A stretch of 64,000 bases of DNA, taken from IMG/VR virus record IMGVR_UViG_3300042261_001186, positions 1 to 64,000 of that record. One strand, given 5' to 3'. This DNA is from a virus. The notes under the pieces were generated by a model, which made no database searches, had not been told where the DNA came from, and saw only the letters and a list, made by a program, of their open reading frames with translations. Position 1 is the first letter of the stretch. The number at the start of each line of letters is the position of its first letter. Shown one piece after another: positions 1 to 64,000 of this stretch. The translations under genes were made by a program, and so were the position numbers.

Positions 1-1
1 C

Positions 2-427
2 TTATATTTTTTTAAAATGTTCATCTATTTTTCCAAATCCTGACATTCCCATTCCACCATGAGTTTCTTCATTAGTTAAGAATTCTTCATCTGGTGAATA
101 AAAAGGTTTATCTGTTACATAATAATATGGATGATATTTAGTTTTAGACTCTAACATAGCACATTGAGAATAACTTATTCTTGTTACAGGATAAGATTCA
201 CCTTCTTGAAATAACATTTCATTTTCCCAAACCAAGTCTTTTATACAGAGTAATTTTTCACCTTTTTTGTATTTAGTGTTAAATACCTTTACATCTTTTA
301 ATTTTTTCTCTTTCATTTTTAGTTTATATATTTTTTCTATGAGTAGAGAAGTGGAATACCCCTCTGTCAGTTCTATTGTTACAACTTTACCACCATATGA
401 TTTCACAAAATCTTCACCAACAATCAT
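2..427 (-). CDS. Nucleotidyltransferase C-terminal fragment plus acidic extension
   Basis: Protein of 141 residues. Residues 1-33 (VGEDFVKSYGGKV, then GYSTS and LIEKI) look like the C-terminal end of a cytidylyltransferase/adenylyltransferase domain (RfaE2/TagD type), where a GYSTT-like motif precedes the final helix. The N-terminal HxGH nucleotide-binding half is absent, and the preceding bases hold the stop of the upstream HAD gene, so it is not simply cut off by the window. Residues 40-141 form a second, unrecognised domain. It follows the HAD gene by 5 bases and is probably co-transcribed. Function is uncertain; catalytic activity is unlikely without the missing half. Confidence 0.6.
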   Translation of the reverse strand: MIVGEDFVKSYGGKVVTIELTEGYSTSLLIEKIYKLKMKEKKLKDVKVFNTKYKKGEKLLCIKDLVWENEMLFQEGESYPVTRISYSQCAMLESKTKYHPYYYVTDKPFYSPDEEFLTNEETHGGMGMSGFGKIDEHFKKI

Positions 428-432
428 AATCT

Positions 433-783
433 TTATATATTTATTTTTCCAATACCATCATTTCTTGGTAAACATATTGCTGTTGCAGTGTTTGAACCAT
501 CTGATTTTCTATCATTAATAACAACTCTTTCACCTCTACCTAATCCCATAATTAAATGGTCATAGACTATTCCACAGACAAGTAATTGTTTTTCTGTAAA
601 TTTTCTAAGAGATTCTTTTCTTCCAGTTGTTATAACTATTGTATATCCTGCAATTTCCCATTCATCTAATTTTTCCAAGACTCCTGGGAGAACTTCAGTT
701 TTTTGTTTAATTAATGTTGATGATGAACCACCTTGATGTTTTATTATGCAACCGTCTATGTCTAAAAATATTGTTTTACTCAT
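433..783 (-). CDS. HAD-superfamily phosphatase
   Basis: Small HAD-fold protein of 116 residues. Motif I is FLDIDGC near residue 6 (nucleophile and acid Asp), motif II is TTGR near residue 52, and a late NDRK supplies the basic/acidic end of the active site. It is at the short end for the family and has no obvious cap insertion, like polynucleotide-kinase-type or sugar-phosphate HADs. It lies 5 bases upstream of the nucleotidyltransferase remnant. The pairing recalls HAD/nucleotidyltransferase sugar-nucleotide pathways, but the substrate cannot be told from the sequence. Confidence 0.75.
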   Translation of the reverse strand: MSKTIFLDIDGCIIKHQGGSSSTLIKQKTEVLPGVLEKLDEWEIAGYTIVITTGRKESLRKFTEKQLLVCGIVYDHLIMGLGRGERVVINDRKSDGSNTATAICLPRNDGIGKINI

Positions 784-809
784 AATTTTATTTTATTTTT
801 ATCTTATTT

Positions 810-1826
810 TTATCTTATATCTTCTTCTACAACCGTCCAAGTTGGATCATTTTTTAAAGTTTTTTTAGTATTCATTTCTGATCTAATTCTGGTTAAAATA
901 TAATACATATCATTCATGAATATACCGAATATTCTCCTTGAGAAAAGAGCCAAATCTTTTTCACTCTTAGTTTTTGAGAATGATTCTAGTTTATCATTCA
1001 AATATTTAACTGATTCCATACTTGGAACTGGTTGGTTTTGAGGAAATAATAATTGGGATTCTATCATCTTGAATTTTTCATATGATTCTTTCAATTCTTC
1101 TATGTAAGAAGTTTTTGAATCATTGAATTTCCCATAAGACATGTATATGACTTGATGTTTTGTCAGTACCCTTTTCATTTCTGGTCTATCTGAATATTGT
1201 ATCCAACTATCACCACAAGCATCAAGTGATACTGGGTCCAAAGGATTTAAACCTAAGATATTTTCATGTTTTTTATCAAATATTATTTCAAATGCTAAAT
1301 AACCATCAATTAGAAATGTCTTTATGTAATTATACAATGAATGATTTTCTATGATAGGATATCCATCTGGTTTCATTAATGTTATAAATTGAGTTTTCAA
1401 ATTATCATATATAGCATCTGTAACAATATCAAGAAAATTCCTGAGTTCATCTTTACATGCCAATTGTCTGAGTATTCTTCTTTTTTCCAAGTAAGGTCTA
1501 TCTTGGAAATCTATTTTATCTTTTTTTTGAAATGTATAGTCAGTACTAGATTCTTTAGAGTTATTTGTTAATCTTTTTTCCCAATAAGAGTCTGATAATT
1601 TATAATATACTGCTGAATTTGGTGTGAATTCCACACCAGATTTCATTCCTGCTAACCAGGATTTAAAAATCACTAAAGATTCATTGTTTATGTGAATAAT
1701 ATCAGCAGTATTGTATGCTGCACTTTTTTGTAATCCATCAGAATTGTAAAAGTCTTTGTAAATATCTATACCTTCATCTCTTCTAGCAATTCTTAAATCA
1801 CCTAATTTAATTTCTTTGTTTTCCAT
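810..1826 (-). CDS. Truncated portal (gp20-like) paralogue
   Basis: Protein of 338 residues that is clearly related to the portal encoded at 58282-60099. Shared blocks in order are YLEKRRILRQ (portal YLDKRKILRQ), FLIDGYLAFEIIFD (portal LLIDGYIAYEIIYD), LDPVSLDA (LDPITLIV), HQVIYMSYG (SQIIYISYS) and KTSYIEEL (ETSYVENL). The match covers roughly the first half of the portal. The stem, clip and crown regions are missing, replaced by an unrelated C-terminal stretch of about 80 residues. It cannot form a normal dodecameric portal alone. It might be a decayed duplicate, a regulator of portal assembly, or a neofunctionalised virion protein. No capsid targeting leader is visible. Confidence 0.75.
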   Translation of the reverse strand: MENKEIKLGDLRIARRDEGIDIYKDFYNSDGLQKSAAYNTADIIHINNESLVIFKSWLAGMKSGVEFTPNSAVYYKLSDSYWEKRLTNNSKESSTDYTFQKKDKIDFQDRPYLEKRRILRQLACKDELRNFLDIVTDAIYDNLKTQFITLMKPDGYPIIENHSLYNYIKTFLIDGYLAFEIIFDKKHENILGLNPLDPVSLDACGDSWIQYSDRPEMKRVLTKHQVIYMSYGKFNDSKTSYIEELKESYEKFKMIESQLLFPQNQPVPSMESVKYLNDKLESFSKTKSEKDLALFSRRIFGIFMNDMYYILTRIRSEMNTKKTLKNDPTWTVVEEDIR

Positions 1827-1849
1827 TTTGTTTTGATTTTTTTTTGTTT

Positions 1850-2422
1850 TTAATTTGTTTTGAGTTGTTTTTTATAGCATTTTCTACATAGTGGTTTATA
1901 ACTTTCATTACCACCTATTTGTACTTGTTCGCCTTCGGTTGCTATTTTACCATTGACATATCTTATATTTAATATTGCTTTCTTTTCACATTCATGACAA
2001 AGTGTTACTAATTCCTGTATTTCATCAGCTATTGCTAATAAACAAGCTGATCCTTCAAATACATTCAATTGAAAATCACTTCTTAATCCATATGCAATGA
2101 CTGGTATATCTAAATCATCAACTATATCAGATAATTGTAAGATATGATTTCTTTTAAAGAATTGAACTTCATCTACTAATACACAATCTATTTTATCTGA
2201 ATTCTTTACATAGTCATAAATATTCATTTCATCATTTACACCTATAGCTTTTTCAGAAATACCTATTCTAGATTTAACTATATTTTCCCCATATCTATTA
2301 TCTTTAGCAGAGGTAAATATTATAGTTTTCTTCCCTCTTTCAAGGTAGTTGAAATTAACCTTTAATATATCTAAAGATTTACCAGAGGACATTGAACCAT
2401 ATCTAAAAAATAATTTAGCCAT
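1850..2422 (-). CDS. tdk: Thymidine kinase (type II)
   Basis: Phosphorylates thymidine to dTMP in nucleotide salvage. The P-loop GSMSSGKS is close to the N-terminus, the Walker B-like DEVQFF is near residue 85, and the substrate-binding YGLRSDFQ follows. The C-terminal zinc ribbon has CHEC and CRKC pairs. Length of 190 residues is normal for a bacterial or T4-type thymidine kinase. I start at the ATG at 2422, because the in-frame TTG just before it is a poorer start. The gene points away from the plus-strand gene at 2486, so 2423-2485 is a divergent promoter region. Confidence 0.95.
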   Translation of the reverse strand: MAKLFFRYGSMSSGKSLDILKVNFNYLERGKKTIIFTSAKDNRYGENIVKSRIGISEKAIGVNDEMNIYDYVKNSDKIDCVLVDEVQFFKRNHILQLSDIVDDLDIPVIAYGLRSDFQLNVFEGSACLLAIADEIQELVTLCHECEKKAILNIRYVNGKIATEGEQVQIGGNESYKPLCRKCYKKQLKTN

Positions 2423-2453
2423 CAATCAATTATATAAAAAAACACTTTAAGAG

Positions 2454-2464
2454 TTTAATATATA
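2454..2464 (+). promoter_or_regulatory. Candidate late promoter box TTTAATATATA
   Basis: TTTAATATATA lies 22 bases before the ATG at 2486. The same box recurs upstream of fibre, capsid and many leader-bearing genes in this window. It resembles the single -10-type element (TATAAATA) used by T4 gp55-directed late transcription, and a gp55-like gene is present at 62205-62579. The assignment is inference. Confidence 0.5.
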
Positions 2465-2485
2465 GTAATAAAAATATCTTTTAGG

Positions 2486-2941
2486 ATGGGAGTGAAGAAG
2501 TATTTGAGTTTTTTGAATGAAGAAGTATCAGAAGAAGTTCTTAAATTTAGGAGAGCTATGGGTGATTATGGAGATGATGAAATAGAATTCAAAGATTCTA
2601 GGAAATTCCAGGAAAATGGAAATCCATTTCAAGATGATGGTGATGATGATGAAGATTATGATAATTGGGACACTTTCAAAAGAGAAAAAATATTTTATTT
2701 ATTTCATGCAACAGAACAAAACCTCCTTCCAACTATAATAAGAAATGGGTTGATTGGGAGGATTTATTTAACAGATAATCCAGAAACAGCTCTAGAAAAA
2801 CACCCTGTTTTGTTAAGAATAGAAGTAAATAATTTGGGTTTGACTAAAGAAGGGGATTATTATATTGCTAACAACATAGCCCCTAATAGAATAGAAGTCA
2901 TAGGTAGTATGCAAGAATTTATAAATTATTATTCTAATTAA
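2486..2941 (+). CDS. ART/Tpt1-like protein with capsid targeting leader
   Basis: Protein of 151 residues. Residues 1-13 (MGVKKYLSFLNEE) match a T4-type capsid targeting leader with a likely cut after FLNE. Residues about 20-65 are acidic and contain a D/E-rich stretch with a Trp. The C-terminal 80 residues carry LFHAT, then NGLIGRIYLTD, then VLLRIEV and a final IAPNRIEVIG. This order is that of the KptA/Tpt1 and ADP-ribosyltransferase fold (H-x-T, GL..i.l.., VL.i.v, vp...i). T4 packages its own ADP-ribosyltransferase, Alt, with the same kind of leader, so an injected NAD-dependent or RNA-modifying enzyme is plausible. The ART call is from pattern only; catalytic residues are not proven. Confidence 0.65.
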   Translation: MGVKKYLSFLNEEVSEEVLKFRRAMGDYGDDEIEFKDSRKFQENGNPFQDDGDDDEDYDNWDTFKREKIFYLFHATEQNLLPTIIRNGLIGRIYLTDNPETALEKHPVLLRIEVNNLGLTKEGDYYIANNIAPNRIEVIGSMQEFINYYSN

Positions 2942-3228
2942 CCGTATGTATCTATTTCTTTAATAACTTGATCTATTTTTTTACCCAAATCAAAAGGTAA
3001 CATAGCTTGACTCCTACAAGCTTCCAACAAAGATTTCATTTGCATAGATACTTTCAAAAGAGCTGCAATGTCTCTTTCCATAGTCATATCTATTTTTTTG
3101 TTTTTAGTATATTGATCTAATTCATTTTTAAGTTTTTGATTTTCTAATCTTAAAAATTCTAATTCATAATTAGAACCTGTTGGCCCAGACCATACACTAT
3201 CATTGAAAGATGTATTTTTTTTCCTCAT
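2938..3228 (-). CDS. Small coiled-coil protein
   Basis: Protein of 96 residues, not recognised. Residues about 22-45 form a clear coiled coil (leucine and asparagine/glutamate heptads, YELEFLRLENQKLKNEL), followed by a helical C-terminal half. The end overlaps the convergent gene at 2486-2941 by 4 bases. It has no signal peptide or membrane segment. The start has a short AT-rich leader (GTTATATAAAATAAA) just upstream. It may be a structural or regulatory adaptor; nothing in the sequence decides. Confidence 0.6.
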   Translation of the reverse strand: MRKKNTSFNDSVWSGPTGSNYELEFLRLENQKLKNELDQYTKNKKIDMTMERDIAALLKVSMQMKSLLEACRSQAMLPFDLGKKIDQVIKEIDTYG

Positions 3229-3270
3229 ATAGACTTTTTATTTTATATAACAAAAAAACAAGTTTTTGTT

Positions 3271-3281
3271 TTTAATATATA
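3271..3281 (+). promoter_or_regulatory. Candidate late promoter box TTTAATATATA
   Basis: The box ends 24 bases before the ATG at 3305 and would drive the 3305-5104 operon. The spacing is almost the same as for the box before 2486. Confidence 0.45.
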
Positions 3282-3304
3282 TATTAAAACATACTAAAAT
3301 ATAA

Positions 3305-3667
3305 ATGATTAGAAATTATCTTAAATTTATGAATGAAGCAAATGATATAGAAGATGATGATTCTGTATTAGATGGTTCAGAACCAGATTCTTTTTATACT
3401 GATTGGGGTAAATGGAGAGATGGTAAAGGTTTTGAAAAAACAAATCCTAATGAATTTCTCTATCATTCAATAGAAGATGATTATTATGATGGTGTTATGA
3501 AAGATGGTTTAATAGGTAAAATATATTTAACAGAAACTCCACAAGAATCTGCTCAACATCATCCAATTGTTTTGAAAATTAATGTAAAAGGATTAAGATT
3601 AAGAAAAGATGGTAATCATTGGACATTTTATGGTAAAATACCAGTTTCAAAATTAGAAGAGATATAA
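3305..3667 (+). CDS. Second ART/Tpt1-like protein with capsid targeting leader
   Basis: Protein of 120 residues and paralogue of the protein at 2486-2941. The leader MIRNYLKFMNEA predicts a cut after FMNE. An acidic linker with WGKWRDG follows, then the domain: FLYHSIEDD, DGLIGKIYLTE, IVLKINVKGL and a terminal IPVSKLEEI. The histidine of the H-x-[ST] motif and the GL-xx-IYLT block are kept relative to the paralogue, although T is replaced by S. It is first in a tight operon with the barrel protein and the radical SAM enzyme. Function as an ADP-ribosyltransferase or 2'-phosphotransferase-like enzyme is inferred from pattern only. Confidence 0.65.
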   Translation: MIRNYLKFMNEANDIEDDDSVLDGSEPDSFYTDWGKWRDGKGFEKTNPNEFLYHSIEDDYYDGVMKDGLIGKIYLTETPQESAQHHPIVLKINVKGLRLRKDGNHWTFYGKIPVSKLEEI

Positions 3668-3681
3668 AATAATTAAAAATT

Positions 3682-4227
3682 ATGATAAAAGATAAAGAAA
3701 AAATACTTATACAAACATTATATAATTTCTATAAGGTAGAAGAACCTAAGAAAAAAGAAATATTATGGCCATCAAGTTTGTCCCCAGTTGAATTTACAGA
3801 TGGTGATCCAGTTATGTATGATGATCAAGATGGTAAAAAAAGAGCTGGTATATATAAAGGTTTTAGAAAAGAAGATGGTAAGTATAAAATTCAATTTGTT
3901 GATAATGGTGGGATAAGATATTGTTCTAGAAATAGAGTAAAAAAAATAGAAACAAAAGAAGAACCTAAAATAACTAAACAAGAATTAGATAAAATTCAAA
4001 AATTAATTAGAATTCTTAATCAAATGGTTGCAGATGGTGATTTATCACAAGAAGCTGTAGATGTTTTTGTTAAAGATTTAGAGATAGAGAAAAAACATAA
4101 ATTACTTGATCCTTATAATGAAGAAAATTGGGATGAAGATGTTCAAATAATAAAGAAAACACCTATTCAACAACCTGGTATTACATGGAAACCAGCAGAA
4201 GATAGACCTGCCTATAGAGGCTGTTAA
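3682..4227 (+). CDS. SH3-like barrel protein with DPxxEExW tag
   Basis: Protein of 181 residues, family not recognised. Residues about 34-85 look like a small beta barrel (GDPVMYDDQDGKKRAGIYKG ... YKIQFVDNGG), in the style of KOW/Tudor-like domains. A helical segment follows, then the tag LLDPYNEENWDED near residue 137 and a basic-proline C-terminus. No leader of the capsid type is obvious at the N-terminus (MIKDKEKILIQTLYNFYKVEE), although it shares the MIK start. It lies between the ART-like and radical SAM genes with 10-15 base gaps, so it is probably translated from the same message. Confidence 0.65.
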   Translation: MIKDKEKILIQTLYNFYKVEEPKKKEILWPSSLSPVEFTDGDPVMYDDQDGKKRAGIYKGFRKEDGKYKIQFVDNGGIRYCSRNRVKKIETKEEPKITKQELDKIQKLIRILNQMVADGDLSQEAVDVFVKDLEIEKKHKLLDPYNEENWDEDVQIIKKTPIQQPGITWKPAEDRPAYRGC

Positions 4228-4237
4228 AACTAAAATT

Positions 4238-5104
4238 ATGATATTACATAACAAAGAAGTATTCCCAAAGACAATATATTGTCTTACAGATGGCATTGCC
4301 GAAGAAGTAAAAAGACCTTTTTTCAATATACAAATTAAACTAAATGGTTGTAATGCAAATTGTGAATTTTGTATTAGTAAAACTGGTAAGAAATTCAATG
4401 AAGACCTATTTTTTGATAAACTGACTGAGATAAGAGAAAAGGCTTTCATTAAAAGACTTAATATAACTGGTGGTGAACCAACAATCAATTTTGAATTATA
4501 TAACAGAATAGTTAGAAAATTAAGAGAATTATTACCTGAAACATTCATAGTCCTTAATACTAATGGATATAATTTTGAAAAAGTATTTGAATCTGATTCA
4601 CATAAATACCTTAATAATATTCAATTAAGTAGACATCATTATATTGATGAAATCAATAATAAAATATTAGGATTCAAATCTGTACCAAGAGAACTTATTA
4701 AGAAAATTAATGAAGATTTAGAACATAAATTTTTAAATTTATCATGTAATTTAATAAAAGGATACATTGATAAAGATGAAGAAGTTTATAAGTATTTAGA
4801 TGATGCTAGTGATTTAGATATAAGATGGGTTGGTTTTGTATCATTAATACCTTTGAATGATTTCTGTAAAGAAAATTATATAGATTTTGAGAGTTTAAAT
4901 CTTACAAATAAAAGATTAATTCTTATGCAAAGTCATTGTTTAAATGACACTTGTAAATGTGCAGATTACCTTTATGTACCTAATGATTTAAGTTTTCCAA
5001 TAAAAGTGTATAATAAAATTATTAAAAAATCAAATGTAAAACACATACTTGTGTTTGATGGTGAGAATTTCAATGTTGGTTTTGATGGTGAATTATTGGC
5101 TTAA
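4238..5104 (+). CDS. Radical SAM enzyme
   Basis: Protein of 288 residues. The [4Fe-4S] site is CNANCEFC near residue 34 (CxxxCxxC), followed by the SAM-contacting GGEP near residue 77 and a downstream LNTNGY. A second cysteine group near residue 237 (CLNDTCKC) could hold an auxiliary cluster or zinc. The core is typical of MoaA/NrdG/QueE-sized radical SAM proteins, but the substrate cannot be assigned. It is last in the 3305-5104 operon and overlaps the convergent gene at 5101-5670. Its operon mates are an ART-like protein and a barrel protein, so modification of RNA, nucleotide or peptide are all possible. Confidence 0.85.
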   Translation: MILHNKEVFPKTIYCLTDGIAEEVKRPFFNIQIKLNGCNANCEFCISKTGKKFNEDLFFDKLTEIREKAFIKRLNITGGEPTINFELYNRIVRKLRELLPETFIVLNTNGYNFEKVFESDSHKYLNNIQLSRHHYIDEINNKILGFKSVPRELIKKINEDLEHKFLNLSCNLIKGYIDKDEEVYKYLDDASDLDIRWVGFVSLIPLNDFCKENYIDFESLNLTNKRLILMQSHCLNDTCKCADYLYVPNDLSFPIKVYNKIIKKSNVKHILVFDGENFNVGFDGELLA

Positions 5105-5670
5105 ATTTTATTTTCATATTTTAATTTAAGTAATAAATATTCAGTTACTATATCAAAAACTTTCATTTGATCTATATCTCCCAAACTTATTTTAACAACT
5201 CTATTTTCTTCAGTAACTTGTACACTAGATTGTTTGAAATCATTGTAATTCATTGGAAGTAAACATATGTGATACTGACCAACATTATTAACATCTTTGA
5301 AAAGAACTTTATCTACTTCAATAGGAAATAATTGATTAAGAACAATACCTGTTTTTTCATGTAATATTCTTCTAACATTTTGTGTTTCTGTCTGATCATC
5401 ATTGAAACTATCTTTGATACTAGTTAAGTAATAGTCTATTGTGTTATATTCAGATTTATCTTTATATTTAAATTTGAATGCAGGACATTTCTCATATTTA
5501 AGAAGTATGTATCCTTCATCTTTAAAATAAGGTAATATAACAACTTCAGCATCACTTATTATGATATCTTTGTCACCAAATTTGATGATAGATAATTCAT
5601 CATTTTTGAATCTTTCCTCATTTTGTTCTTGTTGAGGTTCTGATTTTTTCATTCTAGTAAATTTTTCCAT
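5101..5670 (-). CDS. Degenerate Nudix-like protein
   Basis: Protein of 189 residues. Residues about 40-150 have Nudix-like order: a strand (VVILPYF), a central helix NVRRILHEKTGI that mimics the REUxEExGU helix of Nudix boxes, and later strands (HICLLPM). The glycine and most catalytic glutamates of the Nudix box are missing, so it is probably non-hydrolytic. The N-terminus is charged and disordered. It may be a structural or nucleotide-binding protein derived from a Nudix fold. It lies just downstream of the 5686-6936 gene and probably shares its transcript. Confidence 0.55.
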   Translation of the reverse strand: MEKFTRMKKSEPQQEQNEERFKNDELSIIKFGDKDIIISDAEVVILPYFKDEGYILLKYEKCPAFKFKYKDKSEYNTIDYYLTSIKDSFNDDQTETQNVRRILHEKTGIVLNQLFPIEVDKVLFKDVNNVGQYHICLLPMNYNDFKQSSVQVTEENRVVKISLGDIDQMKVFDIVTEYLLLKLKYENKI

Positions 5671-5685
5671 ATTTATGTTTTATTT

Positions 5686-6936
5686 TTATTCATCCCAATC
5701 TTCTTCACCTAAAGGATCATTTTCAGAAAATATTTGTTTTGGTTCATATATTTCTAAATCATTTGGGTCACAATATTGTGACATAAAAAACATAGACCCT
5801 GGTGGTTTAATTCTTATAAATATTGGAAATTTAAATGTAGGTTCTATTCTTTGTATTTTCCCAATATGTCTTGATTCTTTGTGTCTAACAACATCACCAA
5901 CTTTAAAATCCTTTATTTCTAAAGATTCATTAGTATCATCCCAATCTTCTTCACCTAATGGATCTATTTCTGATATTCTTGGTTTTGGGATGGTTACTCT
6001 ACCAGTAACATACATATTAACAACATCATCAACATCCAATATGAATATATTTTCTCTGTCATTAACAAAATATACATTACCATTAATTATTTCATAATGT
6101 AGCAAAAAAATATCAAAGTATTTATCTTCTTTGAATTTACGCCAAGAATTACCTATCCTTACTTGTCTTGTTGTGAAAAAAACATTTTTTCTTGTTATTA
6201 TTATTCTATCTAAATATTTTTTTATTTTATTGAGTAAAATGTTACGATCTGCAATTTTAAGTAATTCATCAATATCAACCATATTTTCTGTTTTAGTCAA
6301 ATATTCATTCAATGGTTCTTTAATAGGTTTAAATCCTTTATCATTGAAATAGTTTCCAAAATTAGGATCTTTGATGTCTACTTCACCTTCATATCTTCTT
6401 TTTCTGAAAATATTGAAATTTTTATTAAAGATATTGAAATTCAATTCATTAAGGTGTTCAATTGTCCAATCTTCTTCACCCAATGGGTCTATGTCTTTCA
6501 TTTGGTTTCTGAGTTGAGCTTCTCTATTTTTATAATCCTCTATTTCATCCTTATCATATATTTTCACAGAATAGTCATCTTCATTGAATTTTGCCATATA
6601 TATGCCAGTTCCAGATTTGTTGAATTCATCTATCATTTTTTTTATCCTACTTGTCACACCTATTCTAGCATTTTCACCCCAATTAGGAAGATAGATTCCA
6701 TATTCATCATAAGGCTCCCATCCTTCAGGTCTGAATCCAGCTTCACTTTTCAAGAAAATTTTATCACCATCTATTTTGACACTTAAATCATTGAATTCTC
6801 TGATACCTCCCCAAGTAGGATTACTGAATCTGTATCTATTAACAAATCTTTTGAACATCTCTATTTTAGATAGATTTGTCAAAGGATCTGGGATTTCTTC
6901 TTTTTTTCTTTTAAATTCCTCGAAAACTTTTATCAT
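5686..6936 (-). CDS. Multi-module protein with three DPLGEEDW tags
   Basis: Protein of 416 residues from the ATG at 6936 (the in-frame TTG before it is less likely). The N-terminus MIKVFEEFKRKKEE is a weak version of the capsid leader. The tag DPLGEEDW occurs three times: mid-protein, before a second barrel module, and at the extreme C-terminus (DPLGEEDWDE, stop). After the second tag comes VGDVVRHKESRHIGKIQRI, an SH3/KOW-like barrel. The layout suggests successive fusion of genes that each ended in the tag. Function is unknown; internal virion protein is my best inference. Confidence 0.65.
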   Translation of the reverse strand: MIKVFEEFKRKKEEIPDPLTNLSKIEMFKRFVNRYRFSNPTWGGIREFNDLSVKIDGDKIFLKSEAGFRPEGWEPYDEYGIYLPNWGENARIGVTSRIKKMIDEFNKSGTGIYMAKFNEDDYSVKIYDKDEIEDYKNREAQLRNQMKDIDPLGEEDWTIEHLNELNFNIFNKNFNIFRKRRYEGEVDIKDPNFGNYFNDKGFKPIKEPLNEYLTKTENMVDIDELLKIADRNILLNKIKKYLDRIIITRKNVFFTTRQVRIGNSWRKFKEDKYFDIFLLHYEIINGNVYFVNDRENIFILDVDDVVNMYVTGRVTIPKPRISEIDPLGEEDWDDTNESLEIKDFKVGDVVRHKESRHIGKIQRIEPTFKFPIFIRIKPPGSMFFMSQYCDPNDLEIYEPKQIFSENDPLGEEDWDE

Positions 6937-6984
6937 CAAAACTAAACGTTTTTTTCTTTATATATAAAAAAAAGAATATATAAT

Positions 6985-6995
6985 TTTAATATATA
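6985..6995 (+). promoter_or_regulatory. Candidate late promoter box TTTAATATATA
   Basis: The box lies 43 bases before the ATG at 7038, in the divergent region between 6936 and 7038. Confidence 0.4.
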
Positions 6996-7037
6996 AGATT
7001 AATTATTTAACTTTACAAAAAAATAAACTCAAGTTAT

Positions 7038-7559
7038 ATGAAATTCAAAGATTGGTTTAATAGAAATAGCGAAGATGAAGCACCTGCCAAAAAATATGGT
7101 AATGTAAAAGAAGGCAAGACTGCAGCTGATTGGTTCAGTGGAGATAATGATGATGATGATGCTGAAGCTGAAGAAAGACGTGCTGAACAAGAATATCAAA
7201 TGCAAGAGAAAGAAAGGATGCGTCTTGAAAAGGAAAAGCGTATGGCTGGAAAAGACAAGAAACAAGAAAAAGTCTTTCAAGTTGGAGATGTTTTAGTCTT
7301 AACTAATAAAAAACCATCTAGTAAAATGCCTGCAGATGCATGGGATTTCTTGAATACATATAAAACATTCACCGTACAATCTGTTAATGATCATGGTAAA
7401 ATCAATTTGGGTTGTAGAATATCAAAAAATGAGGATGGTAAAGGTGTAGAGAAAATATTTAATTTTGGTACAGACAGATTTGATTATGCAGATGCTTCAA
7501 AAAGAGTTGCACCAGGTATAAAACCTATGGTAGATGACATTGAAGAAGATGTAGACTAA
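7038..7559 (+). CDS. Charged helical/barrel protein
   Basis: Protein of 173 residues. The N-terminus MKFKDWFNRNSEDEA is a weak leader-like sequence. A strongly charged segment follows (acidic run near residue 36, then Glu/Arg/Lys-rich helix to about residue 78), and a C-terminal barrel-like domain starts with VFQVGDVLVLTNKKP. The end is acidic (DDIEEDVD). It is a single-gene transcript with its own candidate promoter and a convergent terminator right after the stop. It is not recognised; the VGD barrel relates it loosely to the 7.5-15 kb family. Confidence 0.65.
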   Translation: MKFKDWFNRNSEDEAPAKKYGNVKEGKTAADWFSGDNDDDDAEAEERRAEQEYQMQEKERMRLEKEKRMAGKDKKQEKVFQVGDVLVLTNKKPSSKMPADAWDFLNTYKTFTVQSVNDHGKINLGCRISKNEDGKGVEKIFNFGTDRFDYADASKRVAPGIKPMVDDIEEDVD

Positions 7560-7565
7560 TAAAAA

Positions 7566-7590
7566 AAGGAGAATTTATTCTCCTTTTTTC
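7566..7590. terminator. Bidirectional hairpin terminator
   Basis: The stem AAGGAGAA/TTCTCCTT has a TTTA loop, with A-run and T-run flanks. It sits between the convergent genes ending at 7559 and 7575 and overlaps the last codons of the latter. Confidence 0.8.
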
Positions 7591-8366
7591 TTTATGGGTT
7601 TCTTTTCACTATTTATAAACCACCAATTATCTCTATATGGATCTTCTGCTTTTTTTGGTTTAGGTCTGAGTTTGAATCTACCTTCTTCATTGAATACAAC
7701 ATTATGTATACCTGTTCTACCACCTACACGTTCAACACTACCATCTTGCTTATAGACAGGTCTACCACCAATTTGTTCTATTTCATCATATTCACTCCAA
7801 AATTGTGAAGTATCAAAATAGAATGGTTTAAATCCTTCAATTGTTTTATATTCTTGATAAATGAATTCTTTATCTATCAAAACATCTCTAAATTCATTTT
7901 TACTAAGTTCTGGAATTATATATCCTATTCCTTTACATAATTTGCAATTCCAAGTGTGTTTTTCTTTCTTCTGAGTTGGGTTGTTGCATTTTTTTCTTTT
8001 CCTTTCCTTTCCAAATATCTCTTTCAAGTAAACATATTCATATTTGTCAGCATCTTTATCTTCAGGTGAGAATACTAAATTTCCTTGATTTGGTAACCAG
8101 TATGAGTTTGCGTCCTTGTCTGTTTTTGTAGGATATTCTGCAAGATTGAATTGACAACCATTACCATTAGGATTTCTCTTGTCAAATTTTATACAATATG
8201 TGTATCCATAATATAAAGTCCTATTGAAAATCTCACCTGACCATATCGCACCACCATACATCCTTACAAAGACTTTATCACCTATGTCGTATTTTATGTC
8301 TTTATATGCATCATCTTCTACCTTTTTGATTGAAGCCTCATTTAAGAATTCTTGAAATTTTTTCAT
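7575..8366 (-). CDS. Internal-protein candidate, WWFxNS family (copy 1)
   Basis: Protein of 263 residues. The leader MKKFQEFLNEAS matches the T4-type capsid targeting sequence, with a predicted cut after FLNE. A barrel domain follows (YDIGDKVFVRM ... SGEIFNRT). A cysteine-containing knuckle has NPTQKK, HTWNCKLCKG (C..CxxC) in the middle, and the C-terminal tag is DNWWFINSEKKPIKK. It is closely related to the next gene upstream (8363-9079) and more distantly to 9076-9903 and 9913-10308. The four genes overlap or nearly touch (ATGA overlaps at 8363 and 9076), so they form one operon produced by duplication. Confidence 0.7.
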   Translation of the reverse strand: MKKFQEFLNEASIKKVEDDAYKDIKYDIGDKVFVRMYGGAIWSGEIFNRTLYYGYTYCIKFDKRNPNGNGCQFNLAEYPTKTDKDANSYWLPNQGNLVFSPEDKDADKYEYVYLKEIFGKERKRKKCNNPTQKKEKHTWNCKLCKGIGYIIPELSKNEFRDVLIDKEFIYQEYKTIEGFKPFYFDTSQFWSEYDEIEQIGGRPVYKQDGSVERVGGRTGIHNVVFNEEGRFKLRPKPKKAEDPYRDNWWFINSEKKPIKKKGE

Positions 8367-9079
8367 TTTTTTATCGGTTTTTTCTCACTATTTATGAACC
8401 ACCAATTTTCATCTCCTGGATCATCTTCTTTTTTTTCTTTTGTTCTAACTAATAATCTTCCATTAGATTTCCAAGTTCTAACATCACTAAAATCAAGTGT
8501 AAACCAATAATTATCAACATTGAACCAAACTGGTTTATCATTGAAATAATTTTCATAAGATTCTTGGTATTTTATTTCCTTATCTTTTAAAGGTTCTCTT
8601 ATTAGTCTAAATATTTCATCATAACCTCTCATACCTGATCCTTTACAATATCTACAATTCCAAGTATGATGTGCTTTTTTTTGAGTAGGATTATCACATT
8701 TTCTTACATATTTATCAAAATATTCTTTAAGATAAATAATAGACTCACTTTTAGATTTACCATCATCTATATCTAAAACATTATTTTCATCAGTCCAATA
8801 TGCTCTTCTATCAGGATCAGATTTTTTAGGAAATTCAGAATTATAATATTCACCAGAACCTGCGCCATAATAAAAAGGTTTATCTTTTTCAACATAAACT
8901 TTTATACAATACATCATATTATGTGGTTCAACAGCTCTATTGAAAATCTCTCCTTTGAAAGTATTTAAATCTCTTCTTACTCTAAATAAAACCTTATCCC
9001 CTATATTATACTTAAAATCTTTATATTTATCTTCTTTTGGGATATTTCCTTCAAAGATAAATTCATTGTATTTCTTCAT
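8363..9079 (-). CDS. Internal-protein candidate, WWFxNS family (copy 2)
   Basis: Protein of 238 residues with leader MKKYNEFIFEGN (cut predicted after FIFE). The barrel is YNIGDKVLFRV ... KGEIFNRA. The knuckle NPTQKK, HTWNCRYCKG is the same as in copy 1, and the C-terminus is ENWWFINSEKKPIKK. The TGA stop overlaps the ATG of the 7575-8366 gene by 4 bases, so translation is likely coupled. The conserved Cys pair suggests zinc binding, possibly with the earlier Cys before NPTQ. Function is unknown. Confidence 0.7.
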   Translation of the reverse strand: MKKYNEFIFEGNIPKEDKYKDFKYNIGDKVLFRVRRDLNTFKGEIFNRAVEPHNMMYCIKVYVEKDKPFYYGAGSGEYYNSEFPKKSDPDRRAYWTDENNVLDIDDGKSKSESIIYLKEYFDKYVRKCDNPTQKKAHHTWNCRYCKGSGMRGYDEIFRLIREPLKDKEIKYQESYENYFNDKPVWFNVDNYWFTLDFSDVRTWKSNGRLLVRTKEKKEDDPGDENWWFINSEKKPIKK

Positions 9080-9903
9080 TTCTTAACAGGTTTTTTTTCA
9101 CTATTGGTAAACCACCAATTTGCATCACTTGGATCTAAAGGTTTTGATTCTGGTTTTGGTGGTTTTGGTTTGGCTTTATAGAGTTTTAATCTATCTGTCC
9201 AATAAACTACTTCCAAATCACCAGATATTGAAATACCTTCATTGCGATCTACATAATTTTCGCTTTCTGAATCATCTTCCCAGTAAAAATCATCAAATTC
9301 ATATCTTGTTCTTACGATATCTTTAAACATATCTGATTTCATAGTACCAACCAGGGCGAGGGCAGTGTTATTACTTTGGACTGTAAATTCTTTACCTTTA
9401 AGAAGTTCTTTCAATTCCAAAAGAACTCGATCTACATAAACATTTCCACCTTTTGATTTGTGTTTTTTTACTATTTCACTCAAATAAATGTAATTATCTT
9501 CTTCTTTTTTTTCTTCAGGTTTCTTGTCTGTTTTTTTAACTTTCTTTGTTTCAACTTTACCAGTACTTGAGATATGAAATTCTTTTCTACCTTTTTCATC
9601 TTCCCAATCTTCTTCATCCTCTTGTAACCTCAAATTCCAAGCAGGAAACCACCAATCATTTACCAAATACAACCTTCCATTATAAGGACCATATTTTTTG
9701 AGTCCTTTGGCCCCCATATTGGTTAGTACTTCACCAATTTGTTTTGTACTACTAATATTGTCAACGACACCAACTTCATCATCATATTCATAATCATCTA
9801 CCATACCAGATACTATTACTCTATCTCCAACTTTGAAGACTGGTCTGAGTTTTTTTTCTGTTATTTCTGCTTCATTTAAAAAGGATGAAAAATTATATAC
9901 CAT
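9076..9903 (-). CDS. Internal-protein candidate, WWFxNS family (copy 3)
   Basis: Protein of 275 residues. The leader MVYNFSSFLNEAE predicts a cut after FLNE. A barrel (FKVGDRVIVSGM ... GVVDNI) comes first, followed by an acidic segment EDEEDWEDE, a charged linker, a second domain and the C-terminal tag ANWWFTNSEKKPVKK. The Cys knuckle of copies 1 and 2 is absent. The stop overlaps the start of 8363-9079. Divergence from the other copies shows that the family is old within the genome. Confidence 0.7.
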   Translation of the reverse strand: MVYNFSSFLNEAEITEKKLRPVFKVGDRVIVSGMVDDYEYDDEVGVVDNISSTKQIGEVLTNMGAKGLKKYGPYNGRLYLVNDWWFPAWNLRLQEDEEDWEDEKGRKEFHISSTGKVETKKVKKTDKKPEEKKEEDNYIYLSEIVKKHKSKGGNVYVDRVLLELKELLKGKEFTVQSNNTALALVGTMKSDMFKDIVRTRYEFDDFYWEDDSESENYVDRNEGISISGDLEVVYWTDRLKLYKAKPKPPKPESKPLDPSDANWWFTNSEKKPVKK

Positions 9904-9912
9904 TAATTCAAA

Positions 9913-10308
9913 TTATTTTTTTTCTTTAGGTTTAGTTCCAGCTTTCTTTGCTATCTTGCTATTCTGGAACCACCATTGGTCATCATTTGGATCAAATGGT
10001 TTTAATTCAACAAATTTCTTTGGATCATTTGTTTCTATATTTGCTAATGGAACATAAAAACAACAACCTTTCTTACCAATATCTCCATGACCTTGGTGAA
10101 GTTGTTTACTAAATGGGTCTTTGAATTCTATTAGCAAATTACCATATTCACCAATTTTCAAGATTTTACCGACTCTATCATCAAGATTGACATCATCATG
10201 ATATCCTCTGGTCATAACCATATCACCGACTTTTAAGTCACCTCTTTTTATGGTTGGTGTCATTCTAACTGCACCATAGTAATCATATTCTTCTCTTATG
10301 TATTCCAT
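9913..10308 (-). CDS. WWFxNS family barrel protein (copy 4, no leader)
   Basis: Protein of 131 residues and first gene of the four-gene set. The barrel LKVGDMVMTRG ... VGKILKI is present, and the C-terminus carries DDQWWFQNSKIAKK followed by a basic tail. The N-terminus (MEYIREEYDYYGA) does not show the typical leader, unlike the other three copies, although it keeps Glu and aromatic residues. It may therefore stay in the infected cell rather than being packaged, if the leader hypothesis is right. Confidence 0.65.
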   Translation of the reverse strand: MEYIREEYDYYGAVRMTPTIKRGDLKVGDMVMTRGYHDDVNLDDRVGKILKIGEYGNLLIEFKDPFSKQLHQGHGDIGKKGCCFYVPLANIETNDPKKFVELKPFDPNDDQWWFQNSKIAKKAGTKPKEKK

Positions 10309-10378
10309 ATAATTATCATTAATTTTTAATTAATTTAATAGTATTATATATAAAAATATTTTTACCTGTTTTTAAATA

Positions 10379-10404
10379 AAAAAACCCTAAATTTTAGGGT
10401 TTTT
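10379..10404 (-). terminator. Hairpin terminator
   Basis: ACCCTAAA/TTTAGGGT with flanking A and T runs, just past the TAA (10410-10412) of the interrupted gene read on the minus strand. Confidence 0.75.
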
Positions 10405-10409
10405 AATTC

Positions 10410-10760
10410 TTAATTTGTATCCAAAATTCTCTAAATCTTTTCTGTGTTTTTGTCTCTGTTGTCATCTGGTAATATCATATCAAAATTAACATAAACCCAA
10501 TTAAACATTCTATTGTTTCCAGCAGGTATTGCTACAACTGTTCCACTACCATATAAAAAATCAAAAACTCTATCACCAACTTCAGGGGTTTCACCATAGT
10601 CTATTCTCTATATTCTGGCTGGTCTTTGGATAACTACACCTTCTGCTCTCCTGTTTGGTCCCCTACCCCTTTGTAATACTATATTTTCATCCCATACTTC
10701 TTCATCATATGGATCTATGTCACTATGAACATTTTCAAATTTTTTGAATTTTTTTATCAT
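10410..10760 (-). pseudogene. Leader-bearing barrel gene interrupted by two in-frame TAG codons
   Basis: Reading from the ATG at 10760 gives the leader MIKKFKKFENVH, the tag DIDPYDEEVWDEN, and 50 residues before a TAG (10608-10610). The same frame then continues as RIDYGETPEVGDRVFDFLYG, a barrel like those of the neighbours, for 58 codons. A second TAG (10431-10433) and six further codons lead to TAA. No ATG follows the first TAG closely, so the downstream part is not a separate gene. Both TAGs have the context AT-TAG-AGA-AT. It is either a decayed gene or one read by amber suppression; other genes here show no sign of TAG as a sense codon. Without suppression, the product is a 50-residue peptide. 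Confidence 0.65.
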
Positions 10761-10761
10761 A

Positions 10762-11250
10762 TTAACCATTCCAATTTTCTTCACCTAAAGGATCTATTCT
10801 ATTGAAAACATTGGTGTCATTGGTTTTGGCCCATTCAGCATAACCTTTTAAGAAATCTATCAAGTCTTGCATTTTATCTAATGTTTCCTTTGAATAAGTA
10901 TCTATCTCTAAATATCTCATAACATCTTCATCTTCAAGATATCCTATGATTTTTGGATCTAATCCATAAAAAGCCAAGTCTTCAAAAGATAATTCTGCAT
11001 CAGTTGATTTGATATATTTCAAATGTGCTAATTCCCTTGCCAAATCAGATAATTTATTATAACCAGATTTATTAACAAAAGTTTGTTTAACTGCTCTTAG
11101 ATTACCTCTAACAAATATATCTTCTATGATCGAAACTATAGTTAAAACACCATTGAGGAATTTATTTTTACCTATTTTTCTCATTATACCAACAATTCTT
11201 CTTGTCATTGGGTTTTTAGCTTCATTGAATTTTTCAAATTTTGTTAACAT
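10762..11250 (-). CDS. Internal-protein candidate with leader and C-terminal DPLGEENW tag
   Basis: Protein of 162 residues. The leader MLTKFEKFNEAK predicts a cut after FNE. A helical body follows with a hydrophobic stretch FLNGVLTIVSIIEDIFV near residues 32-48, possibly amphipathic or membrane-interacting, and a further helical domain. The protein ends in RIDPLGEENWNG, the recurrent tag at the extreme C-terminus. The stop is 1 base before the ATG of the interrupted gene. Family and function are not recognised. Confidence 0.7.
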   Translation of the reverse strand: MLTKFEKFNEAKNPMTRRIVGIMRKIGKNKFLNGVLTIVSIIEDIFVRGNLRAVKQTFVNKSGYNKLSDLARELAHLKYIKSTDAELSFEDLAFYGLDPKIIGYLEDEDVMRYLEIDTYSKETLDKMQDLIDFLKGYAEWAKTNDTNVFNRIDPLGEENWNG

Positions 11251-11266
11251 ATTAAATTATTATTTT

Positions 11267-11629
11267 TTATTTCCATTCGACATCATTGTCATAGTCTTCA
11301 TAATCCATATAATCGTCATACGGGAATTTACCATAACTTGTTCCAAAAAATTTATTTATGGTATCATATTCTTCTTTTGTTATATTCTTAACACCTATAG
11401 AGTCCAAAACTTCTTGACCATTTTCAAATTCAATGTCTTCATTTGATCCAAAACCAAAACTATATTGACCTTGATGTTGTTGAAATTTTTTCTGGAAAAT
11501 ATTCCATTCAGCATCTGTCATTATGCTAAATCCTTCAACATCAAATTCATCAGCATAATCAGCACTGAAATCCAGCAATACATAGCCGGATTCAGTGCCT
11601 TCATTCAAGAAACTTAAAATACTTTTCAT
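11267..11629 (-). CDS. Small acidic internal-protein candidate
   Basis: Protein of 120 residues with leader MKSILSFLNEGT, predicted cut after FLNE. The body is acidic and rich in Phe, Tyr and Asp. The C-terminus is a run of Asp and Tyr (DDYMDYEDYDNDVEW) that resembles the acidic-plus-Trp tags of the neighbours. It starts 1 base after the stop of gltX, so it should be on the gltX transcript. No known fold could be recognised. Confidence 0.65.
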   Translation of the reverse strand: MKSILSFLNEGTESGYVLLDFSADYADEFDVEGFSIMTDAEWNIFQKKFQQHQGQYSFGFGSNEDIEFENGQEVLDSIGVKNITKEEYDTINKFFGTSYGKFPYDDYMDYEDYDNDVEWK

Positions 11630-11630
11630 A

Positions 11631-13226
11631 TTATTTTTTCTTCATTTTTATCTTATAATTGGTCATACGATCTAATGTACCTTCTTTACCTATAATTTCC
11701 ATTATATCAAATAATGAAGGACCATTACCCATACCTGTTAAAACCAATCTCAAAGCTGGAGCAACAGCACCAAAACTCTTACCACTAGCATTTACATAAC
11801 CTTCAAAAGCTTTTTGTATATCTTCTGAAATCCAATTATTAACACCTGCAAATATATCTTTCAAAGCAGCAACAATTTCAATACTTTCTTGATTCCATTT
11901 CTTCTCAACAGTTTTCTTATCATATTCTGTAGGTGGTTCAAATAAATATAATGAAGCATCATAAATATCTTTTACAAAATTTACTTTACCTTTATTCATA
12001 TCAACCATCTTTGCAATAGTTCTATCTGGAAGATTAATTCCTCTTTCTTTTAACATTGGTTTCAATTGATCAACTATTTGTTCACTTGGTATTTGTCTCA
12101 AGTATTGACCATTGTACCATTTAGCTTTATCAATATTGAATTTAGCACCAGCTTTACCACATCTTTCTAAAGAGAAAGATTGTGCTAATTCATCCATAGA
12201 CATAATTTCTTGTTCAGTACCTGGATTCCATCCGAGGAATGCCAAGAAATTAACAAATGCTTCTGGTAAATAACCTGAATCTTTATAACCACTTGAACTC
12301 TTTTCTGGAGTTTTAGGATCAGTCCATTTCAAAGGAAATACTGGGAATCCCATTTCATCACCATTTCTTTTTGACAATTTACCTTGTCCACCTGGGTTAA
12401 GTAAGAGTGCCAAGTGAGCAAATTCTGGAGCATCCCAGCCAAATGATTCATATAAATATATGTGAAGTGGAGCACTTGGAAGCCATTCTTCACCTCTAAT
12501 TACATGACTTGTTCTCATTAAATGGTCATCAACTATGTTAGCCAAGTGATAGGTTGGAAGACCATCTGACTTAAATAGAACCTTATCATCAAGTGTATTT
12601 GTGTTTGCTACAACTGGTCCTCTGATGATATCATTAACGGTTATTTGATAATCGGCTGGAAATTTTACCCTAACGACATAAGGGACTTTCTTAGCCATAA
12701 GTTCTTGAACTTCATCTTCTGAAAGAGTTAAAGAATTTTTCATTTTCATTCTTGTACTATGATCATATTGTGGTGATTGAACACCAGCTTGAAGTAAGTC
12801 AGATTTCATTTTTTCAATATCATCAGGTGTGTCAAAACAATAATATGCATGACCATTATCAATAAGTTGTTTAGCATACTTAGGATAAATATCATATCTT
12901 TCACTTTGACGATAAGGACCATAAGGACCACCTAACCAAGGGGCTTCTTCTGGTGATATACCACACCAATCCAATGATTTTCTGATATATTCTTCAGCAC
13001 CTGGAACAAATCTTTGTTGATCAGTATCTTCAATACGGAGATAGAATACTCCACCATGTTTCTTAGCAAAAAGATAATTGTATAGGGCAGTTCGCACCCC
13101 GCCAATATGGAGCGGACCCGTCGGGCTTGGAGCAAATCTGGTACGTACTTCCCCACTGACACTTTCTTTCATAAGACTGATAAATTTATCAAATTCTGTT
13201 ATGTTTTTCAAATTAAAATTTTTCAT
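11631..13226 (-). CDS. gltX: Glutamyl-tRNA synthetase with capsid-targeting-like N-terminal leader
   Basis: Full-length class I GluRS of 531 residues. The HIGH-type motif PLHIGG is near residue 38, the RIEDTDQQR and WLPSAPLH blocks are intact, and the KMSKS-type motif KLSKR is at 283-287. The anticodon-binding domain follows to the end. Unlike bacterial GluRS, which starts a few residues before RFAPSPTG, this one has about 25 extra residues (MKNFNLKNITEFDKF...LMKES) resembling the phage leader. A cut after MKE would leave a normal N-terminus. A host-type promoter (13266-13275) and a late-type box (13247-13257) precede the ATG at 13226, supporting the long start. GC is locally higher, suggesting bacterial origin. 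An intact GluRS is rare in phages. Confidence 0.95.
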   Translation of the reverse strand: MKNFNLKNITEFDKFISLMKESVSGEVRTRFAPSPTGPLHIGGVRTALYNYLFAKKHGGVFYLRIEDTDQQRFVPGAEEYIRKSLDWCGISPEEAPWLGGPYGPYRQSERYDIYPKYAKQLIDNGHAYYCFDTPDDIEKMKSDLLQAGVQSPQYDHSTRMKMKNSLTLSEDEVQELMAKKVPYVVRVKFPADYQITVNDIIRGPVVANTNTLDDKVLFKSDGLPTYHLANIVDDHLMRTSHVIRGEEWLPSAPLHIYLYESFGWDAPEFAHLALLLNPGGQGKLSKRNGDEMGFPVFPLKWTDPKTPEKSSSGYKDSGYLPEAFVNFLAFLGWNPGTEQEIMSMDELAQSFSLERCGKAGAKFNIDKAKWYNGQYLRQIPSEQIVDQLKPMLKERGINLPDRTIAKMVDMNKGKVNFVKDIYDASLYLFEPPTEYDKKTVEKKWNQESIEIVAALKDIFAGVNNWISEDIQKAFEGYVNASGKSFGAVAPALRLVLTGMGNGPSLFDIMEIIGKEGTLDRMTNYKIKMKKK

Positions 13227-13246
13227 GTTTGTCGTTTTATTTTTTA

Positions 13247-13257
13247 TTATATATTAA
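13247..13257 (-). promoter_or_regulatory. Candidate late promoter box TTAATATATAA
   Basis: On the minus strand the box lies 20 bases before the gltX ATG. Together with the host-type box upstream it could allow both early and late expression of gltX. Confidence 0.4.
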
Positions 13258-13265
13258 CTTTCATT

Positions 13266-13275
13266 TGCAAATATA
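13266..13275 (-). promoter_or_regulatory. Bacteroidota-type -7 box TATATTTGCA before gltX
   Basis: TATATTTGCA on the minus strand matches the Bacteroidota primary-sigma -7 consensus TAnnTTTG. A clear TTG at -33 is not seen, so strength is uncertain. Confidence 0.5.
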
Positions 13276-13323
13276 TTGAATTTTTTTAACATTAATATTA
13301 AAACTATATATAAATTTTAATAT

Positions 13324-14040
13324 TTAATTTTTATCTGATGGCATATCTTTCTCATCTCTACAATCTTCACACCATCCCCTAATTAGGTCATCTGGTCTGT
13401 TGAATTGTCCACAATGTATACATCTACAATCTTCTCTACAGAAATTACAAATACCATTTGTCATCAAAATGTTAGGTGTGTAAGCACCACACATTCTACA
13501 TTCACTTCCTCTCATTTCCATCCTATCAAAATAATTGTCATCATCATAATAAGGATTCCATATATTTTCTTCTTCATTCCAATTTTCTTCACCATAAGGA
13601 TCAAGTTCTGTACTTTCAAATCTGTAACCCCATTCTTCTTCATCATATGGGTCTATGTCTGGATTCATGAGTTTTATTATTTTTTTACCATTTGAAACAT
13701 AAACTTTTAGGTCTTCTCCAGGATTACCACCATATCTACCAAGATATCTTATACCTTTGTCATCTGTTATAACTATTTGACTATCATCATTGACTTTTAC
13801 ATCTTTTATTATACAACTTACTCTTTTCTCATAATTCTGGTCCAAGGCACAAGGAAAACTCACTAATTTTCCAATCATCAATTCTTTCAATTTGTTTTCA
13901 AAATCTATAAAAATACCATAAGGATAATATTCACCATTACGAATAGTTTTTTGAAATTCTTTAGATAAACCAGAAAAAGTAAATGGTTGTATATCTAAAT
14001 CTAAATTTTCTTTTATGTATTTTTTGAATTTTTTAATCAT
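13324..14040 (-). CDS. Leader-bearing barrel and zinc-ribbon protein
   Basis: Protein of 238 residues. The leader MIKKFKKYIKENL predicts a cut after YIKE. A barrel-like middle (GKLVSFPCAL ... GIRYLGRYGG) is followed by two copies of the tag (DIDPYDEEEWG and ELDPYGEENWNE). The C-terminus is a Cys-rich module with CRMC, CNFC, CRC, CIHC, CEDC pairs spaced as in tandem zinc ribbons or a RING-like fold. The TGA at its start side overlaps the next gene (14037). Zinc binding is likely; target and role are unknown. Confidence 0.7.
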   Translation of the reverse strand: MIKKFKKYIKENLDLDIQPFTFSGLSKEFQKTIRNGEYYPYGIFIDFENKLKELMIGKLVSFPCALDQNYEKRVSCIIKDVKVNDDSQIVITDDKGIRYLGRYGGNPGEDLKVYVSNGKKIIKLMNPDIDPYDEEEWGYRFESTELDPYGEENWNEEENIWNPYYDDDNYFDRMEMRGSECRMCGAYTPNILMTNGICNFCREDCRCIHCGQFNRPDDLIRGWCEDCRDEKDMPSDKN

Positions 14041-15329
14041 AATTTTTCATTACTTTGTTTATCTATCTTATTAAGATAATTTGATTTATCTCTCCTTAAT
14101 GTTTCAATATATTTAGGTTTTCTTGCTCTTTTCTTTCTTTGTTCTCTACTAACTACAAAATATGGATCTTCAATATAATCAGTTTCTACACCAATTACAT
14201 CAGGACGATTATAAGTCTCAGCATCAGGTCCTTTGTTAAATGATGGTCCTGCATTTTGTTCAGCTGGTGTTCCGCTTGAACCATATCCTGTTACATTTCT
14301 ATAATCAGCTTCTTCATTAGTAAAATCTTCAAATGTTTTTAAGTTATTCATTTTTATGTTAGTTTTTTTTGATTCGTACCATTCTATGTCTTCTTCTTTA
14401 TATTTTTCTATTCTACTTCTATTTGCCGCTGAACATACAAATGTGAGATAATCACCAGATACATCAGCGGAAATAGGCATCCCATCTTTAGCTTTTGGGT
14501 TTTTCTTATGAATCGAATATCTTGTACCACCACCCATTTTATGTTTCCTCCCAAGAACAACATATTCAGTATCCCTAAATGAGACAACATCTCCTGGACT
14601 GAATTTTTCATTTACAGCAGATTCAAACCATTTGATATCTTCTTCATTGTAATCTTCTTTTTTAGACAAAAATTCTATTTCATCTTCTGTCGCAGTGACA
14701 CTCACTGGTCCTGTGTTGTGCATCATGAAATTGAATTTGTTTTCTAGGACATCTTTTTTAAAGAGGTCAGGTCCTTTGAATTTTACTTTATCTCCCATTT
14801 TGAACATTGGTTTTTCTGAAACACTTTCATACCATTGTATGTCTTCTTCCTCATATGTTTCTTTTTCACTTGTATTTTTAAACCACCTACCATCAACACC
14901 TGCTATATTACCATATGGTAATGTTGGTTTATGTATATTTTCGGGCTTAATGTAAACTATACTATAATATCCATCTATCTGATCATCCACATTGACTATC
15001 TTACACATAGTACCTGTTTTTAGGTTATAAGGATTTCTTTCTTTTGCAATTACAATATCATTAATTTCAAATCCATATTTGTTACTTTCAAACCATTGTA
15101 TATCTTCATCTTCATATTTTTCTTCTTTATCAAAATAAATACCTTGAACATAATTCATATTTACATATACATTATCACGAATAAATCTTATACTATAATA
15201 ATCATCAATTCTATCATCTAATGCTGTTATCATACATACCGTTCCAGGTGGAATAAGATATGGGTTATCATCTTTGGCCAAAACTATTTCATCTATTTTA
15301 AATTTAGGAATAAAATTTATGTTTTCCAT
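14037..15329 (-). CDS. Tandem four-barrel protein fused to a second leader-bearing protein
   Basis: Protein of 430 residues. Residues 1 to about 326 hold four SH3-like barrels (IDEIVLAKDDNPY, INDIVIAKERNPY, MGDKVKFKG, PGDVVSFRD), each closed by a tag of the form EEDI[QKE]W[FY]ES. The first two are near-duplicates. An internal methionine (ATG at 14351) then begins MNNLKTFEDFTNEEADY, a complete leader-like sequence, followed by a 90-residue basic domain. This looks like two genes joined in frame: the junction has an A8 run, and one extra A would create a stop before the ATG. Translation may also start at 14351, giving a 104-residue protein. Confidence 0.65.
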   Translation of the reverse strand: MENINFIPKFKIDEIVLAKDDNPYLIPPGTVCMITALDDRIDDYYSIRFIRDNVYVNMNYVQGIYFDKEEKYEDEDIQWFESNKYGFEINDIVIAKERNPYNLKTGTMCKIVNVDDQIDGYYSIVYIKPENIHKPTLPYGNIAGVDGRWFKNTSEKETYEEEDIQWYESVSEKPMFKMGDKVKFKGPDLFKKDVLENKFNFMMHNTGPVSVTATEDEIEFLSKKEDYNEEDIKWFESAVNEKFSPGDVVSFRDTEYVVLGRKHKMGGGTRYSIHKKNPKAKDGMPISADVSGDYLTFVCSAANRSRIEKYKEEDIEWYESKKTNIKMNNLKTFEDFTNEEADYRNVTGYGSSGTPAEQNAGPSFNKGPDAETYNRPDVIGVETDYIEDPYFVVSREQRKKRARKPKYIETLRRDKSNYLNKIDKQSNEKL

Positions 15330-17831
15330 TTATACCCAATTTTTATTTATATAATTATCAGTGTAGATATTCCTATCTGCATTATCCACCAATATTATCT
15401 TTTCACCATTATATATCATATGTTGATTCAATATATTTACTATTTCTTGCTCATCAGGTATAATATCATTCAATACCCTTAAATTAGTATATTTGATATT
15501 AGAACCTTCAACAACTAAATCTGCTTCATTTTCAAATGATTGTACATAAATACTATCATAGAAAGTTTCCTTTATAATTTTGAATGTTGTTGATGCTGTG
15601 TGCAGTTCCATATTATTAACAGGTTTGTAACCAGCATTAATCAAATATGTATAACCTGTTGTATCAAGCCATCCTATAGTTTGCATTTGATATGTATCTG
15701 AATTAAAGAATTTAATATTATAATCATCATCTCTTTGATAAACTTTCATTTCGATTACTTGTTGTCTTTGATCCATATTTATTACAAGACCATACCAAAT
15801 ATTTGTTAATAAATTCAATCCTTGCAATTTATAAAATCTGTCGTTTATTTGGAAATTAATATCATTTTTATGATACCAAATCCTATATCCTTTAACATTT
15901 TCATCTAAATTATTCAAAAACCAAAAATTTGCTGTTGTACTAATATCATATGTTTTCCAAGCATTTTTATTTGGTTTATCTTCACTCCATCCATTATTAA
16001 AATTAAACCAACAAACAAATGATCTATTACCTGATTCAGTTAAAATATTATCAGTTTTCTTATAGATAACAGCTTGTTTTCCTATAACATCTTTGAAATC
16101 ATAATGAGATTTAGAAAATTCAAAAGTTCCATTGGTTAATGTTTCTTGAACTCTTATAGTTTTACTATTCACTATGTATCTCATAGGATCAAAAGTGAAA
16201 GGTTTAAGTTGTTCTATATTAGTAATCTTAACTTCATCTTGTTCTCTCTCAACACCCATTAATTCATCAAGTGTTGTATTTTTGGTTAATGTATCAAGTA
16301 AAGCTTTTGATTCTTCATGAAGATTTCTAATATTTGCTTTTTGTTCATATTTTTCTAATATGACTTTATAGTAGTATCCTGCATTCATAACATCTCTAAA
16401 AATTTGTGCATGTTTCACATAATATAATCTATTTATTGGACAGAAAAATATTATATCATTTTCTGATGGTCTTTTATCTATACCAAATTTTCTTTTAAAT
16501 TCATCTTTTAAAATATGAATTTCAAAAGTATCAAATAAATCCAAATTGAATTGATTAAATTTAACCATATTATCTGGGAATTTATTATCTGGTACTAAAA
16601 CCTTAACTTTTTTCATATCAACAACATTATATAATTGATATTCATGTAAAATAAAATCTGTACCATTAGCATCAACATCTGTTAAATGATAATCTATTTC
16701 CCAAGCAAAAATACTATTAAGTTGATTTGCCATAGTATTAGCAAAATCCATAATTTGTGTTATACTATAAGGTTGCCATAGTGTTCCTGATGAGGCTTGA
16801 TTAGTTGCATTAATTCCAGTCATAACACCACCTGTTGGTACATTGGTTGTTGGTTCTTTTGAATAACAACTTAAACCTTGAGTATAAAAATTCATATTTA
16901 AATCATATGATGACATTGCACTTGTTGGTTGACCATTACCAGGAGCATCACTATAAGTTTTACCTGATGTTGTACTTATATTCCAACCACAAGTATCTGT
17001 ATTTCCAGTTAATCTATTAATGTAAGGAATTATACAATCTTGTCTTATACCATATCTATTTGTTTTGAGATAATTAGCAGAAACATTTTGGAAATCTCCT
17101 ATTAAAATTACATCATAAACATTTAATGGTTCAGATAATGGATAAATAGTTTTTATTTTATATTCTATTCTAGCAAATCTTAAATTATTAAATCTAAAAG
17201 TTGATATGTTAGCTTTTGTTAATGGTTCCCATTTTGAATAAGTTCTACCATTATCTTGGGTTACTCTATAATGTAATTCTAAATTTCCTATATCATCTGT
17301 TATTACTTGAAAATCTGAAATAGAAAATACTTTATAAATATCTTTTGGTATTAAAACAACTTCATTTATTGTATCAGTTAATGTAAATGGACCATCAGTA
17401 TAATTAAATTCATAATCTCCTGATATTATAACAGCAGGACTTACAGCATCATCTCCTATATAAATATTAGTTGGTGCTAAAGAATCTACTCTGTCATCTA
17501 CCCTGAAATAGAATAATTCTATATCAAAAGGAACATTTGGTAATATTGTTATTCCAGTTAATTCTGATATTGGTCTCATTTCACTCCAACAATCTTGACA
17601 TTCTGCTTCTTCATTGTTGTATTTACTTTGATATTTAAAATAAACATTAAGATATTGGGAATTATCTATATCTCCTCTAACAACTTGTTCATAAGAAGTT
17701 ATATTTTTTATTCCTAGAATTGGTGCAGTTGGTCTAAGGTACAATGTTTTATTGGTTGGAGTAAGTGTTTCCGTACCTATGAAATTCATTGTATAAGTAC
17801 CATCGAATTTTTTGCTTAATAAGTAATTCAC
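15330..17831 (-). CDS. Large virion structural protein (tail/baseplate candidate)
   Basis: Protein of 833 residues starting at a GTG (17829-17831), as no ATG is close in frame until 17789. It is beta-rich, with no leader, signal peptide or membrane segment. A CxxC-type pair (AECQDCW) is near residue 83. Composition (many Asn, Thr, Tyr, Asp) is that of phage baseplate or fibre-attached proteins. It is divergent from the fibre operon that starts at 17882. It could be a baseplate hub/wedge or a tail-fibre connector; I could not match it to a T4 gene. Confidence 0.7.
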   Translation of the reverse strand: MNYLLSKKFDGTYTMNFIGTETLTPTNKTLYLRPTAPILGIKNITSYEQVVRGDIDNSQYLNVYFKYQSKYNNEEAECQDCWSEMRPISELTGITILPNVPFDIELFYFRVDDRVDSLAPTNIYIGDDAVSPAVIISGDYEFNYTDGPFTLTDTINEVVLIPKDIYKVFSISDFQVITDDIGNLELHYRVTQDNGRTYSKWEPLTKANISTFRFNNLRFARIEYKIKTIYPLSEPLNVYDVILIGDFQNVSANYLKTNRYGIRQDCIIPYINRLTGNTDTCGWNISTTSGKTYSDAPGNGQPTSAMSSYDLNMNFYTQGLSCYSKEPTTNVPTGGVMTGINATNQASSGTLWQPYSITQIMDFANTMANQLNSIFAWEIDYHLTDVDANGTDFILHEYQLYNVVDMKKVKVLVPDNKFPDNMVKFNQFNLDLFDTFEIHILKDEFKRKFGIDKRPSENDIIFFCPINRLYYVKHAQIFRDVMNAGYYYKVILEKYEQKANIRNLHEESKALLDTLTKNTTLDELMGVEREQDEVKITNIEQLKPFTFDPMRYIVNSKTIRVQETLTNGTFEFSKSHYDFKDVIGKQAVIYKKTDNILTESGNRSFVCWFNFNNGWSEDKPNKNAWKTYDISTTANFWFLNNLDENVKGYRIWYHKNDINFQINDRFYKLQGLNLLTNIWYGLVINMDQRQQVIEMKVYQRDDDYNIKFFNSDTYQMQTIGWLDTTGYTYLINAGYKPVNNMELHTASTTFKIIKETFYDSIYVQSFENEADLVVEGSNIKYTNLRVLNDIIPDEQEIVNILNQHMIYNGEKIILVDNADRNIYTDNYINKNWV

Positions 17832-17848
17832 AAAAAAGAGATTTTTTT

Positions 17849-17859
17849 TTTAATATATA
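17849..17859 (+). promoter_or_regulatory. Candidate late promoter box TTTAATATATA
   Basis: The box is 23 bases before the ATG at 17882 and starts the fibre operon. On the other strand the AT-rich palindromic core (TATATATTAAA) may serve the divergent structural gene at 15330-17831. Confidence 0.45.
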
Positions 17860-17881
17860 TAAAAAAACAAAAACCGGAAAA

Positions 17882-17953
17882 ATGAACAATCTAAAAACTT
17901 TCGAAGAATATGGTCTTTTTAAAAGAAAAGAATTGACCAGCAAAAAAACATAA
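17882..17953 (+). CDS. Short leader peptide gene, probable frameshift
   Basis: The ATG starts MNNLKTFEEYGLFKRKELTS, almost the same leader as in the protein at 14037-15329 (MNNLKTFEDF). The frame ends after 23 codons at 17951-17953. An A7 run (17942-17948) lies just before. Removing one A restores a frame that continues HKKGDDIGLMSLNFPM to a TAA at 17997-17999, giving a 38-residue protein with tidy spacing to the next gene. It may be a sequencing error, a phase-variable site, or a programmed shift. Confidence 0.45.
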   Translation: MNNLKTFEEYGLFKRKELTSKKT

Positions 17954-18019
17954 AAAGGGAGATGATATAGGACTTATGTCATTGAATTTTCCAATGTAAA
18001 CAAAAATAAAAATAAAAAT

Positions 18020-18280
18020 ATGAGAAAGACAAAAACAACAACAAAAGGTGGTAAGCAATTGAAGAAATTCGAGCAATTTGATCCTGAAGCAGTTCAAGAT
18101 GAAGATATTGCTATTGATGTTGCTAGACTTCAAAAAATGTTAAATATGGCAACTCCTATATTAACTGAAATAGGTAATATCATTGAACAAGATGCAGATA
18201 GAACTATAGGTGTTGAATATAGACAAAAAGTTGATTCTGCAATAGCAATGATAGATGATTTGAAAATTATGTACACATAA
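18020..18280 (+). CDS. Small helical protein with leader-like N-terminus
   Basis: Protein of 86 residues. A basic Thr-rich start (MRKTKTTTKGGK) precedes LKKFEQFDPEAV, a displaced leader-like motif with a possible cut after DPE. The rest is two long amphipathic helices. It lies in the fibre operon 20 bases before the 18300 gene. Function is unknown; small structural or chaperone roles are possible. Confidence 0.6.
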   Translation: MRKTKTTTKGGKQLKKFEQFDPEAVQDEDIAIDVARLQKMLNMATPILTEIGNIIEQDADRTIGVEYRQKVDSAIAMIDDLKIMYT

Positions 18281-18299
18281 AAAATAAAAATATAATAAA

Positions 18300-19421
18300 A
18301 TGACTTATATACAACCAAATATGTTGTTGACACCAACTGAAAAACTCATAAAACCTTATGAGTGTTCATTCATTGTCATCGAAGGACCAAACATGAAAGG
18401 TAAATTGAATTTGGAAGGCTTGGAAATAAGATATGATTCATTTTATTTATCACAATTGGTTTTAAATACCACATCGAGTGATCAACCCCTTATGTATGGT
18501 TTCCTTGGTGAGAGTGTAACTTTTTTGATGGTCAGAGCAAAATATCTTCCAGCTGATCCAAACTGGGCTATAGAAACAGATCAATTCATAGAATATTATT
18601 TTAAGGATGATCCAACTCAAATAAGAACTATGAGTCAATTAATGGTATTAACTGGTAATAGTACAAAGAGAATACCTCAAATATTCTTCAATAATCCTAA
18701 TCAGACTTATAAAGTTTATTTGGAAGTATTAATGGCTAACTTACCACAAGAAAGTATGACTAATACAAATCAATATACTCAAAATAGTTCATACAGTGGA
18801 TTGTATTGGAATTCAATAACATCTGATTCAGTAAATTATATTTTACCAACAACTACTGGTTCAACAGAATTGATGATATTGGATGCAACAGGAAGTACAG
18901 TTTGTGTTATCCCTTATGATAATATTAGGACTATATTGAAAGTTAGTTCAACAACTTTATTAATAGGTTTGGACACTGAAGAAAAAATAAAATTAGAATT
19001 TTTAAGTGAATTTAATTGTAATCAAGCTAATAGTAGGATTAATTGGGTATTAGAAGATAGGAGAAGGAGAATATTAACTACTTCATCACCAGATATAGAT
19101 ATAACAGCACCTGTTTTTACTTGGAATAATGTTTTAACTGGAAGTACAACAGGTATAACAAGTGGAACAACAACAGAATATTTATTACCAAGTGGAACAA
19201 CTTATACTACAACTTTGTTGAAAGAAATATTTATTTCAGGTATAACTGATACTGTTGATGGTACTAAGAGTATATATGACACTGAAATAGTGATATATGT
19301 ATTGAATGATTTTGTACCAACTACATCAATAACAGCTGTAGACACGTATAATGTTTTGTTTACTATTAGAGATATTGCAAATAATGAAAATACTGAACAA
19401 AAATATATCAGAATTTATTAA
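18300..19421 (+). CDS. Virion structural protein with Ig-like C-terminus
   Basis: Protein of 373 residues, beta-rich with no leader. The N-terminal 200 residues are not recognised. The last 100 residues (DTVDGTKSIYDTEIVIY ... VLFTIRDIANN) resemble bacterial or phage Ig/HYR-like domains that end in a D-x-x-N-N loop. It is first of three co-directional genes leading to the giant fibre (spacing 14 and 54 bases). Probable tail or fibre-base protein. Confidence 0.65.
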   Translation: MTYIQPNMLLTPTEKLIKPYECSFIVIEGPNMKGKLNLEGLEIRYDSFYLSQLVLNTTSSDQPLMYGFLGESVTFLMVRAKYLPADPNWAIETDQFIEYYFKDDPTQIRTMSQLMVLTGNSTKRIPQIFFNNPNQTYKVYLEVLMANLPQESMTNTNQYTQNSSYSGLYWNSITSDSVNYILPTTTGSTELMILDATGSTVCVIPYDNIRTILKVSSTTLLIGLDTEEKIKLEFLSEFNCNQANSRINWVLEDRRRRILTTSSPDIDITAPVFTWNNVLTGSTTGITSGTTTEYLLPSGTTYTTTLLKEIFISGITDTVDGTKSIYDTEIVIYVLNDFVPTTSITAVDTYNVLFTIRDIANNENTEQKYIRIY

Positions 19422-19435
19422 AAAAAATAAAGATA

Positions 19436-20041
19436 ATGACATACAATTATAATTTAGAGAATTTTTTGATAACTCCATTTGGAACAGATAAAAGATTATT
19501 TATCTATGATAAGAATAATGTTTTTGTTGATAGTATAATAACTGATATATCTCATTATTTTGTAAAAAATAATTGTTTGGTTATAAAAATAACCAATAAG
19601 AATGATTTAATATTAAGTTTTGAAAGTAGGGAAGTTGCTAAACTTGCTCTAGAAAAATTAGATTTATATAGAAAAAATCTAATGGTTACAAATGATTTCA
19701 TATTAAGACCAAACAGACCAACATTTAACACTATGAATAGAAATATGTTAGCTAATATAACAGTCACTGATGGTGATTTAGCATTAAATACTGTTGTTCA
19801 ACAACAACCAACTTCAAGGGTTGAAGTTATAGTAAGAGGTAGTAGTCATATTTCTTGTGGGTATCCAGATGGTTCAAATATAGGATGTTACTTCACTTCT
19901 GTTACTGATGCAGGAGATCCAACAAAAGCTAGAATAAATGATGGTGATGTAATGTTAGGTGATCAATTGTATTGGATTGGTTCAATTGCCAATTTTAATT
20001 TGGATGATACTGATTATTTGGATTTTGATTTCCTAATCTAA
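19436..20041 (+). CDS. Virion structural protein upstream of the fibre
   Basis: Protein of 201 residues, not recognised. The N-terminal half contains a strand-rich segment (RLFIYDKNNVFVDSIITD), and the C-terminal half looks like a small beta domain with two cysteines (SCGYPDGSNIGCYF). It is directly upstream of the giant fibre and ends 54 bases before it. A fibre-base or adaptor role is inferred from position only. Confidence 0.6.
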   Translation: MTYNYNLENFLITPFGTDKRLFIYDKNNVFVDSIITDISHYFVKNNCLVIKITNKNDLILSFESREVAKLALEKLDLYRKNLMVTNDFILRPNRPTFNTMNRNMLANITVTDGDLALNTVVQQQPTSRVEVIVRGSSHISCGYPDGSNIGCYFTSVTDAGDPTKARINDGDVMLGDQLYWIGSIANFNLDDTDYLDFDFLI

Positions 20042-20063
20042 TTTCATTTTTTAAGTTTTTTTA

Positions 20064-20074
20064 TTTAATATATA
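20064..20074 (+). promoter_or_regulatory. Candidate late promoter box TTTAATATATA
   Basis: The box lies 22 bases before the ATG of the giant fibre gene and is followed by AAGAGAAAAC. It is one of the best-placed copies. Confidence 0.5.
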
Positions 20075-20095
20075 AGAGAAAACTTTCATCATAAA

Positions 20096-23000
20096 ATGAA
20101 TCCAAGAGATAATATTAGTGGTAAACAGATAGAAGACTCAACAATACAACAAAATAAACTTAATTTATCTAATCCAGGTTTTTTTGATTCTAATTCTGCA
20201 GCAACAGTTAGCTATGTTAATGCTTTATATTTATCTGGTATAACGAGTGGTATAACATCTGGTACTAGTGGTGTTTCTGGTAGTTCAGGAACATCAGGTA
20301 AAGATGGTAATTTTTTTGGAACATCAGGATCATCAGGTGAAAGTGGATCATCAGGTACTGCAGGTAGTTCAGGAACATCAGGTTCAGGAACATCAGGTAG
20401 TTCAGGTAAATCAGGTAGAGATGGTGTAGATGGTATTGATGGGACATCAGGATTAACAGGTTCTAGTGGTACATCAGGTAAAGATGGTAATTTTTTTGGA
20501 ACATCAGGATCATCAGGTGAAAGTGGATCATCAGGTACTGCAGGTAGTTCAGGAACATCAGGTTCAGGAACATCAGGTAGTTCAGGTAAATCTGGTAGAG
20601 ATGGTGAAAGAGGTTATGATGGTGCAGATGGAACTGCAGGAACAAGTGGTGAAACAGATGGTACTTCTGGTACTTCAGGTGTAGGTATTGGTGGTACTGC
20701 AGGAACAAGTGGTGAAACAGATGGTACTTCTGGTACTTCAGGTACATCAGGAACAAGTGGTGAAACAGATGGTACATCAGGAAGTTCAGGTATAAGTGGA
20801 ACATCAGGTAGTTCAGGTAAAACTGGTAGTTCAGGTACATCAGGTAGTTCAGGTACTTCAATAAGAAAAGAGGTTTGGAGTTCAACAACCAATTATTTTT
20901 TAGGTGATATAGTTAAATATTCTTCTGAATTCGGTGGTGATTTATATGAATACATAGCAGTTAATTCTAATATAAATGTACCACCAGATACAAGTTTTAC
21001 TTATTGGAATCTTATAGGAATAAGACATGAAAATTGGATTACTGAAATTTATTATGTTTTAGGTGACATTGTTAAATATAATAATTTAATGTATGTTGCT
21101 ATAAATAATGGTTTAGGTGTACCTCCAATAGGTGATCCACAATCAGCTTTATATTGGTTATCTATGGGAAGTGGTAGTTCAGGAACAAGTGGTACTTCAG
21201 GTGAAACAGATGGTACATCAGGTAGTTCAGGAAGATCAGGTACATCAGGTAGTTCAGGAAGATCAGGTACATCAGGTAGTTCAGGTATTACAGGAACATC
21301 AGGTACATCAGGTGAAGGTTCTCCGGGTATAGATGGCACATCAGGTACATCAGGTACAGATGGATTATTGCCAGAAATAGGAAATCAATATGATATAATA
21401 TTTAGAGAAACTGGTACAACTTATGGATATAATACAACTAGTGGTTTCACTTTTAATTCGGCCACAGATTATTTGAAAATAGGTAATATTTCAGAAGCAA
21501 CCACTAGAATTCATATTTATGGTGAAAATGTAGGTTCATATTTGAATGTGGCTGATGTTAGTCCAGATTCAGCAATTTTCATTGATGGTAATTCAACATC
21601 AGATAAAAGTATAATTTATGGTGATGCTGGTGTAAAGAAATGGGCAACTCAAACATATAGAGAAGAAAATGGAGATTTTTATTATATTTATAACATACAG
21701 ACAAACAATATAAGTCAGGTTTATTCAAGATCTGGTCGTTCTGGAATCAATAAACAATCTAATGTTATGGATTATCATCCACAATATATGGATAAAGTTA
21801 ATGGTTTATTGAATGATATGGAAATTAGAGGTTGGTATGATAGATTATACCAAGCATTGTATGAAGTTCAAATATCTGTTCAAGGATCACCTGATCAATT
21901 TCATTGGAGAAAATCTAGAGATAATGGTGTTACTTGGAATAGTTGGTCACCAAATATTTTATGTGTTACGGGTTCTACAAACGCTGTTGATTTAGAACAT
22001 TATATAACAGTTTATTTTAAACATTTAACTGGACATACAACTTTTGATAGATGGCAATTTACAGCATTTCCACAATTACCACAAGGCTCCTTTACAGTAG
22101 CACCAAATGGTTATACTGAAATTTTAATAACAGATGATTATACACAACCAATACCAGTATATTCTGATGTAACTAATGAATTATCTACAACTTTTACTGG
22201 ATTTGAGGAATGTTTAGCTGACACAACATCAGCCATATTTGTAGGTTGGGAATTACCTTATAATTCAATATATTTTAATAATGGTCAAAATGGTAGTGGA
22301 GTAACATTAAAATTTGAATATTATTCACCATCAGGATGGACAGAAATACAAACTGGAGAAAATCTTGGAACAATACAAGATTTTACTGATAATTTATCAA
22401 AAGATGGTAAAGTAGAATGGGATAGACAAGAATTGAATTGGGTTGAATATCAATTACCAGGTAAAGGTTCTAGTTATTTGTTGTATTGGGTTAGAATAAC
22501 AACAACTACAAATCCATATACAACACCAGTACTTGATTCTCTTTCTTTAGGTGGAACAGTGCGTTTAGGTGTTTATAGTGCCCATATGGATGCAAATCCT
22601 TCTTTTTATGTAGATGGTACAGGTAGAGTTATAATGGGTGATTACAATAATGTACTAACAAATAGTCCATATACTAATATTGGTTATTTAGGTATTAATA
22701 CAACAGAACCACAGGATATAGTTCATATTTTTGGTTTAGATAATGCATCTGATAATACAGATACTATGCATAATCATATTATGATTGATGGTGTACCAGA
22801 TGGTGATAAAGGTATATTGTTTGCAGATAATGGAGTAAAGAAATTTGAAGATTATTTATATCGTAATGAAGGTGGTGAATTTAAATACACATATAGTTAT
22901 GCTAATGATAAAGATATAATGGTTATATCTGAAGGTGGTAGATTTGGTATAAATTGGTCATCTCCAAATATGAATCCACATGCTGAATATTTAAATACAA

Positions 23001-26000
23001 TTGATCCAGAAAACGGTGTTGATAGTTTAATTGTTGGTGGATTATATGATAAAAGAATAGTAAGATATTATGAAATAAAAATAACAAATATAGTTTCAAC
23101 ACCAAATGAATATCAATGGAGGTCATCTACTGATTATGGTACAACATGGACATCTTGGTCTAGTACAGAAACTTGTTCTTATGGTTCATTTCTTTTGGAT
23201 AATGGTATAGATGTGTCTTTTAAAAATATTGCTGGACACTCATTAAATGATTCATGGAGATTCTGGGCTTTTCCACAATTACCAGGTGCATCACTTTTAG
23301 TATCACCAGATTTATTTAAATCTGTGGCAGTTTGTTATGATATTTCTGCAGTAACACCTATTTATTATGATAAAACTTATAATTCTGCATCAATATTTGC
23401 AAATGGGTTTATGATGTTAAGTGGCACCACATCTTTGATGTATGTTGCAAATTCAAGAAAATTTAATAGTATTTATGTTGGTATTTCAAATCCTGGTTCT
23501 GGAGTGACTTTAAAAGTTGAATATTTGAGTTCAAGTGGTTGGACAGAAATGACATTTGTTAATTCCAATTACATTGATCAAACAAATAATTTAACTCAAT
23601 CAGGACTTATAAGTTGGGATACATCAGAAATGTCAGATTGGATAAGTGGTGTGGCAACTGGTATGACTGATTCATATAATTGGTTAAGATTAACATCAAC
23701 TACATCAATAATCATATCACCATATTGTTATTTAGTTGCATTACATGGTTTAAGAAGATTTGGAGTTCGTTCTGGTGCATTTGATCCATTACCTTCATTT
23801 TATATTGATGCACTTGGTCGTACAATTATGGGTGATTATAACAGATTAAACCCTATACCATTGAATGGTTATTTGGGTATAAATATGACAAATCCACAAA
23901 ACCTAATCCATTCTTTTGGTATAGACAACATTCCAGATTCAGAAGATGATATGCATAATAATATTATGATTGATGGTATTTCTGATGGTGATAAAGGTAT
24001 AGTATGGGCAGATAATGGTGTTAGAAAATGGAGTGATTATATTTATAGAAATGAATATGGGGAATTTAAATATACATATAATTATGAATCTCAAAGGGAT
24101 CAATTAGTCACATCTGAAGGTGGTAGATTTGGATACAATAAACAATCTAATATACCACAATATCATGCTGGATATTTAAATCAATTTAATGATGGATTAG
24201 ATGATTTAATAATCAATGGACTATATGATAAAACATATCAAACAAAATATGAAATTTATATTTCAACAACAGGTATAACTGATACTTTTAAATGGAGAAA
24301 AAATGAAGATCAAACACTTTTTACCGATTGGATAACAGGTATAACTTGTTATACTGGTGGAACATTAATTGATAGTGGTATTATTTTAACTTTTGAAAAT
24401 TCAAATGGTCATAGTTTAAATGATAATTGGTATTTTATTGGTTATCCTCAATTACCACAATCTACTATGTCTGTTGGTCCACCAATGTTTAATGAAATAT
24501 TGGGTACTATAGATTATAATACTACTAATTATAATGATTTGACATACACAATGTCAACATCAGATTTAAATCCTAATATAGTATGGCCAACAGGAATTAC
24601 AAATGCTTTGTATATTGGTGATGTTCATAGATTTAATGGTATGATGTTAAATATCACAACTCCAGCAAGTGGAGTAACATTAGTTGCTGAATATTATGAT
24701 ATCAATTCTGGTTGGACAATATTGAGTTCAGATAATAATTTTATAGATAAAACATATAATTTAACTCAAACTGGTAACATTCATTGGGAGAAATCCACTA
24801 TGAATTGGGTAACTACTTTTCCATCAGGTATAACAGAAAGTGAATATGATTTGTATTGGATAAGATTAAGAAGTACAACAAGTGTTTTACAAACACCAAA
24901 TATAATTACTGTTTTACCACATAATAAAAATAGATTTTCTGTATATTCTGCACATTTAGATGAAAATCCAAATTTTTATATTGATTCATCAGGACGTTTA
25001 TTTGATTTACAACAAGGTATTATTGGTTCAACTGGATATTCTGTGTCTTCTAAATTTGAAGTTTATTCAGATATTGGAAAATTGTTAGATGTTAAAACAG
25101 ATGGTTCAATATATTTAAATCAATATAATACAACTGGATTTTTAAAAACTAGTGGAACAACTGGTGAAGTATATGTAGATACTACTAATTATGCTGGTTC
25201 ATCAGGAACTTCAGGTTTTTTACCATTGATTGGAAATAATGGTGATTTAATAATAAGGGATACAGGTGAAACTTATGGATACAATTCAGTTGCTGTAAAT
25301 CCTACTGTTTTATTGTCTTTAGGTCAAGAAACTGGTGAACCTAATGGTTTTAGATGGACAAATGAAGATTCAATTATTTCTTTTGATATTACTGGACATA
25401 CATTTTCAATAATACCAACAGGCTCTACTTTTGAAGTTTGGATTCATGGTGTTAAATATAATTTAACAGGTGATACAATTTCAATACCAACAGGTGTAAC
25501 ACAAAAATATTTTATTTACTATGACAATAATTGTGAATTAACATATGGTAATTCATTTGATAAAACATATGTTTTTGATAAACTTTTTGTTGCTGTTGCA
25601 TATTGGGATGCTGAATATCAAAATTTAATATACTTAGGAGATGAAAGACATGGTATGATAATGGATGCTGCTACACATTATTTATGGCATCTTGCTTTAG
25701 GTACTGCTTATATATCAGGTTTGGATGTGACAAATATTACGATAGGAGATGGTTCTTTAAATAAACATGCTGCATATTCAGTATTAAGTGGTGTTATAAT
25801 GGATGAAGATATTACACATACAATAGGTAATCATTTATCTGGATTTACAACTAAAATATTTTATTTAACAGGTAGTACTATACATTGGGAAATAGGTAAT
25901 AATGATTTACCAGTTTTGACAGGTGGAACCGGTTTGATGGTTTATAATAAACAATCAGGAACAACTTGGACTTTAAAAAACCCAGCAGATGGTTCTTATG

Positions 26001-29000
26001 TCTTGTATCATATTGTTGCAACAAATGATATTTTAGATTATATTCATGTGATAATTGGTCAAAATGAATATTCAACTTTACAGTTGGCTACTGATGGTGC
26101 AGTTACTGAAATAGGTAATTTAAAATTGGAAGGTCTCATTGTTCAAGAATATGCTCCAATAGCAACTATTATTTATCAAACTTCAAGTGGTTTCACTAAT
26201 TCAGTGAAAGGTAGGATTGTACTTGATGTAAATGGTAATAGTTGGATAGATTGGAGAGGTTACAGCCTTGGTTCAGTTGGTGGTGGCGGTGGCGGTGGTG
26301 GAATTGGTATAGATGGTACATCAGGAACAAGTGGAACATCAGGAACAAGTGGAATATCAGGTAGTTCTGGAACATCAGGTAGTTCTGGAACATCAGGAAC
26401 ATCAGGAACATCAGGAACATCAGGAACATCAGGTATTGATGGTACATCAGGAACAAGTGGAATAGATGGAACATCTGGGACAAGTGGAACATCAGGTAGT
26501 TCAGGAAAATCAGGTAGTTCAGGAACATCAGGAACATCAGGTAGTTCAGGTACATCAGGAACATCAGGAACATCAGGTATAGGATTAAATGAAAGAGGTG
26601 TATGGACTGGTTCTACACAGTATTTCAAAAATGACATAGTTTATTATAGTGATAGTGGTATGTCAGGTAGTTTTATTGCTATAACAAATGTTATTGGATT
26701 TTCACCTGCTGAATCAGGATCATGGTCTATTTTAGCTTTAAATGGAACATCAGGAATTAGTGGAACATCAGGAGTATCAGGTAGTTCAGGTACAAGTGGA
26801 ACAAGTGGAACATCAGGTAGTTCAGGTACAAGTGGAACATCAGGTAGTTCAGGTACAAGTGGAACAAGTGGTACATCAGGTAGTTCAGGTACAAGTGGTA
26901 CATCAGGTAGTTCAGGTACAAGTGGTACATCAGGTAGTTCAGGTACAAGTGGTACATCAGGTAGTTCAGGTAGTTCAGGTACAAGTGGAACATCGGGTAC
27001 ATCAGGAAGTTCAGGTACATCTGGAACATCAGGTACAAGTGGAACATCAGGAAGTTCAGGTACATCTGGTAAAGCTGGTAGTTCAGGAACATCTGGTACA
27101 AGTGGTACATCAGGTAGTTCAGGTATATCAGGTAGTTCAGGTACATCAGGTAGTTCAGGTACAAGTGGTACATCAGGTAGTTCAGGTATATCAGGTAGTT
27201 CAGGTACATCAGGTAGTTCAGGTACAAGTGGTACATCAGGTAGTTCAGGTACAAGTGGTACATCAGGTACATCAGGTAGTTCAGGTACAAGTGGTACATC
27301 AGGTACATCAGGAAGTTCAGGTACAAGTGGTACATCAGGAAGTTCAGGTACAAGTGGTACATCAGGAAGTTCAGGTACAAGTGGTACATCAGGAAGTTCA
27401 GGTACAAGTGGTACATCAGGAAGTTCAGGTACAAGTGGTACATCAGGAAGTTCAGGTACAAGTGGTACATCAGGTAGTTCAGGAACATCAGGTAGTTCAG
27501 GTATATCAGGTACATCAGGTACATCAGGAAGTTCAGGTACAAGTGGTACATCAGGAAGTTCAGGTACAAGTGGTACATCAGGTAGTTCAGGTACAAGTGG
27601 TACATCAGGTACATCAGGAAGTTCAGGTACATCAGGTACAAGTGGTACATCAGGAACATCAGGTAGTTCAGGAACATCAGGAACATCAGGTAGTTCAGGA
27701 ACATCAGGAACATCAGGTAGTTCAGGTACATCAGGTAGTTCAGGAACATCAGGAACATCAGGTAGTTCAGGTACAAGTGGTACAAGTGGTAGTTCAGGTA
27801 CAAGTGGTACAAGTGGTAGTTCAGGTACAAGTGGTACAAGTGGTACATCAGGTAGTTCAGGTACAAGTGGTACAAGTGGTACATCAGGTAGTTCAGGAAT
27901 GTCATATATTACTACTAGAATTCCAGTTGTTGATTCAGATTATACTGTTTCAGGTATAACTAATCAAACTATTTCATATACATCTTTATCAACAAAAAGA
28001 ACAATTACATTACCTCCTGCAACAACTTTTGGTCAAATTATTCAGATTAATGATGAAAATGGTAATGTGACGCCAACAAATAGATTGAAAATAATTTGTA
28101 ATAATAGTGGGGAAACAATTGCTGGCGATACTTATAATCTTCAAATATCCAAATATAATAATGTACAATATAAAAGTGATGGTTTAGGTCATTGGTCAAT
28201 ATTCAATAGAAATCAAAGATTATCAACAGGTGTTATATTAAAACCAACTTATACTGAATCAAATTCTGGTAATACTGTTTCTATTGGATCGGATGGTTTA
28301 TATAATTTGGGAAAAAATACTGATGGTAGTGGTCTTATTAGATCATGGGAAATTACAGGAACTACATTATCTTTAACAAATAGAATGACAAATTATGTAG
28401 TAGCAAATTATAATTCTGGTTCACCATATATTCATGTTATTACTGATGTTACATTAATTAATGAAACTACAATAATTCCATTATTTACAATATATCTTGA
28501 AGACAATAATACTCATGTAATAGATTGGGATAGTTTAGGTTTAGCATTGGTTAATAAAATTCATCAATCTATTGTTAAGACACAGAGATATAGATTACAA
28601 AGTGGTTTAGTTTTAGGTGAACTCCCAACAAGATATGTTACTTTGACAGAAGGTATAGTTTGGATAGGAGCAAATAGTTTTACTTTATCAGCATTTAATT
28701 CTAGTGGTAATACTATGTATTTTTTACATCATACAACTGGTGGTACTTGGTCTTCACCAGAACTTGTAACACAATATAATAATACTCAATATGATAATTT
28801 AACTGGTTTACATAAGGTTTCTGGTGGTCATTATGTTGTCAATTATATTTATCGTGGTGTTGAGATAGAAGAGGAATGTTATATGGTTTTGGGTGGTGCA
28901 AATTATACATTACTTGAAGCTCAAGGAAGTTTACCACCAACTGATTTACCACCTATTATATCATCACATTCGATATTAACTGGTCGTATTATTGTTTCAC

Positions 29001-31249
29001 AAGGTGAAGATGTGTCTTATCAAATAGATAGTATATTTTCTGCTGCATTTGCATTATCTACATCTGTTAATCATAATGATTTAACTGGTTTATTTGGTTC
29101 ATCACCATATTATCATATGAGTTTAGATATGTGGTCAGCTTTATCAGGTGTTACAACAGGTACGACTTTTGGTAGTTCAGGTACATCTGGTGTAGGTAGT
29201 CCTGGAACAAGTGGAACATCAGGAACATCTGGAAGTTCAGGAACATCTGGTGTAGGAAGTCCTGGTTCATCTGGTACAAGTGGTACATCAGGTAAAGATG
29301 GACAATCTGATAAATATGCTACAACATCTAATACATCTATAACATTACCATTGACTCCAGGTTCAAATGTTTATTTAACTGGTGGTACTAGTTTATCATA
29401 TACATTAGCACAAACTGTTATTGTTTCATATTCATCTGGTCAAACATTTACTGCATCAATAGTAGATTATGATCCTTTAACTGGTGCATTCATATTAAAT
29501 GTTATTGATTCTAATGGATCTGGTTCATTGAATCCTTGGGAAATAAATTTAAATGGTGCACCTGGGCCAGCAGGAACATCAGGAACAAGTGGAACATCTG
29601 GGAAAGCAGGAAGTTCAGGTACAAGTGGTACATCAGGAACATCAGGAACATCAGGTAGTTCTGGAACTTCAGGTACATCAGGTAGTTCAGGAACATCAGG
29701 TAGTTCTGGAACAAGTGGTACATCAGGTAGTTCAGGAACAAGTGGAACATCTGGGAAAGCAGGAAGTTCAGGTACAAGTGGTACATCAGGAACATCAGGA
29801 ACATCAGGTAGTTCTGGTACATCAGGAATATCAGGTAGTTCTGGTACATCAGGAACATCAGGTAGTTCTGGAACAAGTGGTAGTTCTGGTACATCAGGAA
29901 CATCAGGTAGTTCTGGAACAAGTGGTAGTTCTGGTACATCAGGAACATCAGGTAGTTCTGGAACAAGTGGTAGTTCTGGTACATCAGGAACATCAGGTAG
30001 TTCAGGAACATCAGGAACATCAGGTAGTTCTGGAACATCAGGAACATCAGGAACATCAGGAACATCAGGAACATCAGGAACATCAGGTAGTTCTGGAACA
30101 TCAGGAACATCAGGAACATCAGGAACATCAGGAACATCAGGTAATTCAGGTAGTTCTGGAACATCAGGTAGTTCTGGTACAAGCGGTACAAGTGGTACAT
30201 CAGGAACATCAGGAACATCAGGTATAGCAGGTAGTTCTGGTACAAGCGGTACAAGTGGTACATCAGGTAGTTCTGGTACATCAGGTATAGCAGGTAGTTC
30301 TGGTACATCAGGTAGTTCAGGTACAAGTGGAACAAGTGGAACATCTGGAACATCAGGAACATCAGGTAGTTCAGGAACATCAGGTATAGCAGGAACATCA
30401 GGTAGTTCTGGTACATCAGGTATAGCAGGAACATCAGGTAGTTCTGGTACATCAGGTATAGCAGGAACATCAGGTAGTTCAGGTACAAGTGGTACATCAG
30501 GTAGTTCAGGTACAAGTGGCACATCAGGTAGTTCAGGTACATCAGGTAGTTCAGGTACAAGTGGTACATCAGGTACAAGTGGAACATCAGGAACAAGTGG
30601 AACATCAGGAACAAGTGGTAAAGATGGTAGTTCAGGAACATCAGGAACATCAGGTAGTTCAGGTACAAGTGGTACATCAGGTAGTTCAGGAACATCTGGA
30701 ACATCAGGTATAGCAGGTAGTTCTGGTACATCAGGTAGTTCAGGTACATCAGGTATAGCAGGTAGTTCTGGTACATCAGGTATAGCAGGTAGTTCAGGAA
30801 CAAGTGGAACATCTGGAACATCAGGGACTAGTGGTACATCAGGAACAAGTGGTAAAGCAGGTAGTTCAGGCACATCAGGTGTAGCAGGTAGTTCAGGTAC
30901 AAGTGGAGTATCTTTTAACAATAAGTCTATAACTGTTGAAAATCCAACTGCGTCTGAAAACATAATAATGTTTTATACTTTTGATGCAATAACTGTATCT
31001 AATATTCAAGCTGTTGTTAAGGGAACAACACCATCTATAACAATAGATTTGACACAAAATACAGATGTTTCTGCAGTTGGTACATCCATATTGACAGCAC
31101 CTGCAATTATAACAGGAACTACTACTGGTCAAAATTTAACTAGTTATGCAAATCCAAATATTCCAGCTAACAGATGGGTCATACTTGTATCAAGTGCAAC
31201 AAGTGGTACAATAACATCATTAACTGTAACAATTAAACATACACAATAA
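20096..31249 (+). CDS. Giant collagen-like tail fibre protein
   Basis: Protein of 3717 residues. Six tracts of Gly-X-Y triplets (almost all GTS or GSS, with interspersed GKD, GKA, GIA, GVA) cover roughly a third of the protein. Between them lie three carbohydrate-binding-like modules (W...YxxGDIVKY... pattern near 20868, 21030 and 26600), a module of about 400 residues repeated three times (DGDKGI..ADNGV.K, 21.4-25.0 kb), a globular domain at 25.2-26.3 kb and another at 27.9-29.2 kb. The C-terminus (30.9-31.25 kb) is a small beta domain. Collagen-like triplets without proline suggest a long trimeric shaft; the modules should bind host surface glycans. No TAG occurs in 11 kb of frame. Confidence 0.9.
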   Translation: MNPRDNISGKQIEDSTIQQNKLNLSNPGFFDSNSAATVSYVNALYLSGITSGITSGTSGVSGSSGTSGKDGNFFGTSGSSGESGSSGTAGSSGTSGSGTSGSSGKSGRDGVDGIDGTSGLTGSSGTSGKDGNFFGTSGSSGESGSSGTAGSSGTSGSGTSGSSGKSGRDGERGYDGADGTAGTSGETDGTSGTSGVGIGGTAGTSGETDGTSGTSGTSGTSGETDGTSGSSGISGTSGSSGKTGSSGTSGSSGTSIRKEVWSSTTNYFLGDIVKYSSEFGGDLYEYIAVNSNINVPPDTSFTYWNLIGIRHENWITEIYYVLGDIVKYNNLMYVAINNGLGVPPIGDPQSALYWLSMGSGSSGTSGTSGETDGTSGSSGRSGTSGSSGRSGTSGSSGITGTSGTSGEGSPGIDGTSGTSGTDGLLPEIGNQYDIIFRETGTTYGYNTTSGFTFNSATDYLKIGNISEATTRIHIYGENVGSYLNVADVSPDSAIFIDGNSTSDKSIIYGDAGVKKWATQTYREENGDFYYIYNIQTNNISQVYSRSGRSGINKQSNVMDYHPQYMDKVNGLLNDMEIRGWYDRLYQALYEVQISVQGSPDQFHWRKSRDNGVTWNSWSPNILCVTGSTNAVDLEHYITVYFKHLTGHTTFDRWQFTAFPQLPQGSFTVAPNGYTEILITDDYTQPIPVYSDVTNELSTTFTGFEECLADTTSAIFVGWELPYNSIYFNNGQNGSGVTLKFEYYSPSGWTEIQTGENLGTIQDFTDNLSKDGKVEWDRQELNWVEYQLPGKGSSYLLYWVRITTTTNPYTTPVLDSLSLGGTVRLGVYSAHMDANPSFYVDGTGRVIMGDYNNVLTNSPYTNIGYLGINTTEPQDIVHIFGLDNASDNTDTMHNHIMIDGVPDGDKGILFADNGVKKFEDYLYRNEGGEFKYTYSYANDKDIMVISEGGRFGINWSSPNMNPHAEYLNTIDPENGVDSLIVGGLYDKRIVRYYEIKITNIVSTPNEYQWRSSTDYGTTWTSWSSTETCSYGSFLLDNGIDVSFKNIAGHSLNDSWRFWAFPQLPGASLLVSPDLFKSVAVCYDISAVTPIYYDKTYNSASIFANGFMMLSGTTSLMYVANSRKFNSIYVGISNPGSGVTLKVEYLSSSGWTEMTFVNSNYIDQTNNLTQSGLISWDTSEMSDWISGVATGMTDSYNWLRLTSTTSIIISPYCYLVALHGLRRFGVRSGAFDPLPSFYIDALGRTIMGDYNRLNPIPLNGYLGINMTNPQNLIHSFGIDNIPDSEDDMHNNIMIDGISDGDKGIVWADNGVRKWSDYIYRNEYGEFKYTYNYESQRDQLVTSEGGRFGYNKQSNIPQYHAGYLNQFNDGLDDLIINGLYDKTYQTKYEIYISTTGITDTFKWRKNEDQTLFTDWITGITCYTGGTLIDSGIILTFENSNGHSLNDNWYFIGYPQLPQSTMSVGPPMFNEILGTIDYNTTNYNDLTYTMSTSDLNPNIVWPTGITNALYIGDVHRFNGMMLNITTPASGVTLVAEYYDINSGWTILSSDNNFIDKTYNLTQTGNIHWEKSTMNWVTTFPSGITESEYDLYWIRLRSTTSVLQTPNIITVLPHNKNRFSVYSAHLDENPNFYIDSSGRLFDLQQGIIGSTGYSVSSKFEVYSDIGKLLDVKTDGSIYLNQYNTTGFLKTSGTTGEVYVDTTNYAGSSGTSGFLPLIGNNGDLIIRDTGETYGYNSVAVNPTVLLSLGQETGEPNGFRWTNEDSIISFDITGHTFSIIPTGSTFEVWIHGVKYNLTGDTISIPTGVTQKYFIYYDNNCELTYGNSFDKTYVFDKLFVAVAYWDAEYQNLIYLGDERHGMIMDAATHYLWHLALGTAYISGLDVTNITIGDGSLNKHAAYSVLSGVIMDEDITHTIGNHLSGFTTKIFYLTGSTIHWEIGNNDLPVLTGGTGLMVYNKQSGTTWTLKNPADGSYVLYHIVATNDILDYIHVIIGQNEYSTLQLATDGAVTEIGNLKLEGLIVQEYAPIATIIYQTSSGFTNSVKGRIVLDVNGNSWIDWRGYSLGSVGGGGGGGGIGIDGTSGTSGTSGTSGISGSSGTSGSSGTSGTSGTSGTSGTSGIDGTSGTSGIDGTSGTSGTSGSSGKSGSSGTSGTSGSSGTSGTSGTSGIGLNERGVWTGSTQYFKNDIVYYSDSGMSGSFIAITNVIGFSPAESGSWSILALNGTSGISGTSGVSGSSGTSGTSGTSGSSGTSGTSGSSGTSGTSGTSGSSGTSGTSGSSGTSGTSGSSGTSGTSGSSGSSGTSGTSGTSGSSGTSGTSGTSGTSGSSGTSGKAGSSGTSGTSGTSGSSGISGSSGTSGSSGTSGTSGSSGISGSSGTSGSSGTSGTSGSSGTSGTSGTSGSSGTSGTSGTSGSSGTSGTSGSSGTSGTSGSSGTSGTSGSSGTSGTSGSSGTSGTSGSSGTSGTSGSSGTSGSSGISGTSGTSGSSGTSGTSGSSGTSGTSGSSGTSGTSGTSGSSGTSGTSGTSGTSGSSGTSGTSGSSGTSGTSGSSGTSGSSGTSGTSGSSGTSGTSGSSGTSGTSGSSGTSGTSGTSGSSGTSGTSGTSGSSGMSYITTRIPVVDSDYTVSGITNQTISYTSLSTKRTITLPPATTFGQIIQINDENGNVTPTNRLKIICNNSGETIAGDTYNLQISKYNNVQYKSDGLGHWSIFNRNQRLSTGVILKPTYTESNSGNTVSIGSDGLYNLGKNTDGSGLIRSWEITGTTLSLTNRMTNYVVANYNSGSPYIHVITDVTLINETTIIPLFTIYLEDNNTHVIDWDSLGLALVNKIHQSIVKTQRYRLQSGLVLGELPTRYVTLTEGIVWIGANSFTLSAFNSSGNTMYFLHHTTGGTWSSPELVTQYNNTQYDNLTGLHKVSGGHYVVNYIYRGVEIEEECYMVLGGANYTLLEAQGSLPPTDLPPIISSHSILTGRIIVSQGEDVSYQIDSIFSAAFALSTSVNHNDLTGLFGSSPYYHMSLDMWSALSGVTTGTTFGSSGTSGVGSPGTSGTSGTSGSSGTSGVGSPGSSGTSGTSGKDGQSDKYATTSNTSITLPLTPGSNVYLTGGTSLSYTLAQTVIVSYSSGQTFTASIVDYDPLTGAFILNVIDSNGSGSLNPWEINLNGAPGPAGTSGTSGTSGKAGSSGTSGTSGTSGTSGSSGTSGTSGSSGTSGSSGTSGTSGSSGTSGTSGKAGSSGTSGTSGTSGTSGSSGTSGISGSSGTSGTSGSSGTSGSSGTSGTSGSSGTSGSSGTSGTSGSSGTSGSSGTSGTSGSSGTSGTSGSSGTSGTSGTSGTSGTSGTSGSSGTSGTSGTSGTSGTSGNSGSSGTSGSSGTSGTSGTSGTSGTSGIAGSSGTSGTSGTSGSSGTSGIAGSSGTSGSSGTSGTSGTSGTSGTSGSSGTSGIAGTSGSSGTSGIAGTSGSSGTSGIAGTSGSSGTSGTSGSSGTSGTSGSSGTSGSSGTSGTSGTSGTSGTSGTSGTSGKDGSSGTSGTSGSSGTSGTSGSSGTSGTSGIAGSSGTSGSSGTSGIAGSSGTSGIAGSSGTSGTSGTSGTSGTSGTSGKAGSSGTSGVAGSSGTSGVSFNNKSITVENPTASENIIMFYTFDAITVSNIQAVVKGTTPSITIDLTQNTDVSAVGTSILTAPAIITGTTTGQNLTSYANPNIPANRWVILVSSATSGTITSLTVTIKHTQ
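20245..20862 (+). repeat. Collagen-like Gly-X-Y tract A
   Basis: Nine-base units of the type GGTACATCA/GGTAGTTCA encode GTS/GSS triplets, with charged triplets (GKD, GRD, GES, GET) interspersed. An internal block of about 100 residues is repeated almost identically (20283-20440 and 20472-20610). Confidence 0.85.
21166..21363 (+). repeat. Collagen-like Gly-X-Y tract B
   Basis: Short GTS/GSS/GRS tract between the second carbohydrate-binding-like module and the triplicated region. Confidence 0.8.
21361..25020 (+). repeat. Three tandem copies of a ~400-residue fibre module
   Basis: Marker segments recur about 1190 bases apart. The first begins near 21568 (IFIDGNSTSDKSIIYGDAGV), the second near 22770 (MIDGVPDGDKGILFADNGV) and the third near 23965 (MIDGISDGDKGIVWADNGV). 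Each is followed by a Y(R)NE.GEF.Y.Y block, an FPQLP motif and a FY[VI]D..GR segment. Confidence 0.75.
26303..26583 (+). repeat. Collagen-like Gly-X-Y tract C
   Basis: GTS/GSS tract preceded by a run of glycines (GGGGGGG at about 26280) and interrupted by GID triplets. Confidence 0.8.
26740..27900 (+). repeat. Collagen-like Gly-X-Y tract D (longest pure tract)
   Basis: About 385 residues of almost uninterrupted GTS/GSS triplets with rare GKA and GIS. At the DNA level it is a near-perfect array of 9- and 18-base units using three serine/threonine codon variants, so recombination and length variation are expected. Confidence 0.9.
29167..29310 (+). repeat. Collagen-like Gly-X-Y tract E
   Basis: Short GTS/GSS tract containing GVGSPG interruptions and ending in GKDG. 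Confidence 0.75.
29551..30912 (+). repeat. Collagen-like Gly-X-Y tract F
   Basis: About 450 residues of GTS/GSS triplets with regularly placed GKA, GIA and GVA triplets, starting from GAPGPAG, the only proline-containing classic collagen-like triplets here. Confidence 0.9.
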
Positions 31250-31268
31250 TATGTTATGAACCTTTGAA

Positions 31269-31280
31269 TTAAAATATATA
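31269..31280 (+). promoter_or_regulatory. Candidate late promoter box (variant TTAAAATATATA)
   Basis: The box is 20 bases before the ATG at 31300. It has one extra A relative to the consensus. Confidence 0.35.
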
Positions 31281-31299
31281 AACAAAAATAAAATAATAA

Positions 31300-33282
31300 A
31301 TGGCTACAAGAGTTAAAACAATAGAATTTGCAACAACAACAATAAATACAACTTTAGCTGCAGCTACAAATAGAGATTTAACTGGTTCAACATCTATTTA
31401 TATACCAGAAACAGGAGGAACTTTTGCATTTGTTTCAGTTATTCTTCAAGTAGAATGTACTGGAGATAATGCAGCATCAGCATCTTTAACTGCACCAACA
31501 TTGGGTATAACACTTGGTGCTGTTGCTATTAGTACAGCAGCTGGTACTAATCCTGTTGCAAATTCTGGTGAACAAGAAGAATGGACATTTACTAGAAATG
31601 TAACTAGTTATTTTACAACAAACTGGACAGGTACAAATATGGCTTGGTATACAAGAGTTAATTTTTCAGGTATTGCAACATGTAATCATTCTTCAAAAAT
31701 TATTATAACTTATCAATATGATGATGCTAATGCTGTAGATAGACAAATAAAAACTATTAGAATACCAATAGAATCTACAAGAACTTTATTAACAACAACA
31801 TATCAAACAATTGGTGGAGCAACAGCAATACCAGCATTGACAAATTTTGGTGCTTCACCATACTTACCTGAAACAGGTATAACAATCAGACAAATATTTT
31901 TAGAATTATGGGGACAATCTGGTATTGCCTCAACTGGACAATTTACTATCACAATAAGAATTAATGGTACTACTACAATAGCTTTAAGTAGAGCAGCAGT
32001 TACTTTGAATTCAGCCCCTTGGTATAGAATGACTGCAGATATTTCAGCATTAGATTTATCAGCTGCTAGATCATTAGAAGCAATAGTTTCAACAACAACA
32101 TCTAGAGTTTGTACATTTGGAGGTCAAATTGTAGTTACTTATGAATTTAATACTACAACAAGTACAACAATTTATAATAGTTTAATGTTAGGTGCAGTAG
32201 ATACTGCAGGTTGGATTGGTGGAACTACTGCTACAGATCAAGGTGTATGGGAAAGAAATATTTATATAGAAGAACCAGATACCATAACTTTCAAGGAAAG
32301 TGGATTGTGTCTATACCAAAATGATTCTGGTGGTTATACATTTAATGTTAGAGTTTCTGGAGATACAACTGAACAAACAACTGTTCAGGCTTATGTTAAT
32401 ACTGCTGGAACACTTCAATGTGGAAATTATTCAATGATACATAGGATAGATGCTGGAGGACAAAAAGGACAAAATGGTATATCTCTAGTTAGAGGTAAAA
32501 ATTTATATAGAGTTTGTTTTTATTCTGGTACAGCACAAGCTGGTTGGAATTTATCAGGATATTTAATATTAAATTATACATCAGGTAAACATCCAGATGG
32601 GGTAGGAGTACATGCACATAGTGTTTATCAACATGTTACAGATAATATTACAGCAGGTGGTTCAAGAGTAAATACATCTGCTACAGTAGCAGCAACAATA
32701 CCAGAAACATATTATTATTTATTAGGATATTTATTTTGGGTAAATTATAGTAGTATTGGAAATGGTACTACTGGTGGATTAGATATTGATTTTACTGTTG
32801 ATGCTGAAGTAATATCAACTGATCTAACACAAGGTGGTGATGGTTGGGTAACTTTATATAATGGGACAGCTAGAAATGATTCTGATAATATGAATGGTTA
32901 CATATATGCAGCAGCTCGTAATAATTTCACTAGATGGAATGGTGATACTGATTCTGAAAGATTAGATATAAAAACATCTAGAAAATATAGATTATCAACA
33001 GGTCCACTATGGACTGGTTCTATGGGATATTGGTACACATATAATGCTATATCATATGTAGTATCTGGAACATGTACTGGATATAGTGGAGATGGTAGTG
33101 GAATACCAGTTGATATTTATAGAGTTATATCCAGTTCTCAAGATGAAATGATATTAAATTTAACTACATCTGCAGGTGGGACATTTTCTGGATTTTGGAT
33201 AGATAATACAGATACATTATATGCAACAGCAAGACAAGATGATTCACATGTTGGTAGAAGTACAAATGGTATAGCAGGTTAA
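31300..33282 (+). CDS. Beta-rich virion protein (fibre-associated)
   Basis: Protein of 660 residues. Thr/Ser/Ile-rich beta repeats run throughout; the segment ITYQYDDANAVDRQIKTIRIPIE and the later VTYEFN mark two similar jelly-roll-like domains. There is no leader, signal peptide or membrane segment. It follows the giant fibre with only a 50-base gap, so it is probably a co-assembled fibre tip, adhesin or decoration protein. Not matched to a known family. Confidence 0.7.
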   Translation: MATRVKTIEFATTTINTTLAAATNRDLTGSTSIYIPETGGTFAFVSVILQVECTGDNAASASLTAPTLGITLGAVAISTAAGTNPVANSGEQEEWTFTRNVTSYFTTNWTGTNMAWYTRVNFSGIATCNHSSKIIITYQYDDANAVDRQIKTIRIPIESTRTLLTTTYQTIGGATAIPALTNFGASPYLPETGITIRQIFLELWGQSGIASTGQFTITIRINGTTTIALSRAAVTLNSAPWYRMTADISALDLSAARSLEAIVSTTTSRVCTFGGQIVVTYEFNTTTSTTIYNSLMLGAVDTAGWIGGTTATDQGVWERNIYIEEPDTITFKESGLCLYQNDSGGYTFNVRVSGDTTEQTTVQAYVNTAGTLQCGNYSMIHRIDAGGQKGQNGISLVRGKNLYRVCFYSGTAQAGWNLSGYLILNYTSGKHPDGVGVHAHSVYQHVTDNITAGGSRVNTSATVAATIPETYYYLLGYLFWVNYSSIGNGTTGGLDIDFTVDAEVISTDLTQGGDGWVTLYNGTARNDSDNMNGYIYAAARNNFTRWNGDTDSERLDIKTSRKYRLSTGPLWTGSMGYWYTYNAISYVVSGTCTGYSGDGSGIPVDIYRVISSSQDEMILNLTTSAGGTFSGFWIDNTDTLYATARQDDSHVGRSTNGIAG

Positions 33283-33301
33283 AAAAATAATTTAAAATGA
33301 T

Positions 33302-33400
33302 ATGTTTAATATAGTTTTAAGAAATCCTAAAATAACAAGTAATTTTGATATAAAATTATCAGATGGTACTGTTGTTAGGAGAATATTTATGATAACGTAA
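33302..33400 (+). CDS. Small ORF after the fibre-associated gene
   Basis: ATG to TAA gives 32 residues: MFNIVLRNPKITSNFDIKLS, then DGTVVRRIFMIT. It contains an apparent beta-hairpin and could be a small structural protein, or an orphaned strand of the preceding gene. It fills an otherwise non-coding 150-base gap. Weakly supported. Confidence 0.35.
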   Translation: MFNIVLRNPKITSNFDIKLSDGTVVRRIFMIT

Positions 33401-33417
33401 AAAATCATATTTTTTAA

Positions 33418-33427
33418 TTAATATATA
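33418..33427 (+). promoter_or_regulatory. Candidate late promoter box TTAATATATA
   Basis: The box lies only 5 bases before the ATG at 33433. If it is a -10 element the mRNA would be nearly leaderless. Confidence 0.35.
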
Positions 33428-33432
33428 AAGAT

Positions 33433-33957
33433 ATGAAAAAATTGAAAACTTTTGAAAGTTATGGAGACACTGGACATCAAGACCGTCCAAAGAATGACAA
33501 ATCATTAATTATGAAACATATAAATCATGAATATACTGATCATAATTCTGAACCAAGTCAATCTATAGATCCAATTAATGAAAAAATAAAGGTTATAGTA
33601 GGAAACATAGTAAAAACAAAAGTTTATTTCAAAATGCTTAGAGATACTACATCTCATGTATATAAAAATTTATTAGCTCAATATCCTAGAAATGTTGATG
33701 CTTTTACTGAAACAGTAACAAACAAAGATGTCATTCTTGGAGAATTGGTCGAAGGTGTTTATGATATAATAAATGAATCTGATACTATGAAAAGATTAGA
33801 AGATATGATTGATATTTTAGAACAAATAGAAACTTATACAGGTCAAGGAAATATAGACAGGATTTTAAAAGGTGAATTGAATATATATGAAGATGAAGAT
33901 GAAGGTGAAGAATCAGATATAGAAGATGAAGATGAAGGACTTCCAGGTGAAGGTTAA
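33433..33957 (+). CDS. Leader-bearing helical acidic protein (pair member 1)
   Basis: Protein of 174 residues. The start MKKLKTFESYGD is leader-like (possible cut after FE). A helical domain covers residues 50-145, and the tail is strongly acidic (EDEDEGEESDIEDEDEG). It is a paralogue of the next gene: both have a [VI]xxNIV-K-K/T core, then a M-x-DT helix and a final IDILE/DIKILEK helix. It starts the 33.4-37.5 kb operon. Unrecognised family. Confidence 0.65.
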   Translation: MKKLKTFESYGDTGHQDRPKNDKSLIMKHINHEYTDHNSEPSQSIDPINEKIKVIVGNIVKTKVYFKMLRDTTSHVYKNLLAQYPRNVDAFTETVTNKDVILGELVEGVYDIINESDTMKRLEDMIDILEQIETYTGQGNIDRILKGELNIYEDEDEGEESDIEDEDEGLPGEG

Positions 33958-33971
33958 AAAACAAAAAGAAT

Positions 33972-34322
33972 ATGAAAAAACTCAAGACTTACAATAGATT
34001 CGATTTGAAAGAAGCTGTCACAAGACCTTCAGATTTAAGTGCTTTAGATGTATTAATAGAAAACATTGTAAAGAAAAAGAATTTAATTTTAATGATGAAT
34101 GATACTTTTAATCATATTAGTGATGAAATAAAAAGTGTTATGCCAAGTGATATGAGTGAATTTATGCAAAGTTTGGGTAAAGAAGAAAGACAAATATGGA
34201 AAACTATAGAGTCTTTAAATGATTTAATGGTAGATGGATACCCTAGTATAAAAGATTCTTTTGAAGAAGTGATAGATGATATTAAGATATTAGAAAAACA
34301 TTTAACAAAAAAAGGTAGATAA
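33972..34322 (+). CDS. Leader-bearing helical protein (pair member 2)
   Basis: Protein of 116 residues with leader MKKLKTYNRFDLKEAV, predicted cut after DLKE. The helical body aligns with residues 50-145 of the previous protein without the acidic tail. It lies 14 bases after the first gene. The duplicated pair suggests a hetero-oligomer or recent expansion. Function is unknown. Confidence 0.65.
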   Translation: MKKLKTYNRFDLKEAVTRPSDLSALDVLIENIVKKKNLILMMNDTFNHISDEIKSVMPSDMSEFMQSLGKEERQIWKTIESLNDLMVDGYPSIKDSFEEVIDDIKILEKHLTKKGR

Positions 34323-34324
34323 AA

Positions 34325-34663
34325 ATGACATTGACTTTTAATAAATATTTTGAAAATCATTCTGATGTTGACACATATAGTGAAGAAAATTGGGACAACT
34401 ATGATGAACAAAAAATAACAAGTAGATATAATATTTATCTGTGTGTTAGGGATAACCAAGATTTTGCAGCTGGACATGTGTACATTGTTGTTGGAATAAA
34501 TCAAAATGTGATAGGGCCGAATATAGTTGATACTAGAGTAAAGGTTAAAGGATTGATGGCAGATGAATATATAAATATAGATTTTAATGCTGGTGAAGAC
34601 CCTTATAGAAGAGCTTTAGCTAATGGATCATTAATTTATATAGGAAAATTAGATGAATTTTAA
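34325..34663 (+). CDS. Leader plus DxxSEENW tag, small barrel protein
   Basis: Protein of 112 residues. MTLTFNKYFENHSDVDTYSEENWDN joins a leader-like N-terminus (cut after YFE) directly to the tag, so the tag would form the mature N-terminus. The remainder (YNIYLCVRDN ... VYIVVGI) is a small beta domain. It starts 2 bases after the previous stop and its end is 1 base before the next ATG (34665). Confidence 0.65.
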   Translation: MTLTFNKYFENHSDVDTYSEENWDNYDEQKITSRYNIYLCVRDNQDFAAGHVYIVVGINQNVIGPNIVDTRVKVKGLMADEYINIDFNAGEDPYRRALANGSLIYIGKLDEF

Positions 34664-34664
34664 T

Positions 34665-35009
34665 ATGATAACAAAATTTAATAAATATGAGAAAATATTT
34701 GAGAGTCTCCCAAGACAATCAACTGTCGATCAATTAAAAAGGATAAGACAAGAGATAAACAAATCTCAAAACATAAAAGTTGGTCCTGAAGAATCCACTA
34801 TGAGTGGTGATGTTGGTGACAGAGTAATAGATGATTTGGTTAAACATAAAGGTAAACAAGAAATGAATAATCTATTTTGGTGGGATAATCCATTAGATAG
34901 AAAAATTGATTCTTATGAGACTTTTGTGAAAGATGATTCAAGAACATCTCTTGGTTATACAACTAAAGGTGACCCAATTAAACATAGGGGAACTGATTAT
35001 AAAAATTAA
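34665..35009 (+). CDS. Leader-bearing charged protein
   Basis: Protein of 114 residues from the ATG at 34665. I prefer this to an in-frame ATG at 34653 because it gives the leader MITKFNKYEKIFES (cut after IFE) and avoids overlap with the previous gene. The body is charged, with the segment NNLFWWDNPLDRK, and has no recognised domain. A disordered internal protein is likely. Confidence 0.65.
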   Translation: MITKFNKYEKIFESLPRQSTVDQLKRIRQEINKSQNIKVGPEESTMSGDVGDRVIDDLVKHKGKQEMNNLFWWDNPLDRKIDSYETFVKDDSRTSLGYTTKGDPIKHRGTDYKN

Positions 35010-35019
35010 TTAATGAATT

Positions 35020-35394
35020 ATGAAAAATTTAAAAACTATGGATGAATTTATAAATGAAGGTTTTTCTAACATATTTGGAGGTAAGACCAATTATGATTTA
35101 CTAAAAATTATAAATGTTCAATTGGATGAAGTTGAAAAAAACGCTAAGTTAAATTTAACTATGTATAAAGAATTTGATATATTTAACAAATCTTTTCTTG
35201 CTGCAATAGATACAATAAACTCTTTTAATGTGAAACCTGATAATTCATATTATAAAGATGTTCATCAAGCAATAGATAAATTATATTCTTTAGTTCCATT
35301 CAAAGGAAGTAATCCTATGGCTTGGAAAAAAACAGTTGAAAAATTTAATAAAATGACATTAAAATATAATTCACATAAAAATTTAAGATGGTAA
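35020..35394 (+). CDS. Leader-bearing helical protein
   Basis: Protein of 124 residues. The leader MKNLKTMDEFINEGF is one of the best matches to the T4 sequence, with cut after FINE. The mature part is a helical bundle rich in Lys, Asn and Phe. It is basic, unlike its acidic neighbours, so DNA contact inside the head is possible but not shown. Confidence 0.65.
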   Translation: MKNLKTMDEFINEGFSNIFGGKTNYDLLKIINVQLDEVEKNAKLNLTMYKEFDIFNKSFLAAIDTINSFNVKPDNSYYKDVHQAIDKLYSLVPFKGSNPMAWKKTVEKFNKMTLKYNSHKNLRW

Positions 35395-35414
35395 TAAAAA
35401 AAAACATAAACAAA

Positions 35415-36584
35415 ATGATAAAAAATTACAAAAACTTCATAGGTGAAAGTGTAGAAAATAAAGGAAAAGGTCCAGGTAATAATGATTTGTTTCCTTCAAC
35501 TCCTTTTAAACAAACTTTAAATCGTCCAAATCAAACAATGGATTTTTTAAGAGTTGGTAAACATATTTTAACTAGTAAAATAGATGGTTTCATTGATAGT
35601 GTTCAAAATGAAAACATTTTTATAACAGATAGACTTACTGGTGAAATAAAAAAATATACACTAAAGGAAGTTTTGAGAGAAATGACCAAAGCAAAACCAG
35701 TCGAAGGTAAAAATACACCAGTTGAAGGTTTTACTGGAACACCAAGATGGGCTCAAAAACCAACATTGGTAAAAGAAAAAATAGAGGCTGTCCATACCAT
35801 ATTGACTCCAGAAGATGAATTAGATGGTGAAATAAGTGAAGATGAAATGAATGAATATATAAATAAAGTTAATAAAAGAAATGATACAAGATTTAAATAT
35901 ACTGAAGAAGATGAGTTTGGAGAACATTCAGATGAAAATTTTGGTTTAAATACCCATCATGGAATGTACAGAAATGAAGACTACCCTCAATACACACCTA
36001 GTGTTGGAAATGATGATGATGAAGAATTATCTGGAGATACATACAATCCTGGTTTACTAAGTGATGCTGATGTCAATTCACCTATATATGATAAAGTTGA
36101 AATAGAAGAAAATGAAATAGATGAAAGATTTAGACCATCATCATTAGCTGATGATATGGCTTATAAAAGTGGTAAAGAAAAACTAAAAAAATTTGGAATA
36201 GATTTAGATGAAGAAGATGAAGGTGAAGAAGGTATAGATAATTTTATATTTGGAAAAAAACCTAAAAGAAATAGAGGCACAGAAGACAACCCTGAAGGTA
36301 ATACAAATCCTATAAGTGAAAGTTGGAACAAATACTGGGAAACCTTTGATCCATTAAGAGAAAGACTTGAAGAAGAAGATTATGAAGATGTTATGGATAT
36401 AAACCCTGATATATTTGAAGAAGAAAAAGAAGAAGAGGAATATGAAGAACCAGAAGGATCAGAAGACAATCCAATTCAAATGAGAAAAAGATTGAAAATA
36501 GAAGACTATTCTGAAGACAATCCAGAACCACAATATGGTGATGATAGGTTTGATCAATTTGGATTCAATGAAAATCAAGAATAA
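35415..36584 (+). CDS. Large acidic internal-protein candidate
   Basis: Protein of 389 residues from the ATG at 35415, where MIKNYKNFIGES gives a proper leader (cut after FIGE). The frame is open back to 35388 but that start lacks the leader. A barrel-like segment (VGKHILTSKIDGFIDSV ... ITDRLTGEIKKYTL) occupies residues 45-90. The C-terminal 250 residues are extremely acidic and contain SEDNP/TEDNP repeats. Acidic low-complexity proteins of this type occur inside T4-like heads. Function is unknown. Confidence 0.65.
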   Translation: MIKNYKNFIGESVENKGKGPGNNDLFPSTPFKQTLNRPNQTMDFLRVGKHILTSKIDGFIDSVQNENIFITDRLTGEIKKYTLKEVLREMTKAKPVEGKNTPVEGFTGTPRWAQKPTLVKEKIEAVHTILTPEDELDGEISEDEMNEYINKVNKRNDTRFKYTEEDEFGEHSDENFGLNTHHGMYRNEDYPQYTPSVGNDDDEELSGDTYNPGLLSDADVNSPIYDKVEIEENEIDERFRPSSLADDMAYKSGKEKLKKFGIDLDEEDEGEEGIDNFIFGKKPKRNRGTEDNPEGNTNPISESWNKYWETFDPLRERLEEEDYEDVMDINPDIFEEEKEEEEYEEPEGSEDNPIQMRKRLKIEDYSEDNPEPQYGDDRFDQFGFNENQE

Positions 36585-36587
36585 ATT

Positions 36588-36740
36588 ATGAAATATTTAA
36601 AACTTTTTGAAGCTGATATTGAAGAAGATGAATATGAAGGTAATGTTGATATGAATAAACACATGTTGATACATGCCTTAGAAACATTGTTTCATTCTTG
36701 GGGTGGAGACACACCACCTGGAAAATTCTTAACAAAATAA
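36588..36740 (+). CDS. Small leader-bearing protein (50 residues)
   Basis: The ATG 3 bases after the previous stop begins MKYLKLFEADIEEDE (leader, cut after LFE), followed by a helix with HALETLF and the end GKFLTK. It is short but has the operon spacing and leader of its neighbours, which supports it as a real gene. Confidence 0.6.
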   Translation: MKYLKLFEADIEEDEYEGNVDMNKHMLIHALETLFHSWGGDTPPGKFLTK

Positions 36741-36750
36741 TTTTTTAAAA

Positions 36751-37482
36751 ATGAGAAACCTAAAACATAGATTAGATTATATAAGAGAGGAATTGAAAGA
36801 TTATAAAGATGTTGATGATTGGTTAAAAAAATCTGAATGGAAACCTCTTAAACATGAAAAACGCATCCCTTTATCACAAGTGGAAAAACTCTGTTATGAT
36901 GCATTTGTAATAGGTTCTAAAGGTGATATGAGTTTTAAAACTTGGTGGAGTGACCAAAAATTGAATGAAAATATGTTACCAAAACAACCTATCAAAAAAG
37001 TTAAATGTTTAGAATGTGGAGAAAGTGTTTGTGATAATTTAGGTTACAAAATAGGACATTTATATAACAGACATAATTGTAAACCAAGTGTTGATGATTA
37101 CATTGCAAAAAATATGTTGAAAAAATATTTCCCTTCTATTGTAAAGGAATCTAATTCTTCTAAGTATAATTGGATGCAACATCCAGATTATCCAGAACCA
37201 CCTGTTCTTAATGAAACAATTACTAACCCTGATGTTGATCCTTATGGTGAAGAGAATTGGGGACCAACAAAAAGATATAAAGTTTACAAAACTGTTTATG
37301 AAAGATCTCGTGTAGAATATGTTGGTTATGTTGATGCAGAAAATGAAGAAGAAGCAATCAACAAAAGTGATTACATTACTAATTGGGAACAATATAATAA
37401 TGATATAATAAATGAAGATATTGAAAATATAACTGCTGTTGAAACAGATGATGAAGTGATATATTTTCAAAATGGTAATTAA
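36751..37482 (+). CDS. Zinc-finger and DPYGEENW protein
   Basis: Protein of 243 residues. The start MRNLKHRLDYIREEL is a weak leader. Residues about 85-110 carry CLECGESVC with a following H-x4-H/C pattern (GHLYNRHNC), typical of a zinc finger. The tag DVDPYGEENWG lies near residue 168 and is followed by a separate beta domain (RYKVYKTVYERSRVEYVGY). The tag thus sits at a domain joint, as if two proteins had fused. It is last in the operon; the structured RNA/terminator region follows. Confidence 0.65.
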   Translation: MRNLKHRLDYIREELKDYKDVDDWLKKSEWKPLKHEKRIPLSQVEKLCYDAFVIGSKGDMSFKTWWSDQKLNENMLPKQPIKKVKCLECGESVCDNLGYKIGHLYNRHNCKPSVDDYIAKNMLKKYFPSIVKESNSSKYNWMQHPDYPEPPVLNETITNPDVDPYGEENWGPTKRYKVYKTVYERSRVEYVGYVDAENEEEAINKSDYITNWEQYNNDIINEDIENITAVETDDEVIYFQNGN

Positions 37483-37486
37483 AATA

Positions 37487-37568
37487 TACAGCGTGACTTA
37501 GGACCGCCTGTTATGACTTCGGTCATTTTTATAAAACTCGGGAATTCGCTGCTCCCGGGTTTTTTTAT
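37487..37568 (+). ncRNA. GC-rich structured RNA with tandem hairpins upstream of DNA polymerase
   Basis: Locally about half G+C in a very AT-rich genome. Three hairpins can be drawn. The first is ACAGCG..CGCCTGT (one bulge). The second is ATGAC-TTCG-GTCAT, a UUCG tetraloop followed by TTTTT. The third is ACTCGGGA..TCCCGGGT followed by T7. The last two are plausible terminators for the 33.4-37.5 kb operon. The whole may also be a stable small RNA, or an operator region for the polymerase gene 53 bases downstream. T4 polymerase represses its own mRNA through a hairpin, but that is only an analogy. Confidence 0.5.
37536..37568 (+). terminator. Strong rho-independent terminator
   Basis: Eight-pair stem ACTCGGGA/TCCCGGGT (one G-T pair) with a 9-base loop, followed by seven T residues. 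Confidence 0.85.
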
Positions 37569-37620
37569 TAAACATATTTCCGTTTTTTTTCTATAAACAT
37601 AAATTAAATCTTATTTATTA

Positions 37621-39132
37621 ATGGTTGTAGATTTCGAATATTCGAATAAAATTCTAAAAGTATCTTATATTGGGGAAAATGGTAATGTAAAAATGAAACA
37701 TTACAATTGGCCTAATCCTCAAAAATATGTTGTCTGTCCCGATGATGATAGAGATAAAAGTGGTAAATATACCACATGGGATGGTAATGCAGTTAAATTA
37801 GTCTACACTAGAAATCCAGATAGATATTCAGTTTATGATTACTTAGATAGTTTACCTGAAGAAGAACAAGAAGTAATCTTCAAATATAATGAACCAGAAA
37901 TATTCTTCATAGATATTGAAAATGAAATTTTAGATTCAAAACCTACCCCTCAATTAGCACAAGGTGCAATTCAATCCATTTCAATAGTTGTTAGAAATAA
38001 AGTCCTTGTTATGGGAACAAGTGACTTATCTAAAGACCAAGAGAAATCAATAAGAGAAGATATCAATAATTATTTTGCCAAATTCAATACAGATTATGAT
38101 TTCAAATTTATAAGATATAAGAATGAGTATGATATGATGCTCAACTTCTTTGAAAAATATGTACCTAAAATGCCAGTGGTTACTGGATGGAATTTCACAG
38201 AATATGACTGGGTCTATTTAGTTAATAGGGCTAGGAAAATTGGAGTTGATCCAACTGCAGCATCTTTAACTAGAGTTTTGAAACAACCATTCAATAAGAT
38301 GAACAAAAAGAAAAACCAAAAAGAATCTTTTTGTGAACATCCAGCACATAAAATAGTTGTGGATTATATGGAATTGTATGAAAAATACAATTCCACAATT
38401 AAAATCAAAGAATCAAATAGTTTGGATTTTGTCGCAGATGGTATTCTTGGAGTTAAGAAAGTTAACTATGAAGGCTCATTAAAAACATTGATAAACAGCG
38501 ATTACAAGAAGTTTATCTTCTATAATGCTGTTGACTCTATTCTTGTACAGAAAATACATGAAACAACTAAATGGGTTGATATTCTTTATGGTATTTCTAC
38601 ACTTTCTAAAATCAAAATACTTGATGCTTATTCTACTTTACCTGTAACAGAAGGTATTCTTAGAAGGAAATTAAAGAAAGAGAAGAATGTTATACTTTGT
38701 AAACTTGAAAGAGATTTTACAAATGACACCTTGATAATGGAAGCAGAAAGAGGTGTTAAGGGTGGTTGGGTTAAAGACCCAGTTAAAGGTATGGCAATGT
38801 GGGTGGCTTGTTATGACTTTTCATCACTTTATCCTACAACCATAAGACAATTCAACATTTCTGCTGATTCATATAAAGGTATTTTATCTCCAACAAAAGA
38901 CTTTGCTGTTTTCAATGGACATAGAGTTGAATTGGAAGATGGAGACATAGTTCTTTTGAATGGTACTGTGTTCAAAAATGAAGTGGGTATAATCAACCAA
39001 ACGATGACCGACATCTTTGCTGATAGGAGAAGGTACAAAGGGTATATGAATTTTGAACATGAGGACCTAGAGGCCTTTAAAAAGGATTTAAAGATAGCCG
39101 AGGAAGAGTTGTTATCCTGCTTACAGAATTAA
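37621..39132 (+). CDS. 43: DNA polymerase (family B, gp43-like), N-terminal half only
   Basis: Protein of 503 residues. Exonuclease motif I is FFIDIENE near residue 99, Exo II is TGWNFTEYDW near 189, and Exo III is YNAVDS near 303. Polymerase motif A is YDFSSLYPTTIRQ near residue 400. The protein stops shortly after, in the fingers region (AEEELLSCLQN), before motif B (KxxxNSxYG) and motif C (DTDS), which are not found in this window. T4 gp43 has about 900 residues. A TAA and a strong terminator follow at once, so this looks like one subunit of a split polymerase, as known in some T4-like phages, and not a frameshift. The partner must lie outside the window. Confidence 0.9.
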   Translation: MVVDFEYSNKILKVSYIGENGNVKMKHYNWPNPQKYVVCPDDDRDKSGKYTTWDGNAVKLVYTRNPDRYSVYDYLDSLPEEEQEVIFKYNEPEIFFIDIENEILDSKPTPQLAQGAIQSISIVVRNKVLVMGTSDLSKDQEKSIREDINNYFAKFNTDYDFKFIRYKNEYDMMLNFFEKYVPKMPVVTGWNFTEYDWVYLVNRARKIGVDPTAASLTRVLKQPFNKMNKKKNQKESFCEHPAHKIVVDYMELYEKYNSTIKIKESNSLDFVADGILGVKKVNYEGSLKTLINSDYKKFIFYNAVDSILVQKIHETTKWVDILYGISTLSKIKILDAYSTLPVTEGILRRKLKKEKNVILCKLERDFTNDTLIMEAERGVKGGWVKDPVKGMAMWVACYDFSSLYPTTIRQFNISADSYKGILSPTKDFAVFNGHRVELEDGDIVLLNGTVFKNEVGIINQTMTDIFADRRRYKGYMNFEHEDLEAFKKDLKIAEEELLSCLQN

Positions 39133-39135
39133 ATA

Positions 39136-39165
39136 AAAAACCCAGATTTTAGTCTGGGTTTTTCT
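39136..39165. terminator. Bidirectional hairpin terminator
   Basis: CCCAGA/TCTGGG stem with A-run and T-run flanks, between the convergent polymerase gene and the small gene at 39166. Confidence 0.85.
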
Positions 39166-39303
39166 TTAGATTTGTGTTAGATAATTTAGTTTCATCCATT
39201 CCTTGTAAGTGAGGGAAATGTCACCTCTCTTAAATTCAGAATAACTATCCAAATAGAATTGATCATCTTTGTTTTCTTTGTACCACTTATTAAATCCTTT
39301 CAT
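39166..39303 (-). CDS. Small protein downstream of rtcB
   Basis: ATG (39301-39303) to TAA (39166-39168) encodes 45 residues: MKGFNKWYKENKDDQFYLDS, then YSEFKRGDISLTYKEWMK and a short hydrophobic end. The start lies 18 bases after the rtcB stop. The mix of aromatic and charged residues is typical of a folded helical peptide. Not recognised, but it fits the gap exactly. Confidence 0.55.
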   Translation of the reverse strand: MKGFNKWYKENKDDQFYLDSYSEFKRGDISLTYKEWMKLNYLTQI

Positions 39304-39321
39304 ATAAATTGTTTTTAAATG

Positions 39322-40758
39322 TTAGTATTTACCTCTTGCTTCTCTTGATTTCTTACGATCTCTACGGAAGTCTTTTTCTTTATCAGTACGGTATTTCTGA
39401 ACTATTTCATCTTTCCTACCTTTTTTCTGTAAGTCTTTCTTTTCTTTCCAAGAAATTGCTTTACCTGTATCTTTAACATTCCAGATAGGTTTTATCCTAT
39501 CAAGTATAGTTGCAGTAGGTTCAATCAATTTCTCAATAACTTCAGAATTTTTGTAAGCAAAAACTGATTCATCCAAAGTTTCCTTGCAAACAGATGTTGT
39601 GTAGATACCTTTCATAGTTTCCTTGACTTGTTCTACAGTAACCATCTCTTTTGCTTTGGAACGTGACCATTTCCTACCTGAACCATGAGGACCACTAAAT
39701 AAAAAATCTGGATTTGATTTACCTTCACATATTAAGATACCATCTTTTTGATTAAATGGTATAATCATTTTCTGTCCAGTATAAGATGCAATTGCCCCTT
39801 TCCTTATAATCATATCTTTTGGGTCAATATAATTATGTATGGTTGAAATAATTTCATCAAATTTCACGATACCAATAATATCTTTAATAATATTTAACAT
39901 TGCCATTCTGTTCCATTCTGCATATTTTTGAGCAAATATCATATCAAACATATAATTAATCATATTTTCACCTACTAAATATTCTTTATTAACACCTAAT
40001 TTATATTTTTCTTTTAATTCTTGAATTTTTTTAGGTATTAAATTCATTGGAAAAGTATTCAATTTAATATCATCTAATTCTTTGTTATAAACATCTGGTG
40101 TGACAGACATTTGAGATTTAGCTACATTGGACCAATAATCATATATTTTTAAACCAAAATTTCTAGAACCTGAATGAATAGTAATCCAATAATCACCATT
40201 AGAATCAATACCAAGTTCCTGGAAATGATTTCCAGATCCGAGAGTCCCTATGGCATTCCAAAATTTATTTTCTTCAATTTTAATATCTTTTAATTTTTTG
40301 GATAACCATTTTTCATTGTATGTTGGTGCAATATATAATGTACCAAATTTTTTATTATATTCAGTTACAAAATTATCTGCAACCATTTGTACTTCATCAA
40401 AAGGAATATCAGTGAAAACTGGATTTTGATTAACATTGAATCCCATAGGTATTGAATTTTTAACATCAATATCAAATTGTTTCAAGTCTAATTTATATGT
40501 TCTTGAAAATTTAGCTGATAACATCCCACAACCAAGATCGCACCCAATGTGGGCTGGGTTTAACATTGTGTTGTTTAATGGCATACAAAATCCAATAACT
40601 ATTGATTTCCCAACATGTGTATCACATTGAATCCTTATTGGAACACCTTCAGAAACAGGTTGATCTAAAATAGCTTGAATTAAAGAATATGCTTCCAATT
40701 CAACATCATCTGTTAATATTTTACAATCTTTGTTATATTTACCTTTTAATTCTATCAT
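39322..40758 (-). CDS. rtcB: RNA ligase RtcB
   Basis: RtcB joins RNA 2',3'-cyclic phosphate or 3'-phosphate ends to 5'-OH ends. The protein has 478 residues, close to the bacterial length. Motifs seen are HIGCDLGCGM near residue 75 (metal-binding Asp and Cys), GSGNHFQELG, the HSGSRNFG block and the catalytic-histidine region GPHGSGRKWSRSKA. The C-terminus is Lys/Arg-rich. It has a Bacteroidota-type promoter (TAATTTTGCA, 40778-40787) and an AGGAG about 10 bases before the ATG, one of few such sites here. In a phage it may repair tRNA cut by host anticodon nucleases. Confidence 0.95.
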   Translation of the reverse strand: MIELKGKYNKDCKILTDDVELEAYSLIQAILDQPVSEGVPIRIQCDTHVGKSIVIGFCMPLNNTMLNPAHIGCDLGCGMLSAKFSRTYKLDLKQFDIDVKNSIPMGFNVNQNPVFTDIPFDEVQMVADNFVTEYNKKFGTLYIAPTYNEKWLSKKLKDIKIEENKFWNAIGTLGSGNHFQELGIDSNGDYWITIHSGSRNFGLKIYDYWSNVAKSQMSVTPDVYNKELDDIKLNTFPMNLIPKKIQELKEKYKLGVNKEYLVGENMINYMFDMIFAQKYAEWNRMAMLNIIKDIIGIVKFDEIISTIHNYIDPKDMIIRKGAIASYTGQKMIIPFNQKDGILICEGKSNPDFLFSGPHGSGRKWSRSKAKEMVTVEQVKETMKGIYTTSVCKETLDESVFAYKNSEVIEKLIEPTATILDRIKPIWNVKDTGKAISWKEKKDLQKKGRKDEIVQKYRTDKEKDFRRDRKKSREARGKY

Positions 40759-40777
40759 AATGGTTTTCTCCTATAAT

Positions 40778-40787
40778 GCAAAATTAC
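40778..40787 (-). promoter_or_regulatory. Bacteroidota-type -7 box TAATTTTGCA before rtcB
   Basis: The minus-strand box fits TAnnTTTG(CA) and is 20 bases from the rtcB ATG. The -33 region is AT-rich with no clear TTG. Confidence 0.45.
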
Positions 40788-40813
40788 AAAATATTTATAA
40801 CATAAAAAAATAA

Positions 40814-41566
40814 TTAAAGAGACAAGTATATTCTTGATTTTTTATTCTCGACATCTACTTTATTATCATATAAATTATGTTTTTTTAATAATTCACGAAT
40901 AGTTCTACGACTATGATTTGTTTTTTTAGAAATGTATGATATGAGTCCTTTTTTAGAATTACCAAATTCATTTATGTGACCTAATAATTTTTCTTTTTCT
41001 ATTTTATGATAATTATCTTTTCTTTGTTCATCAGTAAGAATATTTTTATCTCTAATTCCTTCTCTTATGATAGAATTTATTTTTTTTCTTGTTAATTTAA
41101 TTTCTTCATTAAAATTTTTAAATATTTGTGAATCTGAGAAACCATCATTATATAATTTATATACCATAGTTCTAGTTTCATTTGAAACTATTTTATATTG
41201 TCCATTTAATTCAAATGGTCTTTTACATTTTGATGAATTTAACATAGATTGTTTAATTTTTTCAATTATTTTTTCTTTGTTTGGATTATTTGTTATACCA
41301 TCATTTGTATTACCACCTTTACAAATATTATAACCATTTGGTGATAATGTATTTTCTAATTCAATATAATAAATTTCCATTTCATTCAAAATTTCTCTTG
41401 TTGTTGTTCCAGACCATATTATATCTTTTTTAAAATTATTTTTACCATATTTTTTTATTGCTGATTTAATAATTGGACCAGAGCCAAAATATCCATTTCT
41501 ACTATGAATACTTTGACCAATATATATTTTGTTATTTATTTTATTTGTTATTCTATATATTTCCAT
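40814..41566 (-). CDS. GIY-YIG homing endonuclease (SegA-like)
   Basis: Protein of 250 residues. The GIY-YIG domain spans residues 1-90: YRITNKINNKIYIGQS, then the catalytic arginine-containing strand, the helix with HSRNGYFGSGPIIKSAIKKYG and Glu at METEYYIEL-type position (EMEIYYIE). The C-terminal half is rich in Lys/Asn and helix-turn-helix-like segments (ISKKTNHSRRTIRELLKKH) as in modular DNA-binding domains of Seg/I-TevI. It is free-standing, inserted between rtcB and the synthetase-like gene. Probably a selfish element that spreads its own locus. Confidence 0.85.
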   Translation of the reverse strand: MEIYRITNKINNKIYIGQSIHSRNGYFGSGPIIKSAIKKYGKNNFKKDIIWSGTTTREILNEMEIYYIELENTLSPNGYNICKGGNTNDGITNNPNKEKIIEKIKQSMLNSSKCKRPFELNGQYKIVSNETRTMVYKLYNDGFSDSQIFKNFNEEIKLTRKKINSIIREGIRDKNILTDEQRKDNYHKIEKEKLLGHINEFGNSKKGLISYISKKTNHSRRTIRELLKKHNLYDNKVDVENKKSRIYLSL

Positions 41567-41582
41567 AATTATTATATGTTAA

Positions 41583-41593
41583 TTATATATTAA
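41583..41593 (-). promoter_or_regulatory. Candidate late promoter box TTAATATATAA
   Basis: Minus strand, 16 bases before the ATG of the GIY-YIG gene. Confidence 0.4.
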
Positions 41594-41650
41594 TGTTTCA
41601 AAATTAATAAAACTTGGCCTTTTTTATTATATATATAGTTAAGGAATTTA

Positions 41651-41677
41651 TTTTTTGGGGATATTGTCCCCAAAAAA
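41651..41677 (+). promoter_or_regulatory. Hairpin abutting the start codon of the asparagine synthetase-like gene
   Basis: The inverted repeat TTTTTTGGGG / CCCCAAAAAA with a 7-base loop (ATATTGT) ends 3 bases before the ATG at 41681. It has no following T-run on the plus strand, so it is not a terminator for that direction. A hairpin this close to a start would affect initiation; an RNA-level control site is inferred. Confidence 0.5.
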
Positions 41678-41680
41678 AAA

Positions 41681-42556
41681 ATGCCTATGAAGAAACAAAT
41701 TTTTAAACAGGATGTTATTGGCCCCCAAGATTTTGACAATTTAGTCAAAAAAATGAGGGGCTTTTTTATTGAAAAAAATTACAAAGAAGTTTATCCACAA
41801 CCCATTAGATCAATAATGGCAGCATGTGAAGATCCAAAAACATTAAGATCATTTACATTTGATGGTAATACTTGGCCATTGAGTCAAACGAATCAAATGA
41901 ATTTGGAAATGATTTTATTAACAATGCCAGAAGAAGCTGATGGTATTTATTGTATGACAACTAGTTACAGAGACGAACCTAATCCAATACCTGGGAGGCA
42001 TGATAAGATATTCCCTATGTGGGAATTTGAACATAAAGGTAATTTTCAAGATTTAGTACAAACATTAAGTGAATTAAGTGTTCATTTAGGATTTGTAAAA
42101 AGTGTAGAAGATATACCAATTTTTACTTATGATGAATTATGTGAACATTATAAAGTAGATAGTTTAGAATCTGAACATGAAACTTTAATGTGGAAAGAAT
42201 ATGGTGATGTAGTTGGTATCACTTATTTTCCAGAAAGAACACATCCATTTTGGAATATGAAACATGATGGGTTAAGTCATAAAGGAGAAAGGTTATTTAA
42301 CAAAACAGATTTCATTATTTGTGGTCAAGAAACTTTTGGCTCAGCAGAAAGATCAGTTGATCCTGAACAAATGAGAAATAGTTTTCATAGTATATCTGAT
42401 GGTATGTATGCAAAATTATTATATAATGAGTTTAGTAAAGAAAGAGTAATTTCAGAATTGGAATCTTACTTATCTTTACCAATGATAGAGAGGTTTGGCG
42501 CGGGAATCGGGTTTACAAGACTATATAGAGCTATGAAATTAAAGGGGTTAATTTAA
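41681..42556 (+). CDS. Class II aaRS-like asparagine synthetase (AsnS/AspRS core)
   Basis: Protein of 291 residues. It is the catalytic core of a class II AspRS/AsnRS without the anticodon-binding domain. Motif 2 is SYRDEPNPIPGRHDKIFPMW near residue 96, then EFE, and motif 3 is GAGIGFTRLYR near the C-terminus. PERTHPFWNMK precedes it. Archaeal asparagine synthetases of this type make Asn from Asp, so the phage enzyme may do this or an aminoacylation-like reaction. It is preceded by an unusual hairpin and followed by two terminators; it is a single-gene unit. Confidence 0.8.
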   Translation: MPMKKQIFKQDVIGPQDFDNLVKKMRGFFIEKNYKEVYPQPIRSIMAACEDPKTLRSFTFDGNTWPLSQTNQMNLEMILLTMPEEADGIYCMTTSYRDEPNPIPGRHDKIFPMWEFEHKGNFQDLVQTLSELSVHLGFVKSVEDIPIFTYDELCEHYKVDSLESEHETLMWKEYGDVVGITYFPERTHPFWNMKHDGLSHKGERLFNKTDFIICGQETFGSAERSVDPEQMRNSFHSISDGMYAKLLYNEFSKERVISELESYLSLPMIERFGAGIGFTRLYRAMKLKGLI

Positions 42557-42568
42557 CCCCTTTTTTTA
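42541..42568 (+). terminator. Terminator overlapping the end of the synthetase gene
   Basis: AAAGGGGTT/AACCCCTTT, followed by T7. The 5' arm encodes the last codons of the gene. Confidence 0.75.
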
Positions 42569-42665
42569 TTAAACTTATTAAAATTATCATTATATAATAT
42601 ATGATAGATAAGATTTACGTCATTTTTTATTTATCATATTAATTTAATTATTTTTGGTTAGTTAA

Positions 42666-42710
42666 AAGAACAGTTAGTGGGCAAAGAACGTGCTAACTGT
42701 TCTTTTTTTA
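42666..42710 (+). terminator. Second hairpin terminator, possible small RNA end
   Basis: Stem AGAACAGTTAG/CTAACTGTTCT with a 15-base loop and a following T7. The 100 bases before it (42569-42665) hold no ORF but contain a second inverted repeat (ATATGATA ... TATCATAT). The pair of terminators suggests that a short RNA could start between them. Confidence 0.7.
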
Positions 42711-42728
42711 TTTTTTCTGTTTTTTTTA

Positions 42729-42739
42729 TTTAATATATA
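42729..42739 (+). promoter_or_regulatory. Candidate late promoter box TTTAATATATA
   Basis: The box ends 8 bases before the ATG at 42747, so the transcript would have almost no leader. Confidence 0.4.
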
Positions 42740-42746
42740 GTTTCAT

Positions 42747-44159
42747 ATGATAACTAAATATTCAAAATATTTAAAACAAAACGAAGCTGATGATAATTCA
42801 GACTTTGATTATTTTGATGATTATGAGGAAACTAAACCTACATTGCCTAAAAAATCATCTCCAACTAAGAAAAATCTTTGGAATTTCAAAGGATTCATGG
42901 AACCTGAAGATCCAGATCAATTAGAACTTGATCTTGGTATAGAAAACCCTAGGAAGATAAAAGCTGCTGAGCTCAAAAAAATGGTTGATGATAAGGCTAA
43001 AAAAGAAAAAGAAGTTAGACAACCTACACATGTAGATACTGGAGATTATGTTGAAGTAGTGGATTTTGAAGATTTAAAAGAAGATCAATTAGAATTTTTA
43101 AAATCCGCACCTAATTTCTATGTTAGAGATATAGTTAATAGTAAAAGTTATCCATATGAAGTAGGAGAACCTTATGTAAACATAGGTTTCAGATCACCTT
43201 TCAAAATGTCTAGATTTAAAGTTATAGATAAATCTCATTGTAAGTACAAAATTTTATTTTTGAATTTTGATTTACCAGTAGATATACATGGTGAAAAAGA
43301 CGTCAATAATTTCTTCAGGGATTCAAAAACTATGTCTGAATTATTCAACAAACTTTTTGCAGAGAAAGAAGATGACATATTGGTTAGTTTTAATATGTAT
43401 GATGACATATATAGAATAAAATATGATTATTATATTAATGGTATATGTTTAAAAGATTATGATTTTGTATTTTTTGGACTCATATCTAATTTTACTTCAA
43501 TAGCAAAAATGCTCATAGATTATTTACAAAAACAGAAAATACCTTTCTTAAAATATGGTACTTTCAAAGAATATGATAACAAAGCCTTTGAATTACATTT
43601 ACTTGATTCTCTTGGATATCCATACATACCATCTATAATGGTTACGAAATTAACTAAAAAGATAATAGATATTGTTCAAAATGATTTTGAATTCCCTGTT
43701 ATAGTTAAGGATGTAAATACTAATAGAGGTGAAGGAGTATACAAAATAGATGATATGGAAGGGTTGTTGAAGACTTTCAGACGTAATAGTAGATTAATGT
43801 TAATACAAAAACATATACCTAATGATGGAGATTTTAGGGTTATAACAATTAAGAGAAAAGTAGAATTAGTTATAAAGAAGAAAAGGATAAGTAAAACTGA
43901 ATTCAGGGCTAATGTTGCTAGAGGTGGAAAGGCTATAAAAGGATCATTACCTCCACATATTCTTAAAATGTGTGAAGATATTTCTAAACATTTGGATAGT
44001 GATATTATTGGTTTTGATATAATACAAGATATGACTAATGGTGAATATTATGTAATGGAAACCAATGCTGGTCCACATTTTCCAACATTTTCTGTTATAT
44101 CTGGTGTGAATATACCAGAAATCATAGTTAATTATATAATGAGATTAATAGAAAAATAG
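42747..44159 (+). CDS. ATP-grasp ligase with capsid targeting leader
   Basis: Protein of 470 residues. The leader MITKYSKYLKQNEADD predicts a cut after QNE; acidic and proline-rich stretches follow to about residue 110. The C-terminal 200 residues are an ATP-grasp domain of RimK/glutathione synthetase type: FPVIVKDVNTNRGEGV, the QKHIPNDGDFRV strand, and IIGFDIIQD ... YYVMETNAGP with metal-binding Glu and Asn. Such ligases form amide bonds from carboxyl-phosphates, for example adding Glu to proteins. It starts the 42.7-49.2 kb operon. It ends in a TAG, one of very few; TGA occurs four codons later, overlapping the next ATG. Confidence 0.8.
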   Translation: MITKYSKYLKQNEADDNSDFDYFDDYEETKPTLPKKSSPTKKNLWNFKGFMEPEDPDQLELDLGIENPRKIKAAELKKMVDDKAKKEKEVRQPTHVDTGDYVEVVDFEDLKEDQLEFLKSAPNFYVRDIVNSKSYPYEVGEPYVNIGFRSPFKMSRFKVIDKSHCKYKILFLNFDLPVDIHGEKDVNNFFRDSKTMSELFNKLFAEKEDDILVSFNMYDDIYRIKYDYYINGICLKDYDFVFFGLISNFTSIAKMLIDYLQKQKIPFLKYGTFKEYDNKAFELHLLDSLGYPYIPSIMVTKLTKKIIDIVQNDFEFPVIVKDVNTNRGEGVYKIDDMEGLLKTFRRNSRLMLIQKHIPNDGDFRVITIKRKVELVIKKKRISKTEFRANVARGGKAIKGSLPPHILKMCEDISKHLDSDIIGFDIIQDMTNGEYYVMETNAGPHFPTFSVISGVNIPEIIVNYIMRLIEK

Positions 44160-44167
44160 AGAGATAT

Positions 44168-44635
44168 ATGATAACAAAATATGAAGAATTTATAAATGAG
44201 AATATTTTAGACAAAATTATGGGTGGTATTGATCGTGGTATTGGTAAATTTCATACTTCTACTAGACCTATTAGAAAAGCTATTAGTACAACTTTCATAC
44301 CTGAAAAAATGTATAAAACAATTAAAAATAAATTTGAACAAATTAAATTAAATTTTGATTTTGAAAATTTAGAATTAGTAGCTGACCCAATTGATAGAGA
44401 TACAAAATTTTTGGTTTACACTGATGAAGATGAGATAAAATTGGAAATAAATATGTTTTATATTCCAATAATATATTTTAATGGTGAAGATATAACAAGT
44501 AAATTGAATTCTTTTTTGACTATGGATATTTATAAGTATTTTATTACAAAATGGAATTATGGTAATACAAATAAAATATCTGGTCAAATTTTTTCAGATG
44601 TTGATTCTTTAGGAGAAGAAGATTGGTCTAAGTAA
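44168..44635 (+). CDS. Leader-bearing protein with C-terminal DSLGEEDW tag
   Basis: Protein of 155 residues. The leader MITKYEEFINEN is very close to the T4 sequence (cut after FINE). The middle is a mixed alpha/beta domain (FLVYTDEDEIKLEINMFYIP). The end is DVDSLGEEDWSK, the tag at the extreme C-terminus. It starts 8 bases after the TAG of the ATP-grasp gene. Unrecognised. Confidence 0.7.
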   Translation: MITKYEEFINENILDKIMGGIDRGIGKFHTSTRPIRKAISTTFIPEKMYKTIKNKFEQIKLNFDFENLELVADPIDRDTKFLVYTDEDEIKLEINMFYIPIIYFNGEDITSKLNSFLTMDIYKYFITKWNYGNTNKISGQIFSDVDSLGEEDWSK

Positions 44636-44644
44636 TTAAATTAT

Positions 44645-45031
44645 ATGATAAAGAATTTTAAATTATTTGAAGAATTTTCAACAAAAAGATACTACAAGGT
44701 AGTCACAAAAGATTTAAAATCTTTAGGTTTGAGAAAAAATCCTACTATAATGACTTTTCCAATTGGTGAATGGGTTTATGAACAAAAACCAACTAAGGAC
44801 CAAGGTGGTTGGGGTGGAACGGGTGGTATTTGGGTGGCTAATGGATTACAAGGTGGTAAAGGATTGATGAAATATCTAAGAAAAAAAGCAATAAAGGAAG
44901 ATAAACCAGAATTTCTTGAATGTAGATTATTTGAAGTTGAAATAGGGGAGATTTTATATTCAAATTCTTATAGGACAAAGACAGACAAAGTAAAATTAAA
45001 AAAAGAAATTAAAAATGATAAAGAATTTTAA
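44645..45031 (+). CDS. Leader-bearing protein, possible ART-like fold
   Basis: Protein of 128 residues with leader MIKNFKLFEEF (cut after LFE). The body KRYYKVVTKDLKSLGL ... GEWVYEQ ... GGIWVANGLQGG ... LFEVEIGEIL has the loose look of RES/ART-type toxins (aromatic-lead strand, GG loop, late acidic strand), but I would not call the family. Its first 27 bases are almost identical to those of the genes at 45015 and 45551. It overlaps the next gene by 17 bases. Confidence 0.6.
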   Translation: MIKNFKLFEEFSTKRYYKVVTKDLKSLGLRKNPTIMTFPIGEWVYEQKPTKDQGGWGGTGGIWVANGLQGGKGLMKYLRKKAIKEDKPEFLECRLFEVEIGEILYSNSYRTKTDKVKLKKEIKNDKEF

Positions 45032-45554
45032 ATTATTTGAAACCACACATAAAGATGTTGATCCGCTCGGTGAAGAGAAATGGGAAGAAGATTCATCTTA
45101 TAATATATTGTATGTTTCCTCTATGGAAACGACTGATCATTATTTTTACCTAGATTGTGTGGAAGGATACATAGATGAATCATATTACACACCTGAAGGT
45201 AAACTTCTATATGTTGATTTCTCTTATATAATAAATGGTGATAGAAAGAAAGCTTGCAGTCATTCTCCTTATGTGGTGGATAGAATTGAAGATTTTGATT
45301 TGGGGAAAATGAAAAGTCTTTATTATAATTTGGAAGGTGACACCAGAAAAAAATATTATGATAAATCTGGACATTGTACTTTCATACGTAAGGAAATAAT
45401 GACAAAAGAAGAATTCCTTAAAATATCCCATGACATATTTGATGAAAATGCAAATAATTTGATACAAATACTTAAAAAAAAGATAATAGAAACTGAAAAT
45501 AGAATAGAGAAATTGAAAAAAAGAGAAATAGGTTTCAACACCAACATAGAATGA
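45015..45554 (+). CDS. Leader plus DPLGEEKW tag protein
   Basis: Protein of 179 residues. MIKNFKLFETTHKDVDPLGE, then EKWEED: leader joined directly to the tag. A body with two Cys (YLDCVEG, KKACSHS) is followed by a C-terminal coiled coil (KKKIIETENRIEKLKKRE). The start lies inside the previous gene, and the TGA overlaps the ATG of the next, so translation is coupled on both sides. Confidence 0.65.
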   Translation: MIKNFKLFETTHKDVDPLGEEKWEEDSSYNILYVSSMETTDHYFYLDCVEGYIDESYYTPEGKLLYVDFSYIINGDRKKACSHSPYVVDRIEDFDLGKMKSLYYNLEGDTRKKYYDKSGHCTFIRKEIMTKEEFLKISHDIFDENANNLIQILKKKIIETENRIEKLKKREIGFNTNIE

Positions 45555-45871
45555 TAAAGAATTTTAAATTGTTTGAAAATAAACACAAAGACATAGACCC
45601 ATTTAGTGAAGAACAATGGGAGGATGCTGAAATTGAAATAGGTACTAACATATATTTGAAGAAAGATAGGAATTATTTTAATAGACACAAAAACAAATTG
45701 TATGGTACCGTTGTTGACATAGATGACAAAGGTATAGTCGAAATGGTCAACTATGTTTATATTGAAAATGGAAAAACTTTCACCAAGAAAAGAATAACAT
45801 GGAAAGTTTCAATGAAATATTTAAAGCACCATATAAGAACTATGGAATATACTTTATACGCTAATAATTAA
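45551..45871 (+). CDS. Leader plus DPFSEEQW tag, small barrel protein
   Basis: Protein of 106 residues. MIKNFKLFENKHKDIDPFSE, then EQWED: leader and tag as in the previous gene. The rest is one small beta barrel (GTNIYLKKDRNY ... KLYGTVVDIDDKGIVEMV). It is the simplest example of the leader-tag-domain design. Nothing more can be said of its function. Confidence 0.65.
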   Translation: MIKNFKLFENKHKDIDPFSEEQWEDAEIEIGTNIYLKKDRNYFNRHKNKLYGTVVDIDDKGIVEMVNYVYIENGKTFTKKRITWKVSMKYLKHHIRTMEYTLYANN

Positions 45872-45882
45872 TGAATTTTATT

Positions 45883-45893
45883 TTTAATATATA
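45883..45893 (+). promoter_or_regulatory. Candidate late promoter box TTTAATATATA
   Basis: The box lies 22 bases before the ATG at 45915, at the typical spacing, and would start a second transcript for the phosphoribosyltransferase genes. Confidence 0.45.
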
Positions 45894-45914
45894 GAATAAA
45901 ATCAATTTGATTTT

Positions 45915-47384
45915 ATGGATTTGTTATTGAGAGATAGGAATAAAATCACAAATATAGTAGATGTATTAAGGAAAAACAAGCCTGAAGGTGGTGCAAATTT
46001 TTTTGATAGAGTTGATGAATTTGTGAGAGACCCTAAAAATGTTGATATGGTATTCAATCTCATAAATAAAATCAAACAAGATTATGGTCAAAATTTTAAT
46101 CTTATAGTCACAGGAAAATTTGGTGATTGGGTTTTTAATCTCATAAAAACCAATAAAATCAATGTAAATGGAGTAGTTATACATGTTAGTGGATCACTTA
46201 GAAGTGCAGCAAAAAATAAAACATTTCAAATAATAGGTGGAAATGAAAATCAAGCATATAATAAAAAATTTATATTATTGGATGATAGTTTTTATTCAGG
46301 TACTACAAAGAAAGAAATAGATAAACATTTAAATAAATATAATTCTAAAATAATAAGTACATATGTTTTCTATGATGGGTCTTTTCAAAAAAGACCAGAT
46401 GTATTCTCTGTTTATAGGCATTGTAATTATAATAAAGAAGATATCTTACCAGTAAAGAAATTACTTAGTATACTTAATGGAATAGATGATGCCAATATAC
46501 CTTATGATTTGTTGGAAAATCAAATAATGATAGGTCAGATAAGAAGTGTTAAGGAATTATTAAGGGAGATACAGATAGTCAGAGGTAAGTTTGGCAAACA
46601 GAATTTAGATATCAAATCTTATGGATATAAAAGGGAATATGAACATAAGAAAATGAAGAAATATGGGGATTTTGTTAACGAGTCAAAAAAAAAATATTTG
46701 ACCTTTGACGATTTAGAATTCAAAAAACACCCACTCGCAGAAGTTTATGATGAAATGGTTGCCATTGGTGGTTTTGATCCATTTGGGGATGAAAGGAAAC
46801 CATTGCAACAGGCAAAAATGAAATTTGAAAATGGTTATGGTGTATCTGTGTTATTGGGAGATTTATTTTATTCTAATGGTGTAGATACTTATGAAATCAT
46901 GTGCTTTGATGATAAAAATAAATTCATAGGGGATCCACTTGGTCATTTGACTAAAGATGAGGTCAATCATGAAATGATGAAATTACAGAGAAGGAAACAT
47001 CCTATTCAAAAATTCACAACAGAAGATCCTTATGGTGAAGAAGATTGGTCAGATGATATATATGAATCTATTATTAATAAAGGTGACTTTGAAATGACTA
47101 CAATTCAATTATGGCATAAATATATAAGATTTGGAAGAAAAGAAACTATAGATAGATTTAGGAAAAATGTTCTTGAATTCAAAACAGATAGTAAAGGATT
47201 AAAAGAATATAAAGGAAAGATAATAGGGTTTTATCCTTTACATAATAATAAGACAAGGGAGATAATAATATTATTTGACACTAAAGAATATGGGACTTTG
47301 AAAGTAAATGATAAATATCCTATAATAGTAAAATCTGAAGTGAATGAACATTTGAAAAAATATGAAGATTTTATAAATGATTAA
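45915..47384 (+). CDS. Phosphoribosyltransferase-like protein fused to a leader/tag protein
   Basis: Protein of 489 residues. Residues 1-240 form a type I PRTase-like domain with the PRPP loop FILLDDSFYSGTT (119-131). At residue 247 an internal methionine (ATG at 46653) begins MKKYGDFVNESKKKY, a full leader, followed by a domain with FDPFGDE, the tag DPYGEEDWSDD and another beta domain. The last residues (LKKYEDFIND) again resemble a leader. It therefore looks like two or more genes joined in frame; translation might also begin at 46653. PRTase activity on an unknown base is inferred. Confidence 0.7.
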   Translation: MDLLLRDRNKITNIVDVLRKNKPEGGANFFDRVDEFVRDPKNVDMVFNLINKIKQDYGQNFNLIVTGKFGDWVFNLIKTNKINVNGVVIHVSGSLRSAAKNKTFQIIGGNENQAYNKKFILLDDSFYSGTTKKEIDKHLNKYNSKIISTYVFYDGSFQKRPDVFSVYRHCNYNKEDILPVKKLLSILNGIDDANIPYDLLENQIMIGQIRSVKELLREIQIVRGKFGKQNLDIKSYGYKREYEHKKMKKYGDFVNESKKKYLTFDDLEFKKHPLAEVYDEMVAIGGFDPFGDERKPLQQAKMKFENGYGVSVLLGDLFYSNGVDTYEIMCFDDKNKFIGDPLGHLTKDEVNHEMMKLQRRKHPIQKFTTEDPYGEEDWSDDIYESIINKGDFEMTTIQLWHKYIRFGRKETIDRFRKNVLEFKTDSKGLKEYKGKIIGFYPLHNNKTREIIILFDTKEYGTLKVNDKYPIIVKSEVNEHLKKYEDFIND

Positions 47385-48102
47385 AAATTTCCAATCATAT
47401 AATGAAAGTGTAGTTCCAAATTCAGTTGTATTCAATATTAGGGATTATTGTACAACTTATGATAATATTCATAAGTTGAATTATAGAAATGTTGAAACAG
47501 GTGATGTTTTTAGGATATTTGATTTGTTCAAAGGGACTTTTGGTTTGTTTATAAATGATAATGATTTTAGAATATTTCAAGAAAATGATACAGAATTTAG
47601 ACTTTTTGATACAAAAAAAGGGAAACATCTTGAATTATGGCCAAATATGGGCTGGAAAAATACTTGGATTAATCAGACAAATAAAAATGATAAAGATAAT
47701 AAAAAATGGCTTGATAAATATAGAATAGGTAGAGAAGATAAAAAGAAAGTAATAATTCCTATTGAAGGTTATATAACAACATATGATGTAAATAGATTTT
47801 TAACTGATATAAGAACAGAACTTAAATATGGGTATAGAACTTTGATTGGTTATATTAAGCAAGGATATCGAGAAGAACAACTTATTGGAGTAAGACAACC
47901 TAGATATATAACAATTCAAGAAAATAATGGTTATGAAGGAAGAAATACTAATTTCAATGTAGTTTATATAGATATGTCCAATGGTAGTGACCCCTATGGG
48001 ACTAGGGGAATATTAAATATTGCTAAACCTGTTAAATTAAAACAGACTTTAAGAAAATTCACTGAAATAGATCCATTAGGAGAGGAAGATTGGGATGATT
48101 AA
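47377..48102 (+). CDS. Leader-bearing protein with C-terminal DPLGEEDW tag
   Basis: Protein of 241 residues. The leader MIKNFQSYNESV predicts a cut after YNE. A barrel-like first domain (NVETGDVFRIFD) and a second alpha/beta part follow; the end is EIDPLGEEDWDD. Start and stop overlap both neighbours: GATGATTAA is read as Asp-Asp-stop here and as Met-Ile-Lys in the next gene. Unrecognised. Confidence 0.7.
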   Translation: MIKNFQSYNESVVPNSVVFNIRDYCTTYDNIHKLNYRNVETGDVFRIFDLFKGTFGLFINDNDFRIFQENDTEFRLFDTKKGKHLELWPNMGWKNTWINQTNKNDKDNKKWLDKYRIGREDKKKVIIPIEGYITTYDVNRFLTDIRTELKYGYRTLIGYIKQGYREEQLIGVRQPRYITIQENNGYEGRNTNFNVVYIDMSNGSDPYGTRGILNIAKPVKLKQTLRKFTEIDPLGEEDWDD

Positions 48103-48802
48103 ATTTTTCAAATATATTCAATTTATATTAGAACATAATGTAATTCATGATAAAGACATAAATATAAACTTATTCATTTCTTTAATCAGAAGAATTTATG
48201 GTGATGATATATTGATATTCAAATTTGATTATTTAGAAAAAATAGAAAATTTTTTAACCAGACCAGATAATTTTGATTTAATAAAGAAATTATTCTCAAA
48301 TATAGATAAAAATTCTGACATAATAGTTAGTGGTAGTTTTGGTAAATATATATTTAATATAATTGATAATTTGGATTTTGATGGTAATGTAATACTAGTA
48401 AATGGTAGTATTAGAAAAGTAATGGAAGATAAAGACAACAAAGTTGAAATTATAGACTATAGATATAGAGATATAAAAAATAAAAAATTTATTTTTGTAG
48501 ACGATAGTTTTGTCAAAGGAGGTACAAGAGATAGGATAAATGAGTTTTTAAGTAAATACAATAGTGAAATAGTTAAGACATATACATTTTACACCCATTA
48601 TAAAATGGATAAAAATGATGTTTTTTCTTTTTATTGTTATGGTAAATCAAACTTAATTCCAATACCTATTCATAAATCACTTGATAAAATAAAAAATATA
48701 AATCTATTCAATTTCAAAAATATACTGATAAGAAAAATAGATTTAGGTGAAATAACAAATTTAAATGATTTAGTAAAAACAATAATAAAATTAGATGAAT
48801 AG
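48095..48802 (+). CDS. Second phosphoribosyltransferase-like protein with leader
   Basis: Protein of 235 residues and paralogue of the first 240 residues of the 45915 protein. The PRPP loop is FIFVDDSFVKGGT (132-144), and DIIVSGSFGKYIF and LVNGSIRKV align with the paralogue. Unlike it, the N-terminus has a leader-like MIKFFKYIQFILEHN (cut after ILE). It ends in TAG with a TAA two codons later. Overlap with the HAD gene at 48795 implies coupled translation. Two different PRTases next to a HAD phosphatase suggest a pathway. Confidence 0.7.
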   Translation: MIKFFKYIQFILEHNVIHDKDININLFISLIRRIYGDDILIFKFDYLEKIENFLTRPDNFDLIKKLFSNIDKNSDIIVSGSFGKYIFNIIDNLDFDGNVILVNGSIRKVMEDKDNKVEIIDYRYRDIKNKKFIFVDDSFVKGGTRDRINEFLSKYNSEIVKTYTFYTHYKMDKNDVFSFYCYGKSNLIPIPIHKSLDKIKNINLFNFKNILIRKIDLGEITNLNDLVKTIIKLDE

Positions 48803-49244
48803 TATTAAGGTTATATTCCTAGATTTAGATGGTGTTTTAGTATTAAATGGTAGTGTTTGTATGAAATGTTGTGAACATCTTAATATTTTAACAAAAGAAA
48901 CCAATGCAAAGATAGTAATATCTTCTACTTGGAGAGTTAAAGGAATAGAATATGTAAAGGATTATTTAAAAGATTACATCAATGGTGATATAATAGATTT
49001 AACACCATCATTAAAAGCTAATTCTTTCAAAGCTCCTAGAGGAACTGAAATAAAAGAATGGCTTAGAACATTTGTTGGTAAGAAAAATTGTGTTGAAAGT
49101 TATGTAATTTTAGATGATAGTAAAGATTATCTTATTTCCCAAATAGATAATTATGTAAATATAAATCATAATAAAGGTTTTGATAAAATATCTTTGAAAA
49201 AAGCTATAGATATCCTAAGTATAATAAAACCTCCAGTTTTTTAA
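48795..49244 (+). CDS. HAD phosphatase (SAK type)
   Basis: Protein of 149 residues. Motif I is FLDLDGVLV (nucleophile Asp), motif II ISSTWR, then the RGTEIKEWL helix and motif IV VILDDSKDY. This order is typical of the HAD group found with polynucleotide repair and nucleotide phosphatases. It ends the operon and overlaps the PRTase gene, so a joint role in making or recycling a ribosyl-phosphate compound is plausible. Confidence 0.8.
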   Translation: MNSIKVIFLDLDGVLVLNGSVCMKCCEHLNILTKETNAKIVISSTWRVKGIEYVKDYLKDYINGDIIDLTPSLKANSFKAPRGTEIKEWLRTFVGKKNCVESYVILDDSKDYLISQIDNYVNINHNKGFDKISLKKAIDILSIIKPPVF

Positions 49245-49369
49245 TAAAATTTCGTAACCTTTTTTATCTCTCCGTGTCTAATATGTGAAAATGGAAAAAT
49301 TAAACTTTTTCTTATTTATATATAGAATAAATAAAAATAACAAATTAAAAAATAACAAATAATAAAACA

Positions 49370-49606
49370 ATGAAAAAAACAATAATGATAGGATTATTCC
49401 TGATGTTGGGAATAATGGCAGAAGCGAGATTTGGTGGTGAAGACAATAAATTTGTAGAAATGAACAAAACAATTGAAATGAATATTAATTTATCACCTAT
49501 AACACCAACAGAAGCAACATTTGAGGATGTTGATTTAAATACAGATACAATTTCCATAGAGAAATTATCACCTAAGACTCCTGAAGTCAGCTTCGAAGAA
49601 GTTTAA
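49370..49606 (+). CDS. Small secreted protein of Bacteroidota type
   Basis: Protein of 78 residues. The signal peptide MKKTIMIGLFLMLGIMAEA has a basic start, hydrophobic core and small residues before the likely cut. The mature part contains two similar segments, LSPITPTEATFEDV and LSPKTPEVSFEEV. This kind of repeat occurs in small periplasmic proteins encoded next to sigma/anti-sigma genes in Flavobacteria. It is probably taken from a host, and is followed at 2 bases by the membrane protein gene. Confidence 0.7.
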   Translation: MKKTIMIGLFLMLGIMAEARFGGEDNKFVEMNKTIEMNINLSPITPTEATFEDVDLNTDTISIEKLSPKTPEVSFEEV

Positions 49607-49608
49607 AA

Positions 49609-49965
49609 ATGGACAATTATAACAAAATAGACGACATTATCAGAAATTATCTACAGACAGAAGATATCTGTTTGTCAGATGATTTTGATGATAATGTGAT
49701 GTCTCTTTGTTTAAATTATCAATTAAAGAAGAAAAAAAGATTTAATTTATTTAAGAATATTGCTATAACAAGTATAGTTGTACTTGTAATTATATTAATG
49801 TTATTTACCCCAATAAATAGTTTCTTAATTTATTTATTAGGGAAAATAACATTAATAGGTTTATTTAAATATTATGTTTTTATGACTATAATAACAACTA
49901 TATTTTTCTATAGTATATTATTTAAATTAATAGTTTATAAGATTAACTATAGTGAAGTTCTCTAA
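49609..49965 (+). CDS. Membrane protein resembling Bacteroidota anti-sigma partner
   Basis: Protein of 118 residues. The N-terminal about 48 residues are cytoplasmic and acidic (KIDDIIRNYL ... SDDFDDNVMSL), a pattern seen in anti-sigma-like proteins beside RpoE genes. Two transmembrane segments follow (IAITSIVVLVIILMLF and YVFMTIITTIFFYSILF). The pair with the secreted protein looks like two genes of a host envelope-stress operon without the sigma factor. It overlaps the end of the convergent hydrolase gene by 23 bases. Confidence 0.65.
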   Translation: MDNYNKIDDIIRNYLQTEDICLSDDFDDNVMSLCLNYQLKKKKRFNLFKNIAITSIVVLVIILMLFTPINSFLIYLLGKITLIGLFKYYVFMTIITTIFFYSILFKLIVYKINYSEVL

Positions 49966-50500
49966 AATAGTCAAATGCCATTTTAAAAAGTGGACCTGGT
50001 ACTCCATGTTCTAATTCAGGTATAATTAAGATTTCTCCACCAGCTTCTTCAAATCCAACTTTTTGTAGAAAATCAACCACTAAGTGACCATCAACACCAC
50101 CTCTATTTTTTCTATCTCTTTCACCAATGATCATCATTTGTTCTCCAAAGACAGGAATATCTTTATAATCATCAGGGAGAGTTTGAAGTGTAGGGGCTTC
50201 ACTTGTAGGTGCAATAGCAGGATTGAAATGAAGACCTTTAAGTTTATATTTATTACATAAATGGAAACCTAAATGCCCACCTGCTGAATAACCTATAATC
50301 ATATCAACATGTTCATCTTCTACTATTTTTTCCAAATGTGGAAATAGATAATCTCCTTCATACCAATAGATTTCAGGATAGACTAATTCGTCTCCAAATG
50401 CAGTGAAGGTTCTAATGAAAAAGGGTTCTTTTTCAAAAGGTATTAAATTGTTGTCCTCGTCTCTCATTGAGCAAGAACCAGTGATAAACATAACTTTCAT
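49943..50500 (-). CDS. Alpha/beta hydrolase (YqiA/RBBP9-like)
   Basis: Protein of 185 residues. The nucleophile elbow is GYSAGG, with a likely acid in GERD and a histidine in ELEHGVPGP, in the order Ser-Asp-His. The length and N-terminal strand (MFITGSCSM) fit small cytoplasmic esterases of the YqiA/serine hydrolase group. The substrate is unknown. It has its own Bacteroidota-type promoter divergent from that of clpC. Confidence 0.8.
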   Translation of the reverse strand: MKVMFITGSCSMRDEDNNLIPFEKEPFFIRTFTAFGDELVYPEIYWYEGDYLFPHLEKIVEDEHVDMIIGYSAGGHLGFHLCNKYKLKGLHFNPAIAPTSEAPTLQTLPDDYKDIPVFGEQMMIIGERDRKNRGGVDGHLVVDFLQKVGFEEAGGEILIIPELEHGVPGPLFKMAFDYFRELHYS

Positions 50501-50526
50501 ATTTTATATATATTATTGTTTTATAC

Positions 50527-50536
50527 TGCAAATATA
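50527..50536 (-). promoter_or_regulatory. Bacteroidota-type -7 box TATATTTGCA before hydrolase gene
   Basis: Minus-strand TATATTTGCA, 26 bases before the ATG at 50500. It is back to back with the promoter at 50583. Confidence 0.55.
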
Positions 50537-50582
50537 GGTGAATTTTTTATTAAATAAAAATTTGTATTTTAATAAAAAGTGT

Positions 50583-50592
50583 TATCTTTGCA
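50583..50592 (+). promoter_or_regulatory. Bacteroidota-type promoter before clpC-like gene
   Basis: TATCTTTGCA is the -7 box, with TTG at 50562-50564 (18-base spacer) as the -33 element, close to the Bacteroidota consensus. The leader to the ATG at 50662 would be about 65 bases and includes a late-type box. Confidence 0.6.
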
Positions 50593-50619
50593 TAAAATGA
50601 TAAAAAAATGAAAATAAAT

Positions 50620-50630
50620 TTTAATATATA
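50620..50630 (+). promoter_or_regulatory. Candidate late promoter box TTTAATATATA
   Basis: The box lies 32 bases before the clpC-like ATG and 28 bases after the host-type box, so this gene may have both early and late promoters. Confidence 0.4.
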
Positions 50631-50661
50631 TATACATAAATAAAAAATAAACATTTATCAA

Positions 50662-52866
50662 ATGAAGATAAAAAAATTCAAACTAGATTTATCTGAAGGC
50701 CGTAAGCCTAAAGGTTATAACAGAGTGGTCAATGAGGGCAATATGCCAGAAGATCAAGGTTTCGAAGGTGAGGAAAGACCACCACAAGATGAACAGGCTC
50801 CAGTTGATGCTGAAGAAAGACCTGCAACTCCAGTGTTGGATAATTTTGGTATAGATTTAACTAAAAGGGCTGAAGAAGATAAATTGGATCCAGTCATTGG
50901 TAGACACAAAGAAATCATTGAATTGTCTTGGATACTTTGTCGTAAGAACAAGAATAACCCTGTTTTGATTGGTGATGCTGGTGTTGGTAAAACAGCTATA
51001 GTTGAAGGGTTAGCACAATTGATAGTTAAAGGAAAATGTCCTAGTAAACTGAAAGGTAAAAAGATTATGACACTTGACATTGGTAGTTTACTTGCTGGTG
51101 CAAAATATAGAGGACAATTTGAAGAAAGAGTAAAAGCTATTGTTCAAGAACTCTCTGCAAATAAAGAATGGGCAAATAGGGTTTTAGGATCAAAACAAGG
51201 TGATATTATTTTATTCATTGATGAAGTCCATATGATAGTTGGTGCTGGTGGTGAAACAGATGCTGCAAATATGTTGAAACCTGCTTTGGCTAGAGGTGAA
51301 CTTCAATGTATTGGTTGTACAACATTAAATGAATATAGAGAATCTATTGAAAAAGATAATGCTCTTGAAAGAAGATTCCAAAAAGTTATGGTTGAACAAA
51401 CTTCATTGGATGATACTTTGGAAATTTTGAAAAGAATTAAAGAAAGATATGAAGATTATCATATTGTTACTTATACTGATGATGCTTTGAAAGCTTGTGT
51501 TTCACTTGCTGATAAACATCTTCAAGATAGATTTTTCCCAGATAAGGCAATTGACTTATTGGATGAAGCTGGTGCTAAAGCCCACTTGGAAGATGCAAAT
51601 GTTCCAGAAGAAATTACTTCTTTGGAAGAAGATCTTGAAAAAATGAGTGCTGAAAAAATGCTTCATTTACAAGCAGGTAGATATGATGAAGCACAGGCAG
51701 TAAGACAAAAAGAAGTTGCTGCTGATGCTAAGTTGAAAGAAATGAGAGGCAAATGGGAAGAAGAAAATAACTTGAAAAGAGTTGAAATCACTGCTGATAG
51801 TGTTGCTGAAATTTTCTCTATTAAAACAGGTATTCCAGTTGAGAAATTCAATGAAGATGAAGGTGCAAAACTCATGAAAATGGGTGAAAATTTAAAGATG
51901 GATATCATTGGACAAGATGAAGCCATAGCTAAAATTTCTAAATGTGTAAAGAGAAATAGAGCAGGATTGAAAGATCCAAAAAAACCAATGGGTGTATTCC
52001 TTTTCTTAGGTCCAACAGGTGTTGGTAAAACACAAACCGTAAAATCTTTGGCTAAACATTTGTTTGGTTCAGAAGATAATATGATTAGGGTTGATATGAG
52101 TGAATATGCTGAAAGTCACAACAGATCAAGAATGATTGGTGCTCCTCCAGGATATGTTGGTTATGGTGAAGGTGGACAATTAACTGAAAAAGTTAGAAGA
52201 AAACCATATAGTGTTGTTCTTTTGGATGAAATTGAAAAAGCACACCCTGAAGTTTTGACTTTATTCTTACAGGCATTTGATGATGGTATTATGACTGATG
52301 GTTCAGGTAGAAAAGTTAGTTTCAAAAACACTATTATGATTATGACTTCTAATATTGGAACTAATGTTGTAAAACAAGCTAGACCAATGGTTGGTTATGT
52401 AAATGCGCCAGCTGAACAGAAAGAAGTTGAAATGAAAGATCAAATGAAAAAAGAATTGAACAAAAGACTTCCTGCTGAATTCTTGAATAGAATTGATGAT
52501 GTTATTATATTCAATTCTTTAGGTAAAGAAAATCTTTTCAAAATCATTGATATTGAAATTGGTCAATTGGTTAAAAGAATAAAAGAATTAGGTTATACAT
52601 TAACCTTAACAGAAAAAGCAAAAGAATTTCTTCTTGAAAAAGGATTTGATGAAAAAATGGGTGCAAGACCTTTAAAAAGAGCTATTCAAACATATATTGA
52701 AGATCCTTTAGCAGATTTAATGTTAAGTAAGAAAATAACAGATAATATTAACATTGATTATGATGAAGCAGCTAAGAAACTTTTGATAAATGGTGAACCA
52801 GTTAATGAAAGTTTCAATATGTTAGACACCGTTAAAAAATTTGGAGAATATAAAAAACTTTTCTAA
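50662..52866 (+). CDS. clpC: ClpC-type AAA+ unfoldase with capsid-targeting-like leader
   Basis: Protein of 734 residues with two AAA+ modules. The first has VIGRHKEI, Walker A GDAGVGKT and Walker B ILFIDEVH; a short UVR-like coiled region follows (AGRYDEAQAVRQKEV). The second has GPTGVGKT, LLDEIEKAH, the GYVG pore loop and the C-terminal small domain. The Clp N-domain is missing. Instead there is the leader MKIKKFKLDLSEGRK (cut after LSE) with a second site RVVNE|G and an acidic Pro-rich linker. A VGY segment near residue 578 sits where ClpC has its ClpP-binding VGF loop, so ClpP contact is possible. An unfoldase in the capsid would be unusual. Confidence 0.9.
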   Translation: MKIKKFKLDLSEGRKPKGYNRVVNEGNMPEDQGFEGEERPPQDEQAPVDAEERPATPVLDNFGIDLTKRAEEDKLDPVIGRHKEIIELSWILCRKNKNNPVLIGDAGVGKTAIVEGLAQLIVKGKCPSKLKGKKIMTLDIGSLLAGAKYRGQFEERVKAIVQELSANKEWANRVLGSKQGDIILFIDEVHMIVGAGGETDAANMLKPALARGELQCIGCTTLNEYRESIEKDNALERRFQKVMVEQTSLDDTLEILKRIKERYEDYHIVTYTDDALKACVSLADKHLQDRFFPDKAIDLLDEAGAKAHLEDANVPEEITSLEEDLEKMSAEKMLHLQAGRYDEAQAVRQKEVAADAKLKEMRGKWEEENNLKRVEITADSVAEIFSIKTGIPVEKFNEDEGAKLMKMGENLKMDIIGQDEAIAKISKCVKRNRAGLKDPKKPMGVFLFLGPTGVGKTQTVKSLAKHLFGSEDNMIRVDMSEYAESHNRSRMIGAPPGYVGYGEGGQLTEKVRRKPYSVVLLDEIEKAHPEVLTLFLQAFDDGIMTDGSGRKVSFKNTIMIMTSNIGTNVVKQARPMVGYVNAPAEQKEVEMKDQMKKELNKRLPAEFLNRIDDVIIFNSLGKENLFKIIDIEIGQLVKRIKELGYTLTLTEKAKEFLLEKGFDEKMGARPLKRAIQTYIEDPLADLMLSKKITDNINIDYDEAAKKLLINGEPVNESFNMLDTVKKFGEYKKLF

Positions 52867-52883
52867 ATTTTTAGATAAAAATA

Positions 52884-52913
52884 AAAACCCAACAATTTTG
52901 TTGGGTTTTTTTA
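52884..52913 (+). terminator. Hairpin terminator after clpC
   Basis: CCCAACAA/TTGTTGGG with T7. Its 3' arm overlaps the -33 region of the next promoter. Confidence 0.85.
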
Positions 52914-52919
52914 TTTTTG

Positions 52920-52929
52920 TATATTTGCA
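52920..52929 (+). promoter_or_regulatory. Bacteroidota-type -7 box TATATTTGCA, leaderless arrangement
   Basis: TATATTTGCA with a TTG 19 bases upstream (52898-52900). The ATG at 52932 is only 2 bases after the box, so transcription would begin at or near the start codon. Confidence 0.55.
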
Positions 52930-52931
52930 TT

Positions 52932-53312
52932 ATGAAAAAAATATCCATTGATTTTGATGAAACACTTGATAATGAGTGTGTTCAAACTTTTGTGTCTAAA
53001 TTAGTCAATGATGGTCATGATGTACATATTGTAACTTCAAGACCAAGTGAAACTCATATGTGGTATGTTGAATTATGGAGTAATAATGATTTATATGAAG
53101 TTGCAGAGAAATTGAAAATAAAAGATGAAAATATTCATTTTACTAGTTATGTATCAAAGTTCATATTTTTTTCTGAATTGGAAAACCAAGATTTTGATTT
53201 TCATTTAGATAATGATGAATTAGAAATAAAAGATATAAATAAATACACCAAAGTCAAAGGTATTTTATTTGATGAAAATTGGGAAACTAACATAGAAAAA
53301 CTCTTATTATAA
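52932..53312 (+). CDS. HAD-like phosphatase (5'-nucleotidase type)
   Basis: Protein of 126 residues from the ATG at 52932. The open frame extends to 52917, but that part is promoter sequence. Motif I is ISIDFDETL, motif II TSRPSE, and HLDNDELEI supplies the late acidic motif. It resembles small HAD proteins that handle deoxynucleotides. The TAA stop overlaps the ATG of the next gene (TAATG). Confidence 0.75.
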   Translation: MKKISIDFDETLDNECVQTFVSKLVNDGHDVHIVTSRPSETHMWYVELWSNNDLYEVAEKLKIKDENIHFTSYVSKFIFFSELENQDFDFHLDNDELEIKDINKYTKVKGILFDENWETNIEKLLL

Positions 53313-53752
53313 TGCAAACATTTTTACCATATGAATCTTTTACTGAAACTGCTAGAGTATTAGATTATAGGAGATTGAATAGTCAACGTAGAGAAGCACA
53401 TGGTATTATAAAAATATTATCAGGTGAATCTAAAGGTAAAGGTTGGATTAACCATCCAGCAGTTAAAATGTGGGAAGGTTATGATGAAATGTTGAAACTA
53501 TATTTTAATGTCATAGTTAAGGAATGGGTAGATAGAGGATATGTCAACAATTATGAATATTTTGATATTGATGAAACCAAATTAGTCTCTCCTTGGTGGC
53601 TTGGGGATAAGGATTTTCATAGGGCTATGAGAAGTAGATTAATAGAGAAAAATGAAGATTTTTATTTACCTAAATTTCCAAAAGATAAAGGTTTCAATGA
53701 TGGTAAATATTTTTGGCCAGTAAATCTAACTAAAACTTATAGGATTATATAA
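53312..53752 (+). CDS. Pyrimidine-dimer glycosylase-family protein (PF03013-like)
   Basis: Protein of 146 residues. The start MQTFLPYESFTETARVLDYR, then RLNSQRREA and WINHPAVKMWEGY, matches the bacterial MSMEG_6728-type family that is related to T4 endonuclease V. The catalytic role in dimer excision is known for T4 DenV; in this branch it is not well established. Translationally coupled to the HAD gene by overlap. Confidence 0.7.
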   Translation: MQTFLPYESFTETARVLDYRRLNSQRREAHGIIKILSGESKGKGWINHPAVKMWEGYDEMLKLYFNVIVKEWVDRGYVNNYEYFDIDETKLVSPWWLGDKDFHRAMRSRLIEKNEDFYLPKFPKDKGFNDGKYFWPVNLTKTYRII

Positions 53753-53758
53753 AAAGAA

Positions 53759-53788
53759 AAAAATCCGGACACATTGCCGGATTTTTTT
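53759..53788. terminator. Bidirectional hairpin terminator
   Basis: AAATCCGG/CCGGATTT with an 8-base loop and T7, between the convergent genes ending at 53752 and 53832. Confidence 0.85.
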
Positions 53789-53831
53789 CATTATTACTAA
53801 GATAAGTATTCTGTTATCTGTAGTTGTTAGG

Positions 53832-55631
53832 TTAGATTAATACACCATGAGAATCTGTAACCTCAATAGCCATGAATTGTTTTTCTGGGAAGAAACCAAT
53901 ATCAGCTACTGCATATCTTGAACGGATAAGCATTCTTGGTGCCCATGTTGCTTCAGAAATCAATGAAATTGATTGTGCCATCAAATAAGGGATAAATAGA
54001 AGACCTGGTTGGTCAACACTATTTTTCCTACCTAAATAGATGTAGTTATCATCCCATCTCATATAAGGATCAACATAGATTGAAATTGCGCCTACATTAC
54101 CCATTGGGTAAAGTTGACCATTGGTACTCAATTTACCAGCATTAACTGGGTTGATTGTGTAACCAGCGATATCTTGAATAACAGATGCTAAGTTACCATT
54201 TGTTACCATGTATTGTGCTGGTCCAATTCTACCATCAGTTGCGATAAAGTTAGAAGCGTTATTGATTTTGGCAATAAGTTTTCTCTGGATTGAGTGAGTT
54301 GTTTCACCCATTGCTCCACCGTTTGCTGTTGTTGACAAAGCATCGATGTAGGTATCAACATTAAGGTCAAATTTTGAAATCAAACCTGTTGCGTCTTTAG
54401 GAGCCGTGTAAGAAACTCTGTTCTTCATAGCCAAAGTTCTGATTTTACCAACAATTTCCTTAGAAATTACTTGGGTCAATTCATTAATTAAAACACCTTC
54501 AAGTTTCTGAACAATGTCCATACCTGTTGCTGCTTTAATATCTTCAATTTGGGTTCTCTTCAATGTTGAAGAAATTTCAACATCACCAACTTGAATTGCC
54601 TTTGTGAAGACATCTGGACCAATTACACCAGGATAAGTTTTTTCATCTTGGTATCTTGTCATTCCACCACCTGGAGCTGTTGTATTTCCCCAACCATCTT
54701 CCATATTAGAAACCCAACCTGCTGAGAATCCAGGAATATGATCTTCAAGTAATGAAATCAATTCAACACCCCAGTTACCTGATGTAGTACCTGTTGTTGC
54801 ACCAGTCAAACATGTAAAACCACTAGCTGATAAATAAGCTGTGATAGAACCTGATTGTGGGAATGTGTTTAACATTTGATCCCAAGCTGAACCATCTTGT
54901 GGTGTCATTGAACCAACAGTGAAACCAGCTTGACGATAACATCTAAACATTGGGTAACCATCAACTCTTGAGAAACCTAAGAATTCTAACCAGTTTGCAT
55001 AACCTGCACCTGTTGTTGAAGATGGACCTGCACCTGAGAATAATGTGGTTGAAATACCACCTGCACCTAAGTGAACCCATGCTCTTTTTGATAAACCACC
55101 AACTCTTTCTTGAATATCCAAGATTACGAGTTCTGCTTGAATAGCTGCTTTTAAATTAGCATCTTCAGTTGTTGAACCAGTTGATTTTACTTTAAAAACC
55201 AATGGTCTTTGTTTAGGATCAGCATCACCGTGGAAATCACCACCACCTTGGTTGTAAGCATTGTCATATTTAAAATCTACAAACAATAATTCAATTCTTG
55301 GAGAAGCGGTTGGCTTTACAGCAACCAAATCCAAACCAATTGTTTGAGCTGCAATCTTCATTGCAACTGGGAGTAAATTCTGTGCAACGTCACCACTACC
55401 CATTGTGCCACCCCCTTGCCAAGTTGAACCTGGAATTGTGGAGATAACTGGAGCTTGTACATAACCAGCACCATTGCCATTCAATGTTGCATAACCAACA
55501 TTTTCATTCATTTGATGCATTTCTGCATACTCGGACATCCATGCTCTTTTTTCATCATCTTGAACTCTGAGAGCGTCAAGAATTGGAGCCCATTTTTTTA
55601 CTGCTTTCGCACTATCTACTATAAAATTCAT
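53832..55631 (-). CDS. 23: Major capsid protein (gp23-like)
   Basis: Protein of 599 residues, near the T4 gp23 length. The late segment has the gp23-like order ISIYVDPYM, YLGRK, GLLFIPYL and a final MLIRSRYAV (T4: VDPY, GYKG, LFYCPY, KTRY). The N-terminus is helical and charged, and MNE at residues 41-43 is a good prohead protease site, which would remove a delta domain of about 43 residues. T4 gp23 is cut after Glu65. It is last in the head module and followed by a terminator. Confidence 0.85.
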   Translation of the reverse strand: MNFIVDSAKAVKKWAPILDALRVQDDEKRAWMSEYAEMHQMNENVGYATLNGNGAGYVQAPVISTIPGSTWQGGGTMGSGDVAQNLLPVAMKIAAQTIGLDLVAVKPTASPRIELLFVDFKYDNAYNQGGGDFHGDADPKQRPLVFKVKSTGSTTEDANLKAAIQAELVILDIQERVGGLSKRAWVHLGAGGISTTLFSGAGPSSTTGAGYANWLEFLGFSRVDGYPMFRCYRQAGFTVGSMTPQDGSAWDQMLNTFPQSGSITAYLSASGFTCLTGATTGTTSGNWGVELISLLEDHIPGFSAGWVSNMEDGWGNTTAPGGGMTRYQDEKTYPGVIGPDVFTKAIQVGDVEISSTLKRTQIEDIKAATGMDIVQKLEGVLINELTQVISKEIVGKIRTLAMKNRVSYTAPKDATGLISKFDLNVDTYIDALSTTANGGAMGETTHSIQRKLIAKINNASNFIATDGRIGPAQYMVTNGNLASVIQDIAGYTINPVNAGKLSTNGQLYPMGNVGAISIYVDPYMRWDDNYIYLGRKNSVDQPGLLFIPYLMAQSISLISEATWAPRMLIRSRYAVADIGFFPEKQFMAIEVTDSHGVLI

Positions 55632-55651
55632 TTTTTTAAGTTTTTTTTTTA

Positions 55652-55662
55652 TTATATATTTG
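55652..55662 (-). promoter_or_regulatory. Candidate late promoter box (CAAATATATAA) before the capsid gene
   Basis: Minus strand, about 20 bases before the ATG at 55631. The core AATATATAA is shared with the other late-type boxes. Confidence 0.4.
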
Positions 55663-55709
55663 TTTTAAAAAGTCATTTTTTTCCAAAATGATTTTAATTC
55701 AAATTATAA

Positions 55710-58181
55710 TTATCTTTGATTTAATCTTTTCAAATATGCATCTACTTGAGAATCACTGAGTTTTGTGTTATCAAATCCGCTATAGCTTTCTTTTAGCAGA
55801 GTAACCTTACCCATATTTTTCTTAGCATATTCATGGAGGTTTCTGGAATTCCAGAAGCTTTCCATTTTGTCCTCAGTCAGGTTAGTATAAAATTGTGCAC
55901 TGCTTATAACACTACCTTGAACTTCTGGTTTTAAACTTTCCCAAATCGGTCTGAGATCGCTGGGGATATTGTCAATTAAGATTTCATTAAAGCTTCTGTT
56001 TTGAACAGTCAACGCTCTAGACATAATTTTCAAAACTTCATTTTCTGATGTGTAATACTTGCTTTCGTTCATTGCAGCTACTACTTTTTCTTTATCTTGT
56101 GGAGAAAGACTATAGAATGCAGTCTTTTTCTTTTCTGACAAGAAACTTAAAAAATGTGGGTCTTTATCATCTGAGGCTTCTCTTTTTTTAGTCTCATTGA
56201 TTTGCTTCAATATCATCCTCTTTAATGCGTTTTTAGATTCAAAAATCCTGTTACCAATTGGTGACAATCTTGATTCTTGAATTTCTTGTACTTCACCAGT
56301 ATCTGACAATTTTACAACTGCAATACCATTATCAGTATTCATAGCTAAAATTTCACCAGTCTTGTCATCATCAATTTTAACAACTTGACCTGGAGTCAAT
56401 TCTACACCATCAATATCATCTTCAATTTCTTCAGCGTTTACGCCATCAACATCAAAATCATCTAAATCATCTTGACCTTGTGCCTGACCTTGTCCTTGAA
56501 CTTGACCCTGACCTCGGATTGGTTGAGCTTGACCTTGACCTTGAATTTGTCCTTGTCCTTGGACTTGACCCTGACCTTGTGGTTGAATCAATCCTTGACC
56601 TTGAACTTGACCTTGGCCTTGTCCCATTTGTGCTTGTCCTTGTGAATCTTCATCATAATATTTAGATACATTATTTGTTTTGAAATCTCCCATTCTTTGT
56701 TCAGGTGATTCAATTGTTTCTCTGAGCATACCTAAACCTTTTGAGTTTAATTTTTCAGAAATGTATCTACCATATTCTATGTTTTTATCCAATGCTTCTG
56801 CGATGTAATTTTCATAAGCAATTGAATCTGTTAAATTTTCTGCGATATATTCAGCATATTTAATGCTATTATCTAATTGTTCACCAATGTATTCTGAATA
56901 TTTAATACTATTGTCAACATGTTCAGCAACATATTCTGAGTATTTGATATTATTATCAACATGTTCAGCAACATATTCTGCATAAGCAATGTTCTTTTCT
57001 ACATTTTCAGCAATGTATTCTGAATAAGCAATATTCTTATCAAGATTTTCAGCTACATATTGTGAATAATCAATTGATTTGTCTACATTTTCAGCAATGT
57101 ATTCTGAATATTTGATAGTATGATCAACGTTTTCAGCAATATATTCTGAAAAATCTATGGATTTATCCAATGTTTCAGCAATGTAATTTTGATAATCAAT
57201 TGATTTATCAACTGATTCAGCTACATATTCTGAATAACCAATGGCTTTTTCCAAGCTTTCAGCCAAATAATCATTGTATTGAATAAGTTTGTCTGTTTTG
57301 CTTTGAAGTTTTTCTTCTAATTTTTCGTTGGTTTTTTTGATTGTTTTGTTTTCTTGAACTAATACCTGCATTGTTTCTGCAAGATAATCAAGATAAGAGG
57401 TTATTTTCTTAAAGCCCTCATTGAAGGATTCGTACTTCTCGTATAAATTATTAAGTTTTTTAGGATCAAAATTACCACTCTTTACGGTTTGACTAATTTC
57501 TCTTTTTGTTTTGGTAATTTCTTCTGTTAAATAATTTGAGTACCTTTCCATTTGTTCTTTTGTTATAAATTCATTTTTATCCATATTAAACAAATCGTTT
57601 ATTTTTGACTCATCGGATATTTCGAATATCCTAAAGTTAGCACTCTCATTGAATCCCAAAGATTCATTTAAAGTGCGAATTTCCATCTTTGCTGAGCTAA
57701 ATCCAGGATCAGCAACAGCATCATAAGTAAATAATTTTTTAATGGTAACATGACCATTAGATTCAGTTACACCAGCAGCTCTAGATGATACAAAAATTGG
57801 AAATCCATCATCGACCAAAGCTTGAGCTTCTTTACCCCAATGAGTATTTAACAATCTTATTTCTCCATCAACCCTATTCTTTTCCTTAACAAAAAAAGCC
57901 TTCTCAACAACGTGTGACACTCTTGAGAGGCTTGTATCGAAAACATCTGGGTGATCGAATTCACCATAAACAACTCCTAATGTTTTTTTTCTTTCTAGTA
58001 ACTCATCCAAATGAGGCAAAAAACCAGCTGAATCATAAATTCGCTCATTGCGATTCTTAACACCAAATTCTGTAAATACACCGCCCAAGAGTATATTCTT
58101 CTTTCCATTATTGGCATTAACAGATTCATTTAATTTTTGTAACCCACTGGTAGAATTTTCAATGATTAAAACATTCTTCAT
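55710..58181 (-). CDS. 21: Prohead protease fused to scaffold (gp21+gp22-like)
   Basis: Protein of 823 residues. Residues 25-175 are a T4 gp21-type serine protease (S77): EFDHPD (His77), FVSSRAAG (Ser132/133) and DAVADPG (Asp near 158). Residues 302-483 are thirteen 14-residue helical repeats of form Y-S-E-Y-[IV]-A-E-N-[VL]-D-K-x-I-x. Each contains [ILV]-[AGS]-E, the T4 prohead protease cleavage pattern. A Gln-Gly-rich linker (about 505-570) and a C-terminal helical domain follow. In T4 the protease and scaffold are separate genes. The start MKNVLIIEN is close to a possible cut at KLNE|S. The core would be assembled and then digested. Confidence 0.85.
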   Translation of the reverse strand: MKNVLIIENSTSGLQKLNESVNANNGKKNILLGGVFTEFGVKNRNERIYDSAGFLPHLDELLERKKTLGVVYGEFDHPDVFDTSLSRVSHVVEKAFFVKEKNRVDGEIRLLNTHWGKEAQALVDDGFPIFVSSRAAGVTESNGHVTIKKLFTYDAVADPGFSSAKMEIRTLNESLGFNESANFRIFEISDESKINDLFNMDKNEFITKEQMERYSNYLTEEITKTKREISQTVKSGNFDPKKLNNLYEKYESFNEGFKKITSYLDYLAETMQVLVQENKTIKKTNEKLEEKLQSKTDKLIQYNDYLAESLEKAIGYSEYVAESVDKSIDYQNYIAETLDKSIDFSEYIAENVDHTIKYSEYIAENVDKSIDYSQYVAENLDKNIAYSEYIAENVEKNIAYAEYVAEHVDNNIKYSEYVAEHVDNSIKYSEYIGEQLDNSIKYAEYIAENLTDSIAYENYIAEALDKNIEYGRYISEKLNSKGLGMLRETIESPEQRMGDFKTNNVSKYYDEDSQGQAQMGQGQGQVQGQGLIQPQGQGQVQGQGQIQGQGQAQPIRGQGQVQGQGQAQGQDDLDDFDVDGVNAEEIEDDIDGVELTPGQVVKIDDDKTGEILAMNTDNGIAVVKLSDTGEVQEIQESRLSPIGNRIFESKNALKRMILKQINETKKREASDDKDPHFLSFLSEKKKTAFYSLSPQDKEKVVAAMNESKYYTSENEVLKIMSRALTVQNRSFNEILIDNIPSDLRPIWESLKPEVQGSVISSAQFYTNLTEDKMESFWNSRNLHEYAKKNMGKVTLLKESYSGFDNTKLSDSQVDAYLKRLNQR
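56465..56650 (-). repeat. Gln-Gly-rich low-complexity linker
   Basis: Encodes repeats of GQGQ and VQGQ/IQGQ. It separates the scaffold repeats from the C-terminal domain. Confidence 0.7.
56733..57278 (-). repeat. Thirteen 42-base scaffold repeats
   Basis: Each unit encodes 14 residues with a Y-[ILV]-[AGS]-E core. The period of two heptads fits a coiled coil. All thirteen keep the potential cleavage Glu. Confidence 0.85.
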
Positions 58182-58200
58182 GTGTTATCTATTTTTTTAT

Positions 58201-58210
58201 TTATATATTG
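58201..58210 (-). promoter_or_regulatory. Candidate late promoter box CAATATATAA
   Basis: Minus strand, 19 bases before the protease-scaffold ATG. Confidence 0.4.
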
Positions 58211-58248
58211 TAATAAAAAAGTCAATTTTTTCCATTTTGATAAAATAA

Positions 58249-58277
58249 AAAAACCCAGGTAAATTACCTGGGTTTTG
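58249..58277 (-). terminator. Hairpin terminator after the portal gene
   Basis: ACCCAGGTAA/TTACCTGGGT, with a T-run on the minus strand. It separates portal and protease transcripts. Confidence 0.8.
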
Positions 58278-58281
58278 TATT

Positions 58282-60099
58282 TTAAAATGTTGGGGCTTGA
58301 CCACCTCCTTGACCACCTTGTGGTGGTGCAGCACCTTGACCTCCTTGAGCTGGGGCTTGAGCACCTCCTTGAGCACCGCCCATTTGAGCACCACCACCCA
58401 TTTGAGCACCACCACCCATTTGAGCACCACCACCAAATTCTCCACCACCCATCTGAGCACCGCCACCGCCGAAGTCACCTCCACCGAAACCACCACCGCC
58501 GAAGTCACCTCCACCACCTGGCATTCCACCCATTTCACCACCTTCTGGACCAGCAGCATTACCTGCCCTCTTACGTTCAAGCATTTTATATTTGTTATTC
58601 TCTTCAATATCAGCATCACTGAATTTCATAATATGTCTGATAATCCATTCATTACTTAAATATGGTTTACCTTCAGGATCTTGAATTGAAGAACTTAATG
58701 TCTGTGCAATTTGAGCTCTCTCACTCAAATTCTTTAAATGTCTCCATTCTTCAAATAAAGTATCAGAAATAAAATCTAATCTTATTGCATCATTAAAATC
58801 AACATCATCTTTCAATTCTGGAAAATCTAAAATCATTTGAATTTTCAAAGGTTTCAAAATAATTTCTTTGAAAATAGTTCTTATTCTATTAATATAATTT
58901 TTAAATTTTACTTCATCTCTAGTAACAGCAGCATTTGAATCATAAGCATAAGTACCACCACCATTATCTTCATCAAATCTTTGGAATGGTAATTTACTAG
59001 CTCTTTTTAAAATTTTATAAAACCATTGAAGAACAATATCTTCATTCAAATTCACTTGGTTAGGTTGTAATATTTCAATTGATGGTGTACCACCATTACC
59101 TTCTGGGAACCAGAAATCTTTACTAAATGGAATATTTGTACTACCATTAATAGAAACGGTACCCATCCTATCATCCCATTGAACATCATCATGATATTCA
59201 CTCATCAATTCATAAATTTGTTGTTCAGCTTGTTGTCTAGATAAACCACCTACTGGTATAACAAATTTCTTGTAAATGGAAGCTTGATTAATATTATAAA
59301 GTAATCTAGCTTGTTCAATCATTTTTAATTGATTGTAAGGTCTGATCAAATTTTCAACATAAGATGTTTCTCCATATTCATTATTATTAGAATATGAAAT
59401 ATAAATAATCTGTGAATCTAATAATATTTTTCTCATCTGAGGATTATCTGGATGTTGAATCCAAATCATAGTATTAGTATTAGGATCAGTTGCAACAATT
59501 AAAGTAATTGGATCAAGAGGGGCTAAATCAATAATATTTTTTTGTTTGTCATCATAAATTATTTCATATGCAATATATCCATCAATTAAAAGATTTTTTA
59601 AATATTGCCATGCAATTTGACCTTCATTAAAATTAAATGTGTTTATGAGTTTTGTAAAATTTTCTTGATATTTTTGTCTTATTGTTTGTTCATAATTATC
59701 TGGTATATCTTTTACATAACAAAATCTATTATTGTCATCATATATAATACATTCATCTGCAATTTGTGTGATAAAATCTTTTATTTCATCTTTAATGGAA
59801 TATTGTCTTAATATTTTTCTTTTATCAAGATATGTTCTATCTAAATAAGCGATTGATTTTTTATCTAAAAATCTAGCAATAGTTTTTTTAGTAAATAAGT
59901 CATACATATTTGAACTATTAGGTTGATAAAGAACATCTGTTGTTTCTTCATGTACACCCATAGCATAAGCATTTCTAATTCTCATATCATTGTATTCCAA
60001 CCCACCAAACATTGTGGATAAACTTCGTAATATTTTGTTGAACAAACCAAAATTTGTGTTGTTAGTTTGGTTTCCTCCATATCTATTATATGATGCCAT
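58282..60099 (-). CDS. 20: Portal protein (gp20-like) with glycine-rich tail
   Basis: Protein of 605 residues. The T4-type portal blocks are clear: YLDKRKILRQYSIKDEI, LLIDGYIAYEIIYD, LDPITLIVATD, KLPFQRFDEDNGG, and a late KFSDADIEEN. The last about 85 residues are a low-complexity tail (GGGDFGGG, AQMGGG repeats, ending in QAPTF) that is unusual for gp20. The N-terminal half has a truncated paralogue at 810-1826. The portal forms the DNA entry vertex on which the prohead assembles. Confidence 0.9.
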   Translation of the reverse strand: MASYNRYGGNQTNNTNFGLFNKILRSLSTMFGGLEYNDMRIRNAYAMGVHEETTDVLYQPNSSNMYDLFTKKTIARFLDKKSIAYLDRTYLDKRKILRQYSIKDEIKDFITQIADECIIYDDNNRFCYVKDIPDNYEQTIRQKYQENFTKLINTFNFNEGQIAWQYLKNLLIDGYIAYEIIYDDKQKNIIDLAPLDPITLIVATDPNTNTMIWIQHPDNPQMRKILLDSQIIYISYSNNNEYGETSYVENLIRPYNQLKMIEQARLLYNINQASIYKKFVIPVGGLSRQQAEQQIYELMSEYHDDVQWDDRMGTVSINGSTNIPFSKDFWFPEGNGGTPSIEILQPNQVNLNEDIVLQWFYKILKRASKLPFQRFDEDNGGGTYAYDSNAAVTRDEVKFKNYINRIRTIFKEIILKPLKIQMILDFPELKDDVDFNDAIRLDFISDTLFEEWRHLKNLSERAQIAQTLSSSIQDPEGKPYLSNEWIIRHIMKFSDADIEENNKYKMLERKRAGNAAGPEGGEMGGMPGGGGDFGGGGFGGGDFGGGGAQMGGGEFGGGAQMGGGAQMGGGAQMGGAQGGAQAPAQGGQGAAPPQGGQGGGQAPTF

Positions 60100-60128
60100 T
60101 TTATTTATTTATTTTTTATTCTATAAAT

Positions 60129-60140
60129 CTATATATTAAT
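60129..60140 (-). promoter_or_regulatory. Candidate late promoter box ATTAATATATAG
   Basis: Minus strand, 29 bases before the portal ATG, in the gap after the 60143 gene. Confidence 0.4.
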
Positions 60141-60142
60141 AA

Positions 60143-60928
60143 TTATTGTGCATTTTCATATAGCTTATATTGGTTCTCTATTAACTTCAATTTTTGGTAA
60201 TATTCCTTAACATCATTGTCATAATCCTCAACGGTTTTTTCATAAAGTTCTAATATCTGAGCAAGTTTCAATTTTTCTTTTTCTATATCTGTTTCTTTCA
60301 TAGCTTGAATCATAATATTCTTATTAACTATTTTTGTATTAATAAAAATAAATCTCGGAAGTATATTTGTAGAAACTACATATACTTCAGGACTGCCTTT
60401 TTCTAACCCAACTATTTTAGTATAATCAAATGCTGTTATTGCATAATTAAAATCATTGGCTTTAAGAGATTTGTAAACAGATTCAAAATTTACTTTCAAA
60501 GGTGGTTCATTATTGACATTACCACCACTATCATTGTTTTTAACATTTTTCAATATTATGGATTTGAACATACCTAACAATTTATCAAAATAAACTATCT
60601 TGTATTTATATGGCAAATAATCTAAATTAACAGCATATATTATCCTTTTTTGTAATTCTGCATTATATCTATCATCAATAACAAAAATAGGACACCATAA
60701 TTTATTACCATTATAATTGTATCTTATTAAATAAAATTTACCTGTTTTTATATTTCCATTAAAAGATTTAGTAAATTCTAGATTACCATTTTTTGTTAAA
60801 TCAAATATGATTCTTGTGGATTCTTCAACTAATCTTTTGATGTTACCACCAGTCATAGAAGCATTGTATTCACCCATTAATTTAGTACAATATGACCCAA
60901 ATGATTCTAATCCTTTATATGATTCCAT
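60143..60928 (-). CDS. Virion protein in the gp4-gp20 interval
   Basis: Protein of 261 residues. The N-terminus (MESYKGLESFGSYCTKLMGE) is leader-like but longer. Residues about 65-120 contain GKFYLIRYNYNG, IFVIDDRY and AVNLDYLPYKYKIVYFDKL. A similar order (short strand, ...LNLxYLP...) is seen in head/neck or tail proteins of T4-like phages, but I cannot name the T4 counterpart. The C-terminal 60 residues are a coiled coil (EKLKLAQILELYEKTVEDYD). It starts 3 bases after the gp4-like stop. Confidence 0.6.
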   Translation of the reverse strand: MESYKGLESFGSYCTKLMGEYNASMTGGNIKRLVEESTRIIFDLTKNGNLEFTKSFNGNIKTGKFYLIRYNYNGNKLWCPIFVIDDRYNAELQKRIIYAVNLDYLPYKYKIVYFDKLLGMFKSIILKNVKNNDSGGNVNNEPPLKVNFESVYKSLKANDFNYAITAFDYTKIVGLEKGSPEVYVVSTNILPRFIFINTKIVNKNIMIQAMKETDIEKEKLKLAQILELYEKTVEDYDNDVKEYYQKLKLIENQYKLYENAQ

Positions 60929-60931
60929 ATT

Positions 60932-61456
60932 TTAAAATACTTTTGTTAGATTATGTTCTTCGAAGTATTTTTCTGTCAAAACTACAAATTCTATCCCTCT
61001 TTTGTTACAATATTCTTTTGCTGCTTTCCATTTTGCCAAATTCCTCAAAAACATTTTCATCCTATATTCATAATTTTCTAATGCTTTCAAAGTATCTTTT
61101 TTTGGAGCAACTGGTGGTATGGTTTCATTATAAGGTTTTATTTCAATAGCTGTTTTTGAAATACTACCATCTGTTTTTTCTATTTCACAATATGCATCAG
61201 GGTGATATCTATGGGTTTCCCATTTACCATTTATTTGAATTTCATATGGTATGGTCATACCTTCAACATTCCATTTTAAAACTCTTGGTTCATTGTCCAA
61301 ATAAAAATACAATTTATATTCCCATGAGGATCTCCAATATATTACACTTGGATCACCTAAATATTTTGAAGGGTGAATAAGATGATATTCACCATGTTTA
61401 TATCTTTCAGTACCATCTGCTCTTTTAACACCATTTGGTTTTGCTCTATAACCCAT
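60932..61456 (-). CDS. 4: Head completion protein (gp4-like nuclease fold)
   Basis: Protein of 174 residues, close to T4 gp4 in length. Shared features are KYLGDPSVIYWRSSWEYK (T4: YKGDPSNIIYRSSWELK), VLKW, and the nuclease-type strand pair HPDAY ... AIEIKPYNE (T4: FPDF ... IEIKPK). The HPD..EIKP pattern is that of a restriction-like PD-(D/E)XK fold. It acts after DNA packaging to complete the head before tail joining. The HNH-related remnant ends inside its first codons. Confidence 0.9.
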   Translation of the reverse strand: MGYRAKPNGVKRADGTERYKHGEYHLIHPSKYLGDPSVIYWRSSWEYKLYFYLDNEPRVLKWNVEGMTIPYEIQINGKWETHRYHPDAYCEIEKTDGSISKTAIEIKPYNETIPPVAPKKDTLKALENYEYRMKMFLRNLAKWKAAKEYCNKRGIEFVVLTEKYFEEHNLTKVF

Positions 61457-61548
61457 TTTCTTTCATTTTCTTTTTTAATTCAAACCATTTATTTAAATTA
61501 TCTTTTTTCCAAAGTGGTTGAAGATTTATTAAAGCATTAACAATAAAT
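61446..61548 (-). pseudogene. HNH endonuclease C-terminal remnant
   Basis: In a frame shifted from the 61529-61984 gene, the sequence reads VNALINLQPLWKKDNLNKW before a TAG at 61446-61448. NLQPLWxxDNL is the C-terminal hallmark of a phage HNH family whose N-terminus is the Lys/Tyr-rich repeat seen upstream. The HNH core between the two (typically HIDHI..) is missing, so the element has suffered a deletion. Confidence 0.65.
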
Positions 61549-61984
61549 CTCGCCAAGCATAATAATATGGTCTTAATTTTTTATCATCATAATATTTTTT
61601 TCTTCTATATTCATTAATTATTTCTTTATTTGTTTCTCTCCATTTTTTTACACTATCAGAATGTTGTTTTTTGTTATTTTTATAATATTCCCTACTTTTA
61701 ATTAATATTTCCTCCTTATTTTCATTGTAATATTTTTCTGATTTTTCTTTGAATTTATCAATATTATTTTGATAATATTTTTTAATTCTATCTTTAATTA
61801 ATTCTTTATTATTTTCTCTATATTTTTTTTCTTTAATTAGAATTTCGTTTTTATTTTTTTCATAATATTCAATATTTCTTTTGTCAATTTTTTCTTTGTT
61901 TAAAATATAATATTCAGCATTTTGTTTTTTAATTTTTTCTTTATTTTTTTCTTTATACTCTTTCATTTTTTCTTTATTTCTCAT
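61529..61984 (-). CDS. Lys/Tyr-rich helical repeat protein (decayed HNH endonuclease N-terminus)
   Basis: Protein of 151 residues made of imperfect repeats of the type KEKI-K-x-x-x-Y-Y-x-x-N. Such repeats form the DNA-binding N-terminal part of phage HNH homing endonucleases. The frame stops at RDLLLML, just where the HNH domain should begin; the matching C-terminal fragment survives in another frame. The product may still be made but should lack nuclease activity. It inserted between the gp55-like and gp4-like genes. Confidence 0.7.
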   Translation of the reverse strand: MRNKEKMKEYKEKNKEKIKKQNAEYYILNKEKIDKRNIEYYEKNKNEILIKEKKYRENNKELIKDRIKKYYQNNIDKFKEKSEKYYNENKEEILIKSREYYKNNKKQHSDSVKKWRETNKEIINEYRRKKYYDDKKLRPYYYAWRDLLLML

Positions 61985-62123
61985 CTTTTTCTTTATCTTT
62001 TTTTATTAAATCAATAATATATTGTGTCATTGTAGTATAATTATCTTTTGATTTTTTAGAAATGTAATCATACAATTCTTTATGTATCCGAAAATTGAAT
62101 AATATTTTTTTATCTTTTAACAT
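61974..62123 (-). CDS. Small ribbon-helix-helix-like protein
   Basis: ATG (62121-62123) to TAA (61974-61976) encodes 49 residues: MLKDKKILFNFRIHKELYDY, then ISKKSKDNYTTMTQYIIDLI and a charged end. The strand-helix-helix order (ILFNFRI, then two helices) is that of a ribbon-helix-helix DNA-binding protein. It overlaps the start of the HNH-remnant gene, so it probably belongs to the same inserted element. A late-type box lies 23 bases upstream. Confidence 0.6.
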   Translation of the reverse strand: MLKDKKILFNFRIHKELYDYISKKSKDNYTTMTQYIIDLIKKDKEKDEK

Positions 62124-62146
62124 TTTTCTTTATATTGTCTTTACAT

Positions 62147-62157
62147 TATATATTAAA
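62147..62157 (-). promoter_or_regulatory. Candidate late promoter box TTTAATATATA
   Basis: Exact consensus on the minus strand, 23 bases before the ATG at 62123. Confidence 0.45.
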
Positions 62158-62161
62158 TAAA

Positions 62162-62201
62162 AAAGGTCAAAAATTTCTATTTTGAAATAAATGACCTTTA
62201 T
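62162..62201 (-). terminator. Hairpin terminator after the sigma-factor gene
   Basis: AAAGGTCA/TGACCTTT arms with a T-run on the minus strand. The long loop contains a second small hairpin (ATTTC/GAAAT). Confidence 0.7.
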
Positions 62202-62204
62202 TTT

Positions 62205-62579
62205 TCAGTAATTGTGGAAGCCTTCACCATCATTCGATGAATCAAGACTCACTATTACAACTTTTTCTTGGTTAGCTTTCTTTTGATTGATTTCATTATA
62301 TCCAGCTGCCATACCTCTTTTAAATACTTCTGAAAAATAAGGTAATGCTAATCTGTATTTTTTCTCATTAAAATTGTACCATTTTTGGAACATGTAAAGG
62401 AGTCCAGTTTGAAGACAATCATTTTTGTCATCTGCTGTTTTGTACATATTGTTCTTTTTTCTGATCATGTTTTCACCTATTAAGACAAGCATTCTTTCTG
62501 CTTTTTTGGTCAAGGTTCCTTTACCTTTGGATAAAACAATTTCATAAAATAAATCGTCGTCGTTTAAATAATTGGCCAT
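62205..62579 (-). CDS. 55: Late sigma factor (gp55-like)
   Basis: Protein of 124 residues, shorter than T4 gp55 (about 185). The segment GTLTKKAERMLVLIGENMI, the DDKNDCLQTGLLYMFQKWYN region and FSEVFKRGMAAGYNEI correspond to the sigma region 2-like core of gp55 (GKLTxKLxELLxLI, DxxxxGxLxCxKYxxxF, FAYFTTIIxNAFIRxI). gp55 directs RNA polymerase to late promoters made of a single -10-like element, consistent with the TTTAATATATA boxes in this window. It stops at TGA and is followed by a terminator. Confidence 0.85.
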   Translation of the reverse strand: MANYLNDDDLFYEIVLSKGKGTLTKKAERMLVLIGENMIRKKNNMYKTADDKNDCLQTGLLYMFQKWYNFNEKKYRLALPYFSEVFKRGMAAGYNEINQKKANQEKVVIVSLDSSNDGEGFHNY

Positions 62580-62738
62580 TTCTTAAAAAATTTTTTTTTT
62601 TAATTTTTTTAATTAAATTTGTAACTTGGGGAGAAAATGCTCGAAATGCTTGTAGATGCTAGAATCTTCTTGAAATGGCCTTTATTGCTGTAGTTTGTAT
62701 TTAATCCTTATAGATAGTGGTCAATGAAAAGTTTAAAA
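62580..62738. other. Non-coding interval upstream of the gp55-like gene
   Basis: About 160 bases without a convincing ORF on either strand. It contains an A/T-only run next to the gp55-like start and a less AT-rich part (62620-62720) with a near-repeat (CTCGAAATGCTTG, GATGCTAGAATC) that may hold the promoter. No structure is strong enough to name. Confidence 0.4.
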
Positions 62739-62773
62739 AAAAATCCCATATAACCTATATGGGATTTTTTCAA
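62739..62773 (-). terminator. Hairpin terminator
   Basis: AAATCCCATATA/TATATGGGATTT with a 3-base loop and flanking T-run, just past the stop of the 62786-63082 gene. Confidence 0.85.
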
Positions 62774-62785
62774 TTTTACAAATTA

Positions 62786-63082
62786 TTAAAATCTGATAGA
62801 ATCATCTCTGGTATATACACCATCAACATAAAAAAATATTTTTCTTAATTCATCAACATTATATATGTTTTCTATAATAATCAAAACATCTTCTTTAGTT
62901 GGAAGATGGTAATTATTTCTATCGTAAAAATAATATAAAATATCATTTAATTTTCCACGATCATCTTTATATAATTGTTTGATTTTATTGGATATTTCAG
63001 TTTTATATTTTTCTATACTCCAATTTAAAGGTTGATTACCAAAAAGTTCATTAAAGTCATTAAATTCAAATAATCTTTTCAT
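62786..63082 (-). CDS. Small helical protein with leader-like start
   Basis: Protein of 98 residues. The start MKRLFEFNDFNELF resembles the capsid leader (possible cut after FNE). The rest is helical and rich in Tyr and Asp. It is 15 bases downstream of the 63098 gene and ends at a strong terminator. Unrecognised. Confidence 0.6.
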   Translation of the reverse strand: MKRLFEFNDFNELFGNQPLNWSIEKYKTEISNKIKQLYKDDRGKLNDILYYFYDRNNYHLPTKEDVLIIIENIYNVDELRKIFFYVDGVYTRDDSIRF

Positions 63083-63097
63083 ATTTCTTATTTTTTT

Positions 63098-63949
63098 TTA
63101 GTTAATCATCGCTTTTTTATATTGTGTTTTTTGATCTCTAGTCTTATTCAATTCTTGATATAAAACATGTCTGTGTGTCAAAAGATTGTCGAAAGACAAT
63201 TTCAAATCTTCATTTCTTTCAATCAATGCTTGATGATTTTTCATTTCATCAATTGCTTCATTAACATCTTTAATGTCAAGTTCAATAGATTTTTCTCTAT
63301 CTTCCAAAGTTTTGATTTGTTTCATTTCTTTTGAAAGTTTGTTTTCATAGAAATGTGTTAAATCATAATCCAAATCTTTCTTAACATCATTGATAAGTTC
63401 GTTAACAGATTCATATTGATAGAATGAACTACCTGTACGAATATCTCTGCTATACAAACACATTTTGTTCTTGTAATTGAAAGCGTAAGATTCCAAATAA
63501 GGATTCAAAATGTTTGTGATTTTCAAAGCTATATCTAATTCAACTAAATTGTTGAGGTTTTCTTTAATTGTATTAAGCAATAAGAAATAATCTCTCTTCA
63601 AGTAAGGAATAATTGGTGAATTGAAAATATTTTCAAGTGATGTTTCAGCATCCAATTTTTCTTCATTAATGAACAAAGATTTATCACTTTTTGTTGAAAG
63701 ACTTAACATAACATTTTCATCAATTTTGAAAGAAATTTTGTTATCTTCAATTGTTGACAATTTCATACATTGTTCCAAAATTCTGATTTCTTTGATTTTA
63801 TCTTCATCTTTGATGTAATCTTCAGCCAAAACTTGTTTAACTTCATTTTCATCGATTAAGAACCATCTATCTGCCAAGTAAGCCATATAACCATCACCAA
63901 CTTTTTCAACTATGGTATAAACTTTTTCACCTTTACCAGAGTTTGACAT
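63098..63949 (-). CDS. Hypothetical protein with C-terminal coiled coil
   Basis: Protein of 283 residues from the ATG at 63949. The frame is open to a TTG at 63964, but MSNSGKGEKVYTI is the more natural start. The N-terminal part has a strand-rich segment (YTIVEKVGDGYMAYLADRWF), and the last about 90 residues form a long coiled coil (LEDREKSIELDIKDVNEAI). It has no leader, signal peptide or membrane segment. It may be a T4-type accessory replication, transcription or structural protein; I do not recognise it. Confidence 0.65.
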   Translation of the reverse strand: MSNSGKGEKVYTIVEKVGDGYMAYLADRWFLIDENEVKQVLAEDYIKDEDKIKEIRILEQCMKLSTIEDNKISFKIDENVMLSLSTKSDKSLFINEEKLDAETSLENIFNSPIIPYLKRDYFLLLNTIKENLNNLVELDIALKITNILNPYLESYAFNYKNKMCLYSRDIRTGSSFYQYESVNELINDVKKDLDYDLTHFYENKLSKEMKQIKTLEDREKSIELDIKDVNEAIDEMKNHQALIERNEDLKLSFDNLLTHRHVLYQELNKTRDQKTQYKKAMIN

Positions 63950-64000
63950 ATTTTGTCTTTCCAATGGGGATCTAGTTAAATTAAAAACAAATTTCTTAAT

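Follow-up and report, generated by a model that had tools for sequence, protein, structure and literature searches.

A predicted capsid-targeting leader on the glutamyl-tRNA synthetase of a giant phage

A synthetase gene among tagged genes and T4-type head genes

The window analysed here is the first 64,000 positions of a 130,397-base virus record, itself a fragment (IMGVR_UViG_3300042261_001186), in which open reading frames were called with a simple greedy caller that starts each gene at the first ATG. It contains a gene for glutamyl-tRNA synthetase (GluRS), several genes whose products begin with sequences resembling the capsid-targeting tags (CTSs) of phage T4, and a set of T4-type head genes (Table 1; arrows mark predicted cleavage sites). 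GluRS is flanked by CTS-bearing genes both in the window and in its nearest relative among public phage records, the complete 735-kb genome LR756501, with which it shares 75.5% identity in GluRS and 77.9% in the capsid protein. According to the passages of Al-Shayeb et al. (PMC7162821) drawn on here, their 735-kb genome belongs to the Mahaphage clade, whose predicted replication hosts are Bacteroidetes, and the host of the window's giant phage is probably a member of the Bacteroidota.

The tRNA genes of LR756501 cover most amino acids and include three tRNA-Glu and three tRNA-Gln, while no tRNA gene was found in the 64-kb window. LR756501 also encodes two tRNAs with anticodon CTA (L057 10585-10738), labelled Pyl by ARAGORN and possibly amber suppressors. 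Elsewhere in the window's virus record a tmRNA gene is predicted (L003 8133-8530, + strand), with the tag peptide GKNQIL.

Table 1. Features of the window, with strand and supporting details
Feature	Coordinates	Strand	Details
CTS-bearing protein, MKKFQEFLNE↓A	7575..8366	-	T4 IPIII: MKTYQEFIAE↓A
CTS-bearing protein, MKKYNEFIFE↓G	8363..9079	-	
CTS-bearing protein, MVYNFSSFLNE↓A	9076..9903	-	
Short ORF, CTS-like start MVNMIKKFKKFE	10608..10769	-	DPYDEEVW motif
CTS-bearing protein, MLTKFEKFNE↓A	10762..11250	-	
Gene just downstream of GluRS, CTS-like start MKSILSFLNE↓G	11267..11629	-	score 3.9, weaker
GluRS gene, precursor form	11631..13226	-	531 aa, 60.3 kDa; domains, motifs, fold matches
Predicted mature GluRS, Ser22 to end	11634..13163	-	510 aa, 57.7 kDa
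Anticodon-binding domain PF19269	11658..12074	-	residues 385-523
Class I catalytic domain PF00749	12117..13151	-	residues 26-370; HIGG and KLSKR
Predicted capsid-targeting propeptide (MKNFNLKNITEFDKFISLMKE)	13164..13226	-	residues 1-21; aromatic pair F12/F15; processing site M19-K20-E21
CTS-bearing protein directly upstream of GluRS, MIKKFKKYIKE↓N	13324..14040	-	
RimK-like ATP-grasp protein, CTS-like start MITKYSKYLKQNE↓A	42747..44159	+	predicted enzyme cargo
Major capsid protein, gp23 family; predicted cleavage HQMNE↓N	53832..55631	-	PF07068 E=3.5e-26; homologue N-termini
Head maturation protease fused to scaffold, tandem YSEYIAE↓N-type repeats	55710..58181	-	PHROG 207 E=2.5e-28; repeats
Portal protein, gp20 family	58282..60099	-	PF07230 E=7.9e-72

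The window encodes an intact bacterial-type GluRS

The initial annotation had read the synthetase gene as intact, and profile searches agree: matches cover positions 1-314 of 314 in PF00749 and 3-139 of 141 in PF19269, TIGR00464 scores 467 bits (cut-off 290), and the HIGH and KMSKS motifs are kept as HIGG at residue 40 and KLSKR at residue 283. Columns invariant among bacterial GluRS proteins are retained, and the top PDB fold matches are 6brl and 6b1z, at about 50% identity. The ORF is an intact, full-length GluRS of the bacterial type, and from its sequence it is predicted to glutamylate tRNA-Glu.

The annotation had also called an intact GluRS rare in phages. This holds for phages at large, with any GluRS match present in 47 of 50,697 phage records, but it does not hold at the upper end of genome size: of the complete phage genomes of Al-Shayeb et al., the four largest (634-735 kb) each encode one. 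GluRS enzymes of huge phages were already known, and a phage GluRS tree is given in that work (2020; PMC7162821).

A conserved N-terminal leader precedes the enzyme

The window GluRS begins MKNFNLKNITEFDKFISLMKE↓SVSGEVRT-RFAPSPTG, which places 29 residues ahead of the RFAPSPTG motif, and a cut between E21 and S22 would leave eight, the most frequent length in bacteria. Among 79 Bacteroidota GluRS genes, 77 have only 4-9 residues (mostly 7-8) at this position, counted from the nearest ATG. The extra N-terminus ending in LMKE↓S, whose removal was proposed to restore the usual bacterial length, is therefore confirmed as an extension that is not common in bacterial relatives, and the leader was rejected as a feature of bacterial GluRS. 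In an AlphaFold model (mean pLDDT 89), residues 1-24 are of low confidence; within them a helix spans residues 9-20 and a low-confidence stretch residues 20-24; the catalytic domain's first strand covers 28-31. The model fits a removable leader joined to an otherwise ordinary enzyme, with the 20-24 stretch as a hinge at the putative cut site.

Close homologues were compared as a set of five, comprising the window GluRS and four orthologues about 75% identical to it (LR756501, L013, L014 and L015). Invariant in all five are M1, K2, L6, N8, E11, F12, F15 and M19-K20-E21-S22, so that the aromatic pair F12/F15, spaced i,i+3, is fully conserved, and the stretch between F15 and M19 varies (ISL, RLL, VDM, CDM, VGM). 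Retention of Met19 in all five would also be expected if the leader were untranslated and the true start lay at Met19 (MKESVSGEVRTRFAPSPTG); an ordinary cytoplasmic phage GluRS serving late translation would result, with 11 residues ahead of RFAPSPTG, close to the bacterial range. However, L6, N8, E11, F12 and F15, all upstream of Met19, are likewise kept in 5/5 sequences, and in every pair compared variation at third codon positions equals or exceeds that at the first two. In lineages B and C an ATG is missing here, and translation must begin upstream of their FLKE↓S or LNE↓S leaders. With the upstream frame conserved in this way, an annotation artefact was judged unlikely, and we assign the Met19 start a very small probability.

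Other GluRS lineages carry leaders of different wording that end in FLKE↓S, KLNE↓S, TLNE↓N or FLAE↓S: KDYSDFLKE↓S in LR756504, KNYNDFASSKLNE↓S in L016, KNYNDFTLNE↓N in L017 and RFLAE↓S in L198 and L211. A linker of about 25-40 residues follows the site in LR756504 and in L198/L211, and a cut there would not give the exact bacterial length. In a GluRS tree built without LR756501, tagged members fall into two distinct clades, and the tree implies at least four state changes. Untagged GluRS proteins occur in other phages, several of them with gp23-type capsids, indicating that the leader is not a universal trait.

The leader resembles T4 capsid-targeting sequences

T4 IPII and IPIII start MKTYQEFIAE↓A, and T4 IPI starts MKTFKEFTSTTTPVSTITE↓A. 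In IPIII, residues 4 and 7 act in targeting and residues 8 and 10 in processing; cleavage by the gp21 protease follows L/I-x-E (PMC9026906). The window GluRS leader has a non-canonical form, with Met rather than L/I at P3 of its M-K-E↓S site and three extra residues separating the aromatic pair from the cut; the spacing in T4 IPI also differs, showing that this distance can vary in T4 itself. The FLKE↓S and LNE↓S leaders of other lineages fit L/I-x-E in full.

Tags were scored with a gapped CTS profile built from 111 N-termini of the window's contig and LR756501, with GluRS excluded and no T4 sequence included; T4 IPIII scores 9.7. Scores of at least 9, in percentages that count the training members too, were reached by 16% of the proteins of the contig and 6.5% of those of LR756501, compared with 0.1% of shuffled sequences and 0.2% of internal segments. 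A plain CTS pattern, used as an alternative measure of enrichment, was found in 38 of 181 contig proteins, against 3.8-3.9% in controls.

The window GluRS scores 6.8 (p about 0.007), which taken alone is of moderate significance. At a threshold of 6, 46 of 181 contig proteins pass where about 2 are expected; the noise level near this threshold is illustrated by a class II synthetase-like protein at window position 41681, which reaches 6.6 although it lacks a canonical motif, and whose counterpart in LR756501 has a score of 0.8. Tagged GluRS homologues gave p values of 0.006 (LR756501), 0.001 (L016 and L017) and 2e-4 (LR756504, score 12.6), and untagged GluRS gave p>0.4. The GluRS of LR756504, from a diverged lineage, bears a CTS of canonical form. 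The L014 orthologue scores only 1.1, and the tags of lineage D score weakly. With an ungapped matrix the window GluRS scored 8.3 and the homologues from LR756501, G001 and G002 were near or below zero; because spacing and hydrophobic residues differ among homologues, such a matrix misses them, and the gapped profile was used. Across the other synthetases found with four Pfam models in the complete genomes LR756501 and LR756504, no CTS score exceeded 2.8.

Tagged proteins across the genome

Most of the CTS-bearing LR756501 proteins scanned have no Pfam match, exceptions including a polyphosphate kinase 2 and a radical SAM protein. The former (L030 12222-13436) starts MISNYDNFMNE↓S and is possibly an injected enzyme regenerating nucleotides or ATP. 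In the window, two related small proteins (2486-2941 and 3305-3667, + strand) have the CTS-like starts MGVKKYLSFLNE↓E and MIRNYLKFMNE↓A; neither matches Pfam or PHROG, and by eye both resemble proteins of ADP-ribosyltransferase type. A protein that by eye is phosphoribosyltransferase-like (45915-47384, + strand) contains an internal CTS-like KKYGDFVNES and perhaps consists of two fused units.

A second motif, DPxGEExW (e.g. DPYGEENW, DPLGEEDW), recurs in this phage, frequently towards the C-terminus or between modules. Window proteins at 10762-11250, 13324-14040, 5686-6936, 47377-48102 and many more contain it, and GluRS lacks it. In LR756501 it tracks the CTS (31/104 CTS-positive versus 62/910 CTS-negative proteins, p 9e-11), and it is absent from LR756504.

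A tag on so large a share of proteins, mostly of unknown function, could in principle direct them to a destination other than the capsid, such as an intracellular phage compartment or complex. Several observations make this improbable. The likeness to T4 CTSs extends as far as MKKFQEFLNE↓A against MKTYQEFIAE↓A, and the tag ends in the T4 head-protease consensus. A canonical tag is also missing from each nucleotide-metabolism, RNA-repair and structural gene that was recognised and checked in the window. Additionally, the tag reappears within the scaffold portion of the head protease fusion that this phage encodes, where residues about 261-480 contain tandem 14-residue repeats (e.g. YSEYIAENVDKSID) with the motif [FY]xx[FY][IL]xE, as in the CTS. 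LR756501 and LR756504 also encode proteins with such repeats. If T4 gp22 is a guide, the fused protease would cut the scaffold repeats, and their CTS-like YSEYIAE↓N form suggests that the tag mimics the scaffold. The capsid protein's own predicted cut, M-N-E↓N, has Met at P3.

Taken together, we consider it likely that GluRS is made as a precursor with a T4-type CTS, packaged in the head and cleaved after E21. This capsid targeting, with cleavage at LMKE↓S, had been proposed from the gene's N-terminus; the proposal has gained support from the likeness of the tag to T4 IPI, IPII and IPIII, its genome-wide enrichment, the T4-type head and protease genes in the window, its recurrence in other GluRS lineages, and the lack of such a tag on bacterial GluRS and on the other synthetases found in two complete relatives.

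A proposed model for packaging and ejection

During head assembly, the leader would dock on the scaffold core through F12/F15 in its short helix, and the phage head protease would then cut after E21, retaining in the head a GluRS of normal bacterial length. Mature enzyme would be ejected with the DNA and work in the newly infected cell ahead of phage gene expression. Ejection into the host is likely if the protein is packaged: T4 packages and ejects foreign enzymes, e.g. beta-galactosidase, that are fused to the CTS or IPIII, at 20-200 fusion proteins per particle (PMC9026906).

Once injected, GluRS might simply keep Glu-tRNA charged while the host GluRS or host translation is impaired. This is the simplest option, although we regard it as plausible only, with the odds somewhat against it. 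The initial annotation had put forward protected tRNA charging or a non-translational use of Glu-tRNA, both of which are conjectural. In a counter-defence variant, charging would be restored when the host enzyme is shut off at the start of infection; HipA-type kinases inactivate GluRS (PMC8262856). A virion-borne takeover kit of GluRS, the LR756501 polyphosphate kinase 2 and the RimK-like ligase, in which GluRS counters HipA-type kinases or other defences, is a speculative and rather doubtful extension. Alternatively, GluRS could be packaged for a structural or nucleic-acid-binding role in the core, or through passive reuse of the tag, and be functionless after injection, as several T4 internal proteins are dispensable (PMC9026906). 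We think this improbable, as the catalytic and anticodon-domain features and the bacterial invariant columns are all conserved and tags occur on GluRS in two separate clades, observations with which a structural role would nevertheless still be compatible.

If GluRS is packaged as we favour, huge phages would have at least one translation enzyme at work from injection onward, not solely after expression. In T4, CTS targeting serves a few internal proteins, and here it is apparently employed on a large scale by phages that rank among the biggest known. No report of a packaged tRNA synthetase, of capsid targeting in huge phages or of virion proteomics for these uncultivated phages was found in the open-access literature, and a CTS on GluRS, hence a new enzyme class as CTS-directed head cargo, appears unreported. 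The tag also offers a simple sequence rule for predicting the virion contents of uncultivated huge phages.

Comparison with known systems

Bacteroidota GluRS enzymes (PDB 6b1z and 6brl) have the fold and domains of the window GluRS, at about 50-57% identity, but without an N-terminal leader. Mahaphage GluRS proteins, related to those of Bacteroidetes, represent the same gene in the same phage group; the passages of PMC7162821 drawn on here treat synthetases as part of the phage translation repertoire and mention neither an N-terminal tag nor packaging. In phiKZ and SPN3US, compared through the literature and of a lineage different from that of the window phage, many head proteins have propeptides cut after Glu by the prohead protease, and some head proteins are ejected into the host. 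There is a further parallel with T4, whose IPI, IPII, IPIII and Alt carry a short N-terminal propeptide (10-19 residues in the IPs versus 21 in the predicted one of GluRS). An aromatic pair spaced i,i+3 is common to the T4 IPs and the GluRS leader; the IPs have cut sites of the form L/I/M-x-E, and the leader ends in M-K-E. Both T4 and the window phage encode a gp23-type capsid, a gp20-type portal and a head protease. Unlike T4, the window phage has its protease and scaffold fused, bears far more tagged proteins, and counts among its predicted cargo a full aminoacyl-tRNA synthetase.

Follow-up and report, generated by a model that had tools for sequence, protein, structure and literature searches.

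Within the first 64,000 nucleotides of a 130,397-bp IMG/VR virus record (IMGVR_UViG_3300042261_001186), hereafter the window, lies an open reading frame for a ClpC-like AAA+ unfoldase without a Clp N-domain (50662..52866, plus strand; 734 aa), identified by Pfam, alignments and a structure model. The record is a contig of a T4-type huge phage, and T4-type capsid, protease and portal genes are found 1-7 kb from the Clp, all on the minus strand. They encode a gp23-type major capsid protein with a possible cleavage site (↓) MNE↓N near residue 43 (53832..55631; Pfam and sequence), a gp21-type prohead protease joined to a repeat region that carries many [IV]AE↓N sites and is probably a scaffold (55710..58181; Pfam, PHROG matches and sequence), and a T4-type portal protein gp20 (58282..60099; Pfam and PHROG matches). 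The protease matches phrog_207 and phrog_3014, both head maturation protease, and Pfam S77 only below the cut-off. Its tandem repeat, Y.EYIAEN.DKSI, supplies about ten [IV]AE-type sites, and from its sequence the protein looks like a self-cleaving protease-scaffold fusion.

The head-gene block shares 79.6% DNA identity with the 735-kb huge phage LR756501. Clp is absent at this locus in LR756501 and in three further syntenic relatives (L059, L066 and L024), though the flanking genes are there; LR756501 has a Clp elsewhere, with an N-domain and without a leader. Upstream of the Clp in the window is a Bacteroidota-type promoter-like sequence, TTTG-N18-TATCTTTG (50561..50590, plus strand), of a pattern that occurs 5 times in the window against 6.1 in shuffles and is thus not above chance. 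An exact TATAAATA is missing upstream of the gene, the window shows no enrichment of T4-late patterns, and the claim of the first-pass annotation that the gene has both host-type and late-type promoter boxes does not hold up. An intrinsic-terminator-like hairpin follows the Clp (52883..52910, plus strand).

Among other features of the window, a 3717-aa protein with long collagen-like repeats (20096-31249, plus strand; Pfam Collagen, E 1.4e-133) is probably a tail fibre.

An N-domain-less ClpC-like unfoldase

With two complete AAA+ modules and a D2-small domain, the protein is, by sequence, a class I Hsp100/Clp unfoldase. Pfam places AAA at residues 101-242, AAA_lid_9 at 249-349, AAA_2 at 441-613 and ClpB_D2-small at 620-698, and a scan of the 734-aa ORF finds no Clp_N, as expected from the initial description of a ClpC-type unfoldase without N-domain; the core begins at about residue 56. 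In the alignment, Walker A and B motifs, arginine fingers and sensor residues are present in both modules, which had been described as intact. NBD1 has Walker A GDAGVGKT (residues 104-111; 50971..50994), an intact pore loop KYRG (148-151; 51103..51114) and Walker B LFIDE (184-188; 51211..51225), and NBD2 has Walker A GPTGVGKT (450-457; 52009..52032) and the pore loop GYVG (497-500; 52150..52161), all on the plus strand. Catalytic and pore motifs are thus kept, and the alignment gives no sign of an inactive core, the outcome that would have spoken against the initial proposal. The AlphaFold model has a confident core (mean pLDDT 80.8) and falls below 50 at residues 1-50 and 718-734; from these motifs and this profile the core appears active and both ends appear to be flexible appendages.

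The closest cellular homologues are Bacteroidota ClpC proteins, at up to 57% identity, and in the PDB, sequence and fold comparisons both point first to ClpC, from B. subtilis, S. aureus and M. tuberculosis. The middle domain (residues about 316-371; 51607..51774, plus strand) is of the short ClpC type, not the long ClpB type: it aligns without gaps to B. subtilis ClpC, and the model gives it helices at 316-338 and 341-371. Like the ClpC of B. subtilis and S. aureus, the phage protein has two AAA+ modules, a short middle domain, pore loops and a V-G-aromatic loop. The last of these, VGY, a putative ClpP-binding loop pointed out earlier near residue 578, is placed at residues 577-579 (52390..52398, plus strand), opposite the VGF of B. 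subtilis ClpC in the alignment, and departs from the ClpC pattern [LIV]GF in its final residue. The protein differs from ClpC further in having no N-domain, and hence no adaptor docking site, and in its cleavable-looking end peptides. Because core and middle domain match ClpC and the N-domain is missing, we call it N-domain-less ClpC-like rather than ClpC.

How unusual is the loss of the N-domain? Counted by alignment, 106 of 179 distinct full-length viral Clps have none, and the domain has been lost several times across the Clp tree; among Bacteroidota-type genomic Clp homologues, the core is preceded by 95 residues or more in 79 of 80. Phage Clps without the domain are therefore common, and its absence is nothing special by itself. 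The idea that the domain has been replaced is supported in one part, since a leader and a linker stand in its place, and weakened in the other, the absence as a special trait.

Peptides at both ends of the Clp

The N-terminus reads MKIKKFKLDLSE↓G. The leader MKIKKFKLDLSE (residues 1-12; 50662..50697) ends at a predicted gp21-type cut after E12, by the leader HMM and the T4 L/I-X-E rule (PMC9026906); residues 13-25 (50698..50736) end at a second predicted site, VVNE↓G, with the cut after residue 25; and an acidic linker, predicted to be disordered, occupies residues 26-55 (50737..50826; all plus strand). Each of these elements had been noticed in the first reading of the sequence, and all are present, up to about residue 55, the cuts themselves being predictions. 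In T4, the leader, or CTS, directs proteins into the head, and delivery of enzymes fused to it is proven; IPIII needs no more than its first 10 residues to be targeted, and of these, positions 4 and 7 carry the most weight; gp21 cleaves after L/I-X-E; and both termini of Alt undergo processing (PMC9026906). The site after the Clp leader, LSE-12, is of the L/I-X-E kind, and VNE-25 and VNE-716 are of a related form. The leader has F6 and, at the position equivalent to F7, D9; with the second T4 aromatic missing, it is weaker by the T4 rule.

A strict regular expression for leaders found 11 among 766 relatives' sequences (1.6 expected), and we used instead an HMM trained on the leader-bearing ORFs of this contig, with the Clp and T4 sequences left out. 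The Clp leader scores 9.4 bits, a value reached by 39 of the 169 N-termini in the contig (the Clp and about 38 other ORFs), by 1 of 2000 composition shuffles of the Clp N-terminus, by 4 of 641 internal Met windows and by none of 456 Bacteroidota N-termini. Applied to 60 T4 ORFs, the same HMM ranks ipIII (9.9 bits) and ipII (9.5) first, with the next ORF at 6.9 and ipI at 5.7. By these sequence comparisons, the leader appears genuine and scores beyond chance.

With some 38 other leaders in the contig, the Clp appears, as judged from sequence, to be one of the cargoes of an extensive internal-protein system. The leader-bearing ORFs make up about one quarter of the total and are nearly all of unknown function; the known domains among the scanned leader or leader-like ORFs are GluRS (11631-13226), a RimK-like ATP-grasp (42747-44159) and a PRTase (48095-48802). 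Some of these look metabolic, and the leader might therefore not signal packaging every time.

The first-pass annotation overlooked an extension at the other end of the protein, PVNE↓SFNMLDTVKKFGEYKKLF. This tail, VNE↓SFNMLDTVKKFGEYKKLF (residues 714-734; 52801..52863, plus strand), consists of a predicted cleavage site followed by a leader-like core, VKKFGEY, and lies largely in the low-confidence C-terminal segment of the model. The Clps of other huge phages aligned with it have no such extension. Within the contig it is the second-best C-terminal leader core among 169 ORFs, after that of the ORF at 45915, which ends SEVNE↓HLKKYEDFIND; when the tail is shuffled, site and core together are matched in 49 of 20000 cases. 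Across a wider phage set, 12 of 1069 proteins carry site plus core at the C-terminus against about 2 expected, and these 12 include near-copies and some likely chance cases. Matches in three genomes (L029, L047 and L051) were rejected as independent tags, the proteins being homologous and of one family. A C-terminal leader-like core preceded by its site, as in this Clp, is not described for T4 in PMC9026906.

Two proteins appear to carry the tag at either end. Homologues of the PRTase-like ORF 48095 in LR756501, L059 and L066 have site plus core at the C-terminus; the window protein stops short of it and is leader-like at its N-terminus. The GluRS-type protein is leader-like at the N-terminus in the window and carries VVVE↓SKLLKFDEF at the C-terminus in L247 and L249. 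These swaps suggest, at the level of sequence, that N- and C-terminal tag positions may be equivalent. The ORF with the best C-terminal core (45915-47384, plus strand) has a PRTase-like domain, then an internal leader-like MKKYGDFVNES and finally its terminal SEVNE site; from its sequence, it resembles two tagged proteins joined into one.

A separate acidic motif, DP[LFY]GEE[ND]W or EE[DN]IEW, stands at the extreme C-terminus of 28 of 169 ORFs, against 0.05 expected from shuffles, near the N-terminus of 8 ORFs, mostly directly after the leader, and internally 22 times. Examples in the window are 5686-6936 and 10762-11250 (both minus strand) and 44168-44635 and 47377-48102 (both plus strand), and beyond it the stretch 99278-109921 of the contig; in LR756501 it occurs as DPYGEEIWNE in the ORF following that phage's own Clp. 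It is possibly a tag or docking motif.

A clade of tagged Clps

Five IMG/VR contigs (L247-L251) encode the closest relatives of the window Clp, all 54-55% identical to it and without N-domain; the major capsid protein of one of these phages, L249, is 52% identical to that of the window. Their Clps carry a leader, MKKLKLYELFTGE↓E, at 9.5 bits, and a tail, DVNE↓S..LKPLNEF. One of two Clps from a further contig, L076 Clp1 (4944-6998 of L076, plus strand), ends in the tail IIE↓KFVKSWNKF, and its leader is weak (3.7 bits, reached by 275 of 2000 shuffles); the same phage encodes a second N-domain-less Clp, which is untagged (8709-10853, plus strand). A tree from an alignment stripped of most tag columns groups the Clps of the window, L247, L249 and L251 with L076 Clp1 in a single clade (SH-aLRT 99.9); in a first tree, built without L247-L251, the window Clp had sat unplaced on a long branch. 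In a survey of 179 other viral Clps, leaders scoring 9.4 bits or more and the tail turned up in this clade only. The relaxed tail pattern was set after the tails had been seen; shuffled tails yield 0.37 matches on average. Since L247-L251 are near-copies, the independent tagged cases number about three. A scan with L076 Clp1 alone as query retrieved only itself.

Two of the three tagged lineages, L247-L251 and L076 Clp1, have lost the NBD1 pore loop KYRGQF, which the window Clp keeps, and they retain the NBD2 GYVG and the VG[FY] loop.

Other N-domain-less Clps, from the huge phages LR756502, LR745206, LR756504 and LR756508 and from IMG/VR contigs, share the AAA+ core and the missing N-domain, but those examined have neither leader nor tail, and ClpP genes are present in four of their phages. 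For the 'ClpA' that counts among the core genes of moraphages (PMC12619734), the likeness is by description only. Atu_ph07 encodes several Clp proteins, for which the accessible part of its description states no virion evidence. The ejection proteins of the phiKZ/SPN3US type are head-internal and have propeptides that a gp21 homologue removes by cleavage after Glu (PMC5694885, PMC9026906); these propeptides are much longer than the Clp leader, and the accessible parts of those papers name no Clp among the proteins. We found no reports of a packaged Clp, or of such leaders in huge phages, among the open-access papers searched.

Proposed packaging and its alternatives

The reading toward which we lean, on T4 analogy and sequence, is that this N-domain-less ClpC-like unfoldase is a head-internal cargo of a T4-type huge phage. 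The case draws on the AAA+ motifs, the T4-like leader, the C-terminal tag, the co-occurrence of both tags in one clade and the protease gene in the contig, and it bears out the earlier suggestion that the Clp is a packaging candidate. The likeness to T4 IPI-III and Alt extends to a leader HMM that recognises ipIII and ipII, an L/I-X-E-type site, a gp21-type protease and the two-end processing of Alt; the differences are that the cargo is an AAA+ unfoldase and that its leader misses one of the two aromatics. Several observations count against it: the second aromatic is missing (D9), the leader of L076 Clp1 is weak, the tail pattern is post hoc, there are about three independent cases, C-terminal tags are only modestly enriched over chance in the wider phage set, some leader-bearing proteins look metabolic and late-promoter evidence is absent.

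By analogy with T4 and from the motifs, targeting and trimming might proceed as follows. During head assembly, the leader and the C-terminal tail would dock on the prohead core, or scaffold, and the gp21-type protease would cleave the N-terminal side after LSE-12, VNE-25 or both, and the C-terminal side after VNE-716. Once trimmed, the unfoldase would remain in the head and leave with the DNA into the next host, where the hexamer would re-form and thread proteins through the NBD1 and NBD2 pores; its substrates might be co-delivered phage proteins, or it might, via the VGY loop, work with host ClpP. We regard packing in the head followed by delivery with an immediate function in the host as a tentative proposal. 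Equally speculative is the generalization that huge T4-type phages pack an AAA+ unfoldase, tagged at both ends, for action before phage gene expression. That the C-terminal tag is a new, mirror-placed kind of capsid-targeting tag is, taken jointly with the packing and delivery reading, likewise a possibility that we put forward with reserve.

The alternative that survives best, which we consider rather unlikely, is a conventional cytoplasmic Clp, descended from a host ClpC by loss of the N-domain and acting as a chaperone or ClpP partner in the infected cell, with end peptides that are incidental or serve stability or partner binding. The closeness of the Bacteroidota ClpC homologues fits this, as do the frequency of N-domain-less Clps in phages, most of them untagged, and the gene's own terminator and possible host-type promoter. 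Of five huge phages checked, four, with N-domain-less Clps, encode 1-3 ClpP; none was found in our 130-kb contig, which is a fragment of a genome, or in the 735-kb relative LR756501. A cytoplasmic role also leaves unexplained why leader and tail co-occur in one clade only, why the leader scores equal those of T4 internal proteins and why the second Clp of the L076 phage is untagged.

Less probable still is a prohead-core assembly factor, docked on the scaffold by its tags, that would unfold or clear proteins and then be trimmed or expelled without being delivered. The same tags and protease would serve such a factor, the scaffold region is rich in matching [IV]AE sites, and AAA+ chaperones including ClpA have been proposed to act in jumbo-phage virion assembly (PMC7824862); its absence from the locus in the four syntenic relatives argues against a general role in assembly for a gene sited among those of the head. 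That leader and tail are functionless, low-complexity K/F/E-rich ends is highly improbable: phage composition does favour K, F, I and E, and some of the C-terminal matches in the wider set look accidental, but few shuffles reach either end's match and both ends are conserved in the clade at 55% identity.

Why would a phage pack an unfoldase at all? If the head-cargo reading is true, the phage would import its own protein-remodelling motor along with its DNA, a possible answer to the refolding of large internal proteins after passage through a narrow tail or, alternatively, an immediate means of dismantling host or defence proteins. The leader would then become a readout of the internal-protein set of huge phages.
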